From Oerskovia paurometabola (GTDB lineage: Bacteria; Actinomycetota; Actinomycetes; Actinomycetales; Cellulomonadaceae), in the NCBI RefSeq assembly GCF_016907365.1, contig NZ_JAFBBV010000001.1, positions 372,001 through 436,000 of the forward strand: a stretch of 64,000 nt of DNA, given 5' to 3'. Positions 1-64,000 of this stretch are shown here, one piece after another. The notes below the pieces were generated by a model that saw only the letters and a program-made list of their open reading frames with translations, ran no database searches and was not told the origin of the DNA. The stretch's first letter is position 1, and each line of letters opens with the position of its first letter. The position numbers and the translations under genes were made by a program.

Positions 1-1
1 C

Positions 2-12
2 CGAAACTTTCG
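2..12. promoter_or_regulatory. xylan-type LacI-family operator (CGAAACTTTCG)
   Basis: CGAAACTTTCG is a perfect inverted repeat (CGAAA-C-TTTCG) whose right edge lies 10 nt before the first start codon. This element is the known binding motif of LacI-family xylan/xylosidase repressors such as BxlR upstream of Streptomyces xylanase and bxl genes. An overlapping 10-bp palindrome CTTTCGAAAG (7-16) also exists. Sitting between promoter and ribosome site, it would act by blocking transcription. The cognate regulator would be off the left edge of the window. Confidence 0.6.
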
Positions 13-22
13 AAAGGGTTCG

Positions 23-1333
23 ATGATGAACACAAGAACGCGGAAGTCGCTCACGGCCGCCGCCGTGGCGTCGGCGCTGGTCCTCCCGCTCGCAGCGTGC
101 GCGAGCGGGGACTCCGGTGGGTCGAGCCGCCCCGAGAACGAGATCCACGTGATGGTCTACGGGGACGCGACCAACAAGGTCGAGCAGCAGATGGTCGACA
201 CCTTCAACGAGACCTCGGACGTCAAGGTCGTCCTCGACACCATCCCCGGCGCCGACTACCAGCAGAAGCTCCAGACGATCATCGACACCAACGCGGCGCC
301 GGACGTCTTCTTCAACTGGGGCGGCGGCTCGATCGAGCCCTTCGTCGACGCCGACCTGCTGCTCCCCCTCGACGACTTCATCGCCGAGGACCCCCAGCTC
401 AAGGACGCGTTCCTGCCCGCGGTGTTCAACTCGGCCGTGATCGACGGCAAGTCCTACGGCATCCCCATGCGCGGCACGCAGCCCGTCATGCTGTTCCACA
501 ACAAGCAGGTCCTCGCGGACGCGGGCATCGAGGCCCCCCAGACCTGGGACGAGCTCCTCGCCGCAGTCGAGACCCTCAAGGCCAAGGGCGTCACCCCGAT
601 CGCCCTCGGTGGCGCCGACCAGTGGCCGACCCTCATGTGGTACCAGTACGCGTTCGACCGCGTCGCGGGGCCCGAGCTCTTCGAGAAGGCCCTCGCGGGC
701 GAGACCGACGTGTGGGACTCGGCAGAGAGCCACGAGGCGCTCGACAAGCTGTCCGAGCTCATCGACGCGGGCGCGTTCGGCACCAACTTCGACTCCGTGA
801 AGTTCACCGACGGCGGCTCGCCCGCGCTCCTGCGCACGGGCAAGGCGGCGTTCGAGCTCATGGGCTCGTGGAACTACTCGACGCACTACGACGTCGACCC
901 CGAGTGGACCGACGCCAACCTCGGCTACACGGCCTTCCCCGCGATCGACGGCGGCAAGGGCGACGCGGCCAACATCACGGGCAACACCAACAACTTCTAC
1001 TCGGTGCTCGCCACGACGCGTTACCCGGACGCCGTGCGTGACTTCCTCCAGCTCATGTACTCGGACGAGTTCGTCGAGGCGCAGCTCGCGATCGGCAACC
1101 TGCCGACCACGACCAACACCGAGCAGTTCCTGGACCAGGCCGCGAGCCCCGACTACGCCGCCTTCCAGTTCGACCTCGTGAAGAACGCGCCGCACTTCCA
1201 GATGTCCTGGGACCAGGCGTTCCCCCCGGCTGCCGGCACCCCGCTGAAGATCGCGGTCCAGCAGTTCTTCAGCGGCCAGATCGACGCCGACGGCTTCATC
1301 GCTGCGATGAAGTCCCTGCCGGCCTCGCGCTGA
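23..1333 (+). CDS. bxlE: Sugar ABC transporter substrate-binding lipoprotein (BxlE-like)
   Basis: Extracellular solute-binding protein family 1, 436 residues, the normal length. The N-terminus has a basic stretch, a hydrophobic core and a lipobox LAAC with the lipidated Cys at residue 26, so it is membrane-anchored on the outer face and captures the sugar. The remainder has the usual SBP1 features (an early VYGDATNK strand, NWGGGS ligand-loop region, PMRGTQPV hinge). It heads an importer-GH3-GH43 operon, the bxlEFGA arrangement, so xylobiose or other xylo-oligosaccharides are the inferred ligand. ATG at 23 and ATG at 26 are both possible; AAAGGG just upstream fits either. No ATPase gene is in the operon, as is common where a shared MsiK-type ATPase serves several importers. 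Confidence 0.85.
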   Translation: MMNTRTRKSLTAAAVASALVLPLAACASGDSGGSSRPENEIHVMVYGDATNKVEQQMVDTFNETSDVKVVLDTIPGADYQQKLQTIIDTNAAPDVFFNWGGGSIEPFVDADLLLPLDDFIAEDPQLKDAFLPAVFNSAVIDGKSYGIPMRGTQPVMLFHNKQVLADAGIEAPQTWDELLAAVETLKAKGVTPIALGGADQWPTLMWYQYAFDRVAGPELFEKALAGETDVWDSAESHEALDKLSELIDAGAFGTNFDSVKFTDGGSPALLRTGKAAFELMGSWNYSTHYDVDPEWTDANLGYTAFPAIDGGKGDAANITGNTNNFYSVLATTRYPDAVRDFLQLMYSDEFVEAQLAIGNLPTTTNTEQFLDQAASPDYAAFQFDLVKNAPHFQMSWDQAFPPAAGTPLKIAVQQFFSGQIDADGFIAAMKSLPASR

Positions 1334-1358
1334 CCCGGTCCCCCGGACGGAGATCGTC

Positions 1359-2279
1359 ATGACCACCCGCGCACCCCAGGGGCGCACGCGCCCGGGCGCC
1401 GCCGACCTCCAGGTCGGTCGCCCGGGCGTGGTCTGGGCCCTGCCCGCCGCCCTGTTCTTCGGGCTCTTCGCCCTCCTGCCCATGGTCCTCGTGCTCGTGC
1501 TGTCGTTCACGCAGTGGAGCGGCCTGGGCAGCCCCGAGTTCGTCGGGACCGAGAACTGGTCCCGTCTCCTCGACGACCCCGTGATGCTCAAGAGCATCGG
1601 GCTCTCGCTCGTGCTGACGGCGCTCGGCGTCGCGACCCAGACCCCGGTCGCGATGCTGCTGGGCGTGTGGGCCGCGGGCCACCAGTGGAACCGTGCGGTG
1701 CTCTCGGCGATCTTCTTCGTGCCGCTCCTGCTGTCCGCGGCCGCGGTGTCGGTCCTGTGGCGCGCGGTGCTCGACCCGAACTTCGGCGTCCCGGCCCAGA
1801 TGGAGTGGCTGTTCGGCGACGGCAACCTGTTCGGCAACCAGTCGACCGCGATCGCGGTCCTGGTGTTCGTGAGCCTGTGGCAGTTCACGCCGCTGCACGC
1901 CCTGATCTACCAGGGCGCCGCGAAGGCCGTGCCGCCCATGCTCTACGAGGCGGCCGAGATCGACGGCGCCGGGCGTGTGCGCTCGTTCTTCGCGATCACG
2001 CTCCCGCAGCTGCGCAACACCATGATCACGTCGGTCATCCTCATGGTCGTCGGTGGTCTGACGACGTTCGACACGGTCCTCATCCTGACCAACGGCGGGC
2101 CCGGCACGGACACGACCATCACGGCCTTCTACATGTACCAGAAGGCGTTCCGCGGCTTCGACTTCGGTCTGGCCTCGGCGATCGCCGTGGTCCTGGTCGT
2201 CGCGGCGACCGCGATCTCGCTGGTCATGGTCCGCCTGTCCGGGTACGACAAGATGCGCAGCGAGCTGGAGGGCGTGTGA
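1359..2279 (+). CDS. bxlF: Sugar ABC transporter permease, MalF type (BxlF-like)
   Basis: Integral membrane permease of 306 residues with six predicted hydrophobic segments, starting with WALPAALFFGLFALLPMVLVLV after a short cytoplasmic N-terminus. The EAA loop that contacts the ATPase reads EAAEIDGAG near residue 197, followed by the usual FFAITLPQL. The ATG has a GGACGGAG ribosome site. It lies 25 nt after the binding protein and its stop overlaps the next start (TGATG), so the permeases are translationally coupled. It pairs with the next gene as the heterodimeric channel of a CUT1-family importer. Confidence 0.87.
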   Translation: MTTRAPQGRTRPGAADLQVGRPGVVWALPAALFFGLFALLPMVLVLVLSFTQWSGLGSPEFVGTENWSRLLDDPVMLKSIGLSLVLTALGVATQTPVAMLLGVWAAGHQWNRAVLSAIFFVPLLLSAAAVSVLWRAVLDPNFGVPAQMEWLFGDGNLFGNQSTAIAVLVFVSLWQFTPLHALIYQGAAKAVPPMLYEAAEIDGAGRVRSFFAITLPQLRNTMITSVILMVVGGLTTFDTVLILTNGGPGTDTTITAFYMYQKAFRGFDFGLASAIAVVLVVAATAISLVMVRLSGYDKMRSELEGV

Positions 2280-3229
2280 TGAGCAACGACCTGAGCGTCA
2301 CCCCCGCGGAGCAGGTCTCCGGCCCGACGACGTCACCCGGCTCGGGTGGTGCGTCCCGCCCGGGCACGACGAGCGCGGGCGTCCCGCTGCGCCGTCGGGC
2401 AGGAAAGGGCAGCCGCAACCGGCCCAACTGGGGCGCGGGCGTCGCGGTCACGATCTGGCTGCTGATCGTCGCGATCCCCCTCTACGTGCTCGTCACCGCG
2501 TCGTTCCAGACGCAGGCCGGGTACGCCCAGGGCGGCCCCCTGTCCCTGCCGACCACGTTCACGCTCGACAACTTCACCAACGCGTTCGACCAGGGCTTCG
2601 GCCGCTACTTCCTCAACACGCTCGTCGTGACGGTCGCCGTGGTCGGGATCGTGGTGCTGCTCGTGCCGCCGCTGTCGTACGCGATCGTGCGCAACCGCTC
2701 GCGCGCCACCACGGGCATCTTCCGGATGTTCCTCCTGGGCCTCGCGGTCCCCGCGAGCGCCGTGATCGTCCCGATCTTCTACGTCATCTCGGTCGTGGGC
2801 CTGTACGACAACCTCATCGGCGTGATCCTGCCGACCGCGGCGTTCTGCCTGCCGATCTGCACGATCATCCTCAGCGGCTCGATGCGCGACATCACCAACG
2901 AGCTCTACGAGGCCATGGCCCTCGACGGCGCGTCGCCCAAGCGCGTGTTCATGCAGCTCGTGCTGCCGCTGTCCAAGGGCGGCGTCGCGACGATCGTCGT
3001 CTACTCGGCCCTGCAGGCGTGGAACGGGTTCCTGTTCCCCCTGATCCTCACGCAGTCCGAGTCGACCAAGGTCATCACGCTCGGCCTCTTCAACTTCCAG
3101 ACGCAGTACGGCGTCAACATCCCCGGCCTCCTCGCGGCGGTCGTCATGTCGATGATCCCGATCCTGCTCGTGTACCTGTTCGCCCGGCGTGCCCTGGTCC
3201 AGGGCCTCATGGGCGTCGGCGGAAAGTAG
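2279..3229 (+). CDS. bxlG: Sugar ABC transporter permease, MalG type (BxlG-like)
   Basis: Second permease subunit, 316 residues. The start is the ATG inside TGATG, sharing one base with the preceding stop; a much longer reading of this frame exists but its first 255 codons are the out-of-frame shadow of bxlF. A low-complexity Pro/Gly/Ser N-terminal tail of about 50 residues precedes the first membrane segment (VAVTIWLLIVAIPLYVLV). The EAA loop reads EAMALDGASPKRV near residue 211, and the protein ends with the cytoplasmic tail typical of MalG-type subunits (RRALVQGLMGVGGK). With bxlF it forms the inner-membrane channel for the sugar presented by the lipoprotein. Confidence 0.87.
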   Translation: MSNDLSVTPAEQVSGPTTSPGSGGASRPGTTSAGVPLRRRAGKGSRNRPNWGAGVAVTIWLLIVAIPLYVLVTASFQTQAGYAQGGPLSLPTTFTLDNFTNAFDQGFGRYFLNTLVVTVAVVGIVVLLVPPLSYAIVRNRSRATTGIFRMFLLGLAVPASAVIVPIFYVISVVGLYDNLIGVILPTAAFCLPICTIILSGSMRDITNELYEAMALDGASPKRVFMQLVLPLSKGGVATIVVYSALQAWNGFLFPLILTQSESTKVITLGLFNFQTQYGVNIPGLLAAVVMSMIPILLVYLFARRALVQGLMGVGGK

Positions 3230-3236
3230 CTCCACC

Positions 3237-5705
3237 ATGACTCTTCAGACGAACCAGACCGACCTGCCCGTGTGGTCCGACCCGTCGGTCGACACCGCGA
3301 CCCGCGTCAAGGCGCTCATGGCCGAGATGACGCTGCGCGAGAAGGTCGCCCAGCTCTTCGGGGTGTGGGTCGGCGCGTCGGCCGAGGGCGGCGAGGTCGC
3401 CCCCCACCAGCACGACATGGAGGACGGCGTCGACCTCGACGCGATCCTGCCCGACGGGCTGGGGCAGCTCACCCGGCCCTTCGGGACCAACCCGGTCGAC
3501 CCGGCCCTGGGCGCGCTGTCCCTGCTGCGGACGCAGGAGCGCGTGCGCTCGGCGAACCGCTTCGGCATCCCGGCCCTCGCGCACGAGGAGTGCCTCGCGG
3601 GCTTCGCCGCGTGGGGCGCGACGGCCTACCCCGTGCCGCTGTCTTGGGGCGCGTCGTTCGACCCCGCGCTCGTGCGCCGCATGGCGGAGCGGATCGGGCA
3701 GGACATGCGCTCGGTCGGCGTGCACCAGGGCCTGGCCCCCGTGCTCGACGTCGTGCGCGACGCCCGCTGGGGCCGCGTCGAGGAGACCATCGGCGAGGAC
3801 CCGTACCTCGTCGGGACCGTGGCCACGGCCTACGTGCAAGGCCTGGAGTCCGCCGGGATCGTCGCGACGCTCAAGCACTTCGCGGGGTACTCGGCCTCGC
3901 GCGGCGGGCGCAACCACGCGCCCGTCTCGATGGGGGCGCGCGAGCGCGCCGACGTGATCCTGCCGCCGTTCGAGATGGCCGTCCGCGAGGGCGGCGTGCG
4001 CTCGGTCATGCACGCCTACACCGACACCGACGGCATCCCCTCGGCCGCCGACCGCGAGCTCCTCACGGGGCTGCTGCGCGAGGAGTGGGGCTTCGACGGG
4101 ACCGTGGTCGCCGACTACTTCGGGATCGCGTTCCTCAAGATCATGCACGGCGTGGCCGGCGACTGGGCCGAGGCCGCCGCGGCGGCGCTCGCGGCCGGGG
4201 TCGACGTTGAGCTGCCGACCGTCAAGACGTTCGGCGAGCCGCTCGTCGCGGCCCTCGAGGCCGGCGAGGTCGACGTCGCGCTCGTGGACCGCGCCCTGGA
4301 GCGCGTGCTGCGCCAGAAGGTCGAGCTCGGCCTGCTCGACGCCGACTGGGACCCCGTCCCCGCGGTGCTGCGCGACGTGCCCGCGGACGTGCTCGCCGGG
4401 GTGGCGGCCGGCTCCGACGACCCGGCCGCCGCCCTGCGCGGGACCGTCGACCTCGACGGCCCCGCCAACCGCGCGCTGGCCCGCGAGGTCGCCGAGCAGG
4501 CCGTGGTCCTGCTCGCGAACGACGGCGTGCTGCCGCTCGGTGCGGACGTGCGCCGGATCGCGCTCGTGGGTCCCACGGCCGAGGACCCCATTGCCGTGCT
4601 TGGCTGCTACTCGTTCCCCGCCCACGTGGGCCTGGCCCACCCCGAGATCCCGCTCGGGCTCGCGCTGCCCACCCTCGCCGAGTCCCTGCGAGCCGAGCTG
4701 CCGGGCGTCACGGTCGACGTGCTGCCCGCGATCACGCTCGACGGCACGAGCGACCCGTCCTCGACCGGGGCCGTGAGCACGGCCGAGGTCGCGGCCGCCG
4801 ACGCCGCAGGCATCGCGGCAGCGGTCGAGCTCGCCCGCGAGGCCGACGTCGTCGTGGTCGCCCTGGGCGACCGGGCCGGGCTGTTCGGCCGCGGCACGAG
4901 CGGCGAGGGTTGCGACGCCGAGTCGCTGCGCCTGCCCGGCGCCCAGCAGGACCTGCTCGACGCGCTGCTCGCCACAGGTCGCCCCGTGGTCGCGACGATC
5001 CTCTCGGGTCGGCCCTACGCGCTCGGCGCGGCCGCGACCCCCGCGCCCGGTGAGCCCGGTGCCGCGGCGATCGTCCAGGCGTTCTTCGCGGGCGAGGAGG
5101 GGACCCCTGCGGTCGCGGGCGTCCTGTCGGGGCGCGTGGCGCCGTCGGGCCGGCTGCCCGTGAGCGTGCCCGGGACCGAGGGCGCCCAGCCCACGTCCTA
5201 CCTGGCCGCGACGCTCGCGCAGGCGACCGACGTGTCGAACATCGACCCGACCGCGGCCTTCGCGTTCGGCCACGGGCTCACGTACACGAGCTTCGACTGG
5301 TCGGACCTCGTGGTGAGCGCGGCCGAGGCCGCGACCGACGGGGCCTTCGAGGCGTCGTTCGTCGTGCGGAACACCGGCGGGCGCGACGGCGTCGAGGTCG
5401 TGCAGCTCTACGCGCACGACCCCGTGGCGTCGGTCGTGCGGCCCGTGCAGCGGCTCGTCGGGTACGTGCGCGTGCCGCTCGTCGCGGGCGCCTCGGCGCG
5501 CGTGAGCGCGACCGTGCCCGCCGACGTCCTGTCCTTCACGGGCCGTGACGGGCGCCGGATCGTCGAGCCCGGCGCGATCGAGCTGCGGTTCGGGGCGTCG
5601 AGCGCCGACGTGCGGCTCGTGGCCTCCGTGTCGCTCGTGGGCGACGTGCGCGTGGTCGACCACACGCGCGAGCTGCACGCGCCGCTCGTGGTGGACGAGG
5701 CCTGA
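3237..5705 (+). CDS. bxlA: Glycoside hydrolase family 3 beta-xylosidase/beta-glucosidase (BxlA-like)
   Basis: Cytoplasmic GH3 enzyme, 822 residues, with no signal peptide. The start is the ATG at 3237, 7 nt after the permease stop with GGAAAG upstream. Domains in order: (beta/alpha)8 barrel, where the nucleophile is Asp293 in GFDGTVVADYFG and KHFAGYSASRGGRNHAP is the substrate-binding loop; alpha/beta sandwich with the ALGDRAGLFGRGTSGEGCD loop; and a C-terminal fibronectin-III-like domain. The starting motif VWSDPSVDTATRVKALMAEMT is typical of actinobacterial BxlA beta-xylosidases, but GH3 members also act on beta-glucosides and N-acetylglucosaminides. Operon position favours hydrolysis of imported xylo-oligosaccharides from the non-reducing end. 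Confidence 0.85.
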   Translation: MTLQTNQTDLPVWSDPSVDTATRVKALMAEMTLREKVAQLFGVWVGASAEGGEVAPHQHDMEDGVDLDAILPDGLGQLTRPFGTNPVDPALGALSLLRTQERVRSANRFGIPALAHEECLAGFAAWGATAYPVPLSWGASFDPALVRRMAERIGQDMRSVGVHQGLAPVLDVVRDARWGRVEETIGEDPYLVGTVATAYVQGLESAGIVATLKHFAGYSASRGGRNHAPVSMGARERADVILPPFEMAVREGGVRSVMHAYTDTDGIPSAADRELLTGLLREEWGFDGTVVADYFGIAFLKIMHGVAGDWAEAAAAALAAGVDVELPTVKTFGEPLVAALEAGEVDVALVDRALERVLRQKVELGLLDADWDPVPAVLRDVPADVLAGVAAGSDDPAAALRGTVDLDGPANRALAREVAEQAVVLLANDGVLPLGADVRRIALVGPTAEDPIAVLGCYSFPAHVGLAHPEIPLGLALPTLAESLRAELPGVTVDVLPAITLDGTSDPSSTGAVSTAEVAAADAAGIAAAVELAREADVVVVALGDRAGLFGRGTSGEGCDAESLRLPGAQQDLLDALLATGRPVVATILSGRPYALGAAATPAPGEPGAAAIVQAFFAGEEGTPAVAGVLSGRVAPSGRLPVSVPGTEGAQPTSYLAATLAQATDVSNIDPTAAFAFGHGLTYTSFDWSDLVVSAAEAATDGAFEASFVVRNTGGRDGVEVVQLYAHDPVASVVRPVQRLVGYVRVPLVAGASARVSATVPADVLSFTGRDGRRIVEPGAIELRFGASSADVRLVASVSLVGDVRVVDHTRELHAPLVVDEA

Positions 5706-5706
5706 G

Positions 5707-7440
5707 ATGACGGACCCGAGGCCGGTCCGGCGGCTGACCCCCGTCCCGACCTCGGGTCCGGCGGCCGGGGCCATGCCCGCCGGGACCACGTTCACGAACC
5801 CCGTCCTGCCCGGGACGCACCCCGACCCGAGCGTCTGCCGGTTCCCCGGCTCGGGCGGTGCGCCCGACGACTACTACCTCGTCACCTCGACGTTCGAGTA
5901 CTTCCCGGGCCTGCCGGTCTTCCACAGCCACGACCTCGTGACGTGGACGCAGGTGGGCCACGCGATCCACCGCACCGACCAGGTGGACCTGTCGACCGTG
6001 CCGTCCTCGGGCGGGCTGTACGCCGCGACGATCCGGCGCCACGTCGGGACGTTCTACGTCGTCACGACGCTCGTCCACACCCAGGGCCGGGGTGGGCACC
6101 TCCTCGTGACCGCGACCGACCCCGCCGGGCCGTGGTCCGACCCCGTGTGGCTCGAGGGCGAGGGGATCGACCCGTCGCTCTTCTTCGACGACTCGACCGG
6201 GCGCGTGTGGCTCACCGCGACGCGCCTGGCCGACCCGGGGGAGTGGGAGGGCCAGACCGAGGTGTGGCTGCGCGAGCTCGACCTCGCCGCGGGCGCGCTT
6301 GTCGGCCCCGAGCACGTCCTGTGGCGCGGCGCGCTGCACGGCGCGGTCTGGGCCGAGGGTCCGCACCTGTACCGGGTCGGCGACCACTACTACCTGCTCG
6401 CCTCCGAGGGCGGTACCGAGCACCGCCACGCCGTCTCGGTCGCGCGCGCCGACACCGTCACCGGCCCGTACACGGGAAACCCCGCGAACCCGATCCTCAC
6501 GCACCGCCACCTCGGCCGGGACTTCCCCGTGGTCGGGGTCGGGCACGGGGACCTCGTGGAGACCGCCGCCGGCGAGTGGTGGATGGTCCTGCTCGGCAGC
6601 CGCCCCTACGGCGGCTACTTCCCCAACCTGGGGCGCGAGACGTTCCTCGCCCCTGTCGTCTGGGAGGACGGGTGGCCAGTGGTCGCCCGGGGTGTGGGCC
6701 ACGTCGCGGGGAGCTTCCCCCTGCCCGACGTCGGAGCGCGGCTTCCGGGGAGCGGCTCACCGGCTGAGGTGGTGGGCCAGCCTTCAGGGGTGGGTGCCGT
6801 CGTCGTGCACGAGACGTTCGACGGCCCCGGCGAGGGGCTCGACCTCGCGTGGAACCAGGTGCGGACCGGGGAGCGCTTCTGGTCCCTGACCGAGCGGCCC
6901 TGGCACCTGCGGCTCCCGCTGCTGCCCGCGACGCTGTCCGACGTCGCGACCCCCGCGTTCCTGGGCCGCCGCCAGCAGCACGCGGACATGGATCTGACGG
7001 TGCGTGTCGACGTCGACCCCGCCGGGCCCGACGAGTGGGCCGGGCTCGCGGTGCGTCAGTCCGAGGAGGCGTGGATCGCGGCGGTCGTGACGCGGGCGGC
7101 GCCCGCTGACGACTCCGCAGGGGCAGTCGGCGGGCGCGAGGTGCTCGTGGTCGAGCGCTTCGGCGGCGAGGAGGTCGTCGTGGGGCGCGCGGCGCTCGGG
7201 CCGCTGGGGCTGGCCGAGGGAGCCGTGGACGTGGTGCTGCACGCCACCGGTCAGGAGTACGCGCTCGGGGTCCGGACGCTGGTTGGCTTCCACGCCGTCG
7301 CGACCGTGCACGGCGGGCGGCTCAGCTCGCCCGAGGCGGGCGGGTTCCTGGGCGTGTGGGTCGGTCCGTACGCGACGGGCCGCGGGACGACGACCGCGAC
7401 GGTCGCGGACGTCGAGTGCGTGGAGTTCCGAGGGCGCTGA
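5707..7440 (+). CDS. Glycoside hydrolase family 43 beta-xylosidase/alpha-arabinofuranosidase
   Basis: Cytoplasmic GH43 enzyme of 577 residues starting one base after the GH3 stop (TGAGATG). The five-bladed propeller carries the three catalytic acids of the clan: general base Asp40 in THPDPS, the pKa modulator in IDPSLFFDD and the general acid Glu in WAEGPHLY. The phrase YYLVTSTFEYFPGLPVFHSHDLVTW is typical of subfamily 11/12 enzymes. The last ~200 residues are a beta-sandwich (concanavalin-like C2) domain that shapes the xylosidase active site. With the GH3 enzyme it would complete breakdown of imported arabino-xylo-oligosaccharides. No terminator hairpin of note follows. Confidence 0.85.
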   Translation: MTDPRPVRRLTPVPTSGPAAGAMPAGTTFTNPVLPGTHPDPSVCRFPGSGGAPDDYYLVTSTFEYFPGLPVFHSHDLVTWTQVGHAIHRTDQVDLSTVPSSGGLYAATIRRHVGTFYVVTTLVHTQGRGGHLLVTATDPAGPWSDPVWLEGEGIDPSLFFDDSTGRVWLTATRLADPGEWEGQTEVWLRELDLAAGALVGPEHVLWRGALHGAVWAEGPHLYRVGDHYYLLASEGGTEHRHAVSVARADTVTGPYTGNPANPILTHRHLGRDFPVVGVGHGDLVETAAGEWWMVLLGSRPYGGYFPNLGRETFLAPVVWEDGWPVVARGVGHVAGSFPLPDVGARLPGSGSPAEVVGQPSGVGAVVVHETFDGPGEGLDLAWNQVRTGERFWSLTERPWHLRLPLLPATLSDVATPAFLGRRQQHADMDLTVRVDVDPAGPDEWAGLAVRQSEEAWIAAVVTRAAPADDSAGAVGGREVLVVERFGGEEVVVGRAALGPLGLAEGAVDVVLHATGQEYALGVRTLVGFHAVATVHGGRLSSPEAGGFLGVWVGPYATGRGTTTATVADVECVEFRGR

Positions 7441-7500
7441 GCATCTGCAGGCCGCAGGACCCGTGCTCACGCTCGGCCCCGACCGGCAGATCGTCCATGA

Positions 7501-7749
7501 CATCCCCTTGAAGCGATATCCCTTCGAAGGCATGCTCAGTGGGTTCTGATCGACTGGACCGCGGCCTTCGACCGGTACTTCGCCGAACTCGAGAAGCGGG
7601 CTGACCAGGGAGACGGTGACGCCCGCGCGGTGGTCGCCTTGTTCAGCAACGACAAGGCAGCGATGGGCGACGTCTTCTACGACAGTGTTGGACCACGGGC
7701 CGACCAGATCATCGACCAGTGGCTACGAGAGCGGAGTGGTGAACCATGA
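7501..7749 (+). pseudogene. Possible 5'-truncated partner ORF of the XRE gene
   Basis: The frame is open from just after a TGA at 7498 to a TGA at 7747-7749 that overlaps the next ATG, the spacing of a toxin-antitoxin or operon pair. From about 7546 it reads as a plausible soluble peptide (LIDWTAAFDRYFAELEKRAD and on to IIDQWLRERSGEP). No ATG, GTG or TTG lies in frame at the front, and the part before 7540 looks like random sequence. It could be a decayed toxin-type gene that has lost its 5' end, or the reading may need a frameshift. I recognise no family. Confidence 0.3.
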
Positions 7750-8114
7750 GTCAGAATCGCATGCGCGACGATTTCGTCCGCGGCAATGACCGCTTGACGG
7801 GATATCTACGGACCCCCGAACGTGCCCAGGCCGTCGCAGCGATCCGCAAGGAGATGGACACCGAGGATCGCGCCTACGCCCTCAATCTCGCGGCGATCCG
7901 CAAGGCCGCCGATCTCACGCAGAAGCAGCTCGGTGAACGACTGGGAGTCGGACAGAACACGGTCTCGCGCACCGAACGGCGCAGCGACGTCTTGTGGTCC
8001 ACGCTCGTCGACTATCTCAGCGCAGCAGGCGGATCCGACATCACGCTCGCCGTCACGATCAACGGTCAACGCATAGAGCTCGACCTCGACGCATCACACC
8101 ACACCCGCAACTAG
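7746..8114 (+). CDS. XRE-family helix-turn-helix protein, possible antitoxin
   Basis: Small DNA-binding protein, 122 residues. A Cro/C1-type helix-turn-helix spans roughly residues 50-85 (AADLTQKQLGERLGVGQNTVSRTER), after an alpha-helical N-terminus typical of HigA-like antitoxins; the C-terminal tail is short (ITLAVTINGQRIEL). The ATG overlaps the preceding stop (ATGA), so the upstream frame at 7546-7749 is or was its partner. Its own stop overlaps by 4 bases the end of the convergent VanZ gene. Role as an antitoxin is inferred from size and coupling only. Confidence 0.65.
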   Translation: MSQNRMRDDFVRGNDRLTGYLRTPERAQAVAAIRKEMDTEDRAYALNLAAIRKAADLTQKQLGERLGVGQNTVSRTERRSDVLWSTLVDYLSAAGGSDITLAVTINGQRIELDLDASHHTRN

Positions 8115-8707
8115 TCACCACGCCGCCAGCCCTCGGGGATCGCTGCGGCGCCCCGGGCGCAGGCCGTGATCTCGTGCCAGCGGAACCGGTCGACGACGGC
8201 GCTGACGGACGGGATCTTCACGAGCGCCGAGAACACCGCGAAGCCGACCGCCCCGCCGGTGATGTTGAAGATCAGGTCGTTCACGTCCGCGATGTGCCCC
8301 CCACCCAGCAGGTGCGCCGTCACGAGCTGGGTGACCTCGATCGTCAGGCTCAGGACCGCTGCCGCCGCCACGGCCCGTCTCCACGAGGCCCGGGGCGCGA
8401 GCAGCGGCACGAGGACGCCGACCGGGACGAAGACCAGGACGTTCATGACCGCATCGGCGACCTCGTAGTCCACGAACGGCACGACGGCGAGATGGCTGCC
8501 CCAGGGGGCGCTGCTGACGGGCTTGTCCAGGAAGACCGGGAAGACGGTGTTCGCGACGATCCCGGCGACGTAGACGCAGAGCGCGAGGGCGACCGTGGCT
8601 CGCGGCACGGAGAAGCGTCCGCTGCGGATCAGTGACCACATCAACCCCGCGAGCACCGCCGCGGCCAGAGGGACGACGACCGGGAGGACCGGGACCTGGT
8701 GGAACAC
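8111..8707 (-). CDS. VanZ-family membrane protein
   Basis: Membrane protein of about 198 residues. I place the start at the GTG at 8707 (VFHQVPVLPVVV), about 12 nt after GGAGAAGG; the longer reading runs through Arg-rich sequence overlapping the neighbour and is unlikely. Hydrophobic segments include VPLAAAVLAGLMWSLI and VALALCVYVAGIVANTVFPVF. VanZ signatures follow: a polar loop WGSHLAVVPFVDYEVADAVMN, VLVFVPVGVLVPLL, SLTIEVTQL and ADVNDLIFNITGGAVGF. VanZ proteins are linked to glycopeptide tolerance in enterococci, but most actinobacterial members have no known role. It has a distant relative at 24814. Confidence 0.72.
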   Translation of the reverse strand: MFHQVPVLPVVVPLAAAVLAGLMWSLIRSGRFSVPRATVALALCVYVAGIVANTVFPVFLDKPVSSAPWGSHLAVVPFVDYEVADAVMNVLVFVPVGVLVPLLAPRASWRRAVAAAAVLSLTIEVTQLVTAHLLGGGHIADVNDLIFNITGGAVGFAVFSALVKIPSVSAVVDRFRWHEITACARGAAAIPEGWRRGD

Positions 8708-8870
8708 GAGCGACCTGCGCCTTCTCCGAGACCTGCGCGGCGGCTGGTGCCGCGGCTCCACGCAAGAGTGCCCGTCGCGCGACGGGCTCGGCATCCGTCC
8801 GTGGTCGGACCCGACATGACGGCGAGTACGACCGTCGTCGTCGCCCGGGCGCGCTCGTGCGGCGCCCGGA

Positions 8871-9608
8871 TCACGCGGACGGGACGTCGGGCGGGTCGAG
8901 CAGGCGGCGAAGGCGGGTCTTCTTCTCGTTCTCGCGCACGACCCAGGCCACGTCCGGGTCGTCCGAGCCGCGCAGCGCGGCGAAGCGCGGCAGACCTGAG
9001 GCCGGGTCACCCGCGACGGCGACGCTCCAGCAGTACCCGAGGGCCTGCCGCAGCGTCCGGACGCCGGTGTCGCGGCGGGCGTCGGGCGGGAGCGCGTGGA
9101 TCGAGGCGGTGGCGGCCGCGCAGGCGTCCAGGGCGGCCGTCACGGTGGCGGGGGTTCGCAGGAGGCGCGGCTCGCAGATCCCGGCGACCGCGGCTCGGCG
9201 AACCAGCGGGTCCTGGTCGTCGACCCAGGAGGCCACGAGCGCGACGAGGGTGGCGGTCTCGGCGTCGCCGATGCGCTGCAGCGCCATCGCGACGGCCTCG
9301 CGGACGCGCCACGACCCCTCAGCCGCGCGGACGCGCAGCAGGTCGGTCAGGTCGGTGCGTGCACGGGCGGGGACGTCGACGACGAGCCGGCCGAGGCCGA
9401 CCGTCCCGCAGCAGCGCAGGTACTCGTCGGGGGAGTCGGCCAGGGAGAGCACGAGGCCTGCCGGCGCGACGTCGGCGAACGCACCGATCAGCTCGAGGTT
9501 CGCCCGAGGCCCGGGGAGCCCTGAGCGGGCCGTGAGGTAGGCGCGCACGGCGGCCGGATCATCGTCGAGCGCGCGCAAGGCCGCCCGGTGCTCTTCACGC
9601 ACGCTCAT
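8871..9608 (-). CDS. HEAT-repeat-like alpha-solenoid protein
   Basis: Soluble protein of 245 residues; the start is ATG at 9608 (MSVREEHRAAL), the first Met after an Arg/Pro-rich leader that does not look coding. Repeated helix pairs of about 35 residues are visible, e.g. SPDEYLRCCGTVGLGRLV, SWRVREAVAMALQRIGD and DPLVRRAAVAGICEP, which is the pattern of HEAT/armadillo-like adaptors. No catalytic motif is seen. Such proteins usually mediate protein contacts; function is unknown. It runs in the same direction as the VanZ gene with 163 nt between them. Confidence 0.6.
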   Translation of the reverse strand: MSVREEHRAALRALDDDPAAVRAYLTARSGLPGPRANLELIGAFADVAPAGLVLSLADSPDEYLRCCGTVGLGRLVVDVPARARTDLTDLLRVRAAEGSWRVREAVAMALQRIGDAETATLVALVASWVDDQDPLVRRAAVAGICEPRLLRTPATVTAALDACAAATASIHALPPDARRDTGVRTLRQALGYCWSVAVAGDPASGLPRFAALRGSDDPDVAWVVRENEKKTRLRRLLDPPDVPSA

Positions 9609-9723
9609 GACCAGCACGCTAGGGCTCCCGCCCCTGCTCGGGTAGGGCCGTTCGGCCGATGTGCGGCCGTCGAAAGACCCGTCTCGGCGGGCGTCGCGCG
9701 CTCTCGGCACCCGCCCCGGAGCC

Positions 9724-10476
9724 TCACGGCGACGCGGGCGGGGCCTCACGCAGCAGAGCGAGATCCCGGCGGACGTAGCGCAGGTGCGCCCACTCCTCCT
9801 CCAGGATCACGCGCACGCAGTCCCCGACGCTGGGGTGCCAGTTTTCCCCGCCCCACGGGTCGTCGCGTTCCTCCGCGAGCAGCTCCGTGGTGGCCGTCGC
9901 CAGGAACTCGGTCACCTGCCCTTGGCGCTCGGCCCGCACCGCGAGGATCTCCTCGTACGTCGGTGTGTCCGTGCGGAAGATCGACAGGTCGAAGCCCATC
10001 TCGCCGGCGCCGGTGAAGATCTGCCCGATCTCGTGGAACGGTTGCTCGATCCGCAGGATCCCGCCGCGGAGCCAGGCGTCGGTCGCCAGGACGAGGTGCC
10101 GCAGGGTCTGGGCCACGGACCACTCGTCCTCGACGTGGGCGTCCACCAGGTCGGGTGGCGTGCCCTCCACGGTCTCCTGCCACGCGGACTGCACGGCGAC
10201 CCACCCCTCGCGCAGCCCGTCGACCGTCTGCGCCTTCTGCAGCTCGCGGCCGGGGAACTGCCGGTTGAGCTCGGCGTCCACGTACGGCACGACGTCGACC
10301 CCGTTGACGATCAGGCTGCCGAAGAACAGGTCGTGGCTGTCGATGTCGAGACCGCCCACGTCGACGCCGCGCATGGTCACGCCGCTGACGTCGGAGAACC
10401 GCAGGGTGGCGCCCTTGAAGCTGGCCCTGACGAAGGTCGCGCCCTCGAACTCCTTCGTCCTGGAATAGGTCGTCAT
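9724..10476 (-). CDS. DinB-superfamily protein with pentapeptide-repeat N-terminus
   Basis: 250 residues. The first ~60 residues show pentapeptide-like spacing (FEGATFVRASFKGATLRFSDVSGVTMRGVD), and the rest is a four-helix DinB/YfiT-like fold: WSVAQTLRHLVLATDAWL, then FHEIGQI, and a final His in EEEWAHLRYVRRDL. DinB proteins bind a divalent metal through three histidines and often act as thiol-dependent transferases (mycothiol or bacillithiol). The His of TLRHLV, FHEIG and WAHLRY are candidate ligands here. The combination of a short pentapeptide stretch and DinB is known in actinobacteria, without an assigned substrate. Confidence 0.7.
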   Translation of the reverse strand: MTTYSRTKEFEGATFVRASFKGATLRFSDVSGVTMRGVDVGGLDIDSHDLFFGSLIVNGVDVVPYVDAELNRQFPGRELQKAQTVDGLREGWVAVQSAWQETVEGTPPDLVDAHVEDEWSVAQTLRHLVLATDAWLRGGILRIEQPFHEIGQIFTGAGEMGFDLSIFRTDTPTYEEILAVRAERQGQVTEFLATATTELLAEERDDPWGGENWHPSVGDCVRVILEEEWAHLRYVRRDLALLREAPPASP

Positions 10477-10524
10477 CGCTCCACGATGACGGACACCGGG
10501 CAGTCCTGCCCGGTGACGACCAGG

Positions 10525-11538
10525 TCACCCGACGACGAGTCGCAACCGGTTCTCCCCGACGCGGACCGTGACCTCCTGGCCCCAGGTCGCGACGAGCCGG
10601 TCCGACTCGACGCCGTCGCCGAAGACCACGAGCTGGTCCGACTCGACGGTGAGCCGGAGCTCGCCGCCCGCGTCGAGCATCCCTTCGGTCAGGTCCGCGC
10701 CCGTCGCGGGCGAAGGCCACGCCTCGCGCACGAACCACGCGAGCAGCGGGTCGGTGGGGCCGGGGAGGCGTCGCCCGCCGCGCTCGCGCGCGATCGACGC
10801 GCACCAGCCCGTCGCCCCGGCACCGGTCGCCACGATCACGCCCGACGACGACTGCCGCTCGACCCGGACGGACCCGCGCTCCCTGCCGCGACCGACCGCC
10901 GGCCCCTGACTCCCGCCCGCTCCGTCCGCGGCGATCCGGTACCGCGCCGACTGGTGCGACGGGTGCCCCACGAAGACCTCGTTGAGCGCGGACAGGTGCT
11001 GCCCGTCGTCGAGGTGCGCCACGACCGTCGTGAGGTCCTCGGTCCGCCAGCCGAGGCCGCCGAGGGGCGCGGCGCCGTCGGGCCGGAGGCTGGAAGGGCC
11101 GGGACCGGCCGGGGCGCTCGCGGTCCTTCCCGCGCGGGCCAGGAGACGCACGGCCGTGGTGACGTCGAGACGGACGAGCGCGCCGGCGTTGGTCCCCGGC
11201 TCGGGGTCGACGCCCAGTACCGGCTGGTCCGTGAGGTACTTGGCGACGTTCGCGACGAGCCCGTCCTGCCCGACCACGACCACGACGTCCTCGGGGGCCA
11301 CGAGGAACCGGCCGAGGTCGGCGCGCTCGACGTCGGCCCGCCGCCAGCCCTCGGGGATCGCGGCGACGACCCGGGCCCGGGCCTCGGCCACGGCGTCGTG
11401 CCGCTCCTGGACCGCGGCGAGCGTGCGGCCGCGCGTGCGGAGGAAGAACTCGGCCTGACCGCGGGTCGCGTGCCGGTCGAGGAGCTCGTCGAGCTCGGTC
11501 CGCCGGTGCACGACGACCACGCGTCGCTGGAGGGGCAC
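10525..11538 (-). CDS. NAD kinase-like (ATP-NAD kinase fold) protein
   Basis: About 337 residues. I prefer the GTG at 11538, two bases after the SPFH stop with GGGGAG 6 nt upstream, over an ATG at 11565 that would overlap the previous gene. The NAD-kinase family fold is supported by VVVVGQDGLVANVAKYL (equivalent of the GGDGT loop, here GQDG), VLGVDPEPGTNAGALVRL, and the C-terminal SSGVIVATGAGATGWCASI, matching the S-T-x-x-G-S-T-A-Y region. Because the GGDG motif is altered to GQDG, activity on NAD is uncertain; it may use another diphosphate substrate or only bind nucleotides. It forms an operon with the SPFH gene under a divergent NUDIX regulator, which ties it to NAD metabolism. Confidence 0.7.
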   Translation of the reverse strand: MPLQRRVVVVHRRTELDELLDRHATRGQAEFFLRTRGRTLAAVQERHDAVAEARARVVAAIPEGWRRADVERADLGRFLVAPEDVVVVVGQDGLVANVAKYLTDQPVLGVDPEPGTNAGALVRLDVTTAVRLLARAGRTASAPAGPGPSSLRPDGAAPLGGLGWRTEDLTTVVAHLDDGQHLSALNEVFVGHPSHQSARYRIAADGAGGSQGPAVGRGRERGSVRVERQSSSGVIVATGAGATGWCASIARERGGRRLPGPTDPLLAWFVREAWPSPATGADLTEGMLDAGGELRLTVESDQLVVFGDGVESDRLVATWGQEVTVRVGENRLRLVVG

Positions 11539-11539
11539 G

Positions 11540-12580
11540 TCAGGCTCCCCGGCCGGCGGTGGCACCGCCGGTGGCGGGGCCGCCTGCGGCTCCCGTGAAC
11601 GCGGCGAGCGCCCCGCTGAGCAGGTCCGGCGTGATGGTCAGGCTGCCGATCTTGGGCAGCGCCCCGGCGAGGTCGCGCATCGCCACGGCCAGGATGGTCG
11701 ACTGGTCCATGCCCTCGTAGACGTCCATGACGGTCCGGAACTTGGCGTTGTTCGCCTCGCCGAGCCGGCGGATCTCCTCGGCCTGCGCGGCCGACGTCAG
11801 GTCGCGACGCTCGGCCGCGGCGCGGGCCTCGACGAGCGCCGCGGCGGCGGTCTCCTCGGCCTCTCGCCGGAGGTTGGCGCCCTCCTGCGCGACGAGCCGC
11901 TCCCGGCGGGTCGCGAGCTCGATCTGGCTCGCGAGCTCGTTCTCCGAGATGGTGCGCTCGCGCTCGACGGCCAGCGCCCGCCGCTCGTACGTCGACCGGT
12001 CGGCCTCGGCCTGGACGTGCTCGCGCAGCGGGGTCTGCAGGGCGCGCTCGACGTCGCCGTCGGGGCGGACCGCGAGCACGTGGACCCCGAGGACCTCGAT
12101 GCCGGTCGAGGCCAGCCGGGCGTCCGAGCCCAGTGCCTCCACGAGCTGGGCACGGACCTGGCTCACGCCCTGCTCGAGCGCGGTCGTCAGGGGGACGGCC
12201 GCGAGGTGGTCGATCGCGTGGCTCTGCGCGAGCTGGCCGATGATCGTCGCGACCTGGTCGCGCCCCGTGGTGGTCGCGGCGCCGGTGTCGGGGTCGATCC
12301 CGAAGTCGAGCCGCTGCGAGACGACGGCCGGGTCCGCGAACCGGTACGTCACGTTGACCTGGACCGTGACGTCCTGGTGGTCGCGCGTCGTGGCGTGGAA
12401 GAGGACGGGCAGCTCCTGGTCGTCGACCGGTACCTCGCTGAGGACCGAGGTGCCGGGGCGGAACCAGAAGGCCTGGCCGATCCCGCGGTGCGCGACCCGT
12501 CCTGCCTTGAGGTGGATCACGGCGCCCGTAGGGCTGCCGAGGAAGTGCCGCAGCCAGGGGTAGCGCTTGATGGTGGCCAT
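11540..12580 (-). CDS. SPFH/Band-7 domain protein
   Basis: 346 residues. The N-terminal half is a Band-7/SPFH domain (VLFHATTRDHQDVTVQVNVTYRFADP, then TGIEVLGVHVLAVRPDGDVERAL). The middle is a long Ala/Glu/Arg coiled coil (about residues 190-265), and the tail is Gly/Ala rich. There is no obvious membrane segment, so it may associate peripherally and oligomerise as SPFH proteins do. It starts just inside the operator-containing divergent region shared with the NUDIX regulator, and is followed within 2 nt by the NAD-kinase-like gene. A structural scaffold linked to nucleotide metabolism is the inferred role. Confidence 0.78.
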   Translation of the reverse strand: MATIKRYPWLRHFLGSPTGAVIHLKAGRVAHRGIGQAFWFRPGTSVLSEVPVDDQELPVLFHATTRDHQDVTVQVNVTYRFADPAVVSQRLDFGIDPDTGAATTTGRDQVATIIGQLAQSHAIDHLAAVPLTTALEQGVSQVRAQLVEALGSDARLASTGIEVLGVHVLAVRPDGDVERALQTPLREHVQAEADRSTYERRALAVERERTISENELASQIELATRRERLVAQEGANLRREAEETAAAALVEARAAAERRDLTSAAQAEEIRRLGEANNAKFRTVMDVYEGMDQSTILAVAMRDLAGALPKIGSLTITPDLLSGALAAFTGAAGGPATGGATAGRGA

Positions 12581-12607
12581 GGGAGGCTCCGTCCGTCGTC
12601 GGTGTTT

Positions 12608-12660
12608 GTGTCACTTTGACGATAAGCCTCGACCGTCTTTAGTGTCAACCTGACGATAAG
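12608..12660. promoter_or_regulatory. Two direct-repeat operators in the SPFH/NUDIX divergent promoter
   Basis: Two near-identical elements, GTGTCA-CTT-TGACGATAAG (12608-12626) and GTGTCA-ACC-TGACGATAAG (12642-12660), are spaced 34 bp start to start. Each contains an inverted half-site pair, GTGTCA N3 TGAC. They lie between the divergent starts of the SPFH operon and the NUDIX-HTH gene. Such GTGTCA/TGACAC-like palindromes are the type bound by NrtR-family regulators, so autoregulation and co-control of both units is inferred. Confidence 0.7.
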
Positions 12661-12676
12661 GAGATAGGATGGGGGC

Positions 12677-13450
12677 ATGAGCGAGAACCCGGAGACCCCG
12701 CCGTCAGCCGCCCGGATCCCCGTCACGGTCGACGTCGTCGCGCTCACGGTCCGTGACGGCACGCTCCAGGTCCTGCTCGTGACGCGGCTCCTCGACCCCT
12801 TCCGGGACCGCCTCGCCCTGCCGGGCGGGTTCGTCCTGCCCGACGAGTCCCTGCCGCAGGCCGCCGCCCGCGAGCTCGCCGAGGAGACGGGCGTCGCGGT
12901 CCCCGGCCACCTCGAACAGCTCCGCACCTACGGGCCGCTCGGCCGCGACCCGCGCGGCCCCGTGCTGACCGTCGCGCACCTCCTGCTCGCACCCACGTAC
13001 GGCCTACCGACCGCAGGCAGCGACGCCGCTCAGGTCGGCTGGTACCCGGTCGAGGAGGCGCTCGCGGACCCGGACGGGCTCGCGTTCGACCACCACCGGA
13101 TCCTGCGCGACGGCGTCGAACGTGCCCGCGCGAAGCTCGAGTACTCGACGCTCGCGACGGCCTTCTGCGGCCCCGAGTTCACGATCGCCCAGCTCCGCGC
13201 CGTCTACGAGGCCGTGTGGGGCACCCGGCTCGACCCCCGCAACTTCCACCGCAAGGCCGTCGGCACCCCGGGGTTCCTCGTCGAGACGGGGGAGTCGACG
13301 TCGGGAGGGACCGGCCGGCCCGCCGCGCTCTACCGGCTCGCGCCCGAGGCGGAGCGCTCCGCCGGGGCGCGCGACGCCGTCGGGCAGGACGAGGCGCCCG
13401 CCTCCGTGCCCGCCGTGCTCAACCCGCCCCTCATGCGACCCGCAGGCTGA
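12677..13450 (+). CDS. nrtR: NUDIX-winged-helix transcriptional regulator (NrtR-like)
   Basis: 257 residues with the NrtR architecture. The N-terminal NUDIX domain has a fully canonical Nudix box (Gly51, Glu57, Arg65-Glu66, Glu69-Glu70, Gly72), so hydrolase activity on an ADP-ribose-type nucleotide may be retained. The C-terminal part is a winged helix (EFTIAQLRAVYEAVWGTRLDPRNFHRKAV) ending in a low-complexity tail. NrtR proteins repress NAD-metabolism genes and respond to ADP-ribose. The divergent SPFH/NAD-kinase-like operon and two shared operators make those the likely targets. The start is ATG 12677, behind AAGGAGATAGG. Confidence 0.82.
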   Translation: MSENPETPPSAARIPVTVDVVALTVRDGTLQVLLVTRLLDPFRDRLALPGGFVLPDESLPQAAARELAEETGVAVPGHLEQLRTYGPLGRDPRGPVLTVAHLLLAPTYGLPTAGSDAAQVGWYPVEEALADPDGLAFDHHRILRDGVERARAKLEYSTLATAFCGPEFTIAQLRAVYEAVWGTRLDPRNFHRKAVGTPGFLVETGESTSGGTGRPAALYRLAPEAERSAGARDAVGQDEAPASVPAVLNPPLMRPAG

Positions 13451-13558
13451 GCCCGCCATGCCCGGGGTGCTCGCCGGATGCGCCGCGGCGCACCGTCGCT
13501 AGCGTGAGAGACGTCAGCACGAACCGCTGCTGGACCGCACGGCACGAGGAGCCCGACG

Positions 13559-14035
13559 ATGAGCGACACGACCGGCACGACCCCGAGCACGACCACCCCC
13601 CGCACGACTGCCACGACCCCGCGCGGCCTGACGACCGTGAGCTTCTGGTCCGACGACGTCCCCGCGGCGGTCGCCTGGTACACCGAGGTGTTCGGCGTCG
13701 ACCCGTACTACGTCATGCCGCCCGCGCCGGCCCCGGCCGCCTACGTGGAGTTCCGGGTGGGCGACTACCAGCACGAGCTCGGCATCATCGACCGCTCGTA
13801 CGCGCCCGCAGGCGCCGCGACGGTGCCCGGCGGGGCGGTCGTCTACTGGCACGTCGACGACGTCCGCGCCACGTACGCGCGACTGCTCGCGCTCGGCGGG
13901 ACCGAGTACCAGCCGGTCACGCCGCAGGGCGACGGCGGGTTCGTGACCGCGGCCGTCGTGGACCCGTTCGGGAACGTGCTCGGCGTCATGGAGAACCCGC
14001 ACTACCTCGCGGTGCTGGAGGGGCGCGAGGGGTGA
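13559..14035 (+). CDS. VOC-family (glyoxalase/bleomycin-resistance fold) protein
   Basis: 158 residues; the ATG is preceded by GAGGAG. After a Thr/Pro-rich N-terminal tail of about 22 residues comes a single VOC domain with paired beta-alpha-beta-beta-beta modules (VSFWSDDVPAAVAWYTEVFGV and VVYWHVDDVRATYARLLALGG), ending VDPFGNVLGVMENPHY. The Glu-Leu of QHELGIID and His of YWHVDD occupy usual metal-ligand positions. It could be a dioxygenase, lyase or antibiotic-binding protein; nothing nearby narrows this. Transcribed alone. Confidence 0.75.
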   Translation: MSDTTGTTPSTTTPRTTATTPRGLTTVSFWSDDVPAAVAWYTEVFGVDPYYVMPPAPAPAAYVEFRVGDYQHELGIIDRSYAPAGAATVPGGAVVYWHVDDVRATYARLLALGGTEYQPVTPQGDGGFVTAAVVDPFGNVLGVMENPHYLAVLEGREG

Positions 14036-14112
14036 GCGGGCGGCCACCCGCGCCGCACCGTGGAGCGTCCGGATATCGAGCCGTTTCCGCCCGCCAGACG
14101 GCGCCCACAGGG

Positions 14113-14156
14113 CACTTTCGAAGGGCCTTCGAACGTCAGATGAACACCAGGTGAAC
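14113..14156 (-). promoter_or_regulatory. PHO box (PhoP-binding direct repeats) upstream of pit
   Basis: On the minus strand four successive 11-nt units can be read from 14156 downward: GTTCACCTGGT, then GTTCATCTGAC, then GTTCGAAGGCC, then the degenerate CTTCGAAAGTG. The 11-nt period and GTTCAYC core match the PHO-box consensus of Streptomyces and relatives. The array ends 54 nt before the phosphate-transporter start, so phosphate-dependent control by PhoP is expected; PhoP represses low-affinity Pit genes in some actinobacteria. Confidence 0.78.
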
Positions 14157-14209
14157 AGTCGCCGAAGACTCGCCGACTTGGTTCAGACCCCTGTCATCGA
14201 GCGTCCACC

Positions 14210-15493
14210 ATGGAGTACGTGACCGAGACGATCCTGCTCGCGCTCGTGGTAGTGACGGCCCTGGCCTTCGACTTCACGAACGGCTTCCACGACACCGGCA
14301 ACGCGATGGCCACGTCCATCGCCACACGTGCCCTCAAGCCCAAGACCGCCGTCGCGCTGTCTGCAGTCCTCAACCTGGTCGGGGCGTTCCTGTCCCTGGC
14401 CGTGGCGGCGACCATCGCCAAGGGGATCGTGGACGCGAACGTCATCACCCTCGAGGTGGTGCTCGCCGGTCTGGTGGGTGGCATCACCTGGAACCTGCTG
14501 ACCTGGTTGCTGGGTATCCCGTCGAGCTCGTCGCATGCCCTCATCGGCGGCGTCGTCGGCTCGGTCCTGGCTGCGGTCGGGACGAGCGGGGTCCTGTGGA
14601 CCGGTGTCCTGTCCAAGGTGATGATCCCCGCCCTGCTCGCTCCCGTGATCGCGATCGGGGTCGCCGCGCTCGGCACCTTCCTGGTCGCGCGCATCACCAA
14701 GGACCTGCCGCAGGACACGACGAGCCGCAGGTTCCGCTGGGGCCAGATCGGCTCCGCCTCGCTCGTCTCGCTCGCGCACGGCACCAACGACGCGCAGAAG
14801 TCGATGGGCATCATCCTGCTCGCGCTCATCGCGGGCGGTGCCGTCCCGTCCGACTCGGGGGTCCCGTTCTGGGTCGTCCTGTCGTGCGCGTTCTTCATGG
14901 CGCTGGGCACGTACCTGGGCGGCTGGCGCGTCATCCGCACGCTCGGCAAGGGCCTCGTCGAGATCGACTCGCGCCAGGGCATGGCCGCCGAGACCTCGTC
15001 GGCCGCGGTCATCCTCCTCTCGAGCCACTTCGGCTTCTCGCTGTCGACGACGCACGTCGCGACCGGTTCGATCCTCGGCTCGGGCGTCGGCATGCCGGGC
15101 GCGAAGGTCCGCTGGGGCGTCGCGGGCAAGATGCTCGCCGCGTGGGGCCTGACGCTGCCGGCCGCCGGCGTCGTCGGCGCGCTGTGCTTCTGGCTGCAGG
15201 ACGTCATCGGTGGCGTCGGCGGGACCGTCGCGGTCTTCACGATCCTCATCGGCGTCTCCGCCGCGATCTGGGTCGCGTCGCGTCGCAAGCCCGTCGACGC
15301 GTCGAACGTCAACGACGAGTGGGACGGCGAGGGCGAGACCGCTGTGGTCGACGCCGCCGAGTCCTTCACGGCCGTCGCCGTCGAGGTCACGGCCGAGGCC
15401 GAGGCCACGATCGCCGCGACCACGGCAGCGAACTCCACTGCTCCGACCGCCACCGCCCCGACCGCCACTGCCCGTGAGGGAGTCCACGCATGA
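14210..15493 (+). CDS. pit: Inorganic phosphate transporter, PiT family
   Basis: 427 residues, about ten membrane segments arranged as the two PiT half-repeats. Signature sequences are DFTNGFHDTGNAMATSIATRAL near the N-terminus and the second copy SLAHGTNDAQKSMGIILLAL in the second half, with IPSSSSHALIGG and LSTTHVATGSILG as the paired Ser-Ser-His/Thr-Thr-His elements. It carries a low-complexity Thr/Ala-rich cytoplasmic tail of about 50 residues. Low-affinity proton- or cation-coupled phosphate uptake. The ATG has no strong ribosome site. A PHO box lies upstream and its stop overlaps the next start. Confidence 0.9.
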   Translation: MEYVTETILLALVVVTALAFDFTNGFHDTGNAMATSIATRALKPKTAVALSAVLNLVGAFLSLAVAATIAKGIVDANVITLEVVLAGLVGGITWNLLTWLLGIPSSSSHALIGGVVGSVLAAVGTSGVLWTGVLSKVMIPALLAPVIAIGVAALGTFLVARITKDLPQDTTSRRFRWGQIGSASLVSLAHGTNDAQKSMGIILLALIAGGAVPSDSGVPFWVVLSCAFFMALGTYLGGWRVIRTLGKGLVEIDSRQGMAAETSSAAVILLSSHFGFSLSTTHVATGSILGSGVGMPGAKVRWGVAGKMLAAWGLTLPAAGVVGALCFWLQDVIGGVGGTVAVFTILIGVSAAIWVASRRKPVDASNVNDEWDGEGETAVVDAAESFTAVAVEVTAEAEATIAATTAANSTAPTATAPTATAREGVHA

Positions 15494-15768
15494 GCGAGTT
15501 CATCCACTTCGACGCCCTGCTCCAGGTCGTGGTCGCCGGCGCGATCGTCGGCGCGGGCCTGCCCGCGCTGTTCGCGCTGGGCGTCCGCCTGCTCGCCCCG
15601 TCGCAGGGTGCGGCCCTCGCGGTGGAAGGTGCGCCGTCGGGCACGGGCTCCGGCCCGACGACGGCTCGCCCCACGGGCCTTCGTCTCACCGGCGCGGTGG
15701 TGTGCTTCGGCACGGTGCTGGCCGCGTGCGCGGTGGGCATCTGGTTCCTCGCGTCCGGCGGTCACTGA
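15490..15768 (+). CDS. Small two-helix membrane protein coupled to PiT
   Basis: 92 residues, starting in the ATGA that ends the phosphate transporter, so co-translated. Two hydrophobic helices (about residues 10-35 and 65-88) flank a soluble loop rich in Ser/Thr/Gly. Actinobacterial pit genes are often followed by such a small protein; its role is unknown and an accessory or regulatory subunit of the transporter is a reasonable guess. A strong hairpin follows 25 nt after its stop. Confidence 0.7.
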   Translation: MSEFIHFDALLQVVVAGAIVGAGLPALFALGVRLLAPSQGAALAVEGAPSGTGSGPTTARPTGLRLTGAVVCFGTVLAACAVGIWFLASGGH

Positions 15769-15792
15769 CCCCCCGCACGACCCCCGACAGGA

Positions 15793-15823
15793 GGCCGCCC
15801 CGTCGTACGACGACGGGGCGGCC
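15793..15823 (+). terminator. Hairpin terminator of the pit operon
   Basis: A perfect 14-bp stem (GGCCGCCCCGTCGT with ACGACGGGGCGGCC) closes a 3-nt loop. No T-run follows, as is usual for actinobacterial terminators. Confidence 0.75.
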
Positions 15824-15947
15824 TTCGTCGTCCTCGCGGGAGGCAGAGCGCCGCCCGCACGACGTGATGAGGCGAACACCACATCCGGGCGGTAGTGGTC
15901 GAATTACCACGGTCGCCCCACCTTGTCCCGCATTTCGAGGGGCTGAT

Positions 15948-15964
15948 GTGCGACCGTGTCGCAC
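15948..15964. promoter_or_regulatory. Inverted repeat upstream of the anchored repeat protein
   Basis: GTGCGAC-CGT-GTCGCAC, two 7-bp arms around 3 bp, lies 98 nt before the start codon. The same 226-nt leader also holds CGGGAG N9 CTCCCG (from 15974) and AGTTG-GA-CAACT (16026-16037). Some may be regulator sites; none matches a motif I know. Confidence 0.4.
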
Positions 15965-16061
15965 GATGTGATCGGGAGCACGGGAATCTCCCGTCATACC
16001 GCCGTCGGGGTCTGGTCTTCTGGGTAGTTGGACAACTGTTCAGGTCACCAGAAGGAGCGTC

Positions 16062-19000
16062 ATGAGCACCCCCCACCGGGCTCGTCGAGCGGGTACACCG
16101 TTCGGTCGGGCCGTCGCCGCCGCCACCGCCGCGGTCCTCGCCCTGACGGGAGCGGTCGCGCTGGGCGCGGGACCGCTCGCGGCGCCTGCGTCGGCGGCAC
16201 CCAAGGCGCAGCTCCCGCAGTGCCCGGCGCCGGGGGAGATGCCCAACGTGTCGACCGGCGTCCCGATCTTCACCGACAGCAACGTGGCGGTCTGGGTCGG
16301 GGGGAACTACTCGGCGCTCCACAGCGCCGCCGAGTCGGAGGGCGTCCTGGTCGTCGAGGGCGACGCGACGTTCGACGCCCCCGGCAACTTCAGCATCGGC
16401 GCCGTCGGGGCGGGGTCGCAGATCGCGCCGCCCGACGGGTCGACCATGCTGCACGTGGGCGGCTCCATGACCGTGGGAGCGGAGACCGGCATCACCGTCG
16501 GTTCGACGCAGCCGAACGGCGGCGGGGTGAACGTCGGCGGCACGCTGACGATCGACGGTTCGCTCAGCACCACCGGGCCGGCGTCCAGCGCGCCGGTCCA
16601 GCAGGGGATCGGGGCTCCGGCCGCGCTCGCGCCCTGGGCCGACTTCCGCACGGTCGTCGAGGACACCTCGGCCACGATCGCCTCGTGGGGCGGGACGGCC
16701 GTGACGCGCTCGGGCAACCAGCTCACCTTCACGGGGTCCGGGACGGACGACCCGCAGGTGTTCACGATCCCCGCGACGATGCTCGACGGGGCCAAGGAGA
16801 TGTACTTCGTCGGGATCCCCGACAAGGTCGCGATCGCGATCAACGTGACCGGCACGGAGCCTGTCGACATCGCGCCGAACTACTGGTCCGGCAACGGGAC
16901 GGGGTTCATCAACGACTTCAACACCCCCGGGTTCGGCAACTGGGCCGCGCGCACGCTCTGGAACTTCGTCGAGACCCCTAGCCTGAGCATCGGGCGCGGC
17001 GACCAGTTCCTCGGGACCATCCTCGCGCCCGCAGCGGACGCCACGATCTCGACCGCCACGAACGGGCGCGTGATCGTCGGCGGCGACCTGAGCTTCGGCA
17101 TCGACGGACTCACGACCGGGCTCGAGATGCACAGCTACCCCTGGACCGGGCCCGGCCCGTTCACGTGCCTCTCGGTCGAGCCCGGTGGGTTCACCGTCGC
17201 CAAGAGCGTGGTCGGTGACGGCGCGGACCTCGTGCCGGCCGGTACCGAGTTCACCGTCGCCTACTCGTACACCGCGAACGGGACGCCCGTCGCCGGCACC
17301 CTCACGGTGAAGGCCGACGGCACGGTCGTGGACGGCCCGGCGGATCTCCCTGCCGGGACCGTCGTCACGCTCTCCGAGCCCGACCTGCCCGTCGTCCCCG
17401 GCGTCGAGTGGGGCACGCCGTCGTTCGCCCCGTCGGACACCGTCACGATCGGTGCGTCCGGGACAGCCGCCGTGCGGCTCACCAACACCGCGTCGGCGCA
17501 GCTCGGCGGGTTCTCGATCGCCAAGGCAGTGACCGGGCTCGCCGCGAGCCAGGTCCCCGCGAGCACGGAGTTCACCGTCGCCTACACCGTGACGGTCGAC
17601 GGCACCTCGACCCAGGGGACCGTGAAGGTCCGCGCCGACGGCACCGTGGTCGACGGTCCCCAGGACCTGCCGGTCGGCGCGGTCGTGACGTTCGCCGAGA
17701 TCGACCTGCCGACCGTGCCCGGCGTCGTGTGGGGCGCGCCGTCGTTCGACCCCGCCTCGATCACGGTCGCCGACGGCGAGAGCCCCCGGGTCACGCTGAC
17801 CAACACGGCCGACGCTGCGGTGATCCCCGTCGGCGGGTTCTCGGTCCAGAAGGTCGTCGAGAACGCTCCCGCGGGCATGGTGCCCGCGGACACCGCGTTC
17901 ACGGTCGCCTACTCCTACGAGCTCGACGGCGTCCCGACGTCGGGCACCCTGACGGTGCGCGCCGACGGCACCGCCGTCGACGGCCCGCAGAACCTCCCGG
18001 CCGGCACGGTCGTCACGTTCGGCGAGGTGAGCCTGCCCGACGTCGACGGCGTCGTGTGGGGAGCACCGGTCTTCAGCCCGGCGAGCCTCGTGGTCGGCGC
18101 GAACGAGAACGCCAAGGTCACGCTGACCAACACCGCGGAGGAAGCACGGGCGGGCGGGTTCTCGATGGCCAAGTCCGTCACGGGCGAGGCCGCGGACAAG
18201 GTGCCCGCGGGCACCGAGTTCACCGTTCGCTACGCCTACGACCTGGACGGTGTGCCCACCACGGGCACGATGACCGTGAAGGCCAACGGGACCGTCGTCG
18301 ACGGCCCGCAGAACCTCCGCGAGGGCACGGTCGTGACGTTCGAGGAGATCGCGCTCCCCGCGGTCGACGACGTCGTGTGGGGCACCCCGGTGTTCAGCCC
18401 GGAGAGCCTCGTGGTCGGCGCGAACGAGAAGGCCGAGGTCACGCTGACCAACACGGCGCTCGACGCCCCGGCGGGCGGCTTCTCGCTCGCCAAGGCCGTC
18501 ACGGGCCTCGCAGCGGACAAGGTGCCCCGTGCGACCGAGTTCACCGTCCGTTACACGTACGACTTGGGCGGCGTGACGACGACGGGCACCCTCGCGGTGA
18601 CCGCGGACGGGACCGTCGTCGACGGCCCGCAGAACCTTCCGGTCGGCACGGTCGTGACGTTCACCGAGCTCGCCCCGCCGTCGCTCGACGGCGTGGTCTG
18701 GGGCGCACCGGTCTTCAGCCCCGCCTCGGTCACGATCGCCGACGGCGAGAACACCCTGGTGACGGTGACGAACACCGCGAACGCGGTCGTCGTCCCGCTC
18801 GGCGGCTTCTCGATGGCCAAGGAGCTCACGGGCGAGGCCGCAGGCCGCGTCCCGGCCGACACCGAGTTCACCGCGACCTACGAGTACACGATCGACGGCG
18901 CCACGCTCGGGGGGACCCTGACGCTTCTCGCCGACGGGACCGTCGTCGACGGCCCGCAGAACCTCGTCGCGGGCACCGTCGTGACGTTCACCGAGCTCAC

Positions 19001-19892
19001 GCCCGCCCACGTGGTCGGCGTCGAGTGGGGCACGCCGGTCTTCAGCCCGGCGCGCGTCACGATCGGCAGCGTCGAGAACACCGCCGTCACGCTCACGAAC
19101 ACGGCCAATGCCGAGCCCGCGGGCGGGTTCTCGCTCACGAAGGTCGTCGAGGGCTCCGGAGCCTCGGTCGTCCCGGCGGGCACCGAGTTCACGGTCCGCT
19201 ACGCCTACGAGCTGGACGGCGCACCGGTCAGCGGCACGTCGACCGTGGCCGCTGACGGGACCGTCGTGGACGGCCCGCAGAACCTCCCGGTCGGGACGGT
19301 CGTGACGTTCACCGAGACCGACCTCCCCACGGTCGCGGGCGTGGTCTGGGGGACGCCGGTCTTCAGCCCGGCCCAGGTCACGGTCACGGACGGCCAGAAC
19401 GCGGCAGTCACGCTCACCAACACGGCCGACGTCGTGGCCGCCCAGGTCGGCGGGTTCACGATCGCCAAGAAGGTCACGGGGCCGAGCGCGGCGAAGGTCC
19501 CCGCGGACACGCAGTTCACGGTCGCGATCTCCGGGACCGTCAACGGCGAGCACACCGAGGGCACCCTGACGGTCCGCGCCGACGGCACCGTCGTCGAGGG
19601 CCCGGCGAACCTCCCCGCAGGGACGGTCGTCGACCTCGCGGAGGTCGACCTGCCGAAGGTCGAGGGCGTGCGCTGGGGGACGCCGGTCTTCACGGTCGAC
19701 GGCGAGAAGGTCACGTCGGTCACGATCGGCGCGGGCCAGACCGTCGCGGTGACCCTGACCAACACCGCGGACTCCGCGGACGGCGGTCTCGCGGCCACGG
19801 GAGCTCGCGTCGCGGGCATCGCCGCCGTCGCACTGCTGCTGGTCGGCGGAGGTGGCGCGCTCCTCGTGGGTGCGCGACGCCGTCGGGCATGA
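16062..19892 (+). CDS. Sortase-anchored surface protein: choice-of-anchor A domain plus eight DUF5979-type repeats
   Basis: 1276 residues, exported and cell-wall attached. The start is ATG 16062 with GAAGGAG. Residues 1-47 form a signal peptide ending APASAAPKA. Residues ~60-365 resemble the choice-of-anchor A (collagen-binding-like) beta domain (FTDSNVAVWVGGNYSALHSA, VEGDATFDAPGNFSIG, VGGDLSFGIDGL). From ~375 to 1235 come eight tandem beta-sandwich repeats of about 105-110 residues, each opening GGF[ST]xxK and ending VTLTNTA. The C-terminus has LAATG (1243-1247), a hydrophobic helix and RRRR, the LAxTG signal used by class E sortases. An adhesin or stalk role is inferred. The repeats are close in DNA sequence, so copy number could vary by recombination. 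Confidence 0.85.
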   Translation: MSTPHRARRAGTPFGRAVAAATAAVLALTGAVALGAGPLAAPASAAPKAQLPQCPAPGEMPNVSTGVPIFTDSNVAVWVGGNYSALHSAAESEGVLVVEGDATFDAPGNFSIGAVGAGSQIAPPDGSTMLHVGGSMTVGAETGITVGSTQPNGGGVNVGGTLTIDGSLSTTGPASSAPVQQGIGAPAALAPWADFRTVVEDTSATIASWGGTAVTRSGNQLTFTGSGTDDPQVFTIPATMLDGAKEMYFVGIPDKVAIAINVTGTEPVDIAPNYWSGNGTGFINDFNTPGFGNWAARTLWNFVETPSLSIGRGDQFLGTILAPAADATISTATNGRVIVGGDLSFGIDGLTTGLEMHSYPWTGPGPFTCLSVEPGGFTVAKSVVGDGADLVPAGTEFTVAYSYTANGTPVAGTLTVKADGTVVDGPADLPAGTVVTLSEPDLPVVPGVEWGTPSFAPSDTVTIGASGTAAVRLTNTASAQLGGFSIAKAVTGLAASQVPASTEFTVAYTVTVDGTSTQGTVKVRADGTVVDGPQDLPVGAVVTFAEIDLPTVPGVVWGAPSFDPASITVADGESPRVTLTNTADAAVIPVGGFSVQKVVENAPAGMVPADTAFTVAYSYELDGVPTSGTLTVRADGTAVDGPQNLPAGTVVTFGEVSLPDVDGVVWGAPVFSPASLVVGANENAKVTLTNTAEEARAGGFSMAKSVTGEAADKVPAGTEFTVRYAYDLDGVPTTGTMTVKANGTVVDGPQNLREGTVVTFEEIALPAVDDVVWGTPVFSPESLVVGANEKAEVTLTNTALDAPAGGFSLAKAVTGLAADKVPRATEFTVRYTYDLGGVTTTGTLAVTADGTVVDGPQNLPVGTVVTFTELAPPSLDGVVWGAPVFSPASVTIADGENTLVTVTNTANAVVVPLGGFSMAKELTGEAAGRVPADTEFTATYEYTIDGATLGGTLTLLADGTVVDGPQNLVAGTVVTFTELTPAHVVGVEWGTPVFSPARVTIGSVENTAVTLTNTANAEPAGGFSLTKVVEGSGASVVPAGTEFTVRYAYELDGAPVSGTSTVAADGTVVDGPQNLPVGTVVTFTETDLPTVAGVVWGTPVFSPAQVTVTDGQNAAVTLTNTADVVAAQVGGFTIAKKVTGPSAAKVPADTQFTVAISGTVNGEHTEGTLTVRADGTVVEGPANLPAGTVVDLAEVDLPKVEGVRWGTPVFTVDGEKVTSVTIGAGQTVAVTLTNTADSADGGLAATGARVAGIAAVALLLVGGGGALLVGARRRRA
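17184..19770 (+). repeat. Eight tandem in-frame repeats of about 320 bp
   Basis: Units begin at GGxGGSTTC codons at about 17184, 17505, 17832, 18153, 18474, 18799, 19119 and 19446. Conserved blocks within units include GCCGACGGNACCGTCGTCGA and GGTCTTCAGCCC. The middle units (4 to 7) are most alike, a sign of duplication or gene conversion there. Confidence 0.85.
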
Positions 19893-19923
19893 GGTCCTGA
19901 CCGGACCACCGCCCGAGCGTGCC

Positions 19924-19962
19924 CCGGAGCGGGCGTGACCTACCCGGTCACGCCCGCTCCGG
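19924..19962. terminator. Bidirectional terminator hairpin
   Basis: A perfect 17-bp inverted repeat (CCGGAGCGGGCGTGACC and its complement) with a 5-nt loop sits between the convergent stops at 19892 and 19966, so it can serve both genes. Confidence 0.8.
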
Positions 19963-19965
19963 CGT

Positions 19966-21075
19966 TCACGCCCCGAGCGCCGCGCGGACCGCCGCGGCGA
20001 ACGCGTCGACGTCCTCCGCCGACGTGTCCCACGAGCACATCCAGCGGACCTCGACGCGCTCGGCGCCCGTGACGGGGTCGGGGGCGGCGGCCGCCCAGTC
20101 GTAGAACGCGAAGTCCGCGCGCAGGGCGTCGGCCACGGCTCGCGGCAGCACCGCGAACACCGCGTTCGCCTGGGTGGGCTGCGTGAACGCCAGGCCCGAC
20201 GGCGTGGCGTCCGTCCCGCCGTCGGGCGCCTCTCGCTCGCTCGCCACGGGCGAGAGCGCGACCCGCAGGCGTGCGGCCATCGCGTTGGCGTGCGCCGCGT
20301 TGGTGCGCCACAGGTCGTCCTCGAGCAGCGCCGTGAGCTGCGCCGAGACGAAGCGCATCTTCGACGCGAGCTGCATGGTCATCTTGCGGACGAAGTCGAC
20401 GCCCTGGGCCGCGCCGGGGTCGAGGACCACGACGGCCTCGCCGAACAGCAGGCCGTTCTTGGTGCCGCCGAACGACACGACGTCCACGCCCACGTCGGTC
20501 GTGGTCGCACGCAACGACACCCCGAGGGCGGCCGCCGCGTTCGCGAGCCGCGCCCCGTCGAGATGCACGCGCAGGCCCGCGGCGTGCGCGCGGTCGCTGA
20601 TCGCGCGGATCTCGTCGGGCGAGTAGACCGTGCCCAGCTCGGTCGCCTGCGTGATCGAGACGACGAGCGGCTGCGCGCGGTGCTGGTCGCCCAGGTCGCC
20701 CACGAACCGGTCGACCGCGCCCGGCGTCAGCTTGCCGTCCGGGGCAGGGACCGTGAGGAGCTTGATCCCGCCGACACGCTCCGGTGCGGCGTTCTCGTCC
20801 TGCTGGATGTGCGCGTGCTCGGACGTCACGACCGCGCCCCAGCGCGGCAGCATCGACGTGAGCGCGACGACGTTCGCGCCCGTCCCGTTGAAGACCGGGT
20901 AGGCCGTGGCCGCCTCGCCGAAGTGATGCCTGACCGACTCCTGGAGACGCTCGGTCCATGGGTCCGCGCCGTACGAGCCGGCGTGGCCCACGTTCGCCGC
21001 GGTCAAGGCCGCGAGGACCGCAGGGTGGGCAGGGGCGTAGTTGTCGGACGCGAACGAACGCGGGGTCGAAGGCAC
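19966..21075 (-). CDS. ltaE: Threonine aldolase (beta-eliminating lyase family)
   Basis: PLP enzyme that splits threonine or allo-threonine to glycine and acetaldehyde; 369 residues from the GTG at 21075. An upstream Met would run into the neighbouring gene. Fold type I aldolase features: SFASDNYAPAHPAV at the N-terminus, YPVFNGTGANVVAL cofactor loop, HLDGARLANAA with the PLP-nitrogen Asp173, and SFGGTKNG with the PLP Lys206. Length is slightly above the usual ~340. The ribosome site is weak. It follows the membrane-protein gene by 19 nt in the same direction, but no functional link is evident. Confidence 0.85.
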   Translation of the reverse strand: MPSTPRSFASDNYAPAHPAVLAALTAANVGHAGSYGADPWTERLQESVRHHFGEAATAYPVFNGTGANVVALTSMLPRWGAVVTSEHAHIQQDENAAPERVGGIKLLTVPAPDGKLTPGAVDRFVGDLGDQHRAQPLVVSITQATELGTVYSPDEIRAISDRAHAAGLRVHLDGARLANAAAALGVSLRATTTDVGVDVVSFGGTKNGLLFGEAVVVLDPGAAQGVDFVRKMTMQLASKMRFVSAQLTALLEDDLWRTNAAHANAMAARLRVALSPVASEREAPDGGTDATPSGLAFTQPTQANAVFAVLPRAVADALRADFAFYDWAAAAPDPVTGAERVEVRWMCSWDTSAEDVDAFAAAVRAALGA

Positions 21076-21094
21076 CCGGCCAGGGTAGACCCGG

Positions 21095-21736
21095 TCAGGG
21101 CAGGGTGATTCTGTGCCCGAGCAGGACGAGGACCGACGAGCCGTCGTCCGCCGTCTCGACCCGGAAATCACCGTCGACCATCGGCTGCTCGCCCCGGGTC
21201 CGTACGTCGAGGATCTCCGGGACATCGGCCGGCGAGTAGACGCGCGGGCCTCCCTGCCAGATCGCGTACGACATGTGCCAATGGAGGGAGTGTCGCTCCT
21301 CTACCAGGATCTGTCTTCCGGCCGGACGAGCCAGGTCGTCGAGCGGGACGTACGTGCTCATCGCGGCGCCGACCCCCATCAGCCATGCGACGAAGGCCAC
21401 GCACGTCACGGCGAGCAGGGCGACGCCCGTCCCGAGCCACATGAGCACGGCGACCCCGTAGCGGCAGGTCATCGACACCCGGACGGCCAGGACCACGCAG
21501 AGAAGGCCCATGCATCCGCAGATCACCAACCAGAGCCAGGCGGTCATCGTCTCCGCGTCGTGACCGCGGACGAGCAGCAGATAGGCCGAGTCGACGTAGG
21601 GGTCGAGGAGGAAGATCCCCACCCCGGCGACACAGGCGATCAGGATGGGAGCCCCCAGCCAGACCCACCAGGCCCAGTGGAGGCGCTCCACAGAAGGGGC
21701 CGACGCGACCGGTGCGATCGAGGCCGAAGTGCTCAC
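21095..21736 (-). CDS. Membrane protein of unknown function
   Basis: 213 residues. Three clear hydrophobic helices are visible (WWVWLGAPILIACVAGVGIFLL, TAWLWLVICGCMGLLCVVLAV, AVLMWLGTGVALLAVTCVAFVAWL) followed by a soluble C-terminal domain of about 95 residues with short beta strands (VEERHSLHWHMSYAIW, FRVETADDGSSVLVLLGHRI). I recognise no family. The gene directly precedes threonine aldolase on the same strand. GC and codon use match its neighbours. Confidence 0.6.
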   Translation of the reverse strand: MSTSASIAPVASAPSVERLHWAWWVWLGAPILIACVAGVGIFLLDPYVDSAYLLLVRGHDAETMTAWLWLVICGCMGLLCVVLAVRVSMTCRYGVAVLMWLGTGVALLAVTCVAFVAWLMGVGAAMSTYVPLDDLARPAGRQILVEERHSLHWHMSYAIWQGGPRVYSPADVPEILDVRTRGEQPMVDGDFRVETADDGSSVLVLLGHRITLP

Positions 21737-21993
21737 AGCCCGAAGTCAACCAGAGCGCGGTGCGCCTGGGCGCCGAGGATGACGTGCCCTCCTGCCGAGG
21801 GTGACGCGTCTGCGCGGCCGGGCCCGCGCGACAAGGGCCCCCGTGAGGCGCACCCTGGAAGAGCGGGGGCGGTCGCCCCTGCACGACGCAGGGGGACGCG
21901 GCGGGCGAGCAGCCCGTCCGCCCGGGCATCGCGGCCCGGGGCACGACCGACCACCCGCTCCCACGCCCCCGCCGGCACACGAGGGGGAACACC

Positions 21994-23469
21994 ATGAGCA
22001 CCGCACCGCACCCCGACCCGCAGCTGGGGGGACCGTTCGTCCGGCAGGACGTCTGGAAGCTCTACCAGCAGGGACCCGACGGCCAAGCCGTCATCACCGC
22101 CTACGCGAAGGCCGTCGGGGTCCTCAAGGCCGGCCCGTCCACGGGAGCCCGGTCCTGGCTGCACCAGACCCAGGTCCACGGCATGAGTCCGGACCCGCAC
22201 GACGGGCTGCGCAACCAGTGCCAGCACGGCTCCTGGTACTTCTTGCCGTGGCACCGGCTCTACCTGGGCTACTTCGAGGCGATCTGCCGCGACATCATCC
22301 GCAACCGGAACGACATCCCCCAGAAGGTCAAGGACACGTGGGCCCTGCCCTACTGGGACTACGACACGGCCACGACCAACACGCTGCCGCCGCCCTTCCG
22401 GGACCCCATCGGGCCCGACGGCCTCGCCAACCCGCTCTACGAGGTGCAGCGCAAGAACGGCGTGAACGCCGGGACGGCTTCCCTCGACCCCACCGAGACC
22501 ACCGCGAAGGGCTGGTTCTACCAGCCGCTCTTCACGTCGAAGATCCCGAACACGGTCACCTTCGGCGGTCCCACGACCGGGTTCAGCCACCTCGGCGGCA
22601 CGATCGGCGCCCTCGAGGGCACCCCGCACGGCACCGTCCACAACTTCGTGGGCGGCAAGATGGGGAACTTCAACACCGCGGCCTCCGACGCCGTCTTCTG
22701 GTTGCACCACTCCAACATCGACCGGCTGTGGGAGGTGTGGCGGTCCCACGCCGGGCAGGGGCGCGACCCCGCGAAGAGCGTCTTCACCCAGAAGTTCGCG
22801 TTCCTCGACCCGTCCGGAGCCCGGAGGGAACCCGAGAGCTGGGAGGTGCTCGACACGAGCGCGTTCGGGTACGTGTACGCGGACATCGGGGTCCCACCGT
22901 CGGCCCGCACGCTGAAGCGAGAGAGGAGGGGGCCCGTGGCCGGCGTCGGAGACGCGGGGGCCGAGGACGACGCCCGCCGCGAGGAGGAGGTACGTCGCCT
23001 CGAGCAGGTCCCGCCCGAGGCCGTCGCGGTCAACCGTGAGCCGGTACGCCTCGCGTCCCGGACGGCGAGCGTCGACATCGTGGTCGGGCCGGGTGCGGCC
23101 CGGGACCTGACCGACCGGGCGGCGTCGCCGACCGAGCCGGAACGGCTGCTGCTCGTGCTCGAGCACATCACGCTCGAGGGCGACAACCAGCCGCCCACCT
23201 ACGCCGTGTACGTCGGCGACACCGAGGACGACGACGCGCTCGTCGGGAACCTGCCGCTCTTCGGGGTCCGCGAGTCGCAGGAGTCCGACGCCGAGCACGG
23301 GCTGTCGTACGTCTTCGACATCACCGACGTCGCGGCCAGCCTCGGCGAGAGAGGAGCCTGGGACCCTGGCCACCTGCACCTGACGTTCCACCCCGTCGTC
23401 CACGACGAGCAGGAGGTGCTGGCGGCGCCCGAGGTCGTCGTCCGGACCGTCCGCCTCATGGTCCAGTGA
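21994..23469 (+). CDS. Tyrosinase / polyphenol oxidase (type-3 copper protein)
   Basis: 491 residues, ATG preceded by GAGGGGG. Binuclear copper site: CuA ligands near His62, His78 (NQCQHGSWYFLPWHRLYLGYFE) and His87; CuB ligands His212 and His216 (PHGTVHNF) and His238/239 (FWLHHSNIDRLWEVW). These match the H-x3-H and HHxxxDRxW family patterns. A plant-PPO-like C-terminal beta domain follows from ~residue 335 (VDIVVGPGAARDL, YAVYVGDTEDDDALVGNLPLFG). There is no signal peptide and no MelC1-type caddie protein adjacent. It oxidises phenols to quinones; substrate unknown. The stop overlaps the start of the DUF2182 gene. Confidence 0.85.
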   Translation: MSTAPHPDPQLGGPFVRQDVWKLYQQGPDGQAVITAYAKAVGVLKAGPSTGARSWLHQTQVHGMSPDPHDGLRNQCQHGSWYFLPWHRLYLGYFEAICRDIIRNRNDIPQKVKDTWALPYWDYDTATTNTLPPPFRDPIGPDGLANPLYEVQRKNGVNAGTASLDPTETTAKGWFYQPLFTSKIPNTVTFGGPTTGFSHLGGTIGALEGTPHGTVHNFVGGKMGNFNTAASDAVFWLHHSNIDRLWEVWRSHAGQGRDPAKSVFTQKFAFLDPSGARREPESWEVLDTSAFGYVYADIGVPPSARTLKRERRGPVAGVGDAGAEDDARREEEVRRLEQVPPEAVAVNREPVRLASRTASVDIVVGPGAARDLTDRAASPTEPERLLLVLEHITLEGDNQPPTYAVYVGDTEDDDALVGNLPLFGVRESQESDAEHGLSYVFDITDVAASLGERGAWDPGHLHLTFHPVVHDEQEVLAAPEVVVRTVRLMVQ

Positions 23470-24329
23470 CCGTCGCGGCCGGGCGTCGCCCGCGCCCGGC
23501 CGCCGCGCGCGGGCCGGGGGTCCGGGCGGTGGGCGTCGAGGCGCGACGGTTCCTCGACCGTCATCCCGAGTGGCCGGTCCTGCTGGCGGCGGCCGCCGCG
23601 TGGGCGGCGCTCCTCGGCGCACGGTCGCCGACACCGGGCTCTGGCGCCCGCGGCCCGGTACCGGTGTCGGCGCACCACGCGTCCCCGGGGGTCCAGGGAG
23701 GGGGGTGGTCCTCCGCGTGGCTCGACCCGGCGTCTGTCGCGACGGGCTGGGCCGACGGCGTTCACGGGTTCGTGCCCGCAGTGGCAGCGGGCTGGGGGCA
23801 CTGGGCGCTCATGGTCGTCGCGATGATGCTGCCCGGGCTGGTCCCGTCCGTGCGGCACGCGGCGTTCGCCTCGCCACGCAGACGACGGCACGGGACCACG
23901 GCACTGTTCGTCGCCGCCTATCTTGCGCTGTGGATCGTGGTGGGACTCGGGGTGACGCTCGTCGTCGGCCTGCTGCGCCCCGGGGTCATGGCCGCCGCCG
24001 CGGTCCTCGTCGCGGCCTCGGCGTGGGAGCTGACCCCCGTCGTCCGGCGAGCCTTGGCCCGGTGCCATCGCTCGGTGCCGCTGGGCGTCGAGGGCCGGAC
24101 GGCGGACGTCGCGGCCCTGCGGTTCGGCTGGTTCCACGCCCGTGCGTGCGCGGCCACGTGTGCACCGTTCATGGTGGCGGCGACCTTCGCGGGGCACCCG
24201 CTCTGGCTCGCGCTCGGGATCGCGACCGTGACGTGCCTCCAGAAGCTCGGCGCCGACGCCGAACGCTGGGTGCACCCCGTGGCCGTCCTCGGGGTGCTGT
24301 CGGCCGTGGTCCTGGTCGGGACCAGCTGA
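23466..24329 (+). CDS. DUF2182 integral membrane protein
   Basis: 287 residues, GTG start overlapping the tyrosinase stop (GTGA). The family of predicted metal-binding membrane proteins is recognised from GWGHWALMVVAMMLPGLVPSVRHAAFAS, TALFVAAYLALWIVVGLGV, ALARCHRS and GWFHARACAATCAPFMVAATFAG. Cys-His pairs in the last two could bind metal. About six membrane segments follow a Pro/Ala-rich N-terminus. Translation coupling with a copper enzyme suggests a role in copper supply or placing the enzyme at the membrane, which is inference only. Confidence 0.78.
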   Translation: MTVAAGRRPRPAAARGPGVRAVGVEARRFLDRHPEWPVLLAAAAAWAALLGARSPTPGSGARGPVPVSAHHASPGVQGGGWSSAWLDPASVATGWADGVHGFVPAVAAGWGHWALMVVAMMLPGLVPSVRHAAFASPRRRRHGTTALFVAAYLALWIVVGLGVTLVVGLLRPGVMAAAAVLVAASAWELTPVVRRALARCHRSVPLGVEGRTADVAALRFGWFHARACAATCAPFMVAATFAGHPLWLALGIATVTCLQKLGADAERWVHPVAVLGVLSAVVLVGTS

Positions 24330-24341
24330 GGGGGCGGTGCG

Positions 24342-24785
24342 TCACCCTCGGCGGGCAGGGGCCTCACCGTCGAGGTAGTACCAGCGTCCGCCCTCCCGGA
24401 CGAACGAGCTGATCTCGTGCAACGATGCACGCTCCCGCGTCTCGTCGGACCGGTAGTGGGCGACGAACTCCACGACGCCCGTCCGGTCGAGCGGGCCGCC
24501 CGCGCTCGTCGCGACGACGTCCAGACGGCGCCACGTCACGTCGTCGTCGAGGTCCAGGTCCGCGGGGCGCGTCGAGGGGTGCCAGGTGGCGAGCAGGTAG
24601 TCGGCGTCGCCGACCGCGAACGCCGCGTAGCGCGAACGCATCAAGGCCTCGGCCGTCGGAGCCGTCACCGAGTCGGCGCCGCCCGCAAGGAGGCCGCGGT
24701 GGTACCGCCCGCAGCACGCCCCGTACGTCTCTCCGGACAGGCAGGGGCAGCGGGCGTCGTCGGGCAGGGGCGAGGTCGCGGTCAC
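24342..24785 (-). CDS. YchJ/UPF0225 family SEC-C zinc-motif protein
   Basis: 147 residues, GTG start. The N-terminus has the SEC-C-like zinc motif CPCLSGETYGACCGRYHRG, followed by LMRSRYAAFAVGDADYLLATWHPSTRP, the YchJ hallmark, and an NTF2-like beta sheet (VVEFVAHYRS, LHEISSFVREGGRWYYLDGE). Function is unknown in all bacteria where it occurs. It is convergent with the DUF2182 gene (12 nt apart) and divergent from the VanZ-like gene, with only 28 nt between starts. Confidence 0.85.
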   Translation of the reverse strand: MTATSPLPDDARCPCLSGETYGACCGRYHRGLLAGGADSVTAPTAEALMRSRYAAFAVGDADYLLATWHPSTRPADLDLDDDVTWRRLDVVATSAGGPLDRTGVVEFVAHYRSDETRERASLHEISSFVREGGRWYYLDGEAPARRG

Positions 24786-24813
24786 CCGACCATCCTTCCG
24801 TAGGGTGTGAGCC

Positions 24814-25245
24814 GTGCGCTTCCTCCGCTGGACCTTCGCCGTCTACCTCGCCGCCGTGCTCGTGGTGACGTGCTGGCCGTCCCCGCAGTCGACCGCCGCG
24901 CCCGGGTGGGCGCTCGCGGTCCTGGACGCGTTCCGGTCAGTGGGCCTGCCGATGTCGTACGAGTTCCTGGAGGCCGCCTCGAACGTGGTGATGTTCTTGC
25001 CGTTCGGCGTGCTGGGGCTGCTCGTGCTGTCCGGGGCGCGTCCCGGGGTGCCGCTCGGGAGGGCGGTCGGGGCCGTGGTCCTGGCGGGGTTCGCCCTGTC
25101 GATCGCGATCGAGCTGTCGCAGCTCGTGATCCCGGGCAGGTACTCGACAGTGCAGGACGTCGTGATGAACACCACGGGGGCGGTCGTGGGTGCGGTCGCC
25201 GTGGCGGGAATTCTGGGCGCCCGTCGCCCGTTGACCCCAAGTTAG
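24814..25245 (+). CDS. VanZ-like membrane protein
   Basis: 143 residues, GTG start. Four hydrophobic segments with VanZ pattern: FAVYLAAVLVVTCWPS, YEFLEAASNVVMFLPFGVLGLLVL, AIELSQLVIPGRYSTVQDVVMNTTGAVVGA. A TAGGGT box at 24800-24805 ends 8 nt before the GTG and no Shine-Dalgarno is seen, so the transcript is probably leaderless. The stop touches the operator of the next gene. It shares the family of the protein at 8111-8707 but is shorter. Confidence 0.75.
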   Translation: MRFLRWTFAVYLAAVLVVTCWPSPQSTAAPGWALAVLDAFRSVGLPMSYEFLEAASNVVMFLPFGVLGLLVLSGARPGVPLGRAVGAVVLAGFALSIAIELSQLVIPGRYSTVQDVVMNTTGAVVGAVAVAGILGARRPLTPS

Positions 25246-25262
25246 TGTCGCGACGACACTAA
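25242..25262. promoter_or_regulatory. MarR-type palindromic operator
   Basis: TTAGTGTCG and CGACACTAA form a perfect 9-bp inverted repeat around CGA, 32 nt before the SDR start. The size and symmetry fit a MarR dimer site, and the operon's second gene encodes a MarR protein, so autoregulation is inferred. Confidence 0.75.
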
Positions 25263-25293
25263 AAATTCTCGCATCGTCACACGGAGGTCCCCC

Positions 25294-26082
25294 ATGTCCA
25301 CCCCCCACGTCACCGGCGCACCGCTCGACGGCGCCCCGTCCTTCCAGGGCAGGGTCGCCCTCGTCACTGCCTCCGGGGCAGGCATCGGCGAGGCGGTCGC
25401 GAAGCGGCTGGCCTCCCTGGGGGCGGCCGTCGTCGTCTCCGACGTCAACGACGAGGCCGGTGCGCGGGTCGTCGCCGACATCGAGGCCACGGGCGGCCGT
25501 GCGGCCTACCGACGAGCGAACGTCGCCGACCCCGCGGACGTGAGCGCCCTCGTCGCGTTCGCCGTCGAGACCTTCGGCGGGCTGCACCTCGCGGTCAACA
25601 ACGCAGGCGTGGGGACTCGGCCCTTCCGCCTCGACGAGATGCCCGAGGACGGCTGGGACCGCACGCTCGACGTCACGCTGCGCGGGACGTTCCTGTCGAT
25701 GAAGGCCGAGATCGCCCACATGCTCGGCAACGGGGGCGGCAGCATCGTCAACATCGCCTCGATCGCGGGCCTCAAGGCGTCGCCCGGCCTGGCGCCGTAC
25801 TCGGCCGCGAAGGCAGGCGTCGTGTCCCTCACGTACGGCACCGCGATCGAGTACGTGACCGACGGCATCCGCATCAACGCCGTCGCGCCGGGGGCGATCG
25901 AGACTGCCGCGCTCGCGTCGCTGCCCGAGGAGGCCCGCGCCGGCTACGCGGCCGACGTCCCCATGAAGCGCCTCGGCCAGCCGTCCGAGATCGCGGACGC
26001 CGTCGCGTTCCTGCTGTCCGACCAGGCGAGCTTCATCACCGGTGTGGTCCTGCCGGTCGACGGCGGCACCCGGGTCGCGTGA
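25294..26082 (+). CDS. Short-chain dehydrogenase/reductase
   Basis: 262 residues, GGAGG ribosome site. Classical SDR: cofactor loop TASGAGIG (25-32), NNAG (102-105), catalytic Ser156, Tyr169 and Lys173 (YSAAK), and the PG motif APGAIETAAL. An acidic residue after beta-2 (VVVSDVNDE) suggests NAD(H) preference. It oxidises or reduces an alcohol/ketone; substrate unknown. Co-transcribed with a MarR regulator (GTGA overlap) behind a perfect palindrome, so it is probably induced by a small ligand such as an aromatic or toxic compound. Confidence 0.85.
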   Translation: MSTPHVTGAPLDGAPSFQGRVALVTASGAGIGEAVAKRLASLGAAVVVSDVNDEAGARVVADIEATGGRAAYRRANVADPADVSALVAFAVETFGGLHLAVNNAGVGTRPFRLDEMPEDGWDRTLDVTLRGTFLSMKAEIAHMLGNGGGSIVNIASIAGLKASPGLAPYSAAKAGVVSLTYGTAIEYVTDGIRINAVAPGAIETAALASLPEEARAGYAADVPMKRLGQPSEIADAVAFLLSDQASFITGVVLPVDGGTRVA

Positions 26083-26597
26083 CCGACGCACCGCACCCCG
26101 GGGCGGGGCCGGGCGACGGCCCCGCCCCGGCGGGGGACCCGCGCGTGCCCGGGTACCGGTCCGACCTGCTCGACTCGCTGGTCCGCGTCATGGGCCTGTG
26201 GACGAGCGGCGACTTCCTCGCGGCCGTCGCTGCACGCGAGGGGATCGACCTGGACACCCCGGCGATCGTGGTGCTCACGGTCGTGTGGCGGCAGGGCCCA
26301 CGACGACCCTCGGCCATCGCCGAGCACCTGTCCACGGGACCGTCGAACGTGAGCAAGATCCTGCGCCGCCTCGACGGCGCGGGGCTCACCGAGCGCCGCG
26401 AGGACCCCGACGACGCCCGGGCCTCGCGCGTCCACCTCACCGAGGCGGGGGCCCGCGTCGCCAGGACGTTCGTCGCCGCGGGGGACGCGCTCGTCGACGA
26501 GCTGCTCGACGGGTGGTCCGCGCACGACCGGTTGGCCTTCACCGAGCTCATGCGGCGCTTCGAAGGGGCGACCGAGGCCTTCCTCGAGCGGGGCTGA
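26079..26597 (+). CDS. MarR-family transcriptional regulator
   Basis: 172 residues, GTG start overlapping the SDR stop. The winged helix covers about residues 55-120: VWRQGPRRPSAIAEHLSTGPSNVSKILRRLDGAGLTERREDPDDARASRVHLTEAG is the recognition helix and wing, with the DxR wing motif intact. A Pro/Gly-rich N-terminal tail of 20 residues is extra. It most likely represses its own operon through the palindrome at 25242 and is released by a ligand related to the SDR substrate. Confidence 0.85.
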   Translation: MTDAPHPGAGPGDGPAPAGDPRVPGYRSDLLDSLVRVMGLWTSGDFLAAVAAREGIDLDTPAIVVLTVVWRQGPRRPSAIAEHLSTGPSNVSKILRRLDGAGLTERREDPDDARASRVHLTEAGARVARTFVAAGDALVDELLDGWSAHDRLAFTELMRRFEGATEAFLERG

Positions 26598-26625
26598 CGG
26601 CTCCGTCGTCTCCGCTGGTACCCGT

Positions 26626-27255
26626 CTAGGCCCACAGCAGGCGCCACCAGGTCTCGCCCGGCGCGTCCGCGCGGTGGATCCGGTGGATGCGGTGCGGCGC
26701 GTTGAGGGCGTCGTCGAGCCCCAGCTCGTCGACCACGTAGGCCCACAGGAGCTCGCACTCGCAGTCCGGGACGTGCTGCTCGGTCACGAGCAGGTCCGCC
26801 TCGAAGCGCAGGATCGCGCCTTCTGCGACCAGGCGCTCGTCGCAGCGTCCCGGTCCGACCACGAACCCGTGGAGCGTCACGTCGTCCGGGTGCTCGGCGG
26901 CTGCCCGGAGCAGGCGCCCCAGCGGCGGCGAACCGTTCGACCGGTGGACGAGCCGGGTGGGGGCGAGGCGTGCCAGGAGCGCCTCGGCCAGGGGCCCGTC
27001 GAGGTTCGCGAAGAACGTCGGTTCGAGCGGGTCGTCGTCGGGGTGCAGGACCGGTTCCAGCAGCTCGGGCACGGCATCGTCGAGGAGCCAGCCGTGCGTG
27101 TGCGGCCCGTGGACGTGGTGGAAGCCGTCGGGGCCGTTGGCCTCGGCGGCCTGGCGTTCCCAGAGCGCCCGGAGGGTGGGCAGGCCCAGGGGAGAGACCG
27201 GGTGCCGGGTCGTCGCGCGTCGTCGGGGGTGGGAAGGGCGGGTGCCGTGGCTCAT
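26626..27255 (-). CDS. Hypothetical protein
   Basis: 209 residues, no membrane segment or signal peptide. Features: an Arg-rich N-terminus, a His-rich loop (FHHVHGPHTHGWLLDD) and an acidic DDDPLEP segment, then regular alpha/beta sequence (LLVTEQHVPDCECELLWAYVVDELGLDDAL). I recognise no family. The His cluster could bind metal. The MarR gene runs towards it, with 28 nt between stops. Confidence 0.5.
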   Translation of the reverse strand: MSHGTRPSHPRRRATTRHPVSPLGLPTLRALWERQAAEANGPDGFHHVHGPHTHGWLLDDAVPELLEPVLHPDDDPLEPTFFANLDGPLAEALLARLAPTRLVHRSNGSPPLGRLLRAAAEHPDDVTLHGFVVGPGRCDERLVAEGAILRFEADLLVTEQHVPDCECELLWAYVVDELGLDDALNAPHRIHRIHRADAPGETWWRLLWA

Positions 27256-27395
27256 GCCGGTAGGGTGCCGCGCCTGCGGGGACGCCCGCCGGGGCCGGCC
27301 GGAGCCCTGTGGACGAGGGCGCCGGAACGCGACCTGTGGACGACGCCGGATCGTGACGTCCGGCGGGCCCGAGCCCGACGCGAGAGGATGCGTTC

Positions 27396-28151
27396 ATGAC
27401 CACGATCCTCGTGACCGGCGGCACCGGCACGCTCGGCACGCCCACCGTGACGCTCCTGCGTGCCGCTGGGTACGACGTCCGCGTGCTCAGCAGGTCCACC
27501 CGGCCAGGCCCGGCCTTCGTGACCGGGGACCTCACCACGGGTGAGGGCCTGCGGGAGGCGTTCGACGGCGCGCAGACCGTCCTGCACCTCGCGACCCGTG
27601 GTCCCCGGGCCGACGTCGAGATGGGCCACCACGTCGTGGCCGCGGCCCGCGACGCCGGGGTGGGGCACGTCGTGTTCCAGTCGATCGTGGGCGTCGACCA
27701 GATCCCGCTCGGCTATTACACGGCCAAGGTCGAGGTCGAGGACCTGCTGACCGCGTCCGGCCTGGCGCACACGATCCTGCGGGCCACGCAGTTCCACGAG
27801 TTCGTCGACAACCTCTTCGCGGCGCAGCGCTTCTCGCCCGTGCTGCTCACGCCTGCGCTCGCGGTCCAGCCGATCGCGGTGCCCGACGTCGCCGCGCGCC
27901 TCGTGGAGATCGTCGCCGCGGGGCCCTCAGGTCGGGTCGCGGACGTCGGCGGGCCCGAGCGCCTCACGGGCCGTGAGGCCGCCCGCGCCTGGTTGCGGGC
28001 GACGGGCAGCCGCCGCGGGGTCGCCCGGGTGCGGCTGCCGGGGCGGACCTTCGGCGCGTACGCGGCGGGCCACCACATGGTGCCGGGCGCCCCCTACGGG
28101 ACGGGCACGTACGGCCAGCACCTGCTCGAACGGTACGGGCGCCCGCGCTAG
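27396..28151 (+). CDS. NmrA-like NAD(P)-binding protein
   Basis: 251 residues, ATG with GAGAGGA 7 nt upstream. An atypical SDR: nucleotide loop ILVTGGTGTLGTPTV, then VLSRSTRPGPAFVTGDLTT, VVFQSIVGVDQIPLGYYTAKVEVEDLLTASGL with a YxxxK remnant, and TILRATQFHEF, the NmrA/HSCARG pattern. Such proteins sense NADP redox state or reduce quinones. It is transcribed on its own. Confidence 0.82.
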   Translation: MTTILVTGGTGTLGTPTVTLLRAAGYDVRVLSRSTRPGPAFVTGDLTTGEGLREAFDGAQTVLHLATRGPRADVEMGHHVVAAARDAGVGHVVFQSIVGVDQIPLGYYTAKVEVEDLLTASGLAHTILRATQFHEFVDNLFAAQRFSPVLLTPALAVQPIAVPDVAARLVEIVAAGPSGRVADVGGPERLTGREAARAWLRATGSRRGVARVRLPGRTFGAYAAGHHMVPGAPYGTGTYGQHLLERYGRPR

Positions 28152-28200
28152 CCGACCCCCCGGGTTGCCGGGGCCCGGGCCGCGCGTGATCGTGGGGAGC

Positions 28201-28662
28201 ATGACCCGAGCCCGTGGTGCCTCGCGATCCTCGTTCGACGTCCTCGCCCGGTCGCTCGCGATCGGGGTTGCCGCAGGCAGCCGTGCCTCGCTCGGCCTGG
28301 CTCCTCCGTTGCTCACGTCCTCGCTGTCCGGGCCGTGGGGGGTGCTCGCCAAGGTCGTCGGTGCGCTGGGCGTCGCGGCCGAGCTCACGGGGGACAAGCT
28401 GCCGAGCGCGGGATCTCGGCTCGAGCAGCCGGGCCCGCCGATCCGCATGACGTCGGGTGCGGTCGGTGCGCTCGTGATCGCCCGACGCGCCGAGGCCGGG
28501 GTCCTCTTCCCGCTGCTCCTCGGGGCGGCGGGCGGCGCTGCGGGCACCTGGGGCGGGGCAGCGTGGCGGGCGGCTGCGGTCGGCAGGCGCCCCGACTGGC
28601 AGGCCGCGGTCGTCGAGGACGCGGTCGCGCTCTCGCTCGCGGCGTTCGCGGTGCGCCCCTGA
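28201..28662 (+). CDS. DUF4126-like membrane protein
   Basis: 153 residues, ATG at 28201 with GGGGAG close upstream. Hydrophobic Ala/Gly-rich helices: SLAIGVAAGSRASLGLAPPLL, GVLAKVVGALGVAAELTGDKLP, SGAVGALVIARRAEAGVLFPLLLGAAGGAAGTWGGAAWR. The pattern GSRAS...ELTGDKLP matches small DUF4126-type membrane proteins of actinobacteria, role unknown. It starts 49 nt after the NmrA-like stop and may share its transcript, ending at the hairpin at 28695. Confidence 0.65.
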   Translation: MTRARGASRSSFDVLARSLAIGVAAGSRASLGLAPPLLTSSLSGPWGVLAKVVGALGVAAELTGDKLPSAGSRLEQPGPPIRMTSGAVGALVIARRAEAGVLFPLLLGAAGGAAGTWGGAAWRAAAVGRRPDWQAAVVEDAVALSLAAFAVRP

Positions 28663-28694
28663 GGCGACCCCACCACGGCAACGTCCCCGGACGA

Positions 28695-28749
28695 CCGCGG
28701 CCCGACGGCGCCGCTCACCTCCGGGGCGAGCTCCGCCGTCGGGCCGCGG
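28695..28749. terminator. Hairpin between convergent genes (DUF4126 / chitinase)
   Basis: A 16-bp stem (CCGCGGCCCGACGGCG and complement) with a 23-nt loop separates the two stops. Its core CCCGACGGCG also forms the terminator behind the second chitinase at 46433. Confidence 0.7.
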
Positions 28750-28752
28750 GCC

Positions 28753-29406
28753 TCAGCAGGTCAAGGCGTTGCCCGTCGTGGTGCCCAGGAGCTCGGCGTA
28801 GCGGCGGAACAGCGCGACGCGGTTCGCGACCTGGCGCGGGTTCCCGCCGTCGCACTCGAGCGGGCCGTTGATCGCGCGGATCGTCTCGCGGAAGCCGTGC
28901 TCCCCGACGATCGCCTCGTGGCACGTCATGGTGCCCTCGCCGGGCTGGGTGTTCCAGTACCAGAGCGCCGTCTTCCAGGCGACGGTCGGGTCCGTCTCGA
29001 CGAGGAACGGGTTGTTCAGCAGGTCGATGCCCAGGGCGTCGCCCGCCGCCTTGTAGTTGAAGTTCCAGGAGAGCTGGATGGGGCCCTTGCCGTAGTAGGC
29101 GTCCTGGCCCGCGGGGCACCCGTACGGCTGCGACGGGTCGCAGTAGTGCGAGTACACGGCCGTGTTGAGCTCGCTCACGTGCAGCAGACCCGTGCTCTCG
29201 TGGCTCACGTTCGCGAGGAACGCCGCGGCCTCCCGCTTCGCGATCTCGGTGCCGCCCGACGTCGCGAACTCCGGGTACGCCTCGGTCGCGGCGACCAGGC
29301 CCGCGTACGTGTAGAACGGGTTGCGGTCCGGGAACATCTCCTCGAACTGCGCCTCGGTCACCACGAAGCCCGTCGTGATGCCGCTCGTCGAACCTGTCTC
29401 AGCCAT
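28753..29406 (-). CDS. GH19 chitinase, catalytic domain only, no signal peptide
   Basis: 217 residues from ATG 29406, chosen because GAGAGGG lies 6 nt upstream; an in-frame GTG at 29424 would swallow that site. It is a single GH19 domain starting almost directly at FVVTEAQFEEMFPDRNPFY. Catalytic Glu70 lies in FLANVSHEST with Glu79 as partner, and the YYGKGPIQLSWNFNYKAAG core and C-terminal Cys are intact. Hydrolyses beta-1,4-N-acetylglucosamine polymers with inversion. It lacks the export signal, chitin-binding domain and linker of its close paralogue at 46498, so it may stay inside, leave by lysis or be a truncated copy. Six Cys-containing positions are shared with the secreted copy. Confidence 0.85.
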   Translation of the reverse strand: MAETGSTSGITTGFVVTEAQFEEMFPDRNPFYTYAGLVAATEAYPEFATSGGTEIAKREAAAFLANVSHESTGLLHVSELNTAVYSHYCDPSQPYGCPAGQDAYYGKGPIQLSWNFNYKAAGDALGIDLLNNPFLVETDPTVAWKTALWYWNTQPGEGTMTCHEAIVGEHGFRETIRAINGPLECDGGNPRQVANRVALFRRYAELLGTTTGNALTC

Positions 29407-29498
29407 GAGCCACCCTCTCGTCACTGTTCCCGGCGGAACGTCGTCCGACGACTCGTCAGTGACTCGTCGGCACCCCCCGCCTGCGTTCAGCGGTCACC

Positions 29499-30656
29499 CT
29501 AGGGGACGAGCGAGCGCTCCTCGGCATCGGTGTGCAGTGCGCTCTGCGGGGCGTCCTCGACGTCCGGCTCGGGGCGGTCGCCGGGGCCGGGGGACCCCTC
29601 GGGAGAGACGTCCGCAGGGGTCGCGCCGCCCGTCCTGGCGTACACGAGGACCGCGACCAGACCCGCGACCCACCCCGTGACGAGCGGCCAGAAGAGGCTC
29701 GCCTGCACGGTCGGCAGGACCATGTTCATGGTGGCCGAGTGCAGCCCGAACGCGGTGTACGTCGTGAACGACCGGGTCGCGGCGGGGACCACGGCCGCCA
29801 CGACCGTGGCGAACCAGACCGCGAGCACCAGGGTCCAGCGCCCCGCGCTCGGCGGGAGCCGGCGGGTCGCGAGCCACGTCCCGCCCGCGACGAGCAGGCC
29901 CACGGCCAGGGCGAGGGTCACCTCCATGCCCTGGACCGGTTGCCCTTGCGGCGCGAAGCGGAAGATCATCGCCCCCGTGGCCGCCTCCGCGACGAGGTCG
30001 ATCGGGCCGCGCGCGCTGCGGTGCCACACGAGCCACGAGCTGCCGGCCCCGACCGTGACCCACACGAGCGAGGCCGTGAGGCCTGCGACGAGGACGGTCG
30101 GCCAGGTGCGGGCCCGCAGAGGCTTGCGCGACCTGCGCGTCGCGGGGAGCGTCTGCGCGGAGGAACGGCTCGTCAGGGCGAGGGCCCCGACGAGCGCGAT
30201 GCCCACGAGCCAGCCGTTGACCAGTCCCCACCAGCCGCCCTCGAACGACGCGGCGAGCAGGTGGAACGCCGGGTTCATGGGCGAGGGGAAGGAGATGTCC
30301 GCGACCGTGTCCGCGACCGAACCGGCGGTGCCGCCGGCCACGACCCCGAACCACGTCGCGAGGAAGACGCCCCACGTGCCGGTGCGTGGAGGCAGGCGCC
30401 GCGTCGCGAGGTACGCCACGACCATGACCACCAACCCCGCGAGGAGCGCCGCGAGGATCGTCTGACCCGTGACCGCCGAACCGCCCGGGACCGTGCCGTT
30501 CGGGTGGGGGAGGAACGTCCGGACGAGCGCGCTGTGGACGCGGTACGTGAAGTTCGCGTGGACCCAGTCGCTCAGGACGGCCGTCCCGACCCACAGGATC
30601 GACGTGACCAGCCCGGCGACGAGCACGGCGGGTTCCCTGCGTGACGTCATCGGCAT
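29499..30656 (-). CDS. Multi-pass membrane protein with internal duplication
   Basis: About 385 residues, ATG 30656 or 30650. Two halves resemble each other: PAVLVAGLVTSILWVGTAVLSDWVH and PTVLVAGLTASLVWVTVGAGSSWLVWH, each followed by a loop, VxxLxGLLVxxxxxLATRRLPP and further helices, giving about eight membrane spans. A charged Pro/Glu/Asp tail ends the protein. I recognise no family. The start is 135 nt from the first operator of the divergent LacI promoter, so its own promoter lies in the shared 269-nt region. Confidence 0.6.
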   Translation of the reverse strand: MPMTSRREPAVLVAGLVTSILWVGTAVLSDWVHANFTYRVHSALVRTFLPHPNGTVPGGSAVTGQTILAALLAGLVVMVVAYLATRRLPPRTGTWGVFLATWFGVVAGGTAGSVADTVADISFPSPMNPAFHLLAASFEGGWWGLVNGWLVGIALVGALALTSRSSAQTLPATRRSRKPLRARTWPTVLVAGLTASLVWVTVGAGSSWLVWHRSARGPIDLVAEAATGAMIFRFAPQGQPVQGMEVTLALAVGLLVAGGTWLATRRLPPSAGRWTLVLAVWFATVVAAVVPAATRSFTTYTAFGLHSATMNMVLPTVQASLFWPLVTGWVAGLVAVLVYARTGGATPADVSPEGSPGPGDRPEPDVEDAPQSALHTDAEERSLVP

Positions 30657-30790
30657 GCCCGCGAGGGTAGCGCACGCGCAGGAGGCGACGAGCCCGGTGA
30701 GGGGAGCCCGTGGCCCGGCCCTGCCCGACGGCGGAGCAGGCCCTCGCACGCACGGTGGGCTCCGGCGTCGGGCCCGGAACCGCCCGGCGG

Positions 30791-30820
30791 TTGACACCTT
30801 CCGAGGGCGCGTGCAAGAGT
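30791..30820 (+). promoter_or_regulatory. Promoter of the LacI-led operon
   Basis: TTGACA (30791-30796) with an 18-bp spacer to AAGAGT (30815-30820), a good -35 and weak -10. Both LacI-type operators lie downstream of it. Confidence 0.55.
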
Positions 30821-30832
30821 GCCTCTCAATCC

Positions 30833-30844
30833 GGAAACGTTTCC
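30833..30844. promoter_or_regulatory. LacI-family operator 1
   Basis: GGAAACGTTTCC, a perfect palindrome with the central CG of LacI/GalR-family sites, located just downstream of the promoter. Confidence 0.8.
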
Positions 30845-30865
30845 AGAGTGTTTCGCACCGCTGCG

Positions 30866-30881
30866 TTGGAAACGTTTCCAA
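30866..30881. promoter_or_regulatory. LacI-family operator 2
   Basis: TTGGAAACGTTTCCAA, a 16-bp perfect palindrome with the same core, centred 35 bp from operator 1. Similar spacing allows cooperative binding of two dimers. It ends 44 nt before the regulator's start. Confidence 0.85.
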
Positions 30882-30925
30882 ATCGAGATCTTCCGCACCA
30901 CCTTCGACGGAGAGGGCAGGAACCG

Positions 30926-31966
30926 ATGGCACCACGTGCAACGTTGAACGAGGTCGCCGAGCGCGCAGGGGTGTCCCTCGCCTCGACCTCCCGAGCGCTG
31001 CACGGCTCCGGCGCGAGCAAGGCCATGGTCGAGCGCGTGCGCGCCGCCGCCGACGAGCTCGGGTACAGCCCGGACGCCGTCGGCCGCTCCCTGCGCATGC
31101 GCCGCACGTTCCAGATCGCCTTCGCGGTCGCCGACATCGGCAACCAGGTCTACGTCGAGATGATGTCCGCGATCCACGCGGTCATCGCGCCCTACGGCTA
31201 CCGGGTCGTCGTGACGACCACGGGCGACACGGCGGAGTCCACCACGGACCTCGTGCGCAGCCTCGCGAACGGCATGGTCGACGGGATCGTCCTGAGCCCC
31301 CTGCGCATGAGCGAGGAGCTCGTCCGCGCGATCCACGAGTCCGCGGTGCCGGTCGTCGTGATCGGCCGGTCGCTCGGCGCCCACGGCATCGACTCGGTCT
31401 CGACCGACTCGGCAGGCGGGATCGGCCAGGCCGTGACCCACCTGCTCGATATCGGCCGCCGCCGCATCGCGTTCCTCAACGGCCCCCTCGACACGACCCC
31501 CGGCGAGGCCCGCCAGCGCGGCTTCGACGCCGCCGTCGCCGCCCCGGGGTTCGCCGCCGAGCACGTCGACGTCGAGATCGCCGAGGACTTCACGGTCGCC
31601 GCCGGCCTCGCCGCCACGCGCACGCTCATCGAGCGCAACGCCGCCCGCGGCGGTCTCGACGCGATCGTCGCGGCCAACGACCTGCTCGCGATCGGCGCGA
31701 TGCACGCGGCCCGCCAGAGCGGCCTCGACGTCCCCACCGACCTCGCCGTGACCGGCATGGACGACACCGAGATCGGCCGTGTCTTCTACCCGAGCCTCAC
31801 GAGCGTCTCCCTGGGGTCCGCCGAACGTGGTCGGCGGGCCGCCCAGCTCCTGCTCGGACTGGTCGAGGGCAGCGACCAGGAGACCCGGCACGTGGACGTG
31901 GGGCCGACCCTCCTCGTCCGCGAATCCACCCGACCGACCGACGCACTCGACGGAGAGAAGTCATGA
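30926..31966 (+). CDS. LacI-family transcriptional regulator
   Basis: 346 residues from ATG 30926 (GGAGAGGGCAGG upstream). The N-terminal helix-turn-helix and hinge are canonical: ATLNEVAERAGVSLASTSRALHGSGASKAMVERVRAAADELGYSPDAVGRSLRMRRT. A periplasmic-binding-like effector domain follows (IAFAVADIGNQVY, VDGIVLSPLRMSEE, DSVSTDSAGGIGQAVTHLL, LDAIVAANDLLAIGAM). It controls its own operon via the two palindromes in front of it; the ligand should be the imported sugar or glycoside or a product of it. Its stop overlaps the permease start (ATGA). Confidence 0.9.
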   Translation: MAPRATLNEVAERAGVSLASTSRALHGSGASKAMVERVRAAADELGYSPDAVGRSLRMRRTFQIAFAVADIGNQVYVEMMSAIHAVIAPYGYRVVVTTTGDTAESTTDLVRSLANGMVDGIVLSPLRMSEELVRAIHESAVPVVVIGRSLGAHGIDSVSTDSAGGIGQAVTHLLDIGRRRIAFLNGPLDTTPGEARQRGFDAAVAAPGFAAEHVDVEIAEDFTVAAGLAATRTLIERNAARGGLDAIVAANDLLAIGAMHAARQSGLDVPTDLAVTGMDDTEIGRVFYPSLTSVSLGSAERGRRAAQLLLGLVEGSDQETRHVDVGPTLLVRESTRPTDALDGEKS

Positions 31967-32931
31967 CAGCCCCCACCGTGGAGGCCGGCCCCCGACCGAC
32001 CGCCCCCGCACCCCAGCGGCAGAAGCCGCGCCGGACCGGAGGGATGGCCCGCTCGAAGCGGCGCGAGGCCATCGCCCTCGTCATCCCGTCGCTGCTGCCC
32101 ATCCTCGTCCTGAGCGTCGCGCCCCTCCTGGTCGGCGTCGGCCTCGCGTTCACCGACGCCCGCCTCGTGCGCAACCCCGAGTACGCGTTCGTCGGGATGG
32201 ACAACTTCGTCCGGCTCGCCGACAACTCCTTCTTCTGGGACTCGTTCCGCATCGGCATGATCTGGGCCGTGTCCGTGACGCTGCTCCAGCTCGTCGCGGC
32301 CATGGGCCTCGCGCTCCTGCTCAACTCCGACCTCAAGCTCCAGGGCCTGACCCGCGTGCTCGCGCTCATCCCGTGGGCCATGCCGCCCGTGGTCGTCGCG
32401 ATCATGTGGCGGATGATCTACTCGCCCAACGCGGGGCCGCTCAACGCGTTCCTCGGCAGCGTGGGGCTGCCCGACGACATCAACTGGCTCGCGGACTTCT
32501 CGACCGCGCTGCCGGCAGTGATCGTCGTGGGCATCTGGGTCGGCATGCCGCAGACCACCGTGACGCTGCTCGCCGGGCTCCAGCAGATCCCCGACGAGCT
32601 CCACGAGGCCGCGGCGATCGACGGCGCGAACGCCTGGCGCCGCTTCACCGCGGTCACGCTCCCGAGCCTGCGCCCGATCATCACGTCGATCACCTCGCTC
32701 AACTTCATCTGGAACTTCAACTCGTTCTCCCTGGTCTACGTGCTGACCGAGGGCGGACCGGGCGGCCGCACCATGCTGCCGATGCTCTACACGTACCTCG
32801 AGGCGTTCAAGAACAGGAACATCGGCTACGCGGCCGCCATGGGCGTCGTGCTCGTGGTCGTCGTCGTCCTCCTGCTCGCGATCTACCTGTGGTCCCAGTT
32901 CCGCCAAGACCGCGACAGCACGGGGAAGTGA
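31963..32931 (+). CDS. Sugar ABC transporter permease (MalF type)
   Basis: 322 residues. A basic, Pro-rich cytoplasmic tail precedes the first helix (IALVIPSLLPILVLSVAPLLVGVGLAF). Six spans and an EAA loop EAAAIDGANAWRRF. Forms the channel with the next gene. Starts within the regulator's stop codon, so expression is coupled to the repressor. No ATPase gene is present in the operon. Confidence 0.88.
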   Translation: MTAPTVEAGPRPTAPAPQRQKPRRTGGMARSKRREAIALVIPSLLPILVLSVAPLLVGVGLAFTDARLVRNPEYAFVGMDNFVRLADNSFFWDSFRIGMIWAVSVTLLQLVAAMGLALLLNSDLKLQGLTRVLALIPWAMPPVVVAIMWRMIYSPNAGPLNAFLGSVGLPDDINWLADFSTALPAVIVVGIWVGMPQTTVTLLAGLQQIPDELHEAAAIDGANAWRRFTAVTLPSLRPIITSITSLNFIWNFNSFSLVYVLTEGGPGGRTMLPMLYTYLEAFKNRNIGYAAAMGVVLVVVVVLLLAIYLWSQFRQDRDSTGK

Positions 32932-32935
32932 TCTG

Positions 32936-33763
32936 ATGCGTCATCTCGTCCGGCCCGCCCAGTACGTGGCACTGGCCTTCTACATCGTCTTCCTCGGCTT
33001 CCCGCTGCTGTGGCTCATCTCGGCGTCGCTCAAGTCGTCGGGAGAGCTCAACTCGCTCAGCGTGAGCCTGATCCCGCAGGACATCGAGCTCGGCAACTAC
33101 TCGGCCGCGCTCGAGCGCCAGGGACTCGTGCGCTCGGCGTGGAACTCCGCGATCGTCGCGCTCGTCTCGACCGCGCTCGTGCTCCTCATCGCGCTGCCCG
33201 GCGCGTACGTCCTCGCCCGGCTCAAGGGCCTGGTTCGCGGCATGGGCGTCGGGTGGATCCTGGTCAGCCAGGTCTTCCCCGTCATCCTCATCATCCTGCC
33301 GCTGTTCCTCATCCTGCGGACCATCGGCCTGACCGACAGCCTGGTCGGCCTGACCCTGGTGCACACGACGTACACGCTGCCGTTCGCACTGTGGATGCTG
33401 CAGGGCTACGTGAGCTCGATCCCGATCGAGCTCGAGGAGGCGGGCTCGATGGACGGCGCGAGCCGCCTGACGGTGCTCCGCCAGATCGTCTTCCCGCTCC
33501 TCATGCCGGGCGTCGTCGCGACCGCGATGTTCAGCTTCGTGTCGTCGTGGAACGAGTTCTTCTTCGCGCTCGTGCTGCTCCAGTCGCCCGAGAACTACAC
33601 GCTGCCGATCACGCTCAAGATGTTCATCGGCGGCGAGGGCAAGGTCGCCCTCGGCCCGCTCGCGGCGGGCGCCGTGCTGGCCGCGATCCCGAGCATCGTC
33701 TTCTTCTCGATCATGCAGAAAAGGCTCACCGGCGGACTCCTGTCCGGTGCCGTCAAGGGGTGA
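32936..33763 (+). CDS. Sugar ABC transporter permease (MalG type)
   Basis: 275 residues, starting 4 nt after the previous stop. Six hydrophobic segments and EAA loop EAGSMDGASRLTVLRQIVFPLL. C-terminus MQKRLTGGLLSGAVKG is typical of CUT1 MalG subunits. Second half of the inner-membrane channel. Confidence 0.88.
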   Translation: MRHLVRPAQYVALAFYIVFLGFPLLWLISASLKSSGELNSLSVSLIPQDIELGNYSAALERQGLVRSAWNSAIVALVSTALVLLIALPGAYVLARLKGLVRGMGVGWILVSQVFPVILIILPLFLILRTIGLTDSLVGLTLVHTTYTLPFALWMLQGYVSSIPIELEEAGSMDGASRLTVLRQIVFPLLMPGVVATAMFSFVSSWNEFFFALVLLQSPENYTLPITLKMFIGGEGKVALGPLAAGAVLAAIPSIVFFSIMQKRLTGGLLSGAVKG

Positions 33764-33843
33764 GCGCAGTGCGCCCCCGCCTCGACGGAACCCGTCCCAC
33801 CCACCCCACCCGCACGACCCCCACGCCTCAGAAAGGCAGACAC

Positions 33844-35130
33844 ATGAAGACTCGTGGTGCGTCCATCGCCGCATGCCTCACGATCGGCACCCTGTTCCTC
33901 ACCGCTTGCGGAAGCGGCGGAGACAGCGACGCCGGTGGAGACTCCGGCCCGATCACGCTGAAGTTCCAGTCGCTGTCCGACCAGCCCGCGGCCATCGCCG
34001 CGACCGAGAGCATCGTCTCCGACTGGAACGAGGCCAACCCCGACGTCCAGGTCGAGATCGTCCCCGCAGGGTGGGACGGCATCTACGACAAGCTCATCAC
34101 GCAGTTCAACGGTGGTGCGGCGCCGGACATCATCCACTACGAGGCCGCGAGCATCGTGCCCTTCGCGGCGGACGGCTACCTGGCCGACCTCTCCGAGTAC
34201 ATGTCCGACGAGTTCCGCGCGGACGTCCCCGAGGGCATCCTCGACGCGGTCACGGTCGACGACAAGGTCATCGCGTACCCCACCGAGCTCCAGTCCTACA
34301 TGGTGTTCGCGAACAAGACGCTGCTCGACGCCGCAGGTGTCGCGATCCCCACGGGCGAGACCATGACGTGGGACGAGATGCGCTCGATCGCGCAGGCCAC
34401 GACCAAGGACGGCACGTACGGCCTGGGCTGGGGGCTCAAGAGCCCCACCGCCGCGTACATGTCCTTCGCGCCGGGCTTCGGCGGCACCTACTTCGAGGGC
34501 AGCGGCGCGGACGCCACGCTGACGGTCGGCGAGGGCGAGATGGCCGTGCCGAACCTCGTGGACGCCATGGCGTTCGAAGACAAGTCGATCCTGCCCGTGA
34601 CCCTGAGCCAGACCGGTTCGGAGACGCTCGCGACGTTCTACGCCGGGCAGGTCGCCATGACGATCCAGGGCTCGTTCCAGGCCGCGAACATCGCGACCGA
34701 CGCCCCCGAGGGCTTCGACTGGATCGTGCTCCCGCCGCTCGAGGGGTCGGAGGGCGCCCAGCAGGCCGCCAACCCGCAGACCCTGTCCGTGAACATCGAC
34801 TCCGAGCACGTCGAGGAGTCCGCGGAGTTCATCGAGTTCTTCACGCAGACCGACAACCTGGCCGCCCTCAACGAGGCCGACGCCCTCATCCCCGCGACGA
34901 CGTCCGCGCAGGAGGCCCTCGCGGCCAAGCTCGGCACCGAGAACGGCTGGGACGTCATCCTCTCCTCGGGCCAGCACCTCGTGTCCGCGCCGTACCTCTT
35001 CGTCGACGCCTACGCGCAGTGGAAGGACACGGTCGCGACGCCGGCCTACCAGCGCTTCCTCGCGCAGGAGATCGACGCCGACGGCGTGGCGACCGAGCTG
35101 ACGGCCGGCTGGGAAGAGATCACCAAGTAG
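33844..35130 (+). CDS. ABC transporter substrate-binding lipoprotein
   Basis: 428 residues. Lipobox LTAC with Cys22 after a short signal; then a Gly/Ser/Asp-rich linker and an SBP1 fold (ITLKFQSLSDQPAAIAATESIVSDWNEANPDVQVEIVPAG, PDIIHYEAASIVPFAADGYLADLSEYM). The start is ATG 33844 with AAAGGCAG upstream, separated by 80 nt from the permease. It captures the substrate of this operon outside the membrane. A strong hairpin directly follows the stop and may set its higher expression relative to downstream genes. Confidence 0.88.
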   Translation: MKTRGASIAACLTIGTLFLTACGSGGDSDAGGDSGPITLKFQSLSDQPAAIAATESIVSDWNEANPDVQVEIVPAGWDGIYDKLITQFNGGAAPDIIHYEAASIVPFAADGYLADLSEYMSDEFRADVPEGILDAVTVDDKVIAYPTELQSYMVFANKTLLDAAGVAIPTGETMTWDEMRSIAQATTKDGTYGLGWGLKSPTAAYMSFAPGFGGTYFEGSGADATLTVGEGEMAVPNLVDAMAFEDKSILPVTLSQTGSETLATFYAGQVAMTIQGSFQAANIATDAPEGFDWIVLPPLEGSEGAQQAANPQTLSVNIDSEHVEESAEFIEFFTQTDNLAALNEADALIPATTSAQEALAAKLGTENGWDVILSSGQHLVSAPYLFVDAYAQWKDTVATPAYQRFLAQEIDADGVATELTAGWEEITK

Positions 35131-35136
35131 TGCAAC

Positions 35137-35173
35137 CCGTGCGGACGGCCGGGCAGACCGGCCGTCCGCACGG
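35137..35173 (+). terminator. Intra-operon hairpin after the binding-protein gene
   Basis: A perfect 16-bp stem (CCGTGCGGACGGCCGG and complement) with loop GCAGA, 6 nt after the stop and with no T-run. It can stabilise the upstream mRNA or terminate part of the transcripts, so that the catabolic genes are made at lower level. Confidence 0.7.
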
Positions 35174-35237
35174 ACGACGACCACGGGTGGCCGCGAGTCG
35201 CCCGGACGCAGAACGACGAACGACAGGGAGTGACCTC

Positions 35238-36416
35238 GTGAGCTGGCTGGACGAGAAGGCAGTGGCGGTGATCACCGGCGCAGCCGTCGGCGACGCGCTG
35301 GGTGGGGCGACCGAGGGGTGGACCCCGGAGCAGATCGAGGAGCGCCACGGCGGACGGGTCACGGGCATCGTCGGGCCGTTCTACCCGAACTGGCAGGACG
35401 CCCGCCCCATCGCGCCGTACCACAAGGGCGACGGCCACATCACGGACGACACCCTCATGACGCAGGCGCTCGTCGAGGTCTACGCCAAGCGCCGCGCGCA
35501 CCTCGACGCGTACGCCGTGGCCGAGGACCTGGTCCCGCTCATGATCGGCGAGCCCCGCTGGATCCCCGAGCTCGAGTCGACCGCCCTGCTGCTGCAGCGT
35601 GTGTTCCTCGCGGAGAAGTGGATCGTCGCGCGCCTCCACTACGGGCACGTCGACCCTCGCGAGGCGGGCGTCGGGAACATCGTCAACTGCGGCGCGGCCA
35701 TGTACGTGGCCCCCGTGGGGCTGGCCAACGCGGGCGACCCGCGCGGCGCGTACGCCGAGGCGATCGACCTGACCGGCGCCCACCAGGCGAGCTACGGCCG
35801 TGAGGCCGCGGGCGTGTTCGCGGCCATGGTCGCGGCGGCGGTCGCGCCCGGTGCGAGCGTCGAGGACGTCGTGGCCGCCGCGCTCGACGTCGCGCACGAC
35901 GGGACGCTCGCCGCGCTGCGCGCGGTCGTCGACGCGTTCGACGGCTGGACCACGGTCCCCACGACCGACGAGGAGGAGCGCGCCCTGGCGCGCAGGATCC
36001 GCGAGGTCGTGGCGCCCTTCGACTCGGTGGGCCCCGAGTACCGGCAGATGTCGATGGACGCCCGTCGCCCCTCGCGCACCAAGGCCATCGAGGAGCTGCC
36101 CGCCGCGCTCGGGTTCGTGCTGGGCCACCGCGGCGACTTCCGCGGTGCGGTGCTCGGCGCGGTCAACTACGGGCGCGACGCCGACTCGATCGCGGTCATG
36201 GCAGGGGCGATCACGGCCGGGCTCGGCGGGACCGAGGTCGTGCCGACCGAGTGGCTCGACGAGATCGAGCGCGCGAGCCGGACCGACGTCCGCGCGACCG
36301 GACGCCTCATGGGGCAGGTCGCGGGCGACATCCTGCGCGCCGACCGCGAGGCCGCGAAGGCTCGCCTCCTGGCCCTCGACGAGATCGAGGCCGCGACGGT
36401 GGGAGCCTCGGCGTGA
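35238..36416 (+). CDS. ADP-ribosylglycohydrolase family protein (first of pair)
   Basis: 392 residues, GTG start. The ARH/DraG fold is clear: AVITGAAVGDALGGATEGW, metal motif GHITDDTLMTQ and C-terminal NYGRDADSIAVMAGAITAG, which supply the paired Asp ligands of a binuclear Mg site. These enzymes cleave N- or O-glycosidic bonds at the anomeric carbon of ribose. Within a sugar-uptake operon with a ribokinase-like gene, hydrolysis of an imported ribosyl compound is more likely than protein de-ADP-ribosylation. The stop overlaps the next start (GTGA). Confidence 0.82.
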   Translation: MSWLDEKAVAVITGAAVGDALGGATEGWTPEQIEERHGGRVTGIVGPFYPNWQDARPIAPYHKGDGHITDDTLMTQALVEVYAKRRAHLDAYAVAEDLVPLMIGEPRWIPELESTALLLQRVFLAEKWIVARLHYGHVDPREAGVGNIVNCGAAMYVAPVGLANAGDPRGAYAEAIDLTGAHQASYGREAAGVFAAMVAAAVAPGASVEDVVAAALDVAHDGTLAALRAVVDAFDGWTTVPTTDEEERALARRIREVVAPFDSVGPEYRQMSMDARRPSRTKAIEELPAALGFVLGHRGDFRGAVLGAVNYGRDADSIAVMAGAITAGLGGTEVVPTEWLDEIERASRTDVRATGRLMGQVAGDILRADREAAKARLLALDEIEAATVGASA

Positions 36417-37807
36417 GACTCACCTGGGCCCAGCCCGAGGACCTGCTCGCGCACGAGCTCGTCCAGTCGACCATCGAGGGCAAGGACGTCTCCGCGGTCG
36501 TCGCACGATGGACCGCGGCGGGCGGCGACGTCGTCCCGGCCGTGAGCGGCGCGGGCCCCGTGCCCGCGCCCCCGGCGCTGCGCACCCTGGCGCGCGAGCT
36601 CCTCGACGAGCTCGACGCCCTGTCCGCGGCGCCGGCCCCGGCCGAGCCGGACGGGTGGGCGCAGATCGCCGCGCTCCTCCCAGCACCCCCGGCTCTCCCC
36701 ACGGTGCCCGACGACGAGCTCGCCCGCCGCGTGCACGGCGCCTGGACCGGACGCTCGGCAGGGTGCCTCCTGGGCAAGCCCGTCGAGAAGATCCCGCGCC
36801 AGGGCATCGAGGAGATCCTGCGGGCGACGGGCCGCTGGCCCCTGGCCACGTGGTTCACGGCGGTCGGGCTCCCCGAGGACGTCGCGGCGCGCTGGCCCTG
36901 GAACCGGCGCAGCGCCCCGACCTCGCTCGAGGAGAACATCGACGGGATGCCCGAGGACGACGACCTCAACTACCCGATCCTCGCGCTCGCCCTGCTCGAG
37001 AAGCACGGCACGGGCTTCACGACCGACGACGTCGCCCAGCTCTGGCTCGACAACCTGCCCGCGGGGCGCGTCTTCACCGCGGAGCGCGCGGCGTACCGCA
37101 ACATCCTCGACGCGCGTCCCGTGCCCGAGACCGCGACGCACCAGAACCCGTTCCGCGAGTGGATCGGTGCGCTCATCCGCACCGACGTGCTCGGGTGGGT
37201 CGCCCCGGGAGACGTCCGGAGCGCGGCGTACCTCGCATGGGTCGACGCGCGCCTGAGCCACACGCGCAACGGCGTCTACGGCGCCATGTGGGCGGCTGCG
37301 CTCGCATCGGCCTCGATGGTCTGCGCGAGCGTCGAGGACGTGCTCGACGCGGCGCACACCGTGCTGCCCCCGGACAGCCGGATCGCGCAGGCCGTCCGCC
37401 TGGGCCGCGAGGCCGCGCAGGACGGCGACGTGAGCGTCGGTCTTGACCGGATCCACGCCGCGTACGGGGACCTGCACTGGGTCCACGTGCTCAACAACGC
37501 GGCCGTGATCGCCTACGCCCTGACCAAGGGTGCGGGGGACTTCGGGTCGAGCGTCTCGATCGCGGTCACCGCGGGCTGGGACACCGACTCGGCCGCCGCG
37601 ACCGTGGGGGGCGTCGTCGGTGCCCTGCTCGGGACCGACGGGATCGGGGAGCGGTGGACCGCGCCGCTCGACGGTCGCATCGCGACCTCGCTCCCCGGCG
37701 GGGAGCAGCGCATCGACGACCTCGCGGCGCGAACGCTCGCGCTGCGGCTCACGGAAGCGGTGGTCCCTGCGGCCGACACTGCCGACACTGCGGGGGCCGG
37801 CGCATGA
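36413..37807 (+). CDS. ADP-ribosylglycohydrolase family protein (second of pair)
   Basis: 464 residues, GTG start in the stop of the first. An unmatched ~105-residue N-terminal region precedes the ARH core (ELARRVHGAWTGRSAGCLLGKPVEK). The first metal motif is altered, reading MPEDDDLNYPILALALLEKHG instead of TDDT, while the C-terminal AGWDTDSAAATVGGVVGALLG is normal. It may act on a different glycoside or form a heterodimer with the first. It overlaps the kinase start (ATGA). Confidence 0.78.
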   Translation: MRLTWAQPEDLLAHELVQSTIEGKDVSAVVARWTAAGGDVVPAVSGAGPVPAPPALRTLARELLDELDALSAAPAPAEPDGWAQIAALLPAPPALPTVPDDELARRVHGAWTGRSAGCLLGKPVEKIPRQGIEEILRATGRWPLATWFTAVGLPEDVAARWPWNRRSAPTSLEENIDGMPEDDDLNYPILALALLEKHGTGFTTDDVAQLWLDNLPAGRVFTAERAAYRNILDARPVPETATHQNPFREWIGALIRTDVLGWVAPGDVRSAAYLAWVDARLSHTRNGVYGAMWAAALASASMVCASVEDVLDAAHTVLPPDSRIAQAVRLGREAAQDGDVSVGLDRIHAAYGDLHWVHVLNNAAVIAYALTKGAGDFGSSVSIAVTAGWDTDSAAATVGGVVGALLGTDGIGERWTAPLDGRIATSLPGGEQRIDDLAARTLALRLTEAVVPAADTADTAGAGA

Positions 37808-38757
37808 GCCCCGACCCGAGCGCGCACCGCCGGGGGAGCGTCGTCGTCGTCGGCTCGGCCAACGTCGACCTCGTGGTCGACGTCCCCCGGCACCCCGGCG
37901 GCGGCGAGACGATCCTCGGCGGCGACCTGCGCCGCAGCCCCGGCGGCAAGGGGGCCAACCAGGCCGTCGCCGCGGCCCGGGCGGGCGGCGCCGACACGAC
38001 CTTCGTCGGAGCCCTCGGCCGCGACGAGTCGGGCGAGCTGCTGCTCGCCTCGCTCGACGGCGCAGGGGTGCGCACCGACCTCGTCGAGCGCACTGCGGCC
38101 CCCACGGGCACCGCGCTCATCACGGTCTCGCCCGACGGCGAGAACGCGATCGTCGTCGCCCCGGGGGCGAACTCCCACGTGCGTATCGGCCCGGAGCAGG
38201 CCGAGCGGATCGGCGCCGCGGACGTCGTCCTGGCGCAGCTCGAGATCCCGCTCGACGTCGTCCTCGCCGCGGGTGCCGCTCGCAGGCCGGGGGCTGTGCT
38301 CGCGCTCAACGCCGCACCGTCCCGCGACCTGCCCGACGAGATGTGGGCCGCGCTCGACCTGCTGATCGTCAACGAGCACGAGGCGCGCGACCTCGCGGGG
38401 GAGGCCGCCGCCCCCACGGACCCCGTCGACGCCGCCGAGCACCTGGCCGCGACCCTGCTCGCCAGGGTGCCCGCCGTCGTCGTGACGCTCGGCGGTGCAG
38501 GGTGCCTGGTCGCCCAGCGTGGCTCGGCCCCCGTCCGCGTCCCGGCCCCGCGCGTCGACGCCGTCGACACGACCGGCGCGGGCGACACCTTCTGCGGCGT
38601 GCTCGCCGCCGCTCTCGCGGGCGGGTCCACCCTCGTGGACGCCGCCCGGACCGCCTCGTTCGCAGGCGCCCTGGCCGTGACCCGGCCCGGCGCCCAGGAC
38701 GCCGTGCCCACGGCCGACGAGGTCACCACCTTCGCGCACTCGGAGCAGCAGCCATGA
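37804..38757 (+). CDS. PfkB-family sugar kinase (ribokinase-like)
   Basis: 317 residues. Substrate loop GGKGANQ (47-53), N-terminal VVVGSANVDLVVDVPRHPGGGE of ribokinases, and the ATP/catalytic motif VDTTGAGDTFCG near residue 256-266. It phosphorylates a pentose or related furanose, plausibly the sugar released by the ARH enzymes. Coupled by ATGA overlaps on both sides. Confidence 0.85.
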   Translation: MSPDPSAHRRGSVVVVGSANVDLVVDVPRHPGGGETILGGDLRRSPGGKGANQAVAAARAGGADTTFVGALGRDESGELLLASLDGAGVRTDLVERTAAPTGTALITVSPDGENAIVVAPGANSHVRIGPEQAERIGAADVVLAQLEIPLDVVLAAGAARRPGAVLALNAAPSRDLPDEMWAALDLLIVNEHEARDLAGEAAAPTDPVDAAEHLAATLLARVPAVVVTLGGAGCLVAQRGSAPVRVPAPRVDAVDTTGAGDTFCGVLAAALAGGSTLVDAARTASFAGALAVTRPGAQDAVPTADEVTTFAHSEQQP

Positions 38758-40805
38758 GCTACACGTTCGACCCGCTCGTCCCCCGCCCCATCGACCTCCC
38801 GACGGTCGTCCCGCTCGACGCCGCCACCGGTGCCACCGCCGACGCCACGCAGGATCTCGCCGCGCTCGACCAGGCGAAGATCTTCGCCGCGCCCGACGAC
38901 CCGGCGCAGTGGGCCGCGTGGCGCGAGCGGCTCGAGGCGTGGCGCACCGACGCGCGCGAGCGCCACGGCTTCACGGGCGCCGTGTACGAGCGTCCCCAGG
39001 CCGCGTGGGCCGCGAGCTGCTTCACGATCGCGCAGGTCTGGCTGTGGGACGAGCTGCTCTACTCGTTCGAGGAGAACCGCTTCACGCCCGAACGCTTCCT
39101 GGCCGACGCGCGCGAGCGCTTCGCGGACCTCGACGCCGTGGTGCTGTGGCACGCGTACCCGGTGATCGGGATCGACGACCGCAACCAGTGGGACTTCTAC
39201 CGCGACGTCCCGGGCCTCACGGGGCCGGACGGCCTGGTCGCGACCCTGCACGCCGCAGGCCTGCACGTGTTCGTCGACTTCAACCCGTGGGACACGGGCA
39301 CGCGCCGCGGCGAGGACGACCTGACCGAGCTCGCCGCGGTCGTCGCGGACCTTCCCGCGGACGGCGTCTTCCTCGACACGCTCAAGAAGGCCGAGCCCGA
39401 GCTCGTCGAGCGGCTCGAGGCCGCCCGGCCGGGCATCGTGCTGGAGGGCGAGTCCAAGCTCGCGGTCGAGCGCATCGAGGACCACTCGTCGTCGTGGGCG
39501 CAGTTCTTCGCCGACTCGCCCGTGCCGGGCGTGCTGCGCGCGCACTGGTACGAGCGCCGCCACATGCAGCACCACGTGCGCCGCTGGAACCGCGACCACA
39601 CCGACGAGCTGCAGTCCGCCTGGATCAACGGCGTGGGCGTCATGGTGTGGGAGGTCGTGTTCGGGGTGTGGGTCGGGTGGAGCGAGCGCGACGCCGCGAC
39701 CCTGCGCCGTATGGTCACGGTCCAGCGCGCTGCCAAGGACCTGCTGCTCGACGGCGAGTGGACCCCGCTCACGGACCTCGCCCCCGAGGCGCGCGAGGCG
39801 GGCGTGCACGCGTCCCTCTTCTCGCACGAGGGCGTCTCGGTGTGGACGCTCGTCAACCGCAGCGAGCAGGACTACACGGGACCGGTGCTCACCGGCGCGC
39901 CCGCCGGGCGCGTGATCGACCTGACCGGACCAGTGATCCCGGGGCGCGGCATCGCCGCGCTCGTGCACGTCGCCCCCGGCGCCGAGGAGCCCGACTGGCT
40001 CCCCGGCCTGGTCGAGGACATGCGCCGCCACGCGCCCAGCGCCGACGCACGGTTCCCGCACCGCCTCGCGCGCCGGATCGTGCCGGAGGTCCCGGCATCC
40101 TGGGCCGACGGCGCACCGACCCACGCCGGGACCGGGCCGGGCCGGGACGCGGAGGCGAGCGCCGTCGTCGTGCCTGCGGGGCCCTACGTCCTGACCGTGC
40201 GCTACCGCGCCCGCGAGACCGGGATGTACCAGGGCGCGCCGTACGTCGAGGAGTGGAAGCCCCTCGCGCCGCGCCTGCACGACCCGCGCACGCTCCAGCG
40301 CGACGGCGAGCTCGCCGCTCCCGTCGCGGTCGCGGCGACCGAGGTCACCAACGCGCAGTTCGCGGCGTTCGTCGACGCCACGGGCTACCGACCGGCCACC
40401 CGGCACCGGTTCCTCGCACACTGGGTGGACGGGCGACCGCCCGCGGGGCGCGAGGACGAGCCCGTGACGTTCGTCGACCTCGACGACGCGCGCGCCTACA
40501 GCGCGTGGCGCGGAGGCCGCCTCCCGAGCGAGGACGAGTGGCAGCTCGCGGGGGAGACGGGCGGCCTGCTGCGCGGCGCGCCCGTCGTGTGGAACTGGAC
40601 GGAGAGCGAGCACAGCGACGGCCGCACGCGGTACGTCATGCTCAAGGGCGGTGCGGACCACGAGTCGACCGGTTCCGAGTGGTACTTCGACGGCGGCGTC
40701 CAGCGCCCCGAGTTCAGCGCCAAGCTGCTCCTGCCTGGTCTGGGTCTGGCGCGCAGCGCGAGCATCGGCTTCCGCTGCGCGTGGACCGTGGAGGTGACGG
40801 CATGA
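38754..40805 (+). CDS. Putative glycoside-hydrolase-like barrel fused to a SUMF1/FGE-like domain
   Basis: 683 residues, ATG overlapping the kinase stop. The N-terminal ~450 residues look like a TIM-barrel hydrolase: VYERPQAAWAASCFTIAQVWLWDE, FVDFNPWDTGTRRGEDDL, GVFLDTLKKAEPEL, IVLEGESKLAVERIED, with acidic residues at strand ends and a C-terminal all-beta part. From about residue 510 there is a SUMF1 (formylglycine-generating enzyme-type) domain: TEVTNAQFAAFVDATGY, PVTFVDLDDARAYSAWRGGRLPSEDEWQ, ending SIGFRCAW. The paired active-site Cys of true FGE are not evident, so this domain is probably a ligand-binding or structural C-type-lectin fold. No signal peptide. The enzyme's reaction is unknown. 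Confidence 0.7.
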   Translation: MSYTFDPLVPRPIDLPTVVPLDAATGATADATQDLAALDQAKIFAAPDDPAQWAAWRERLEAWRTDARERHGFTGAVYERPQAAWAASCFTIAQVWLWDELLYSFEENRFTPERFLADARERFADLDAVVLWHAYPVIGIDDRNQWDFYRDVPGLTGPDGLVATLHAAGLHVFVDFNPWDTGTRRGEDDLTELAAVVADLPADGVFLDTLKKAEPELVERLEAARPGIVLEGESKLAVERIEDHSSSWAQFFADSPVPGVLRAHWYERRHMQHHVRRWNRDHTDELQSAWINGVGVMVWEVVFGVWVGWSERDAATLRRMVTVQRAAKDLLLDGEWTPLTDLAPEAREAGVHASLFSHEGVSVWTLVNRSEQDYTGPVLTGAPAGRVIDLTGPVIPGRGIAALVHVAPGAEEPDWLPGLVEDMRRHAPSADARFPHRLARRIVPEVPASWADGAPTHAGTGPGRDAEASAVVVPAGPYVLTVRYRARETGMYQGAPYVEEWKPLAPRLHDPRTLQRDGELAAPVAVAATEVTNAQFAAFVDATGYRPATRHRFLAHWVDGRPPAGREDEPVTFVDLDDARAYSAWRGGRLPSEDEWQLAGETGGLLRGAPVVWNWTESEHSDGRTRYVMLKGGADHESTGSEWYFDGGVQRPEFSAKLLLPGLGLARSASIGFRCAWTVEVTA

Positions 40806-42010
40806 CCGTCTCGCGCAACCCGCAGGACGGAGCGCTCGCGGGGCTCAAGGTCGTCGACGCCTCGACGCTCTTCGCGGGGCCCATGGCGGCCATGCACCTG
40901 GGCGACATGGGGGCCGACGTGATCAAGGTCGAGCACCCCACCAAGCCCGACCCCTCGCGCGGGCACGGCGCCTCGAAGGACGGCGTCAACCTCTGGTGGA
41001 AGACGCTCGGGCGCAACAAGCGCGCCGTGACCGTCAACCTGTCGAGCGACGGCGGGCGCGAGGTCTTCCTGGCGCTCGCAGCAGAGGCCGACGTCGTGAT
41101 CGAGAACTTCCGTCCCGGGACGCTCGAGCGCTGGGGCCTGGGCTACGACGAGCTCTCGGCGCACAACCCACGCCTCGTGCTCGCGCGCATCAGCGGGTTC
41201 GGGCAGGTGGGGCCGTACCGGTCGCGGCCCGGGTTCGGGACGCTCGCCGAGGCCATGAGCGGGTTCGCGGCCATGACGGGCGAGGCAGACGGCCCGCCGA
41301 CCCTGCCGCCGTTCGGCCTCGCGGACGGCGTCGCGTCGCTCGCGACCGCGTTCGCGGTCATGGTCGCGCTCCAGAGCCGTGAGCGCACGGGGCGCGGCCA
41401 GGTCGTCGACACCGCGATCATCGAGCCCATCCTCGCGATGCTCGGGCCCCAGATCACGCGGTGGGACCAGCTGCGGACCGTGCAGCCGCGCACGGGCAAC
41501 CGCTCGGCGAACAACGCGCCGCGCAACACGTACCGCACGAGCGACGGCCAGTGGGTCGCGGTCTCGACCTCGGCGCAGTCGATCGCCGAGCGCGTCATGC
41601 GCCTCGTCGGGCACCCCGAGGTCATCGACGAGCCGTGGTTCGCGGTGGGGGCCGAGCGCGCCCAGCACGCCGACGAGCTCGACGCGGCCGTGGGCGGCTG
41701 GATCGCGCAGCGCACGCGCGACGAGGTCGTGGCGGCGTTCGAGGAGGCGCAGGCCGCGGTCGCGCCCATCTACGACGCGCAGGACATCGTGGGCGACCCG
41801 CAATTCCAGGCGCTCGGCACGCTCCACGAGATCGAGGACCCCGACCTCGGGCCCATGCTCATGCAGGGCCCGCTGTTCCGGCTCTCGGACCACGACGGCG
41901 TCATCGGGTTCACGGGCCGTGCGCACGGCGCCGACACCGACGAGGTGCTGGGCGAGCTGGGCTTCGACGCCGAGCGCGTCGCCGCGCTGCGGGAGGCGGG
42001 GGCCGTATGA
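40802..42010 (+). CDS. CaiB/BaiF-family (class III) CoA-transferase
   Basis: 402 residues. Family features: LAGLKVVDASTLFAGPMAAMHLGDMGADVIKVEHP, IENFRPGTLERWGLGYDEL, ISGFGQVGPYRSRPGFGTLAEAMSGFAAMTGE with the catalytic-Asp-bearing region and GRGQVVDTAIIEP. Transfers CoA between carboxylic acids. Coupled to the lyase gene by ATGA, giving a transferase-lyase pair of the kind that activates and then cleaves hydroxy-acids (malyl-CoA, citramalyl-CoA). Confidence 0.87.
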   Translation: MTVSRNPQDGALAGLKVVDASTLFAGPMAAMHLGDMGADVIKVEHPTKPDPSRGHGASKDGVNLWWKTLGRNKRAVTVNLSSDGGREVFLALAAEADVVIENFRPGTLERWGLGYDELSAHNPRLVLARISGFGQVGPYRSRPGFGTLAEAMSGFAAMTGEADGPPTLPPFGLADGVASLATAFAVMVALQSRERTGRGQVVDTAIIEPILAMLGPQITRWDQLRTVQPRTGNRSANNAPRNTYRTSDGQWVAVSTSAQSIAERVMRLVGHPEVIDEPWFAVGAERAQHADELDAAVGGWIAQRTRDEVVAAFEEAQAAVAPIYDAQDIVGDPQFQALGTLHEIEDPDLGPMLMQGPLFRLSDHDGVIGFTGRAHGADTDEVLGELGFDAERVAALREAGAV

Positions 42011-42837
42011 GCACCCCGCCGCTCACGCTGCTCTACGCCCCGGGAGACCGGCCCGACCGCGTCGCCAAGGCGTTCGCGACGTCGGCCGACGTCGTGATCG
42101 TCGACCTCGAGGACGCGGTCGCCCCGGCGGCCAAGGAGTCCGCGCGCGCCTCGGCCGTCGCGCTGCTGGCCGAGGTCTCGCGCCGGGTCCAGGTGCGCGT
42201 CAACCAGCGCGGCACGCCCTGGCACGCCGACGACGTCGTGGCGGTCGCGATGCTGCCACGCGCCGTGGGGGCTCGCGTGCCCAAGGTCGAGTCGGCCGAC
42301 GAGGTCCGCGACCTCGCCGCCGCGCTGCCCGGGCGCGACCTGCACCTGCTGATCGAGTCGGCGCTCGGGGTCGAGCGCGCATTCGAGATCGCGTCCGCCT
42401 CGCCCCAGGTGGCGTCGGTCGGGCTGGGCGAGGCCGACCTGCGCTCGGACCTGCGCGTGGACGACGACGGCGCGCTAGCCTGGGTGCGCAGCCGCCTCGT
42501 GGTCGCGGCGCGGGCCGCCGGACTGCCGTCGCCGTCCATGTCGGCGTACACGCACGTCAAGGACCTCGACGGGCTCGTGGCCTCGTGCCGCGCGGGCCGT
42601 GCGCTCGGCTTCCTGGGGCGCACCGCGATCCACCCCGTCCAGCTCGACCCCATCCGCGAGGCGTTCCTCCCGAGCACCGACGAGGTGTCGCGAGCGCGCG
42701 AGGTGCTCGACCGCGTCGGCACCGCGGCCGCGCGCGGGGTCGGGGCGATCGCGCTCCCCGACGGCACGTTCCTCGACGTCGCGATGGTCGAGCGCGCGCG
42801 CTCGGTCCTCGCGGTCGCGGGGGAGACCCCGCACTGA
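42007..42837 (+). CDS. CitE-like (HpcH/HpaI) CoA-ester lyase
   Basis: 276 residues. The CitE family TIM barrel begins LLYAPGDRPDRVAKAFATSADVVIVDLEDAVAP, then VRVNQRGTPWHADDV, VPKVESADEV, LIESALGVERA, VGLGEADLRSDL and GRTAIHPVQLDPI. The Mg ligands Glu (VESA/LIES region) and Asp (GEADL) are in place. Acts on a 3-hydroxy-acyl-CoA to give acetyl- or propionyl-CoA and a 2-oxo acid. Last gene of the LacI operon. Confidence 0.85.
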   Translation: MSTPPLTLLYAPGDRPDRVAKAFATSADVVIVDLEDAVAPAAKESARASAVALLAEVSRRVQVRVNQRGTPWHADDVVAVAMLPRAVGARVPKVESADEVRDLAAALPGRDLHLLIESALGVERAFEIASASPQVASVGLGEADLRSDLRVDDDGALAWVRSRLVVAARAAGLPSPSMSAYTHVKDLDGLVASCRAGRALGFLGRTAIHPVQLDPIREAFLPSTDEVSRAREVLDRVGTAAARGVGAIALPDGTFLDVAMVERARSVLAVAGETPH

Positions 42838-42914
42838 CCCTGCACCACCCGTCCGCACGCACCGGGCCGGTCTGACCCGCGCGGCCCCGATCACGCTTCT
42901 CAAAGGAGAGAACC

Positions 42915-45452
42915 ATGACCACAGCACTCCCGGCGACGCCCCCGCGCGCGCCCCGCTCGCGACGGCGGATCGCCGCGCTCCTGGCCGGGGTGGTGGGAGC
43001 GGGCGGCGCCGTCGTCGGGCTCCCGCTCGCCGTGGCCGGACCTGTCGCGGCCGCCGAGCAGGGCACGCTCGTGCCCGGCAGCGCGCCCTCGGAGGCGCTC
43101 GGCGCGGGCGGCGCCGTCGACTACACGGTGTACCTCCCGCCGGGCTACGACGAGGACGCCGAGCAGCGCTACCCGACCGTCTACCTGCTGCACGGGCGCG
43201 GCGACACGCAGGCCGCGTGGCAGCGCGTCGCGACCGACCTCGACGAGCTCATCGGCACCGAGGCGATCCAGCCCCTGGTCGTGGTCATGCCCGACGCGCC
43301 CTGGAACGACCGGGGGAACTGGTACACCGACTCGGCGTACGAGGGCGCTGACGGTGCTGGACCCGGCGGCGGTACTGGTGCCGGCTTCCAGGTCGAGACC
43401 GCGCTCACGCGCGACCTGGTCGGGCACGTCGACGCGACCTACCGGACCGTCGCCGACCGTGAGGCGCGCGCCGTCGGCGGCTACTCGATGGGAGGGGCGG
43501 GCGCGCTGCGCCTGACCCTCGCGCACCAGGACGAGTTCTCGGCGGGCATCGTGCTGAGCCCCGCGGTGTACGTCCCGCAGCCTCCCGCGGACTCCTCCGT
43601 CCGTGACCACGGGGGCTACGGCGTCGGGCACGAGCTGTTCTCGCCCGAGCGGTACACCGAGCTCTCGTACCCGGCGGCGCTCGCCGCGCTCGACCCGGCC
43701 CTGCCCGTGCACCTGTTCGTCGCGGTCGGCGACGACGAGTGGGCCAACCCCGACCCCGCCGAGGCCAGCCACGACATCGACTTCGAGTCCGCCCGGCTCT
43801 ACAACACCGCGCGCCGCGTGCCGGGAGTCACGGCCGAGCTGCGGGTCATGAACGGCGGCCACGACTGGGACGTCTGGCAGCCCGCGTTCCGCGAGGCGAT
43901 CGTCGACGTCTCCTCGCGCCTGCGCACCGAGCCCACCGTGCCGTGGGACGCCGAGCTGCTCGGCTCCGCGGGTGACGACCGTGCGGGCGGCATCCTCGCC
44001 ACGCCCGACGGCGGCACGACCGTCGCCCTCAACCTCGCCGGGGCGTGGGCCGGGTCGCAGCCCGCGGGCGGCCTCGACGTCGTGCTCGCGCGCCGCGACG
44101 CGGACGGGGCGACCCAGTGGCAGCACCAGATCGCGACGGCCGCCGACGAGCGCGCGTACGGCGTGGTCGCCGGGCGCTCCGGGACGACGCTGGTCGCCGG
44201 GTACACCAAGGGCGACCTCGACGGGAAGCACCCGGGCTCGTCGCGCGACGACGGGTTCGTCGCGGCCGTGACCGCCGCGGGTGAGCGCGCGTGGACGCTC
44301 CAGACGGGCGACCCCGCCGCGGCCGACCGCTTCTACGCCGTCTCGTCCGACGGCGCGGGCGGCGCGTACGTCGCCGGGTACACGAGCGGGACCGTCCCTG
44401 GCGGGACGAGCGCGGGCGACAAGGACGCGATCGTCGGGCGCGTGTCGGCGACCGGCGAGCTCCTGTGGTTGCGCCAGGTCGGCGGGCCGGGCGAGGACAA
44501 GGCGCTCGCCGTGGCCCCCGGGCCGGACGGGTCCGTGTACGTGGGCGGGGTCGCGGGGCAGGGCATGCCGGGCGCGCAGGGTGCCGGCGCCAACGACGGC
44601 TGGGTGGCGCGGTACGACGGCGCGGGCGAGCTCGTGTGGCTGCGCGGCGTCGCGACGTCGGCCAACGACCAGGTGAGCGGGCTCGTCGCGCGCGCCGACG
44701 GGTCGGTCGTCGCCGTGGGGCACACGCGCGGTGCGCTCGGCGGGGAGTCCGCGGGGGACAACGACGTGTTCGCGCGGGCGTTCGACGCGCGCGGCGAGGT
44801 CCTGTGGACGACGCAGACCGGCACGGCGACCGACGACCGCGGCGTGACCGGTGTCGCCGGGGCCGACGGCACGGTGCTCGTCGTGGGCACGACGTACGGT
44901 TCGCTGGGGACGCCCGTCGGCGGCGTGGACGTGTTCACGCTCGCGCTCGCGGCCGACGGCACGCCCGGGGCCGTGACCCAGCTCGGGACGCGTGAGCGCG
45001 ACGGGGCCGACGAGTGGGACGACGCGAACCTGTTCGCCGCGGCGGCTCCCGGGGCGGACGGCGTGTGGCTGAGCGGTCTGACGTTCGGGGCGCCGGCCGG
45101 TCTGGTGAACGCCGGGGCGGGGGATGTGTTCGTGACCCGGGTCGAGTTCGCGACCGGGCCGTCGGCGCCTTCGACCGAGGTCGTCGTCGAGGCGACGGCG
45201 CGCTGCGTCGGGGGCAGGGCGCAGGTCTCGGTGCGGGCTCTCAACGGCGGCGACCACCCCGTGGACGTCGCGGTGTCGACGCCGTTCGGGACCAAGAAGT
45301 TCACGGCGGTCGGGGCGGGGAAGAGCGCGCAGCAGACGTTCTCCGCCCGCGTGCCGGCGATCGAGGCGGGCGCGGCGACCGTGACGGTGCACGAGCCGGC
45401 AGGGCCGGTCGAGGTCCTCGCACCGTACGCGGCGACGGACTGCGGGGCCTGA
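42915..45452 (+). CDS. Secreted esterase fused to a beta-propeller (SBBP-type repeats)
   Basis: 845 residues, AAAGGAGAG ribosome site. Signal peptide to about residue 47 (Arg-rich start, AGPVAAAEQ). Residues 60-335: CE1-type alpha/beta hydrolase with nucleophile Ser191 in GGYSMGGAG, oxyanion loop VYLLHGRGDTQ and catalytic His316 in GGHDWDVW. Residues ~340-755: six to seven repeats of the pattern GxxDxFVARxDxxGExxWxxQxGxxxxDxxxxV, a propeller usually found on its own. The last 80 residues form a small beta domain with two Cys. Likely removes acetyl or feruloyl groups from polysaccharide, with the propeller aiding attachment. No sortase signal or membrane anchor is seen. Confidence 0.78.
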   Translation: MTTALPATPPRAPRSRRRIAALLAGVVGAGGAVVGLPLAVAGPVAAAEQGTLVPGSAPSEALGAGGAVDYTVYLPPGYDEDAEQRYPTVYLLHGRGDTQAAWQRVATDLDELIGTEAIQPLVVVMPDAPWNDRGNWYTDSAYEGADGAGPGGGTGAGFQVETALTRDLVGHVDATYRTVADREARAVGGYSMGGAGALRLTLAHQDEFSAGIVLSPAVYVPQPPADSSVRDHGGYGVGHELFSPERYTELSYPAALAALDPALPVHLFVAVGDDEWANPDPAEASHDIDFESARLYNTARRVPGVTAELRVMNGGHDWDVWQPAFREAIVDVSSRLRTEPTVPWDAELLGSAGDDRAGGILATPDGGTTVALNLAGAWAGSQPAGGLDVVLARRDADGATQWQHQIATAADERAYGVVAGRSGTTLVAGYTKGDLDGKHPGSSRDDGFVAAVTAAGERAWTLQTGDPAAADRFYAVSSDGAGGAYVAGYTSGTVPGGTSAGDKDAIVGRVSATGELLWLRQVGGPGEDKALAVAPGPDGSVYVGGVAGQGMPGAQGAGANDGWVARYDGAGELVWLRGVATSANDQVSGLVARADGSVVAVGHTRGALGGESAGDNDVFARAFDARGEVLWTTQTGTATDDRGVTGVAGADGTVLVVGTTYGSLGTPVGGVDVFTLALAADGTPGAVTQLGTRERDGADEWDDANLFAAAAPGADGVWLSGLTFGAPAGLVNAGAGDVFVTRVEFATGPSAPSTEVVVEATARCVGGRAQVSVRALNGGDHPVDVAVSTPFGTKKFTAVGAGKSAQQTFSARVPAIEAGAATVTVHEPAGPVEVLAPYAATDCGA

Positions 45453-45588
45453 CGCGGCGGGCCGTCCACACGCCTCGATCTCGGCAGGCTCTCCACAGGA
45501 GCGACCTCGTGTCACCCTGCGCCGCTGCCGCGGGCGACACAGTGGTCGGTGGGGCTCCGGTGGGCGCCGCTCGGCGGGGGACGGGGGT

Positions 45589-45634
45589 GTTGTTTCGAGA
45601 ATCACCAACAATCGTGGGTGATTCTCGAAACAAC
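45589..45634. repeat. Perfect 18-bp inverted repeat (REP-like hairpin)
   Basis: GTTGTTTCGAGAATCACC and its exact complement flank a 10-nt loop (45607-45616). Runs of five G and five C outside the arms extend it past one mismatch to about 24 bp. The AT-rich stem differs from its surroundings. It lies in the 290-nt gap between genes. It can terminate transcription in both directions or be a dispersed palindromic element. Confidence 0.75.
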
Positions 45635-45742
45635 CCCCCGCCCCCAGCGCAGCCAGCACCGCCTGTGTGCACGCGGGCTACCGGCGCCGAGAGGCAGGGC
45701 GTCCGGCACGGCGCACGAGGAACCGCACGAAGGGGGAAGTCC

Positions 45743-46390
45743 GTGGACTGGAGCCGACCGGTCTCGGCGGTCGTGCCCGGGCTCGAGGGCGCCGTCCTGC
45801 GGGGGCTCTGGGCGCGGCAGGACGACGAGCTGTCGGGAGCGCAGGTGCACCGGGTCGCGCACGCCGGTTCGTCGGAGGGCGTCCGCAAGGCGCTCGCCCG
45901 GCTCGTGCGGCAGGGGGTCGTGAACCGTCGGGGCGCGGGGGCCGGCGCGTGGTACCGGATCAACACCGATCATGTGTGCTGGCCGGCGATCGACGGCCTG
46001 TTCGAGGCGCTCCACCCGTGCCGTGAGCTGCGGCGACAGGTCGAGAACCTGCTGTGCGACGTCGTGCGGGACGACGAGGTCCGTGCGGAGATCGGCGTCG
46101 CGCTCGTCGGCTCGGCCGCGCGAGGGGACGGTGCCGCCGACGACGACCTCGACCTGCTCGTCGTCGTCCCGGCCTGCCTGGAAGGGTGGATCGCCGCGGA
46201 GCTGCTCGACCGGCTGCACCGCGACGTCCCGCGATGGACGGGGAACGACGCCGACGTCCACCTGGCGACGCCCCCACAGCTCGTCGCGTGGAGCCACGGC
46301 GCCGCCTGGCCGGTGCTCGAACGCTGGGCCCGTGACGCCGAACAGCTCAGGGGCCCACCGGTGCACGCGCACCTGCCGCTCGTCGTCTGA
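45743..46390 (+). CDS. Winged-helix fused nucleotidyltransferase (MNT-like)
   Basis: 215 residues, GTG start with GGGGGAAG. The N-terminal ~75 residues form a MarR-like winged helix (LSGAQVHRVAHAGSSEGVRKALARLVRQGVVNRRGAGAGAWYRI). The rest is a polymerase-beta-type nucleotidyltransferase with GSAARGDGAADDDLDLLVVV, whose spacing GS-x-G-x(5-7)-D-x-D is complete. Such fusions resemble MenT/MntA-type enzymes that AMPylate or otherwise modify a partner, but no HEPN partner is adjacent. Transcribed alone. Confidence 0.7.
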   Translation: MDWSRPVSAVVPGLEGAVLRGLWARQDDELSGAQVHRVAHAGSSEGVRKALARLVRQGVVNRRGAGAGAWYRINTDHVCWPAIDGLFEALHPCRELRRQVENLLCDVVRDDEVRAEIGVALVGSAARGDGAADDDLDLLVVVPACLEGWIAAELLDRLHRDVPRWTGNDADVHLATPPQLVAWSHGAAWPVLERWARDAEQLRGPPVHAHLPLVV

Positions 46391-46432
46391 CGTGCCCGCC
46401 CGGTGCCTCAGGACGCCCGACCTACCCAGGAC

Positions 46433-46483
46433 GCCCGACGGCGGAGCGCACCTCCCAGGAGAAGGTGCGCCCCGCCGTCGGGC
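46433..46483. terminator. Hairpin terminator behind the secreted chitinase
   Basis: Outer 12-bp stem GCCCGACGGCGG/CCGCCGTCGGGC, one mismatch, then an inner 8-bp stem GCGCACCT/AGGTGCGC and a 9-nt loop. It sits between convergent stops and shares its core with the hairpin behind the other chitinase. Confidence 0.8.
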
Positions 46484-46497
46484 CGGGAACGAACGGC

Positions 46498-47472
46498 TCA
46501 GCAGGTGAGGTTCGAGCCCGTCGTCGTGCCCAGGATCTGCGCGAAGCGCTGGAACGCCGCGATGCGGCTCTGCACCTGCGCAGGGTTGCCGCCGTTGCAC
46601 TCGAGCGTGCCGTTGATCGAGCGGATCGTCTCACCGAAGCCCGCGCCGCTGACGATGGCCTGGTGGCCCGACATGGTGCCCGGGCCCGACTGCGTGTTCC
46701 AGTACCAGAGGCCCGTCTTCCAGGCCACGGCCGGGTCGGTCTCGACCAGGTACGGGTTGTTCAGCAGGTCGATGCCCAGGGCGTCACCCGCAGCCTTGTA
46801 GTTGTAGTTCCACGAGAGCTGGATCGGCCCCTTGCCGTAGTACGCCGACTGACCCGCGGGGCAGCCGTAGGACTTGCTCGTGTCGCAGTAGTGCGAGTAG
46901 TTCGCGGTGTTGCTCTCCTTGATGTAGACCAGGCCACCCGTCTCGTGGTTGATGTTCGCGAGGAACGCCGCGGCCTCACGCTTGGCGACCTCGGTGCCGC
47001 CCGACGTGGCGAACTGCGGGTACGCGCTGAGCGCTGCGACGAGGCCCTGATAGGTGTAGAACGGGTTCCGGTTGGGGAACATCTGGTTGAACTGGGCCTC
47101 GCTCACCACGAAGCTGCCCGTGCTGCCGCCGGTGCTGCCGCCGGTCGTCCCGCCCGTGGTGCCACCGGTGGTGCCACCCGTGGTGCCGCCGGTCGAGCCG
47201 CAGGCGCCCTGGGAACGCCAGACGCCCCACTGGCCCGTGGTGCCCGGGGCCTCGCCCTGGGTCCACCACCCGGCCTTCCAGTTCTGGTTGTCCTTCGAGA
47301 CGACCGCGCCGCCCGTGTAGACCGCGGACGAGGACCACGCCGGAGCGCACACCTCGGCAGCGGCCGCGCGGGGCGCGGGTCCGGCGATCGACCACGCGAG
47401 GGCCGTCGTCAGGAGAAGAGCAAGGAGGGCCAGCACCGTCGCTGGTCGTCGGATCGTTCGTGCCGTGAGCAT
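46498..47472 (-). CDS. Secreted GH19 chitinase with CBM5/12 chitin-binding domain
   Basis: 324 residues, GAGAGG ribosome site. Signal peptide 1-39 (hydrophobic VLALLALLLTTALAWSIA, cleavage near AAAAE). Residues 42-91 are a CBM5/12 module with aromatic binding residues in NWKAGWWTQGEAP and two Cys. A Gly/Ser/Thr linker made of TGG repeats (92-120) follows, then the GH19 domain with catalytic Glu177 (NINHETGG) and Glu186. About 70 percent of positions look identical to the chitinase at 28753. Upstream, ACGTA-N8-TACGT (47541-47558) could be a control site. Degrades chitin outside the cell and may inhibit fungi. Confidence 0.9.
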   Translation of the reverse strand: MLTARTIRRPATVLALLALLLTTALAWSIAGPAPRAAAAEVCAPAWSSSAVYTGGAVVSKDNQNWKAGWWTQGEAPGTTGQWGVWRSQGACGSTGGTTGGTTGGTTGGTTGGSTGGSTGSFVVSEAQFNQMFPNRNPFYTYQGLVAALSAYPQFATSGGTEVAKREAAAFLANINHETGGLVYIKESNTANYSHYCDTSKSYGCPAGQSAYYGKGPIQLSWNYNYKAAGDALGIDLLNNPYLVETDPAVAWKTGLWYWNTQSGPGTMSGHQAIVSGAGFGETIRSINGTLECNGGNPAQVQSRIAAFQRFAQILGTTTGSNLTC

Positions 47473-47598
47473 GCACGTGCCTCTCGTCGATTACAGGGGA
47501 CGTCTGCGAGCCTGGCGGGCGGTCCGCGGAATGGTCAACGCACGTAGGGGGTACTACGTAGGCGGAGGCGTCCCTCCTCCGTGAGAGCATGACCGGCC

Positions 47599-48093
47599 AT
47601 GAGTACTTTCCTTGAGGTGGTCCAAGTCGTTGTCGGGGGCGCCACGGTCGTCGGACTGTGCTTCGCGGGGTGGGAAGTCCTCCGACTGGTGAAGGAAGGC
47701 AGAGAGCGTGCTCGCCGCGAAATCGCTGGCGTATCGGTGACGTGGGAAACGCTGGAAAGCCCCACAGGACCTGATTCGCGCGGCCGAGCGCGTTGGCGCT
47801 ACAAGTACGTGATCACCAACCCAGGCGGTATGCCCATCGACAACGTCGAGTGTTCCGTTGAGTTTCCCCTGGACGTACGTCGCGTCCGGTTTAACGGCGA
47901 GGTGGAGCCACCTTCGCGATCTATCACGTTGCAGCAACCAGTGATCGTTGGTGGAGGGCAACGTACCTGGACGAGGACGCTGGAGCTCGATTTTGCCGAG
48001 AGGGCGGGCCTCGGCAACGTTTCGGCACGCGTCACGTTTCGCGACATCGCACTTGAGCAACACACGAACGTCTGGCCCCGGATGGTGGGCTGA
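47599..48093 (+). CDS. Hypothetical single-pass membrane protein
   Basis: 164 residues. One N-terminal membrane helix (FLEVVQVVVGGATVVGLCFAGWEVL), a short charged helix (KEGRERARREI) and a C-terminal beta-sandwich-like domain (VSVTWETLES, WRYKYVITNPGGMPIDNVECSVEFP). Base composition is clearly less GC-rich than the flanking genes, which suggests recent transfer. No family recognised. Similar membrane-tethered beta domains occur near mobile islands. Confidence 0.55.
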   Translation: MSTFLEVVQVVVGGATVVGLCFAGWEVLRLVKEGRERARREIAGVSVTWETLESPTGPDSRGRARWRYKYVITNPGGMPIDNVECSVEFPLDVRRVRFNGEVEPPSRSITLQQPVIVGGGQRTWTRTLELDFAERAGLGNVSARVTFRDIALEQHTNVWPRMVG

Positions 48094-48147
48094 CGTCTGG
48101 CGGCAGCGGCAGGATCGCCGGAGTTGCACCGTCCGGACGTTTACCTG

Positions 48148-49188
48148 TCAGGCGGTGCGCCTGCCCCGCTGGGCAGTCGCGCGGGCGAGGTCGCCGAGGC
48201 CAGCCACATCCAGGCCCGGCCAGCCGTGGACCAGGTCGAGCCACTCGGCGGGGAGGCCCGTCGTCCCGTAGCGCGCGCCGAGGAGCGCACCCGCGATGGC
48301 GGCCACCGTGTCGGTGTCGCCCCCGATCCTGACCGCTGCCTGCAGCGCGCGCACGGTGTGCGGCGCATGCTCGGCCACGGTGCCCGACGACGCAGCCGAG
48401 CCGTCGCGCGCCAGGTGGGCTCCGCCGTCGGGCACGTGGGTGGAGGCGATCGCGTGCCACGCGGCCTGCAACGCCGTGACCGTGAAACCGTTCGCCCCGA
48501 GATCGGCGGTGGGGCGCTCCTGCTCGGCATCCGCGATCCACGCCTCCCACAGGGCGCGTCGATCCGGAGGCAGGAGGTCGAGGCCTGCGCGCACGTCGAG
48601 CCTCTCCTTGGCGACCGCGACCCGTACCGCCTCCGACCACAGCACGCAGGACTCGCCCGCGAGTGGGTCGGTGTGCGTGAGCTCGGCGACGGCGCGGGCT
48701 GAGCGGGCCGTCTCGTCGCGGTCGTCCAGGGCGACCACCCCGACGATCCCGGTGCGCATGAGCGCACCGTTGCCCGCTGTCCGGCCGGTGGAGGCGTGGA
48801 GGGCCTGGCTCGCCGCGCGCAACCTCGCGGCCGGTTGCCCGGGGAGGTGCGCCGCGTTCCTCAGGACGGCGGCGGTCTGCGTGCCGACGTCGGACGCGCC
48901 CCCGGTGAGCCACGCCTCGAAGGCTGCGGCGACGTCGTCGAGCGGGCCTTCGTTCGTCAGTCCGCGACCCTGTGCCGCGACGCGCGCGATGCACACCGCC
49001 ATCTGCGTGTCGTCGCTCCACTCACCGGGTGCGTAGGGGCCGAGCCCACCGCCGCGCATGACCGCGGCCTCGTCGGCGCGGGGCGGCGTCGCGAACTCGT
49101 ACGGGACGCCCAGGGCGTCGCCGCACGCCTGCACGACGAGGACGCCAGCGGCACGGTCGAGAAGGTCGGGGGCGAGGTGAATGGTCAC
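48148..49188 (-). CDS. ADP-ribosylglycohydrolase family protein
   Basis: 346 residues from the GTG at 49188; no Shine-Dalgarno, so possibly leaderless. All DraG/ARH motifs are present: GVLVVQACGDALGVPYEF, GEWSDDTQMAVCIARVA, GNGALMRTGIVG and RIGGDTDTVAAIAGALLGARYG. Closest in pattern to free-standing ARH proteins acting on ADP-ribosylated proteins or ADP-ribose derivatives. It is not in an operon with transport genes, unlike the pair at 35238-37807, and is divergent from the VOC gene. Confidence 0.83.
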   Translation of the reverse strand: MTIHLAPDLLDRAAGVLVVQACGDALGVPYEFATPPRADEAAVMRGGGLGPYAPGEWSDDTQMAVCIARVAAQGRGLTNEGPLDDVAAAFEAWLTGGASDVGTQTAAVLRNAAHLPGQPAARLRAASQALHASTGRTAGNGALMRTGIVGVVALDDRDETARSARAVAELTHTDPLAGESCVLWSEAVRVAVAKERLDVRAGLDLLPPDRRALWEAWIADAEQERPTADLGANGFTVTALQAAWHAIASTHVPDGGAHLARDGSAASSGTVAEHAPHTVRALQAAVRIGGDTDTVAAIAGALLGARYGTTGLPAEWLDLVHGWPGLDVAGLGDLARATAQRGRRTA

Positions 49189-49346
49189 GGGGAGAGCGTA
49201 GGGGGACGCTGGACCTCGGGGAGCAGCGGGGCCTGAGCGACGAGCGCGGTGTGCCCGCCGAGCAACCCTCCAGAGGTCCGTGTCGGCGGCGGCTGGGAAG
49301 GTGGGACTCGGGAGGCCCCGCACCGGGCGGGACCGGGAAGGTCGCC

Positions 49347-50186
49347 ATGAGCTCACCGACGCAGTCCCGTACGTACCCGCACGGGGTGCCGTGCTGGGTC
49401 GACACCGAGCAGCCCGACGTCGACGCCGCCACCGCGTTCTACGGCGCCCTGTTCGGGTGGACGTTCACCGACAAGATGCCGCCCGACGCACCGGGGCGCT
49501 ACGTCGTCGCCTCGCTCGACGGGCAGGACGTCGCGGCGATCGCCTCCCCACCCGACGGCGGTGACGCGCCACCCGAGTGGATCACCTACGTCGCGGTCGA
49601 CGACATCGGTGTGACAGCCGGGGCTGTCGCGGCCGACGGCGGCGTGCTGCTCTCCGGCCCTGAGGTCGTCGGCCCACCCGGACGGATGGCCTCGGTCCAG
49701 GACCCGCAGGGCGCACGGTTCCGCCTGTGGCAGGCGGGCACGCGCCTCGGGGCGCAGCGCGTCAACGAGCCGGGGACCTGGAACTTCAGCAACCTCCTCA
49801 CCCCGGACCCCGACCGCGCCCTCGACTTCTACGGTCCGCTGCTCGGGTGGGAGCTCGACCCCGAGCTCGGCGCCGGGATGTTCCGCGTCCCCGGCTACGG
49901 CGACCACCTCGCACGGACCGTGGACCCTGGCATCCACGAGCGGCAGGAGTTCGCACCCCCGGGTTTTGCCGACGTCGCCGCGGGCGTCGCGCGCGTGTCC
50001 GGGCCGGCGCGCTGGGACGTGGCGTTCTCCGTCGCCGACCGGGACGAGAGCGCGGCCGCGGCCGAGCGGGCCGGCGGGGTCGTGCTGTCGACGTCGGAGA
50101 ACGAATGGGTGCGCGAGGCCGTGGTGCGCGACCCGCAGGGAGCGGAGCTGACGCTGTCGCAGTTCGCGCCGCAGGAGTGGGGGTAG
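49347..50186 (+). CDS. Two-domain VOC-family protein
   Basis: 279 residues, ATG 49347 with GGGAAGG. Two VOC domains in tandem: PCWVDTEQPDVDAATAFYGALFGWTF ... SVQDPQGARFRLWQAG and WNFSNLLTPDPDRALDFYGPLLGWELD ... VVRDPQGAELTLSQFAP. This is the layout of actinobacterial glyoxalase-like hydroxylase proteins (e.g. CFP32). Substrate unknown. Convergent with the EcsC-family gene. Confidence 0.82.
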   Translation: MSSPTQSRTYPHGVPCWVDTEQPDVDAATAFYGALFGWTFTDKMPPDAPGRYVVASLDGQDVAAIASPPDGGDAPPEWITYVAVDDIGVTAGAVAADGGVLLSGPEVVGPPGRMASVQDPQGARFRLWQAGTRLGAQRVNEPGTWNFSNLLTPDPDRALDFYGPLLGWELDPELGAGMFRVPGYGDHLARTVDPGIHERQEFAPPGFADVAAGVARVSGPARWDVAFSVADRDESAAAAERAGGVVLSTSENEWVREAVVRDPQGAELTLSQFAPQEWG

Positions 50187-50213
50187 AAGCTCAGGCGGGT
50201 CCAGGAGGAAGGG

Positions 50214-51011
50214 TCACGCCACCCCGTCAGCCGTCTCGTCACGGCGACGCCTTCTTGGCTTCCGCTCCGGCATGTCGTCGATGTCGCGTGGGAACAACGA
50301 CTTCGCGGTGCGCGCGATGAGCTGTGTGAGCGTCGCGTCCACCGCTCCGCCGACGACACCACCAACGATGGGCAGCACCTTGGCGAGCGTGATCGCTGCC
50401 CGTTGCGTCCCGTACTTGGCGACGAGAAAGAAGCCCGCTTTCTTGTTGACCTGCCGGAGAACGCTCATGGGGATCGCCTTGATGGCCTCCATCGCGAACT
50501 GCTGCCCGACCTTGGCACCGAACGCACTGAGTACCTGCTGTGCGGTCGAGCCGGCAGACACGAGGGTGACCATCGTGAGGATGTGCGGATCGTGCAGGTC
50601 GTAGCCGCGTAGATAGGCGATCGCGCCGGCAAGGCGTGCATTGATGATCAGCGCACCAGCCATGTTGGCGGGGATCGTGACCGGCATGGCGACAAGTCCA
50701 CCCAGGCCGGTGACGAAGCCGTTCGCGCCTGCAGCCTGCGTCGACTCAATGACGAGTCGCTTGATGACGCGTTCGATCTCCTCGGTGTCCTCGTCCGGGT
50801 TTCTCTGCCTCTTCTTGCTCGGGTCGTACCGTTCCTTCTGGACCCGTGCCAGACGCGACTCCGCCCACTCGACGGATCCGGCCACGGGGCCCACTCCGTC
50901 GGCGACCACCGAGCCGACCAGCGCGGTCAGGCGCGCTGCGACCTTCTCGACCCGGGACTCGGTGGTGTCGTCGGAGTCGTTCGGGGCGTTCTCGGTTGCG
51001 GTCGCCGACAC
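50214..51011 (-). CDS. EcsC-family protein
   Basis: 265 residues from the GTG at 51011, chosen for the strong GGAGG 5-6 nt upstream; the same frame stays open further up through the degraded SIR2 gene. Residues ~80-240 match the EcsC family (IKRLVIESTQAAGANGFVTGLGGLVAMPVTIPANMAGALIINARLAGAIAYLRGYD, AKVLPIVGGVVGGAVDATLTQLIARTAKSLFP), with amphipathic/hydrophobic helices that likely attach to membranes. A basic tail RKPRRRRR ends it. EcsC proteins are common in defence and stress neighbourhoods; role unknown. Confidence 0.78.
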   Translation of the reverse strand: MSATATENAPNDSDDTTESRVEKVAARLTALVGSVVADGVGPVAGSVEWAESRLARVQKERYDPSKKRQRNPDEDTEEIERVIKRLVIESTQAAGANGFVTGLGGLVAMPVTIPANMAGALIINARLAGAIAYLRGYDLHDPHILTMVTLVSAGSTAQQVLSAFGAKVGQQFAMEAIKAIPMSVLRQVNKKAGFFLVAKYGTQRAAITLAKVLPIVGGVVGGAVDATLTQLIARTAKSLFPRDIDDMPERKPRRRRRDETADGVA

Positions 51012-51141
51012 GGTGCCTCCATGGTCGCTGGGTGAGTCTGCGAGCCTGAATGTACGGTTCTTTGGCACCTGGTAGGAGGGTCGAGCGGGTGAAATCGGCA
51101 CGCGTCGACGAAAGTCGAACGTCAAATGGTTCGAAGTCGCA

Positions 51142-52821
51142 CTAGTTACGGGTCCCGAACCGTTCCAGCGCCTCCGCGAGCTCGCGCCACCCTGCGCTCC
51201 GGTCGCCCCGGCGTCAGCGCGCTGCCGTACAGCGTGCGCATCCTCCCGCAGCCGTCGCACGAGCGCAGCCTCGTCCGGGCCCACGGGGAGGTATCGGTCG
51301 TCGAGCAGGTGCGGGGCGTCGCGTTCGGCGTACATCGCCACGGTGTCGAGGAAGCGCGTCAGGCCCCGCGCGGCCCGACGGCGGCGCGCAGCCTCGGCCT
51401 CCTTCTCCCCACGGGAGGTGGTCTCTCTGGCGGGAGTGCCGTCGTCGGGCAGGGGAGGGGATGCGACGGCGACGTCGAAGCGGCCCTCCCAGAGGCGGCT
51501 GAAGGCCGCGTCGTCGGCCAGGTGGACGACCGTCCCGATCTCGCTCCCCAGCCCGCCGGGCGCACCCGACGCGACGAGCTCCTCACGGAGCCCGGCGACC
51601 TCGTAGGCGAAGCGGAGCAGGTTGTCGTCCGTCATCGAGGCGCCCACGACCAGCAGGTGCTTGGTCATCATGAGCGACTGCACGAGTGAGCCGACGGGCT
51701 TCCAGCGGGTGTCGTACCGGACGAACGAGCTGCGGGAGAGCACGATCGTCGCCGGATGGTCGACGTCCCCGTGCATCTTGAGGACCCACGGGCGCGATGC
51801 CTTGGTGGGGTCCCAGGGGAGGGTCGAGATCGCGAGGTCGCGTCGGCCGACCGGAAGGCCCGACGACGCCGCGACCGCCTCCTCGTAGAGGTGGTCGTAG
51901 TTCGTGGTCACCGCCTCGGGTATGCGCATGCCCGCGAGCAGGCAGTGGGCGAGGCTCGGGCGGCGGCCGTCCCTGGCGAGGATCGCCGCGACCTGGCGAC
52001 CCAGCTGCTCCTGGCTGTCGCGACGCGCGGCCTCGTCGTGCCGGCCCGCCTGCTTGGCCAGGATGACCTGCAGGAGCTCGGCCTGCTCGAGCGAACCGAG
52101 GCCCTGGAGATCCTTCGGTGTGATGTCGAGGCTCATCGCCTCGACGAAGTTGTCCAACAGCGCGCCCCAGGAGGGTAGGCCTGCGGCGATGCTCACGCCG
52201 GCGCCGAAGAAGAGGGCAAGGTCGCCCCTGGCGGCTCGCTCACTTGCGGGCCTGAGCGTCGAGCTTCTCGGTCGGGAGGGCGCGACGTCCTGCGGCCCGG
52301 CGGCGGTGCTGGAGCGCCGAGTAGTCGGACCGGCTCGACGCGACGAGCGCGACCTCGACCCCGTGCTCGTCGGCCGCCGCCGTGAGGTGGGCGAGGAGGG
52401 CGTCGATGACCAGACCCCGCTCGACGTCGTGGCCGCCGCCCGCCGTGCCGAGGACCGGGAGCGCGACCAGTGGAAGGTCGCGGCCCGCCGCGTGGGCGGT
52501 GGAACGAAGGCGCTCGCTGCCCGTTCGCGCGATGTGCTCGACGGCACGCGCCGCAGCGCGCCCGACCTCGTCGGGCGTCGCGCCGATCGCATCGAGGAAC
52601 CAGACCTGACGGTCGCTGAGGGGCTGGCGGCTCGCCGGGAGCGCGGAGCCGCGCTGCCAGCCGTGCGGACGGACGGTGGCCCAGTCCTCGTGGGCGCCCA
52701 GGCCCACGGCCGGGCGCCAGTGGTCGCGGACGCTGAAGCGCGAGTCCGTCGAGATGACGACGGCGTTCGCGCCGAGAGCCTCGAGGCGGCCGTTGAGGAC
52801 GAAGAGGTGGCCGGGGGTCAT
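51142..52821 (-). pseudogene. Macro-domain-like/SIR2 protein broken by two frameshifts
   Basis: Reads as one protein of about 559 residues. Frame 1 (52821-52240): N-terminal macro-like fold (FVLNGRLEALGANAVVISTD, LPLVALPVLGTAGGGH) ending KLDAQARK-stop. Skipping one base there enters frame 2, ERAARGDLALFFGAGVSIAAGLPSWGALLD, a SIR2-like NAD-binding domain with FGAGVS, TTNYDHLYEEA and VLKMHGDVDHP. This frame has no usable start codon. At the GGGG run (51206-51209) a one-base insertion would switch to GWRELAEALERFGTRN and the stop at 51142. SIR2 domains in such proteins destroy NAD during phage infection. Sequencing error, decay or, for the first break, +1 frameshifting at AAG-TGA are all possible. 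Confidence 0.7.
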
Positions 52822-53123
52822 GGGGTCTCAACCGATGGCGCCGTGAGCGAACGGTGACGTTCGATCGGTGCCAGAGCCATGGGCGCCCGGTGTTCCTCCC
52901 AGTGCTTGCCCAACCAGTCCACCTGCTCGTCCTCTAGCGCCACGTTCAGGTGCTCGTCGTGCAGCCTGGCGTACTGCGGGAACTGGGTGAGCTCGGACCC
53001 GACGTCGATTCGAAGGCGGGAGGGGTCCACTGCGATCAGTCCGTCGTCGAAAAGGCGGTGAACGTCTAGCCGGAGCATCAGGCCACCATGCTCATTTTCA
53101 CGAGTCTGCGACCAGCTCCGCAT
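52818..53123 (-). pseudogene. HNH endonuclease C-terminal fragment
   Basis: 101 codons. ENEHGGLMLRLDVHRLFDDGLIAVDPSRLRID and LHDEHLNVALEDEQVDWLGKHWEEHR match the end of HNH_2-type nucleases (typical NGLLLRxDLHxLFDxGLIAV). The catalytic half with the CxxC/His core is missing, and a stop lies directly upstream of the first Met. The stop overlaps the macro/SIR2 start (ATGA). Probably a remnant, but a translated stub coupled to the next gene cannot be excluded. Confidence 0.65.
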
Positions 53124-53324
53124 TGAAGCCTCAACTCATGGGTCTAGTGGGCGCTGACGAGGCGTAGCCCAAGGAAGTCTCGCGTGGTCAATCAGGCTCT
53201 TCGTAGTTGGGGTGCCGATGGTGACAGGTAGCGCCGGGCCGGTGCTCGGGCGACCCAATGGTCGGACGCTCGCCCGGGACTGTCCTACCCTGGGATCCCA
53301 CTCAGCTCACCAAGGTAGGTAGAG

Positions 53325-55682
53325 ATGCCCGAACAGCCCGTCGAGACACTTGATCTTACGCCGTCGCCGCGCATCCTCGAGATGATCGCCGAGACGGACC
53401 TGCAGATCCATCAGTGCCTCGCGGAGCTGATCGACAATTGCTTCGACGAGTTGCAGAAGGCTCGGGAGGCGATCCCCGGCTTCGACGGGCGCGTCGACAT
53501 CACCCTCCCGACCGCTAGCAGGGCGAACCGGCACTCGGAGGTTGTAGTTGCGGACTCGGGCAGGGGCATGTCTCCCGAGCAGATGGAGCAGGCTCTGAAG
53601 GCTGGCTCGTCAAGCAACAGCCAGTACGGCACGTTGGGGCTCTTCGGGATGGGCTTCAACGTCGCGACGGCCCGGCTCGGTGGTGTCACGGTTGTGAGGT
53701 CCGGTCGTGAGGGTGACGGCTTCTGGAACGTCGTGACTATCGACCTCACCGAGATGCGCCGTGCGGGGACCTTTCATGTGCCGCTGACCAAGGAGCCAAA
53801 GGCATCTGGTGAGCACGGCACGATGATCATCGTCAAGGGGTTGCGGCAGGACACGGTGGCCAAGCTCCAGAAGCAGGCCGAGTTGGGGCGCGTGAGGACC
53901 CAACTGGGCAACATCTATACCTTCATGCTCCGCGATCCCCAGCGCTCCTCCTACTCTGGCTCAGACGTCATCGGCGGTCTCGCGCTGTCGCTCTATCTCA
54001 ACGGGAACGCAATCAAGCCGACCGTGCCGTGCGTCTGGGACCCATCTCGAGCGGTCCCCTACAAGGGGCAGGACATCAAGTCGGTCCGTTCCCTCGAATT
54101 CCCCTTGACCAGCGCCTTCGCGTGCATGGACTGCGGGCACTGGATGAGTCTGAGCGCGGACGAGTGCACTGAGTGCTCATCCTGCAACGTGCATGAGCGC
54201 GAACGGCGCATCACCGGCTGGCTCGGCATTCAGCGCTACAACCACAACAGCGACTTCGGAATCAGCCTCATTCGGCAGGGTCGAGTGATCGTGCACCGCG
54301 ACAAGTCCCTCTTCGAGTGGATCGACGACGACGACACTCGGCAGGTCGAGTACCCGATCGAGGTTGGAGGCGGGCGGATCGTCGGAGAAGTCCACCTCGA
54401 TCACGCACCTGTCACCTTCCGCAAGACAAACTTCGATCGCGAGAATGCCGCCTGGTCGACGATGGTCCAAAAGGTACGGGGCGTGGCTCCCTTGCGGCCC
54501 GGAAAGGCGCGAGAGCTAAACCTCGCTGAGAACGATAGTCCACTCGGGATCCTGTTCAATGCCTACCGCCGAAATGACCCGGGCCTCCGTTACTTGGTTC
54601 CGGGAAACGGAAGGTCGGCGATTCATGACCGGGCTCGTGAGTGGGCTCGCCTCTTCGTCGCAGGTGACCCCGAGTATCAGACCGACTCGGTGTGGTACGC
54701 CGCGATCGAAGAGCACGAGGCGATGGTCCACGGGCGTGGTTCCGACATGTCGGAGCCGCGCGCGGATGACGACTGGCTCGCGAGAGAGGGGCTCGGCCAC
54801 CTGACTGGCGGTGGCGACGAGTCTGACGAGCAGGACGAAGGTTCCGGTCTGGTTGCTGAACCGGACGCTCCGTCACGGCCGGTGACGCTCGATGAGCGGT
54901 TTGCGCGCTACCGCGAGAATTCGGTGAGCGTAGCCGGCATCGATGGAAAGGCCTCGATCGGGGGTGCGGCCCCGTTTATCCGGTGCTACCTGACGTGCGG
55001 CGTCGACCTGTCGGCGGAGAACAACGGACCCTACTTCGCGATTAGGGTGACAGGTGGCGAGGTGGAGATGTACGTAGCCGGTGAGCATCCGTTGATCGCC
55101 GAATACGGCTGGGATGCGACGTCGGTGGCGCTCGTCTGCGCGGCCCCTGTTCTCTCTACGGTTCTCCAGTACAGCGGCACGGTAGACGCGTTCATCTTGG
55201 ACGTCCTCTCGGCGCATGCCGACATGAAACTCGATCACGCGGCCGTGCGGTCCCGGGCGGAGGGACTCGTCGAGCATCTGCGCGATCTGTTCGGCCCGGT
55301 CGTTGGCGAGACTCCCTTGGTGAGTTGGGAGAGGCTTCGCCCGTCGTCGCGACGTGAGGCGGAATTCGCCGCCTACAAATCGTCGCCGTCCATTGACTGG
55401 ATGAACGCGATCGAGACTGGAAGGTTTGCTGACTACCTCACTGTCGCTGGAATCAAGGACTTGGTCGCGGAGGACCCGGAGCGATACCTGGACGGACGGG
55501 TGTTCAGGACGACCTACTCGGCGTTCGACGACGAGGGAACGCGCGCCGACACGCTCGACCGGCTCGATGGCCTTCTGAGTGATCTCGGCAGGATGCTCGG
55601 GGTGACGCGGGGGACGAGCGCTCGCGAGCTCAGCAAGCACCTCCTCTCGGCAGAGCTGATCGCCGCAGAGGTGGCGGACTGA
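53325..55682 (+). CDS. GHKL ATPase with zinc ribbon (paraMORC/MutL-like), predicted defence protein
   Basis: 785 residues, ATG behind AAGGTAGGTAGAG. Bergerat ATP-binding fold: N-box ELIDNCFDE (Asn38), G1 ADSGRGMS (Asp77), G2 GLFGMGFN (105-112). Residues ~265-290 hold a Cys cluster (Cys267, 270, 281, 284, 287) likely to bind zinc. A transducer-like region with HRDKSLFEWID, an acidic linker around 530 and a helical C-terminus follow. Prokaryotic MutL/MORC-type GHKL proteins are known partners of helicases and nucleases in predicted restriction systems. The stop shares one base with the helicase start (TGATG). Likely an ATP-driven DNA clamp that loads the next protein. Confidence 0.78.
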   Translation: MPEQPVETLDLTPSPRILEMIAETDLQIHQCLAELIDNCFDELQKAREAIPGFDGRVDITLPTASRANRHSEVVVADSGRGMSPEQMEQALKAGSSSNSQYGTLGLFGMGFNVATARLGGVTVVRSGREGDGFWNVVTIDLTEMRRAGTFHVPLTKEPKASGEHGTMIIVKGLRQDTVAKLQKQAELGRVRTQLGNIYTFMLRDPQRSSYSGSDVIGGLALSLYLNGNAIKPTVPCVWDPSRAVPYKGQDIKSVRSLEFPLTSAFACMDCGHWMSLSADECTECSSCNVHERERRITGWLGIQRYNHNSDFGISLIRQGRVIVHRDKSLFEWIDDDDTRQVEYPIEVGGGRIVGEVHLDHAPVTFRKTNFDRENAAWSTMVQKVRGVAPLRPGKARELNLAENDSPLGILFNAYRRNDPGLRYLVPGNGRSAIHDRAREWARLFVAGDPEYQTDSVWYAAIEEHEAMVHGRGSDMSEPRADDDWLAREGLGHLTGGGDESDEQDEGSGLVAEPDAPSRPVTLDERFARYRENSVSVAGIDGKASIGGAAPFIRCYLTCGVDLSAENNGPYFAIRVTGGEVEMYVAGEHPLIAEYGWDATSVALVCAAPVLSTVLQYSGTVDAFILDVLSAHADMKLDHAAVRSRAEGLVEHLRDLFGPVVGETPLVSWERLRPSSRREAEFAAYKSSPSIDWMNAIETGRFADYLTVAGIKDLVAEDPERYLDGRVFRTTYSAFDDEGTRADTLDRLDGLLSDLGRMLGVTRGTSARELSKHLLSAELIAAEVAD

Positions 55683-57340
55683 TGGGGCTGCGCTTCGTAG
55701 ACCCTGGGTTTCTGCGGGCTGGCGGACCGTTGGGTTTCACCCGGCAGGTAGAGCGCCTGCTTGCACTGATCGGGTTCGTTGATGTCATCAACATTGACGC
55801 CTCCGGAGATCAGGGCGGCGATCTGATAGGCAGACTCAAAGGTGACGACTGGGTTTTCCAGGCGAAGTGGCGCCTCAGAGGAGGAGCGACGGTCGACGCG
55901 GATGCGGTGGACGAAGTGCAGAACGCGATGTCCGCGTACCGAATCGATCGTGGTGTTGTCGTCACAAACGGCACCTTCACTAAGAAGGCACGCGCCCGCG
56001 TTGAGGCGCTTCGCAAGGTCAACCTCAACATTTCGCTCTGGGACGGAGTTGCGCTCGAGAAGCTGCATGATCGTGCCAGCGAGCGGACCAAACCCTTCAA
56101 ACTCCACGAGTACCAGGAGCGCGCGGTCGAAGGTGCCTGGAAGGCCCTGACCGACACAGGGCGGGCGCTGACCTTCCTCGCGACAGGGCTCGGCAAGACG
56201 GTCGTCGCAGGACGGGTCGTAACCAAGATCTTGACTGCCTGCCCCGGTGCGAGAGTCCTGGTGGTGGCGCACACGACGGATCTCGTCGAGCAACTGGAGC
56301 GGTCCATGTGGCGTGACATTCCGAAGAGTGTCGCGACCCGGGTTGTGAACGGGACATTCAAACCGGATGACCTTCGGGGGGTCACCTTCGCGGTTCTGCC
56401 GACGGCCGCGAACTACGTCCGGTCTGGCTTTAAACCAGACGCGATCATCGTAGATGAGGCGCACCACGTCGGGGAGGATGGCGACTACGCCGACGTCTTT
56501 GCCGCGCTGCCGGATGTCCCGAGGCTCGGCGTCACTGCCACGCCGTGGCGCGGCGATCGGTTCGACATCGAAAAGGTCTTCGGTCGGCCCGTCGTACGCG
56601 TGAGCATTTCGGACGGCATGTGTCTAGGCTACCTCGCGAGCGTCAGGTATAAGCTCTACTCCGACAACATCGACTGGGACTTCGTTCGCGACCAAAGCGA
56701 GAAGGGGTACTCGATCAGGGACCTCAACAAGCGTCTCTTCGTACCGGAACGCGACGAGGCGATCCGCGATCACCTGATCGAGGTTTGGGGTCGGACGAGG
56801 AGCCCTCGTGCGATCGTCTTCTGCCAGACCATCCTGCACGCGGAGGAGATGGCAGGGCTCCTTGCTCGAGTTCCGGGATGGACAGCAACGACCTCGATCC
56901 ACGGGCAGCTGACGAAGAGTGAACGTCGTGATCGACTTGTCCGTTTCCGCAATGGAGAGATCCCAATCCTTACCAGCGTCGATTTGCTAAATGAGGGCGT
57001 GGATGTGCCCGACGTGAACATCCTCGCATTCGCCAGGGTCACGCACTCGCGGCGGATCTTTGTGCAGCAGCTCGGCCGCGGGCTCCGGATCCGCGCTGGC
57101 AAAGAGAGCGTGGAAGTGTTGGATTTCGTGTCTGACATCCGACGCCTCGCCGAGATCCACGACTTACGGGAGCAGGTCAGTGAGTCGGAAGCCGAGAGCG
57201 TATCCGTCCCGCGGAACGAGTTCGAGTTCACCGACGCCAGGGTCGAGGGCCTCCTAGAGCGCTGGATCGCGGATGTCGGTGACCTCGCAGGTGCCGACGA
57301 CAGCGTCCGTCTCGAGTTTCCCCCGGAAGTAGGAGCGTGA
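55682..57340 (+). CDS. Mrr-type endonuclease fused to SF2 DEAH helicase
   Basis: 552 residues. N-terminal ~130 residues: restriction-endonuclease (Mrr_cat) fold with Asp47 in GDQGGDLIG and Gln60-x-Lys62 in FQAKW, the D-(E/Q)xK active site, followed by GVVVTNGTFTKKAR. Residues ~140-500: SF2 helicase with Walker A ATGLGKT (167-173), DEAH (258-261), TATPWR, and motif VI QQLGRGLRI. The C-terminus is a short acidic tail. It combines DNA cleavage with translocation. Position between the GHKL ATPase and the small third gene, with almost no gaps, shows a single functional unit. Confidence 0.85.
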   Translation: MGLRFVDPGFLRAGGPLGFTRQVERLLALIGFVDVINIDASGDQGGDLIGRLKGDDWVFQAKWRLRGGATVDADAVDEVQNAMSAYRIDRGVVVTNGTFTKKARARVEALRKVNLNISLWDGVALEKLHDRASERTKPFKLHEYQERAVEGAWKALTDTGRALTFLATGLGKTVVAGRVVTKILTACPGARVLVVAHTTDLVEQLERSMWRDIPKSVATRVVNGTFKPDDLRGVTFAVLPTAANYVRSGFKPDAIIVDEAHHVGEDGDYADVFAALPDVPRLGVTATPWRGDRFDIEKVFGRPVVRVSISDGMCLGYLASVRYKLYSDNIDWDFVRDQSEKGYSIRDLNKRLFVPERDEAIRDHLIEVWGRTRSPRAIVFCQTILHAEEMAGLLARVPGWTATTSIHGQLTKSERRDRLVRFRNGEIPILTSVDLLNEGVDVPDVNILAFARVTHSRRIFVQQLGRGLRIRAGKESVEVLDFVSDIRRLAEIHDLREQVSESEAESVSVPRNEFEFTDARVEGLLERWIADVGDLAGADDSVRLEFPPEVGA

Positions 57341-57343
57341 TTG

Positions 57344-57967
57344 GTGGCCGACATCCCGGATGCCGTACGGCATGAGATCGTCGTTGAGCTTTATAAGCGC
57401 CTTGATGAGATGCAGTGGGAGCAGTTCAGCTCGAGCGAGAGCACGGCGGCGTACCAGCGTTTTGTGAGCGACCCCGCAGTCGGGGGGAGGCTTGGGACAT
57501 ACATGCCACGTGGTCAAATCAGGGTGTGGATAAAGGACGGTCCTGCGAAGGAGTACCGGCGCGCCCTTGAGGGGGTTGGACGGTATGCGCCCTTTACATC
57601 ACGGCAGTACCCGGGTCCGCAGTCGATCATCGACGGCTCGATCGGAAGCGGGTGGCTCGTGCGACTAGAGTCTCTCGACCACAAGCCGATGCGATGTCAG
57701 GCGGCCAAGGGCGATGAGGTGCGCTTCGTGACATGGGGTGCCTTCGCAAACCTTAAGGAACTGATCTGGACCGGCGCTGTTCACATCGCCTCGGGCTCAG
57801 CGATCGGTTTCGATGTCGTCGTGACCAAGCCGAGTATTGCCCCGTTGCCGCCCGATGACTGGAGGTTTGTGCGCGATCTCTGCGGAGTCATCGGCGCGGT
57901 GCCGCATCAGGTTACGAACGCGGCCCGGCGTAAACAGGTCTGGTCGGCGCCCGTGTTCAAGGACTGA
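57344..57967 (+). CDS. Third gene of the GHKL-helicase operon, unknown
   Basis: About 207 residues; GTG at 57344 (8 nt after AGGAG) or TTG at 57341. No family recognised. Mixed alpha/beta: helix HEIVVELYKRLDEMQWEQFSS, then YMPRGQIRVWIKDGPAKEYRRALEG, QYPGPQSIIDGSIGSGWLVRLESLDHKP and a beta-rich end. Charged and basic stretches fit DNA contact. The last ~16 codons (NAARRKQVWSAPVFKD) lie inside a 50-bp repeat that also ends an IS481 remnant 3.1 kb away, so the natural C-terminus may have been replaced by insertion-sequence DNA. Confidence 0.6.
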   Translation: MADIPDAVRHEIVVELYKRLDEMQWEQFSSSESTAAYQRFVSDPAVGGRLGTYMPRGQIRVWIKDGPAKEYRRALEGVGRYAPFTSRQYPGPQSIIDGSIGSGWLVRLESLDHKPMRCQAAKGDEVRFVTWGAFANLKELIWTGAVHIASGSAIGFDVVVTKPSIAPLPPDDWRFVRDLCGVIGAVPHQVTNAARRKQVWSAPVFKD

Positions 57968-57969
57968 CA
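57920..57969 (+). repeat. 50-bp direct repeat, copy 1 (probable IS end)
   Basis: 45 of 50 positions (one gap) match copy 2 at 61033-61081. Both end in TGACA, so the outer edge read inward is TGTCAGTC, like an insertion-sequence terminus. It overlaps the 3' end of the gene at 57344. Confidence 0.75.
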
Positions 57970-57984
57970 GGTCCACACCCTGCT

Positions 57985-58824
57985 GTGACGGTGAGAATGG
58001 CTGCGTATCGCAGGCGGTCTCAACCCGCGGCGCGAAGGCGATCGCTGCGGCGGGTCGCTGACAGGGTGGGAATTCAAGAACAACAGGTGCGCCGGTACCT
58101 GCTGCGCCACGGCGGGGTACGGCCCTCGCTGCGGCATCTGAACCCTTCCGAGCGAGAGGAGATTCTCGCGGGATCGCGGCCGGCTCGTCCGCTCGGGCGA
58201 TCGCAGAGGCCTTGGGTCGGCCGGCGTCGACGATCTCGCGCGAGTTCGCCCGCAACGGCGGCCTCTCCGCCAACCGCGCGACGGTCGCGGAAGAGTGCGC
58301 TCAGGCGCAGGTCAAGCGATCGGCGACTCCGCGCCTCGCCCGCGACCAGAGTATTCGGGTTACGGTGCCCGCTCGGCTCGAGCTGGATTGGTCGCCACAG
58401 CAGATCGCGGCGTGGCTGCGGCGAGAGCATCCCGGCGAGCCGAGCATGTGGGTCTCGCACGAGACGATCTACCGCGCGGTGTACTTGCCGAGGTCACGGA
58501 ATCTGCGACGGGATCAAGGCCAAGGACGTCAACACCGCCGTCGCCCGCGCTGTATTCAGCGTGCCACCGGGCAGGTGCAAGTCCCTGACCTGGGACCGCA
58601 GTCGCGAGATGGCCGACCACGCCTTCCTCAGCGCACTCATCGACGCACTTGCCTTCTTCTTCGACCCTCGCAGGCCTCGGCAGCGCGGCACGAACGAGAG
58701 CACCGACCGCCTCCTGTGCCATTACCTCCGAAGACGCGCCAACCTCGCAGCTACGACAGACGACAAGCTGGAGCGGATCCGGTTGCTTCTCCACGATCGT
58801 CCTCGCCGCGTTCTGGACTGGTGA
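57985..58824 (+). mobile_element. Degenerate IS30-family transposase
   Basis: A transposase readable only by changing frame. N-terminal helix-turn-helix (QEQQVRRYLLRHGGVRPSLRHL NPSEREEIL), then in another frame RAIAEALGRPASTISREFARNGG and WSPQQIAAWLRREHPGEPSMWVSHETIYRAVY, the IS30 N-terminal signature. After a deletion it continues with SLTWDRSREMADH, FFFDPRRPRQRGTNESTDRLLCHYLR and LHDRPRRVLDW, the IS30 C-terminal core. Much of the central catalytic part is missing. Inactive. Terminal inverted repeats could not be identified. Confidence 0.82.
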
Positions 58825-58880
58825 GATCGCCGTTGTTTTGAGACGCGCCGCAGTGTGGAGATCGACGCAGGGGGAGTGCG

Positions 58881-58916
58881 GGCGCGGTGTGGAGCTAGCC
58901 CGCTCCACACCGCGCC
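58881..58916. terminator. Terminator of the DGQHR gene
   Basis: A perfect 15-bp stem (GGCGCGGTGTGGAGC and complement) with a 6-nt loop, starting 13 nt past the stop of the leftward gene. Confidence 0.8.
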
Positions 58917-58928
58917 TGCTCAGCTGGT

Positions 58929-60230
58929 CTAGCGCGACGGGATGAGGTTGGCCTGCTCGGCGTCGGCCCGGTTCCAGACTGCTGAGTCGCCCGCGAGAGT
59001 CTGGTCCACGATGAACTTGGTGAGGACCTTGAAGTCCTGCGCGCGGGAGCGCGTGGAGTAAGAGCCACCCGCCCTAGCCTCGATCACTCCGAGTGCGAAC
59101 CAGCTGTCCGTCGGCTCGGCATACACCGGCAGCGACATCTGCTCGTCGAACGCCTTCCACGCCGTCACGATCTCGTCGGAGCTCTTGCCCTCCTTCAAGA
59201 GGTCGTGCCAGGCGGCCGCGAAGGCCCGCACCACCACGTTGGACGCGATGAGGTGCTGCTGGCGGAGCTCAGCGGGGCTCAGGTCGCCATCGATCACCTC
59301 ATTCAGTGACGGGAACGCAGTGAGCAGCGCCTCCTCGAAAGCCTCATATTCCTTCACGAGGTTCTGGTCCTTGAGGGACTGAGCGACCACCCGCCCGACA
59401 CGCCCATTGCCGACAGCCAGCGCCCGGATGATGTCGGCGACGTGCTTCGCCCCGAGCAGGTACGGCGACGTGCCGCCGACGCGGTCCTGCTCGAGGTCGA
59501 CCCTGCCCTCGAGCAGGTCCGACGTCTCGAGCACGATGTTGAGCGCCCGGCCTACCGCCGTCCGGTCGTTGAAGCGGTCACGAACGGAGCCTGTGATGCC
59601 CTTCGCGTTGTCGTTGATGTCGACAAAGATGCGCCGGGCGGTCTCGATCGCGTCGGTGAGCACGATCTGTACGGATACACGCTCGGAGGCCAGTCGCTCC
59701 CGGACCGCGATTTCCTTGTCCAGGAGCTGCTGGTGGTGTTCGATGAGCGCGGGCTCCTCCTGCCGCTTGGCCGCCGCGACCGAAGCGCGAGCCTTCTCGA
59801 TGCGGGAAATGAGGCGCTCCCACGCCAGGTGGAAGCCGAGCGTTCGGTGCTGGCCGTCGACGATCTGAATCTCGCCCTTCGCGTCCTTCGGGACGGCAAG
59901 GATGCCGAACTGCGTGGTCGCCGTGTTGATCACGTCGTACGGCTGAAACTCGAAGATGTCCGGGGAGCGCAAGAGCAGAGCGGGCGACACCCACTCCGGC
60001 TTGTCGAGCAGGTACTCCGCGAAGTCCTGCGCGTGCTTCAGGACGATCCTGCGCTGCGTCGAGTTGACGTCGAGAGGCTTGTCCGGATCGGGCTTCGGCA
60101 GGAACGTCACCAGCTCTCGGACCGAGAAGTCCACGGAGTAGACGGTCCGACCTCCCTGCGTGTACCGGGAGGCGAAGAAGCGCTCGTACGGGTCGTACCC
60201 GGTCGGAAGGATGAAGGCGTTGGTGGTCAT
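58929..60230 (-). CDS. DGQHR-domain protein (DndB-like)
   Basis: 433 residues; ATG with AGGAG 8 nt upstream. The DGQHR motif is at 125-129 in QIVDGQHRTLGFHLAWE, preceded by FGILAVPKDAKGE and followed by a charged coiled-coil region and FVDINDNAKGI, the second conserved block. The family includes DndB, regulator of phosphorothioate DNA modification, and many lone proteins in defence islands; several bind DNA and act as repressors. No dnd genes are in the window. Its own promoter contains two palindromes, so self-repression is plausible. It lies between IS30 wreckage and the restriction system. Confidence 0.82.
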   Translation of the reverse strand: MTTNAFILPTGYDPYERFFASRYTQGGRTVYSVDFSVRELVTFLPKPDPDKPLDVNSTQRRIVLKHAQDFAEYLLDKPEWVSPALLLRSPDIFEFQPYDVINTATTQFGILAVPKDAKGEIQIVDGQHRTLGFHLAWERLISRIEKARASVAAAKRQEEPALIEHHQQLLDKEIAVRERLASERVSVQIVLTDAIETARRIFVDINDNAKGITGSVRDRFNDRTAVGRALNIVLETSDLLEGRVDLEQDRVGGTSPYLLGAKHVADIIRALAVGNGRVGRVVAQSLKDQNLVKEYEAFEEALLTAFPSLNEVIDGDLSPAELRQQHLIASNVVVRAFAAAWHDLLKEGKSSDEIVTAWKAFDEQMSLPVYAEPTDSWFALGVIEARAGGSYSTRSRAQDFKVLTKFIVDQTLAGDSAVWNRADAEQANLIPSR

Positions 60231-60285
60231 CTAGGGCTCCTAGTTGAGTGGATCGACGGTTAAGGGTGTCGGCCGGACAACAAGA

Positions 60286-60332
60286 ACCTTAGGGCCGGCT
60301 TTGCCGGCTTGTCAATGGATTAAGCGGCTTAA
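60286..60332 (-). promoter_or_regulatory. Promoter and operators of the DGQHR gene
   Basis: Minus-strand -35 TTGACA (60315-60310), 18-bp spacer, -10 TAAGGT (60291-60286), both near consensus. The spacer holds GCCGGC-TTT-GCCGGC (60294-60308), and just upstream of the -35 lies TTAAGC-G-GCTTAA (60320-60332). Placing palindromes over and next to the promoter indicates tight repression. Confidence 0.72.
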
Positions 60333-60425
60333 ACATGGAACAAGTTCGACCGCCGGGTGTGAACGACGAGTGCACCTTCACGCTGCACAGGGTGATACAC
60401 GCGCCGCTGCCAGTCGGCCATCGGG

Positions 60426-60767
60426 TCAGGGGATGACCCTCGTGCACCATCGAGAGTCCACGCCTGTTGCTAGGCACTCGGGGTCGGCGGTGATCTGACC
60501 CTGCAGGCGGACGACCTCAGCGTTCGCCGCTTCCAGCGCAGCGCCCGCGTTCTCCAGGTCCTGGCGGACCTGTACCAGCTCGCTCGTGGTGGCGCCGACG
60601 TTCGCGCGAAGGTCGCCGTTCTCCTGCTCGAGCTGCGAAATGTAGACGTTGGAGGACTGCCGGTAGCGGAAGTACTCGGCAATGCTCCAGACCGATCCGA
60701 TCAGGGCCAGCATGAAGCAGGAGCCCATAACGAGGTTGAACTTGCTCAGCTTGCGGGCCTGCGGCAT
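60426..60767 (-). CDS. Small membrane-anchored coiled-coil protein
   Basis: 113 residues; ATG 60767 with GAGGA upstream. One membrane helix (LVMGSCFMLALIGSVWSIAEYF) is followed by a coiled coil of about 50 residues (YISQLEQENGDLRANVGATTSELVQVRQDLENAGAALEAANAEVVRLQGQI) and a C-terminal Cys pair. No family recognised; such proteins often tether or sense. Same direction as DGQHR but the latter has its own promoter. Confidence 0.6.
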   Translation of the reverse strand: MPQARKLSKFNLVMGSCFMLALIGSVWSIAEYFRYRQSSNVYISQLEQENGDLRANVGATTSELVQVRQDLENAGAALEAANAEVVRLQGQITADPECLATGVDSRWCTRVIP

Positions 60768-60892
60768 CAGGGTCCTCTGTGTCGTGCGCACGCGGGCGCG
60801 TGGCGGCGTGACTCTACCGCTCGGGCGCCCAGCACCCGGGCGGGCCCGCAGCGCGAGCATCCTCCACGCATGACAACACCGACTGCGTGGCA

Positions 60893-61031
60893 ACGGCGCC
60901 GCGCTCCGCTCGCGACCCGCCGCCCTGGCACCCTGGATCGAGCACTACAGCACCCACCGCCGCCACCAAGTCCTCGGCGGACTACCCCCGATCGGCAGGC
61001 TGTAGCCAACCTCCTGGCCGGGTACAACTAG
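60893..61031 (+). mobile_element. IS481/IS3-type transposase C-terminal remnant
   Basis: Frame 1 reads AALAPWIEHYSTHRRHQVLGGLPPIGRL-stop; one frameshift later VANLLAGYN-stop (61029-61031). The HYxxxRxHxxLGGxPPIxRL...GxYN pattern is the standard end of IS481 integrases. Copy 2 of the 50-bp repeat begins 2 nt after the stop, where the right terminal repeat should be. Confidence 0.75.
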
Positions 61032-61032
61032 C

Positions 61033-61081
61033 GCGGCCCGGCGTGAACAGGTCTGGCCGGCGCCGTGTTCGAAGACTGACA
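61033..61081 (+). repeat. 50-bp direct repeat, copy 2 (probable IS481 right end)
   Basis: Sits directly behind the IS481 transposase remnant and matches copy 1 at 57920-57969 (four mismatches, one gap). Read inward from 61081 it begins TGTCAGTC. Confidence 0.75.
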
Positions 61082-61132
61082 TGGTCTACGGCACCGTTCT
61101 GCGACGCGGTGACAACGGCGGAGTCTCGAACG

Positions 61133-61161
61133 TTTGTGCGAGCCGCGCTCCGCGGTATGGT
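61133..61161 (+). promoter_or_regulatory. Leaderless promoter of the methyltransferase
   Basis: TTTGTG, 17-bp spacer, TATGGT ending 7 nt before the ATG at 61168. No Shine-Dalgarno is present, so the transcript should start at or near the A of the ATG. Confidence 0.6.
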
Positions 61162-61167
61162 TCTCCA

Positions 61168-62430
61168 ATGACCGCAGAGCCCAACACCGTCGCCACTGAA
61201 CGGACGTCCGTCGAACTCTTCGCAGGGGCCGGAGGGCTCGCTCAAGCCGTCCAACGCGCGGGGTTTCGGGCGTTGCTCTTCAACGAGTGGGATCGGCGGG
61301 CGGGGGAGACGCTCGAGGCGAACGGCGCGAAACCGCGGGTGGAGCTCGACCGAGTCCCCTCGCCTGGCGAGCCGACACCGCTCGTCGTGGGTGATGTTCG
61401 TGAGCTGGACATGCGGTACCTGCGCGCCGCCGACGTCGATGTTCTCGCCGGCGGGTGCCCGTGTCAGCCGTTCAGTCTCGGTGGCATCCACAAGGGCGTC
61501 GAGGATGAGCGGAACGGCTTCCCCCACATGTTCCGCGCTGCGCGCGAGGTGCGGCCGAAGGTGATGATGGTGGAGAACGTGCGTGGACTCTTGCGCGCAT
61601 CGTTCCGCCCATACTTCGAGTACATCCAGCGCGAGCTTGCCCATCCGTTCGCGGTACGGGCTAACGACTCGACGTGGGAGCAGCATGACGCTACGCTCCG
61701 CGATCTAATCGCAGCGGGAGGCGGACCCTCCTCCGAACGGTATGACGTTGTTGTCACACCAGTGAACGCCGCCGACTATGGCGTCCCACAGGTTCGCAGC
61801 CGCGTCATCATGGTCGCCTTTCGGTCGGACCTCGGCGTCGACCTTGCGGCATTCCGCAAGGCGGTACGCCCGACACACTCGGAGACCGCATTGAACCAGT
61901 CGATTCGTGACGGCTCCTACTGGGAGCGACACCCCAACGTGCCCGCATTTGTTCGCGAGCGTGTCGTCGCAAGCCTCCCGGAGGCTGAGGTGGACGACGG
62001 GCTTCTGCCGTGGGCCACGCTTCGGGACGCGATCGAAGGGATCGATGGGCAGCCGACGCTCCCGCCCATCCCGACACAGTTCCTCGACCGCAAGGAACGC
62101 ATGCTGGGTGGTGTTCGGGAACACATCGGCTGGCCGGGCGCGCGGATCTACAAGGGCCATACCCCGAACCTCCTTGACCGACCGGCGAAGACCGTCAAGG
62201 CGGGAGTTCACGGCGTGCCTGGCGGCGAATCGGTGATGCTGCTCGACGATGGCACCCATCGCTACATGAGCGTTCGCGAGACAGCGCGTGTCATGACTTT
62301 CCCCGACGATTGGATCCTCGAAGGCCCACGCGGGGAGCAGATGCGCCAGCTCGGAAACGCCGTGCCGGTCAAGCTAGGTGAGGCCGTCGCCCGTGCGGTT
62401 CGTGAGGTACTGGACCAGGCGGGAGCGTGA
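61168..62430 (+). CDS. DNA (cytosine-5) methyltransferase
   Basis: 420 residues, ATG 61168. Motif I FAGAGG (18-23, SAM binding), motif IV GGCPCQPFS with catalytic Cys99, motif VI MMVENVRG (Glu136-Asn137-Val138), motif VIII region and motif X QLGNAVPVKLGEAVA. The target recognition domain lies between ~215 and ~330. It protects host DNA from the endonuclease at 63320; given the Eco29kI-type partner, the expected target is CCGCGG or a related site. The stop overlaps the vsr start (GTGA). Confidence 0.9.
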   Translation: MTAEPNTVATERTSVELFAGAGGLAQAVQRAGFRALLFNEWDRRAGETLEANGAKPRVELDRVPSPGEPTPLVVGDVRELDMRYLRAADVDVLAGGCPCQPFSLGGIHKGVEDERNGFPHMFRAAREVRPKVMMVENVRGLLRASFRPYFEYIQRELAHPFAVRANDSTWEQHDATLRDLIAAGGGPSSERYDVVVTPVNAADYGVPQVRSRVIMVAFRSDLGVDLAAFRKAVRPTHSETALNQSIRDGSYWERHPNVPAFVRERVVASLPEAEVDDGLLPWATLRDAIEGIDGQPTLPPIPTQFLDRKERMLGGVREHIGWPGARIYKGHTPNLLDRPAKTVKAGVHGVPGGESVMLLDDGTHRYMSVRETARVMTFPDDWILEGPRGEQMRQLGNAVPVKLGEAVARAVREVLDQAGA

Positions 62431-63200
62431 CGTCCGAGGTGCCGCGGCTTGTCTCGCCGTGGCGAGAGGCCCGACCGGCCGACGAGGCGTGGAAAGGGGC
62501 CGAGGGTCGGTCGGCCCGAGCCGGGAGATTCGAACAGGATCGCGCGGCGGGTGGCCCCGAGTGGCGGCTCGTGGACACCGGTGATGGGCGCGCCGCGCGC
62601 GCCTCGGTCGAACTCAAGCTCTTGCCGAAGCAGCGTCGCATTAGGGCATACCTCCGGTGGAGCCAGGGGGGTAAGACTCGCGTCAGCTACCTCGGTGAGG
62701 TCGAACGGCCGACGCGAGCACAGAACTTGCGTGCTGCGTGGGACATCGCGCGAGAGAAGGATCTACTCGTCGAACCGGATGACTCGTGGGCATCGTCGCC
62801 CGCATCTAGAGCCGTCATGAAGGCGAACAGGCCACGGGACACGTCGCCCGAGTTGGCGGTTCGTTCGGCTCTCTTCAGGATGGGCATGCGATATCGCATC
62901 GGGATCCGGCCACTCCCCAACCTGCCGCGAACTGCCGACATTGTGTTCCCAAGCGAGCGGGTCGCGGTGTTCGTGGACGGGTGCTTCTGGCACGGCTGCC
63001 CAGATCACTATCGGCCCGCAGCGGGAGAGACTTCGGAGTCATGGTCGGACAAAATCTCTGCAGACCGCGCCCGTGATGCTGACACCTACCGCCAGTTGAC
63101 CGATGGCGGGTGGGAAGTGGTACGGGGTTGGGAGCACGAGTCCGCGCAGGTGGTGGCGGCGCGCGTCCGTGAGGCCGTACTTCATCGTCGTGGTCGGTAG
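62427..63200 (+). CDS. vsr: Very short patch repair endonuclease with extended N-terminus
   Basis: 257 residues against ~140 for classical Vsr. The Vsr domain runs from ~residue 130: RPRDTSPELAVRSALFRMGMRYRI, catalytic Asp171 in TADIVF, zinc/His motif FVDGCFWHGCPDHY and WSDKISADRARD. It nicks T:G mismatches arising from deaminated 5-methylcytosine made by the adjacent methyltransferase. The extra ~125 residues contain a beta-rich stretch (RRIRAYLRWSQGGKTRVSYLGEV) like small DNA-binding domains of mobile elements; its role is unknown. GTG start in the methyltransferase stop. Confidence 0.87.
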   Translation: MTSEVPRLVSPWREARPADEAWKGAEGRSARAGRFEQDRAAGGPEWRLVDTGDGRAARASVELKLLPKQRRIRAYLRWSQGGKTRVSYLGEVERPTRAQNLRAAWDIAREKDLLVEPDDSWASSPASRAVMKANRPRDTSPELAVRSALFRMGMRYRIGIRPLPNLPRTADIVFPSERVAVFVDGCFWHGCPDHYRPAAGETSESWSDKISADRARDADTYRQLTDGGWEVVRGWEHESAQVVAARVREAVLHRRGR

Positions 63201-63319
63201 GTACAAATCGTCTGCGAGGCTAGATTGGGCTCCTCGCACCGCCGTGAGGTGCATCAGCTGGCGGGTGAAACAGCGCATGAGGCCCCTCCTGACAGAGATA
63301 GATATGCCACGATCGGCAC

Positions 63320-63979
63320 ATGAGTTTCGTACCCGCGTACTATGACCCACTTTCGACCAAGGGGCTGACGGCTGTCGTTTGCCAGAAGTTTGAGGAGCAA
63401 CCCGCGACGGCGCTGGCGAACATCCAAGACTTCAGCGGCGCGGGACTGTACGCCATCTACTACGAAGGGGTCACGCACGGCCTCTACCGCAAGCTGAGCC
63501 CACTTCTTGTCCCGGTCTACGTCGGGTCGGCGCAGCAGAACGCAAGCGCCACGGGACGCTCAGCGCCCACAGCAAACCCTCTCTACAAGCGAGTCCAGAA
63601 GCACAAGAAGTCGATCGGCCAGAGCGGTCTCGATCTTGACGAGTTCGTCATCCGCATGCTCCTCATGCCGGACGTCCATATCGACCTCGGCGAGAACGGA
63701 CTCCGCGTGGGATATAAGCCTGTCTGGAACGCTGTCTTCACGGGCTTCGGCAGTAACGAGCAAGGGGCGACTACGCGGACCGGCGCTCAATCGGCTTGGG
63801 ATGCGGCCCACCCCGGGCGTGCGCGGACCTACGGCTCGGCCAGGATCGCGGCGAGTGTCGCCAAGGAGCAGTCGATCGCGAGCAAGCTGATCGACATGCA
63901 AGTGGCACTGTGCGGCGCGCGGGGCGCGATCGACTGGGCGTTCTACGACCCTGACGCGATCGAGGTTCCAAAGAGCTAG
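63320..63979 (+). CDS. Eco29kI-family GIY-YIG restriction endonuclease
   Basis: 219 residues. A GIY-YIG fold with GLYAIYY (Tyr44) and VPVYVGSA (Tyr67), then Arg91 and His95 in YKRVQKHKK, Glu125 in LGENGL and Asn137 in PVWNAVF. These fall at the same spacings as the Eco29kI catalytic residues Tyr49, Tyr76, Arg104, His108, Glu142 and Asn154. Eco29kI cuts CCGCGG. All catalytic positions are kept, so the enzyme should be active and depends on the upstream methyltransferase for host protection. It starts 119 nt after vsr and may have its own promoter. Confidence 0.87.
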   Translation: MSFVPAYYDPLSTKGLTAVVCQKFEEQPATALANIQDFSGAGLYAIYYEGVTHGLYRKLSPLLVPVYVGSAQQNASATGRSAPTANPLYKRVQKHKKSIGQSGLDLDEFVIRMLLMPDVHIDLGENGLRVGYKPVWNAVFTGFGSNEQGATTRTGAQSAWDAAHPGRARTYGSARIAASVAKEQSIASKLIDMQVALCGARGAIDWAFYDPDAIEVPKS

Positions 63980-64000
63980 ACACACGACGCGCGACAAGTC

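Follow-up and report, generated by a model that had tools for sequence, protein, structure and literature searches.

The window, a stretch of 64,000 nucleotides from Oerskovia paurometabola with a GC content of 71%, belongs to a genome of 4.33 Mb in one contig and carries ten genes that run head-to-tail from a LacI-type repressor to a CitE-like lyase (30926-42837). A sequence-only reading had assigned all ten to families, and profile matches bore out every assignment. For the repressor, the importer, the ribokinase-like kinase, the CoA-transferase and the hydroxyacyl-CoA lyase the support consists of family matches, joined for the enzymes by invariant residues. The features are given below together with the esterase gene that follows.

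30833..30844, no strand, operator site 1, GGAAACGTTTCC, exact match
30868..30879, no strand, operator site 2, GGAAACGTTTCC, exact match, 35 bases downstream of site 1
30926..31966, + strand, LacI-family repressor, PF00356 and PF13377 above cut-off
31963..32931, + strand, ABC sugar permease 1, CUT1 type, PF00528
32936..33763, + strand, ABC sugar permease 2, PF00528
33844..35130, + strand, solute-binding lipoprotein, PF01547, lipobox LTAC read by eye
35128..35237, + strand, lipoprotein-ARH1 gap with a long hairpin without a T run, from its minimum free energy (MFE) against shuffles
35238..36416, + strand, ARH1, ADP-ribosylglycohydrolase-family enzyme, GTG start
36413..37807, + strand, ARH2, ADP-ribosylglycohydrolase-family enzyme, PF03747, motifs PEDDD and WDTDS
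37804..38757, + strand, PfkB kinase, ribokinase-like, PF00294, TIGR02152 at 273 bits, below the cut-off of 299.65
38754..40805, + strand, fusion of a GH13/GH129-like barrel and a SUMF1-like domain
40802..42010, + strand, class III CoA-transferase CaiB/Frc, PF02515, 397.2 bits
42007..42837, + strand, CitE-like hydroxyacyl-CoA lyase, PF03328
42915..45452, + strand, esterase, linked neighbour, PF00756, propeller repeats, signal-peptide-like N-terminus by eye

All five junctions from the ARH pair to the lyase (ARH1-ARH2, ARH2-PfkB, PfkB-fusion, fusion-CaiB and CaiB-CitE) are indeed the 4-base ATGA/GTGA overlaps claimed for them, and the LacI-permease 1 junction, as read from the letters, is also a 4-base overlap. 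The remaining gaps measure 4 bases between the two permeases, 80 between permease 2 and the lipoprotein and 107 between the lipoprotein and ARH1. Since gene order and overlaps recur across other genera, this arrangement is not a matter of chance. The hairpin in the last gap has an MFE of -57.2 against -43.25 (sd 3.23) for 200 shuffles, a z of -4.32, and may decouple the lipoprotein level from the enzyme levels.

Two GH19 chitinase genes, at 28753-29493 and 46498-47436 and both on the minus strand, flank the operon and the esterase, and in L031, L033 and L036 the operon lies likewise between a pair of related genes (cluster u6). A third ARH gene (48148-49188, minus strand) stands alone ~5 kb beyond the operon, PF03747 being found at just three places in the genome. 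The window also holds another sugar-importer operon at 23-7440 (lipoprotein, two permease-like genes, an 822-residue protein and GH43) and a defence-like region at 50214-62430 (SIR2-EcsC protein, HATPase, Mrr-helicase, DndB-like and C5 cytosine methylase).

The operator and its distribution

Two perfect operators had been noted ahead of the repressor gene; both are exact copies of GGAAACGTTTCC, and they are the sole exact ones in the genome. A palindromic operator and a LacI gene are both present at the head of the operon, and LacI probably recognizes the two sites. We scanned 13 genomes for exact sites, namely this one and the genomes of 12 loci chosen out of 80 of relatives. Each of the 12 held one or two exact copies, 21 in total, every one directly upstream of LacI when set against the locus ranges, so that 23 of 23 exact sites sit at the ARH operon. 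Judged by exact sites, the repressor thus seems to have one target in the 13 genomes, and an operator found at the ARH operon alone offers a direct route to the compound via the repressor. The regulon as a guide to the substrate was given up, since the 13 genomes hold no further exact operator and no extra genes were gained.

Upstream regions were compared for 74 of the best 80 loci, those with at least 250 bases before the LacI match, a set slightly different from the 74 loci counted for gene content. An exact copy is present in 58 of the 74 and two exact copies in 35, while 68 carry the site with at most one mismatch. As a control, exact copies occurred in 11 of 800 random windows of the same loci, some of them possibly the operator itself. 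The single promoter that had been placed at the head of the operon did not emerge from a sigma-70 consensus scan of 30650-31000, which is a weak scan for an actinobacterium of 71% GC.

Conservation and variation of the gene set

An ARH2 scan returned at least 585 relatives, and the best 80 of them were kept, a choice by which the set leans toward close relatives. The genera include Oerskovia, Cellulosimicrobium, Promicromonospora, Amycolatopsis, Saccharopolyspora, Nocardiopsis, Microbacterium, Jiangella and Nocardioides. Six loci with too short a flank (L040, L049, L055, L075, L095 and L101) were dropped. In the 74 counted, the permeases and the lipoprotein are present in 74, ARH2 in 74 (by construction), LacI and ARH1 in 73 each, CaiB in 71, CitE in 70, the fusion in 64 and PfkB in 57. 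A consistent lack of CaiB and CitE in homologous operons had been named as what would speak against the proposed pathway; both are kept in 70 of the 74 loci, and that objection falls away. L060 and L092 have neither gene nearby and L104 has a partial CaiB close to the locus start, and the genomes of all three are without a CaiB match at E 1e-100. In L069 the fusion, CaiB and CitE lie on a separate contig (L129). In six Microbacterium loci (L085, L091, L093, L096, L097 and L103) CaiB-CitE stand upstream of LacI, and the two proteins are more divergent there, at 65-69 and 41-44%, respectively. A scan with the fusion protein gave strong matches in 15 of 99 genomes, our own included; ARH2 and CaiB adjoin the fusion in all 15 loci fetched and PfkB does so in 14.

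A second pair of PF03747 genes, ARH3 and ARH4, is found in 12 of the best 80 loci. Among the 74 loci, 61 have the fusion only, nine have ARH3/ARH4 only, three have both and one (L069) has neither. The second pair is therefore carried by 9 of the 10 fusion-less loci and missing from 61 of the 64 fusion loci, with a Fisher p of 1.9e-8 that overstates the association because the loci are related and count many times. As one mostly stands where the other is missing, the fusion and the second pair may do the same job.

The esterase gene starts 77 bases past the end of CitE and has a relative in 14 of the best 80 loci. In L067 it begins 3 bases past CitE (our own ORF call) and in L106 it is fused to the GH/SUMF1 protein; this fusion and the close spacing suggest an ester in the substrate, at least in some species. 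The earlier account of the operon, sound for its ten genes, had left out its tie to the esterase, the additional ARH pair at fusion-less loci and an importer-less version in another genus.

That version came from an evenly sampled draw of 396 genomes across the phylum, in which up to four candidates were scored per genome listed. An ARH2 match at E 1e-30 occurs in 16 genomes, and 10 have a strong one (E <= 4.8e-158), our own genome included. ARH1-ARH2-CaiB-CitE are kept in 10 of the 10 strong genomes, nine of which belong to one genus (g56). From the 20 places listed we fetched 16 regions, with no separate region for two short pieces, in G306 and G479, or for a further place in G202. The nine strong loci (L111-L119) have the order ARH3-ARH4-ARH1-ARH2-(PfkB in six)-CaiB-CitE, with the second ARH pair present and no match to the fusion; within the 18-20 kb fetched, a search for the LacI, permeases and lipoprotein of the window found nothing. 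With no importer nearby, the compound may in these organisms be made intracellularly. In L111 and L114 a VIT1-family gene and then a gltB-like gene lie on one side and lgt-, trpA-, trpB- and trpC-like genes on the other, all of these names except VIT1 being our own reading of protein starts, and gene sizes suggest the same flanks for the other seven loci. In the seven regions with weaker ARH2 relatives (L120-L126), neither an ARH1 nor a CaiB of the operon's type was seen. In L120 the importer genes match weakly (25-34%). The weaker ARH2 relative of L121, L122 and L124 (43-44%) has a CitE-like gene (29-31%) no more than 10 kb away, and the gene adjoining it in L121 starts like a glycerate kinase.

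Catalytic residues of the operon enzymes

ARH1 and ARH2 match PF03747 above cut-off and have the ARH fold. Their two-metal motifs at both ends are complete, with 10 of 10 positions in each protein, and show no variation across 19 and 20 aligned relatives, respectively; ARH2 also has an N-terminal extension of ~105 residues. Neither protein reaches the DraG equivalog TIGR02662 (54.4 and 19 bits for a cut-off of 337.05) or the Tri1 equivalog NF041672 (45.9 and 18.9 bits for a cut-off of 490). Alpha-ribosides are the bond usually cut by ARH enzymes, and the pair may cut such a ribosyl link in the compound taken up; a literature search found no assay of this ARH group on a riboside.

The PfkB kinase, whose score stays below the ribokinase equivalog, has seven ribose-site and catalytic positions that are invariant in 66 of 66 relatives. 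At the positions checked it matches the residues that we take to be the ribose contacts of E. coli RbsK. CaiB is the sole match of the genome to PF02515, and its Asp D175 aligns with the corresponding Asp in five relatives of solved structure and is kept in 82 of 82 sequences. A sister CaiB/CitE pair in L127 (68 and 51% identical) has a cyclase next to it and two MmgE/PrpD genes in the vicinity, company that agrees with a hydroxy polycarboxylic acid. In L086, genes at 16427-18521 after CitE are sucC- and sucD-like by their protein starts and could give CaiB succinyl-CoA.

The CitE-like lyase scores below the equivalogs RipC_Ccl (155.9 against 375 bits) and CitE (135.5 against 443.4 bits), and its R64, E117 and D144, the catalytic Arg and the metal-binding Glu and Asp, are invariant in 81 of 81 relatives. 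From conserved blocks rather than a printed alignment, these residues appear to correspond to Arg64, Glu112 and Asp138 of Rv2498c. The latter enzyme is a bifunctional lyase of (S)-citramalyl-CoA and (R)-HMG-CoA in which the substrate carboxylate is held by the metal (PMC6689899), and it does not cleave (S)-citryl-CoA. A ferulate route through CaiB and CitE was dropped, given that the set has no hydratase and that the Rv2498c metal binds a substrate carboxylate.

The importer consists of two permeases and a lipoprotein of sugar type, and the operon has no ATPase gene; CUT1 operons usually come without one of their own. The lipoprotein pointed to no substrate, its closest solved sequence being YesO (5z6b) at only 82.5 bits. 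In the fusion protein, whose best database match is 98% identical and bears the name Oerskovia paurometabola, the barrel acids of the GH13/GH129-like domain are invariant in 67 of 67 relatives. The formylglycine-generating enzyme (SUMF1) has two copper-binding cysteines near its C-terminus, and no conserved Cys pair was seen in the SUMF1 region of the fusion, the only such columns being 583 (66% Cys, the window protein lacking it) and 675 (79%). Since the pair is missing and the SenA and EgtB equivalogs score far below cut-off, we discarded the idea of a formylglycine or EgtB-type enzyme.

Proposed pathway, alternatives and known systems

We propose, as the economical account and at a probability of about 0.55, that the operon serves the import of a riboside-like glycoside, the release of its ribose by the ARH enzymes, phosphorylation of the sugar, and the conversion of a beta-hydroxy acid to its CoA ester, which is then cleaved. 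A dedicated LacI repressor would hold the operon closed at the two operator sites, and the arriving glycoside would be taken up by the CUT1-type ABC importer. The GH13/GH129-like barrel would open one bond, a task that would fall to the second ARH pair in other genera, with the esterase assisting in some species. ARH1 and ARH2 would act as a two-metal ribosidase rather than as erasers of ADP-ribosylation, freeing ribose or a ribose-like furanose that the ribokinase-like kinase would phosphorylate. The leftover beta-hydroxy carboxylic acid, which may be citramalate-, malate-, hydroxymethylglutarate- or citrate-like, would receive CoA from CaiB, and the CitE-like lyase would split the CoA ester into an acyl-CoA and an oxo-acid. 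It is the order of these steps, the identities of the sugar and the acid, and the place of the acid as a part or the aglycone of the imported compound that we infer. The absence of PfkB from 17 of the 74 loci and of the fusion from 10 of the 74 counts against the pathway. So do the missing CaiB and CitE at L060 and L092, the nine strong loci of the phylum draw with neither LacI nor importer nearby, the displaced and more divergent CaiB-CitE of the six Microbacterium loci, and the sub-cut-off equivalog scores of kinase, CoA-transferase and lyase.

A common acid is unlikely because malate or citrate in free form would not have to pass through a CoA ester, and for citrate itself the case is further weakened by the failure of Rv2498c to cleave (S)-citryl-CoA. 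Ribocitrin, a Streptomyces metabolite, is a ribofuranosyl citric acid. The text available for PMC13136089 gives a tentative LC-MS identification of ribocitrin from a strain of Streptomyces; it calls the compound an inhibitor of dextransucrase and its biosynthesis still to be worked out. A more specific version of our proposal, in which this branch of the ARH family is a small-molecule ribosidase whose substrate is a tertiary beta-hydroxy polycarboxylic acid carrying a ribofuranosyl group, ribocitrin being the known example, is a long shot: ARH would free ribose, the kinase would yield ribose 5-phosphate, CaiB would load the acid and the CitE-like lyase would split it. Under it a run of four ARH genes in Streptomyces, which seem to form two pairs with one member devoid of metal motifs, would be a turnover route for such a compound and not a set of ADP-ribosylation erasers. 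We keep this version at low odds because free citrate would hardly need CaiB and CitE.

Two alternatives to the riboside pathway are each unlikely. The first is that the ARH proteins are true ADP-ribosyl hydrolases, acting on an enzyme of the operon or another target, and that the rest is an ordinary operon for a sugar and an organic acid. Their fold and metal motifs are those of ARH3 and DraG, and the S. coelicolor genes SCO2028-SCO2031 are counted among candidate ADP-ribosyl hydrolases (available text of PMC9411070; the first three also in that of PMC5087735). On the other hand, the profile matches reveal no ADP-ribosyltransferase family among the ten operon genes, two to four ARH genes beside a kinase, a CoA-transferase and a lyase would be odd for a regulatory eraser, and the DraG and Tri1 scores fall far under the cut-offs. 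SCO2028 and SCO2030 were inactive on U-alpha-ADP-ribose, a negative that hardly discriminates, as the other ARH-like proteins tested were likewise inactive (available portion of PMC13036486).

The second supposes that ARH1 and ARH2 act on a non-ribose furanose or a cis-diol glycoside and that the acid derives from the sugar instead of being an aglycone. The loci without PfkB would suit it, as would single genes close to the operon in two loci, a GH43 in L106 and a member of a sugar-dehydrogenase family in L058. Yet where the kinase is present it retains the checked residues of the presumed RbsK ribose-contact list, and dehydrogenase, isomerase and dehydratase are absent from the ten core genes.

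We consider it improbable that the operon clears a harmful, antibiotic-like ribosylated compound, imported or self-made, rather than serving nutrition. A patchy spread (strong fusion matches in 15 of 99 genomes and strong ARH2 matches in 10 of 396) and the nine loci without an importer nearby are compatible with such a role, but a sugar importer and a kinase leading into central metabolism fit nutrition better. The ten core genes include no exporter, yet 6 of 80 loci carry an MFS gene (cluster u4), which in L037 is directly upstream of LacI. Very improbable, finally, is the joining of two unrelated pathways in one operon with CaiB and CitE unconnected with the glycoside, for which their position upstream of LacI in the six Microbacterium loci might speak, since they adjoin the ARH operon even there and accompany the ARH genes at the nine loci that show neither LacI nor importer.

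The riboside pathway can be set against several known systems. As a LacI/CUT1 operon the locus is of a familiar type, and its enzyme set is, as far as we found, undescribed: in a literature search outside which most subscription journals lay, no account of ARH genes with CaiB and CitE was among the matches listed. Pairs of a succinyl-CoA:malate/citramalate CoA-transferase and a malyl/citramalyl-CoA lyase belong to the 3-hydroxypropionate bicycle and to itaconate pathways. Like the operon they couple a CaiB-type CoA-transferase with a CitE-type lyase, and to our knowledge they operate without a sugar importer, ARH or sugar kinase. The CoA-transferase, lyase and kinase of the operon differ from the known equivalogs in that all fall below the NCBI cut-offs. 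The metal- and hydroxyl-binding Glu, Asp and Arg of Rv2498c appear, by our own reading, to be kept in the lyase.

The E. coli yegTUV operon, the closest described one that we found, likewise combines an ARH (YegU), a sugar kinase (YegV) and an importer in one repressed operon. In the available text of PMC10819704, it differs in its nucleoside-type symporter, its GntR regulator YegW/GgaR and its single ARH, and no CoA-transferase, lyase or GH/SUMF1 fusion is part of it; the same text ties yegTUV to glycogen and describes genes without a clear function.

S. coelicolor SCO2028-SCO2031 resemble L111-L119 in being four consecutive ARH genes near trp genes. The available text of PMC9411070 treats all four as uncharacterized DraG/ARH homologues and candidate ADP-ribosyl hydrolases, that of PMC5087735 does so for SCO2028, SCO2029 and SCO2030, and SCO2038 lies within the trpCXBA locus (available text of PMC5036795). 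By position near trp and gene count, as judged from locus numbers rather than sequence, SCO2028-SCO2031 probably correspond to our nine loci. The conserved set suggests a new role for enzymes usually seen as removers of ADP-ribose. If the proposal is true, it points toward an unrecognised class of natural glycoside and gives a testable function to enzymes listed merely as ADP-ribosyl hydrolase candidates, possibly covering four among the eight DraG/ARH homologues that the accessible part of PMC9411070 names in S. coelicolor.
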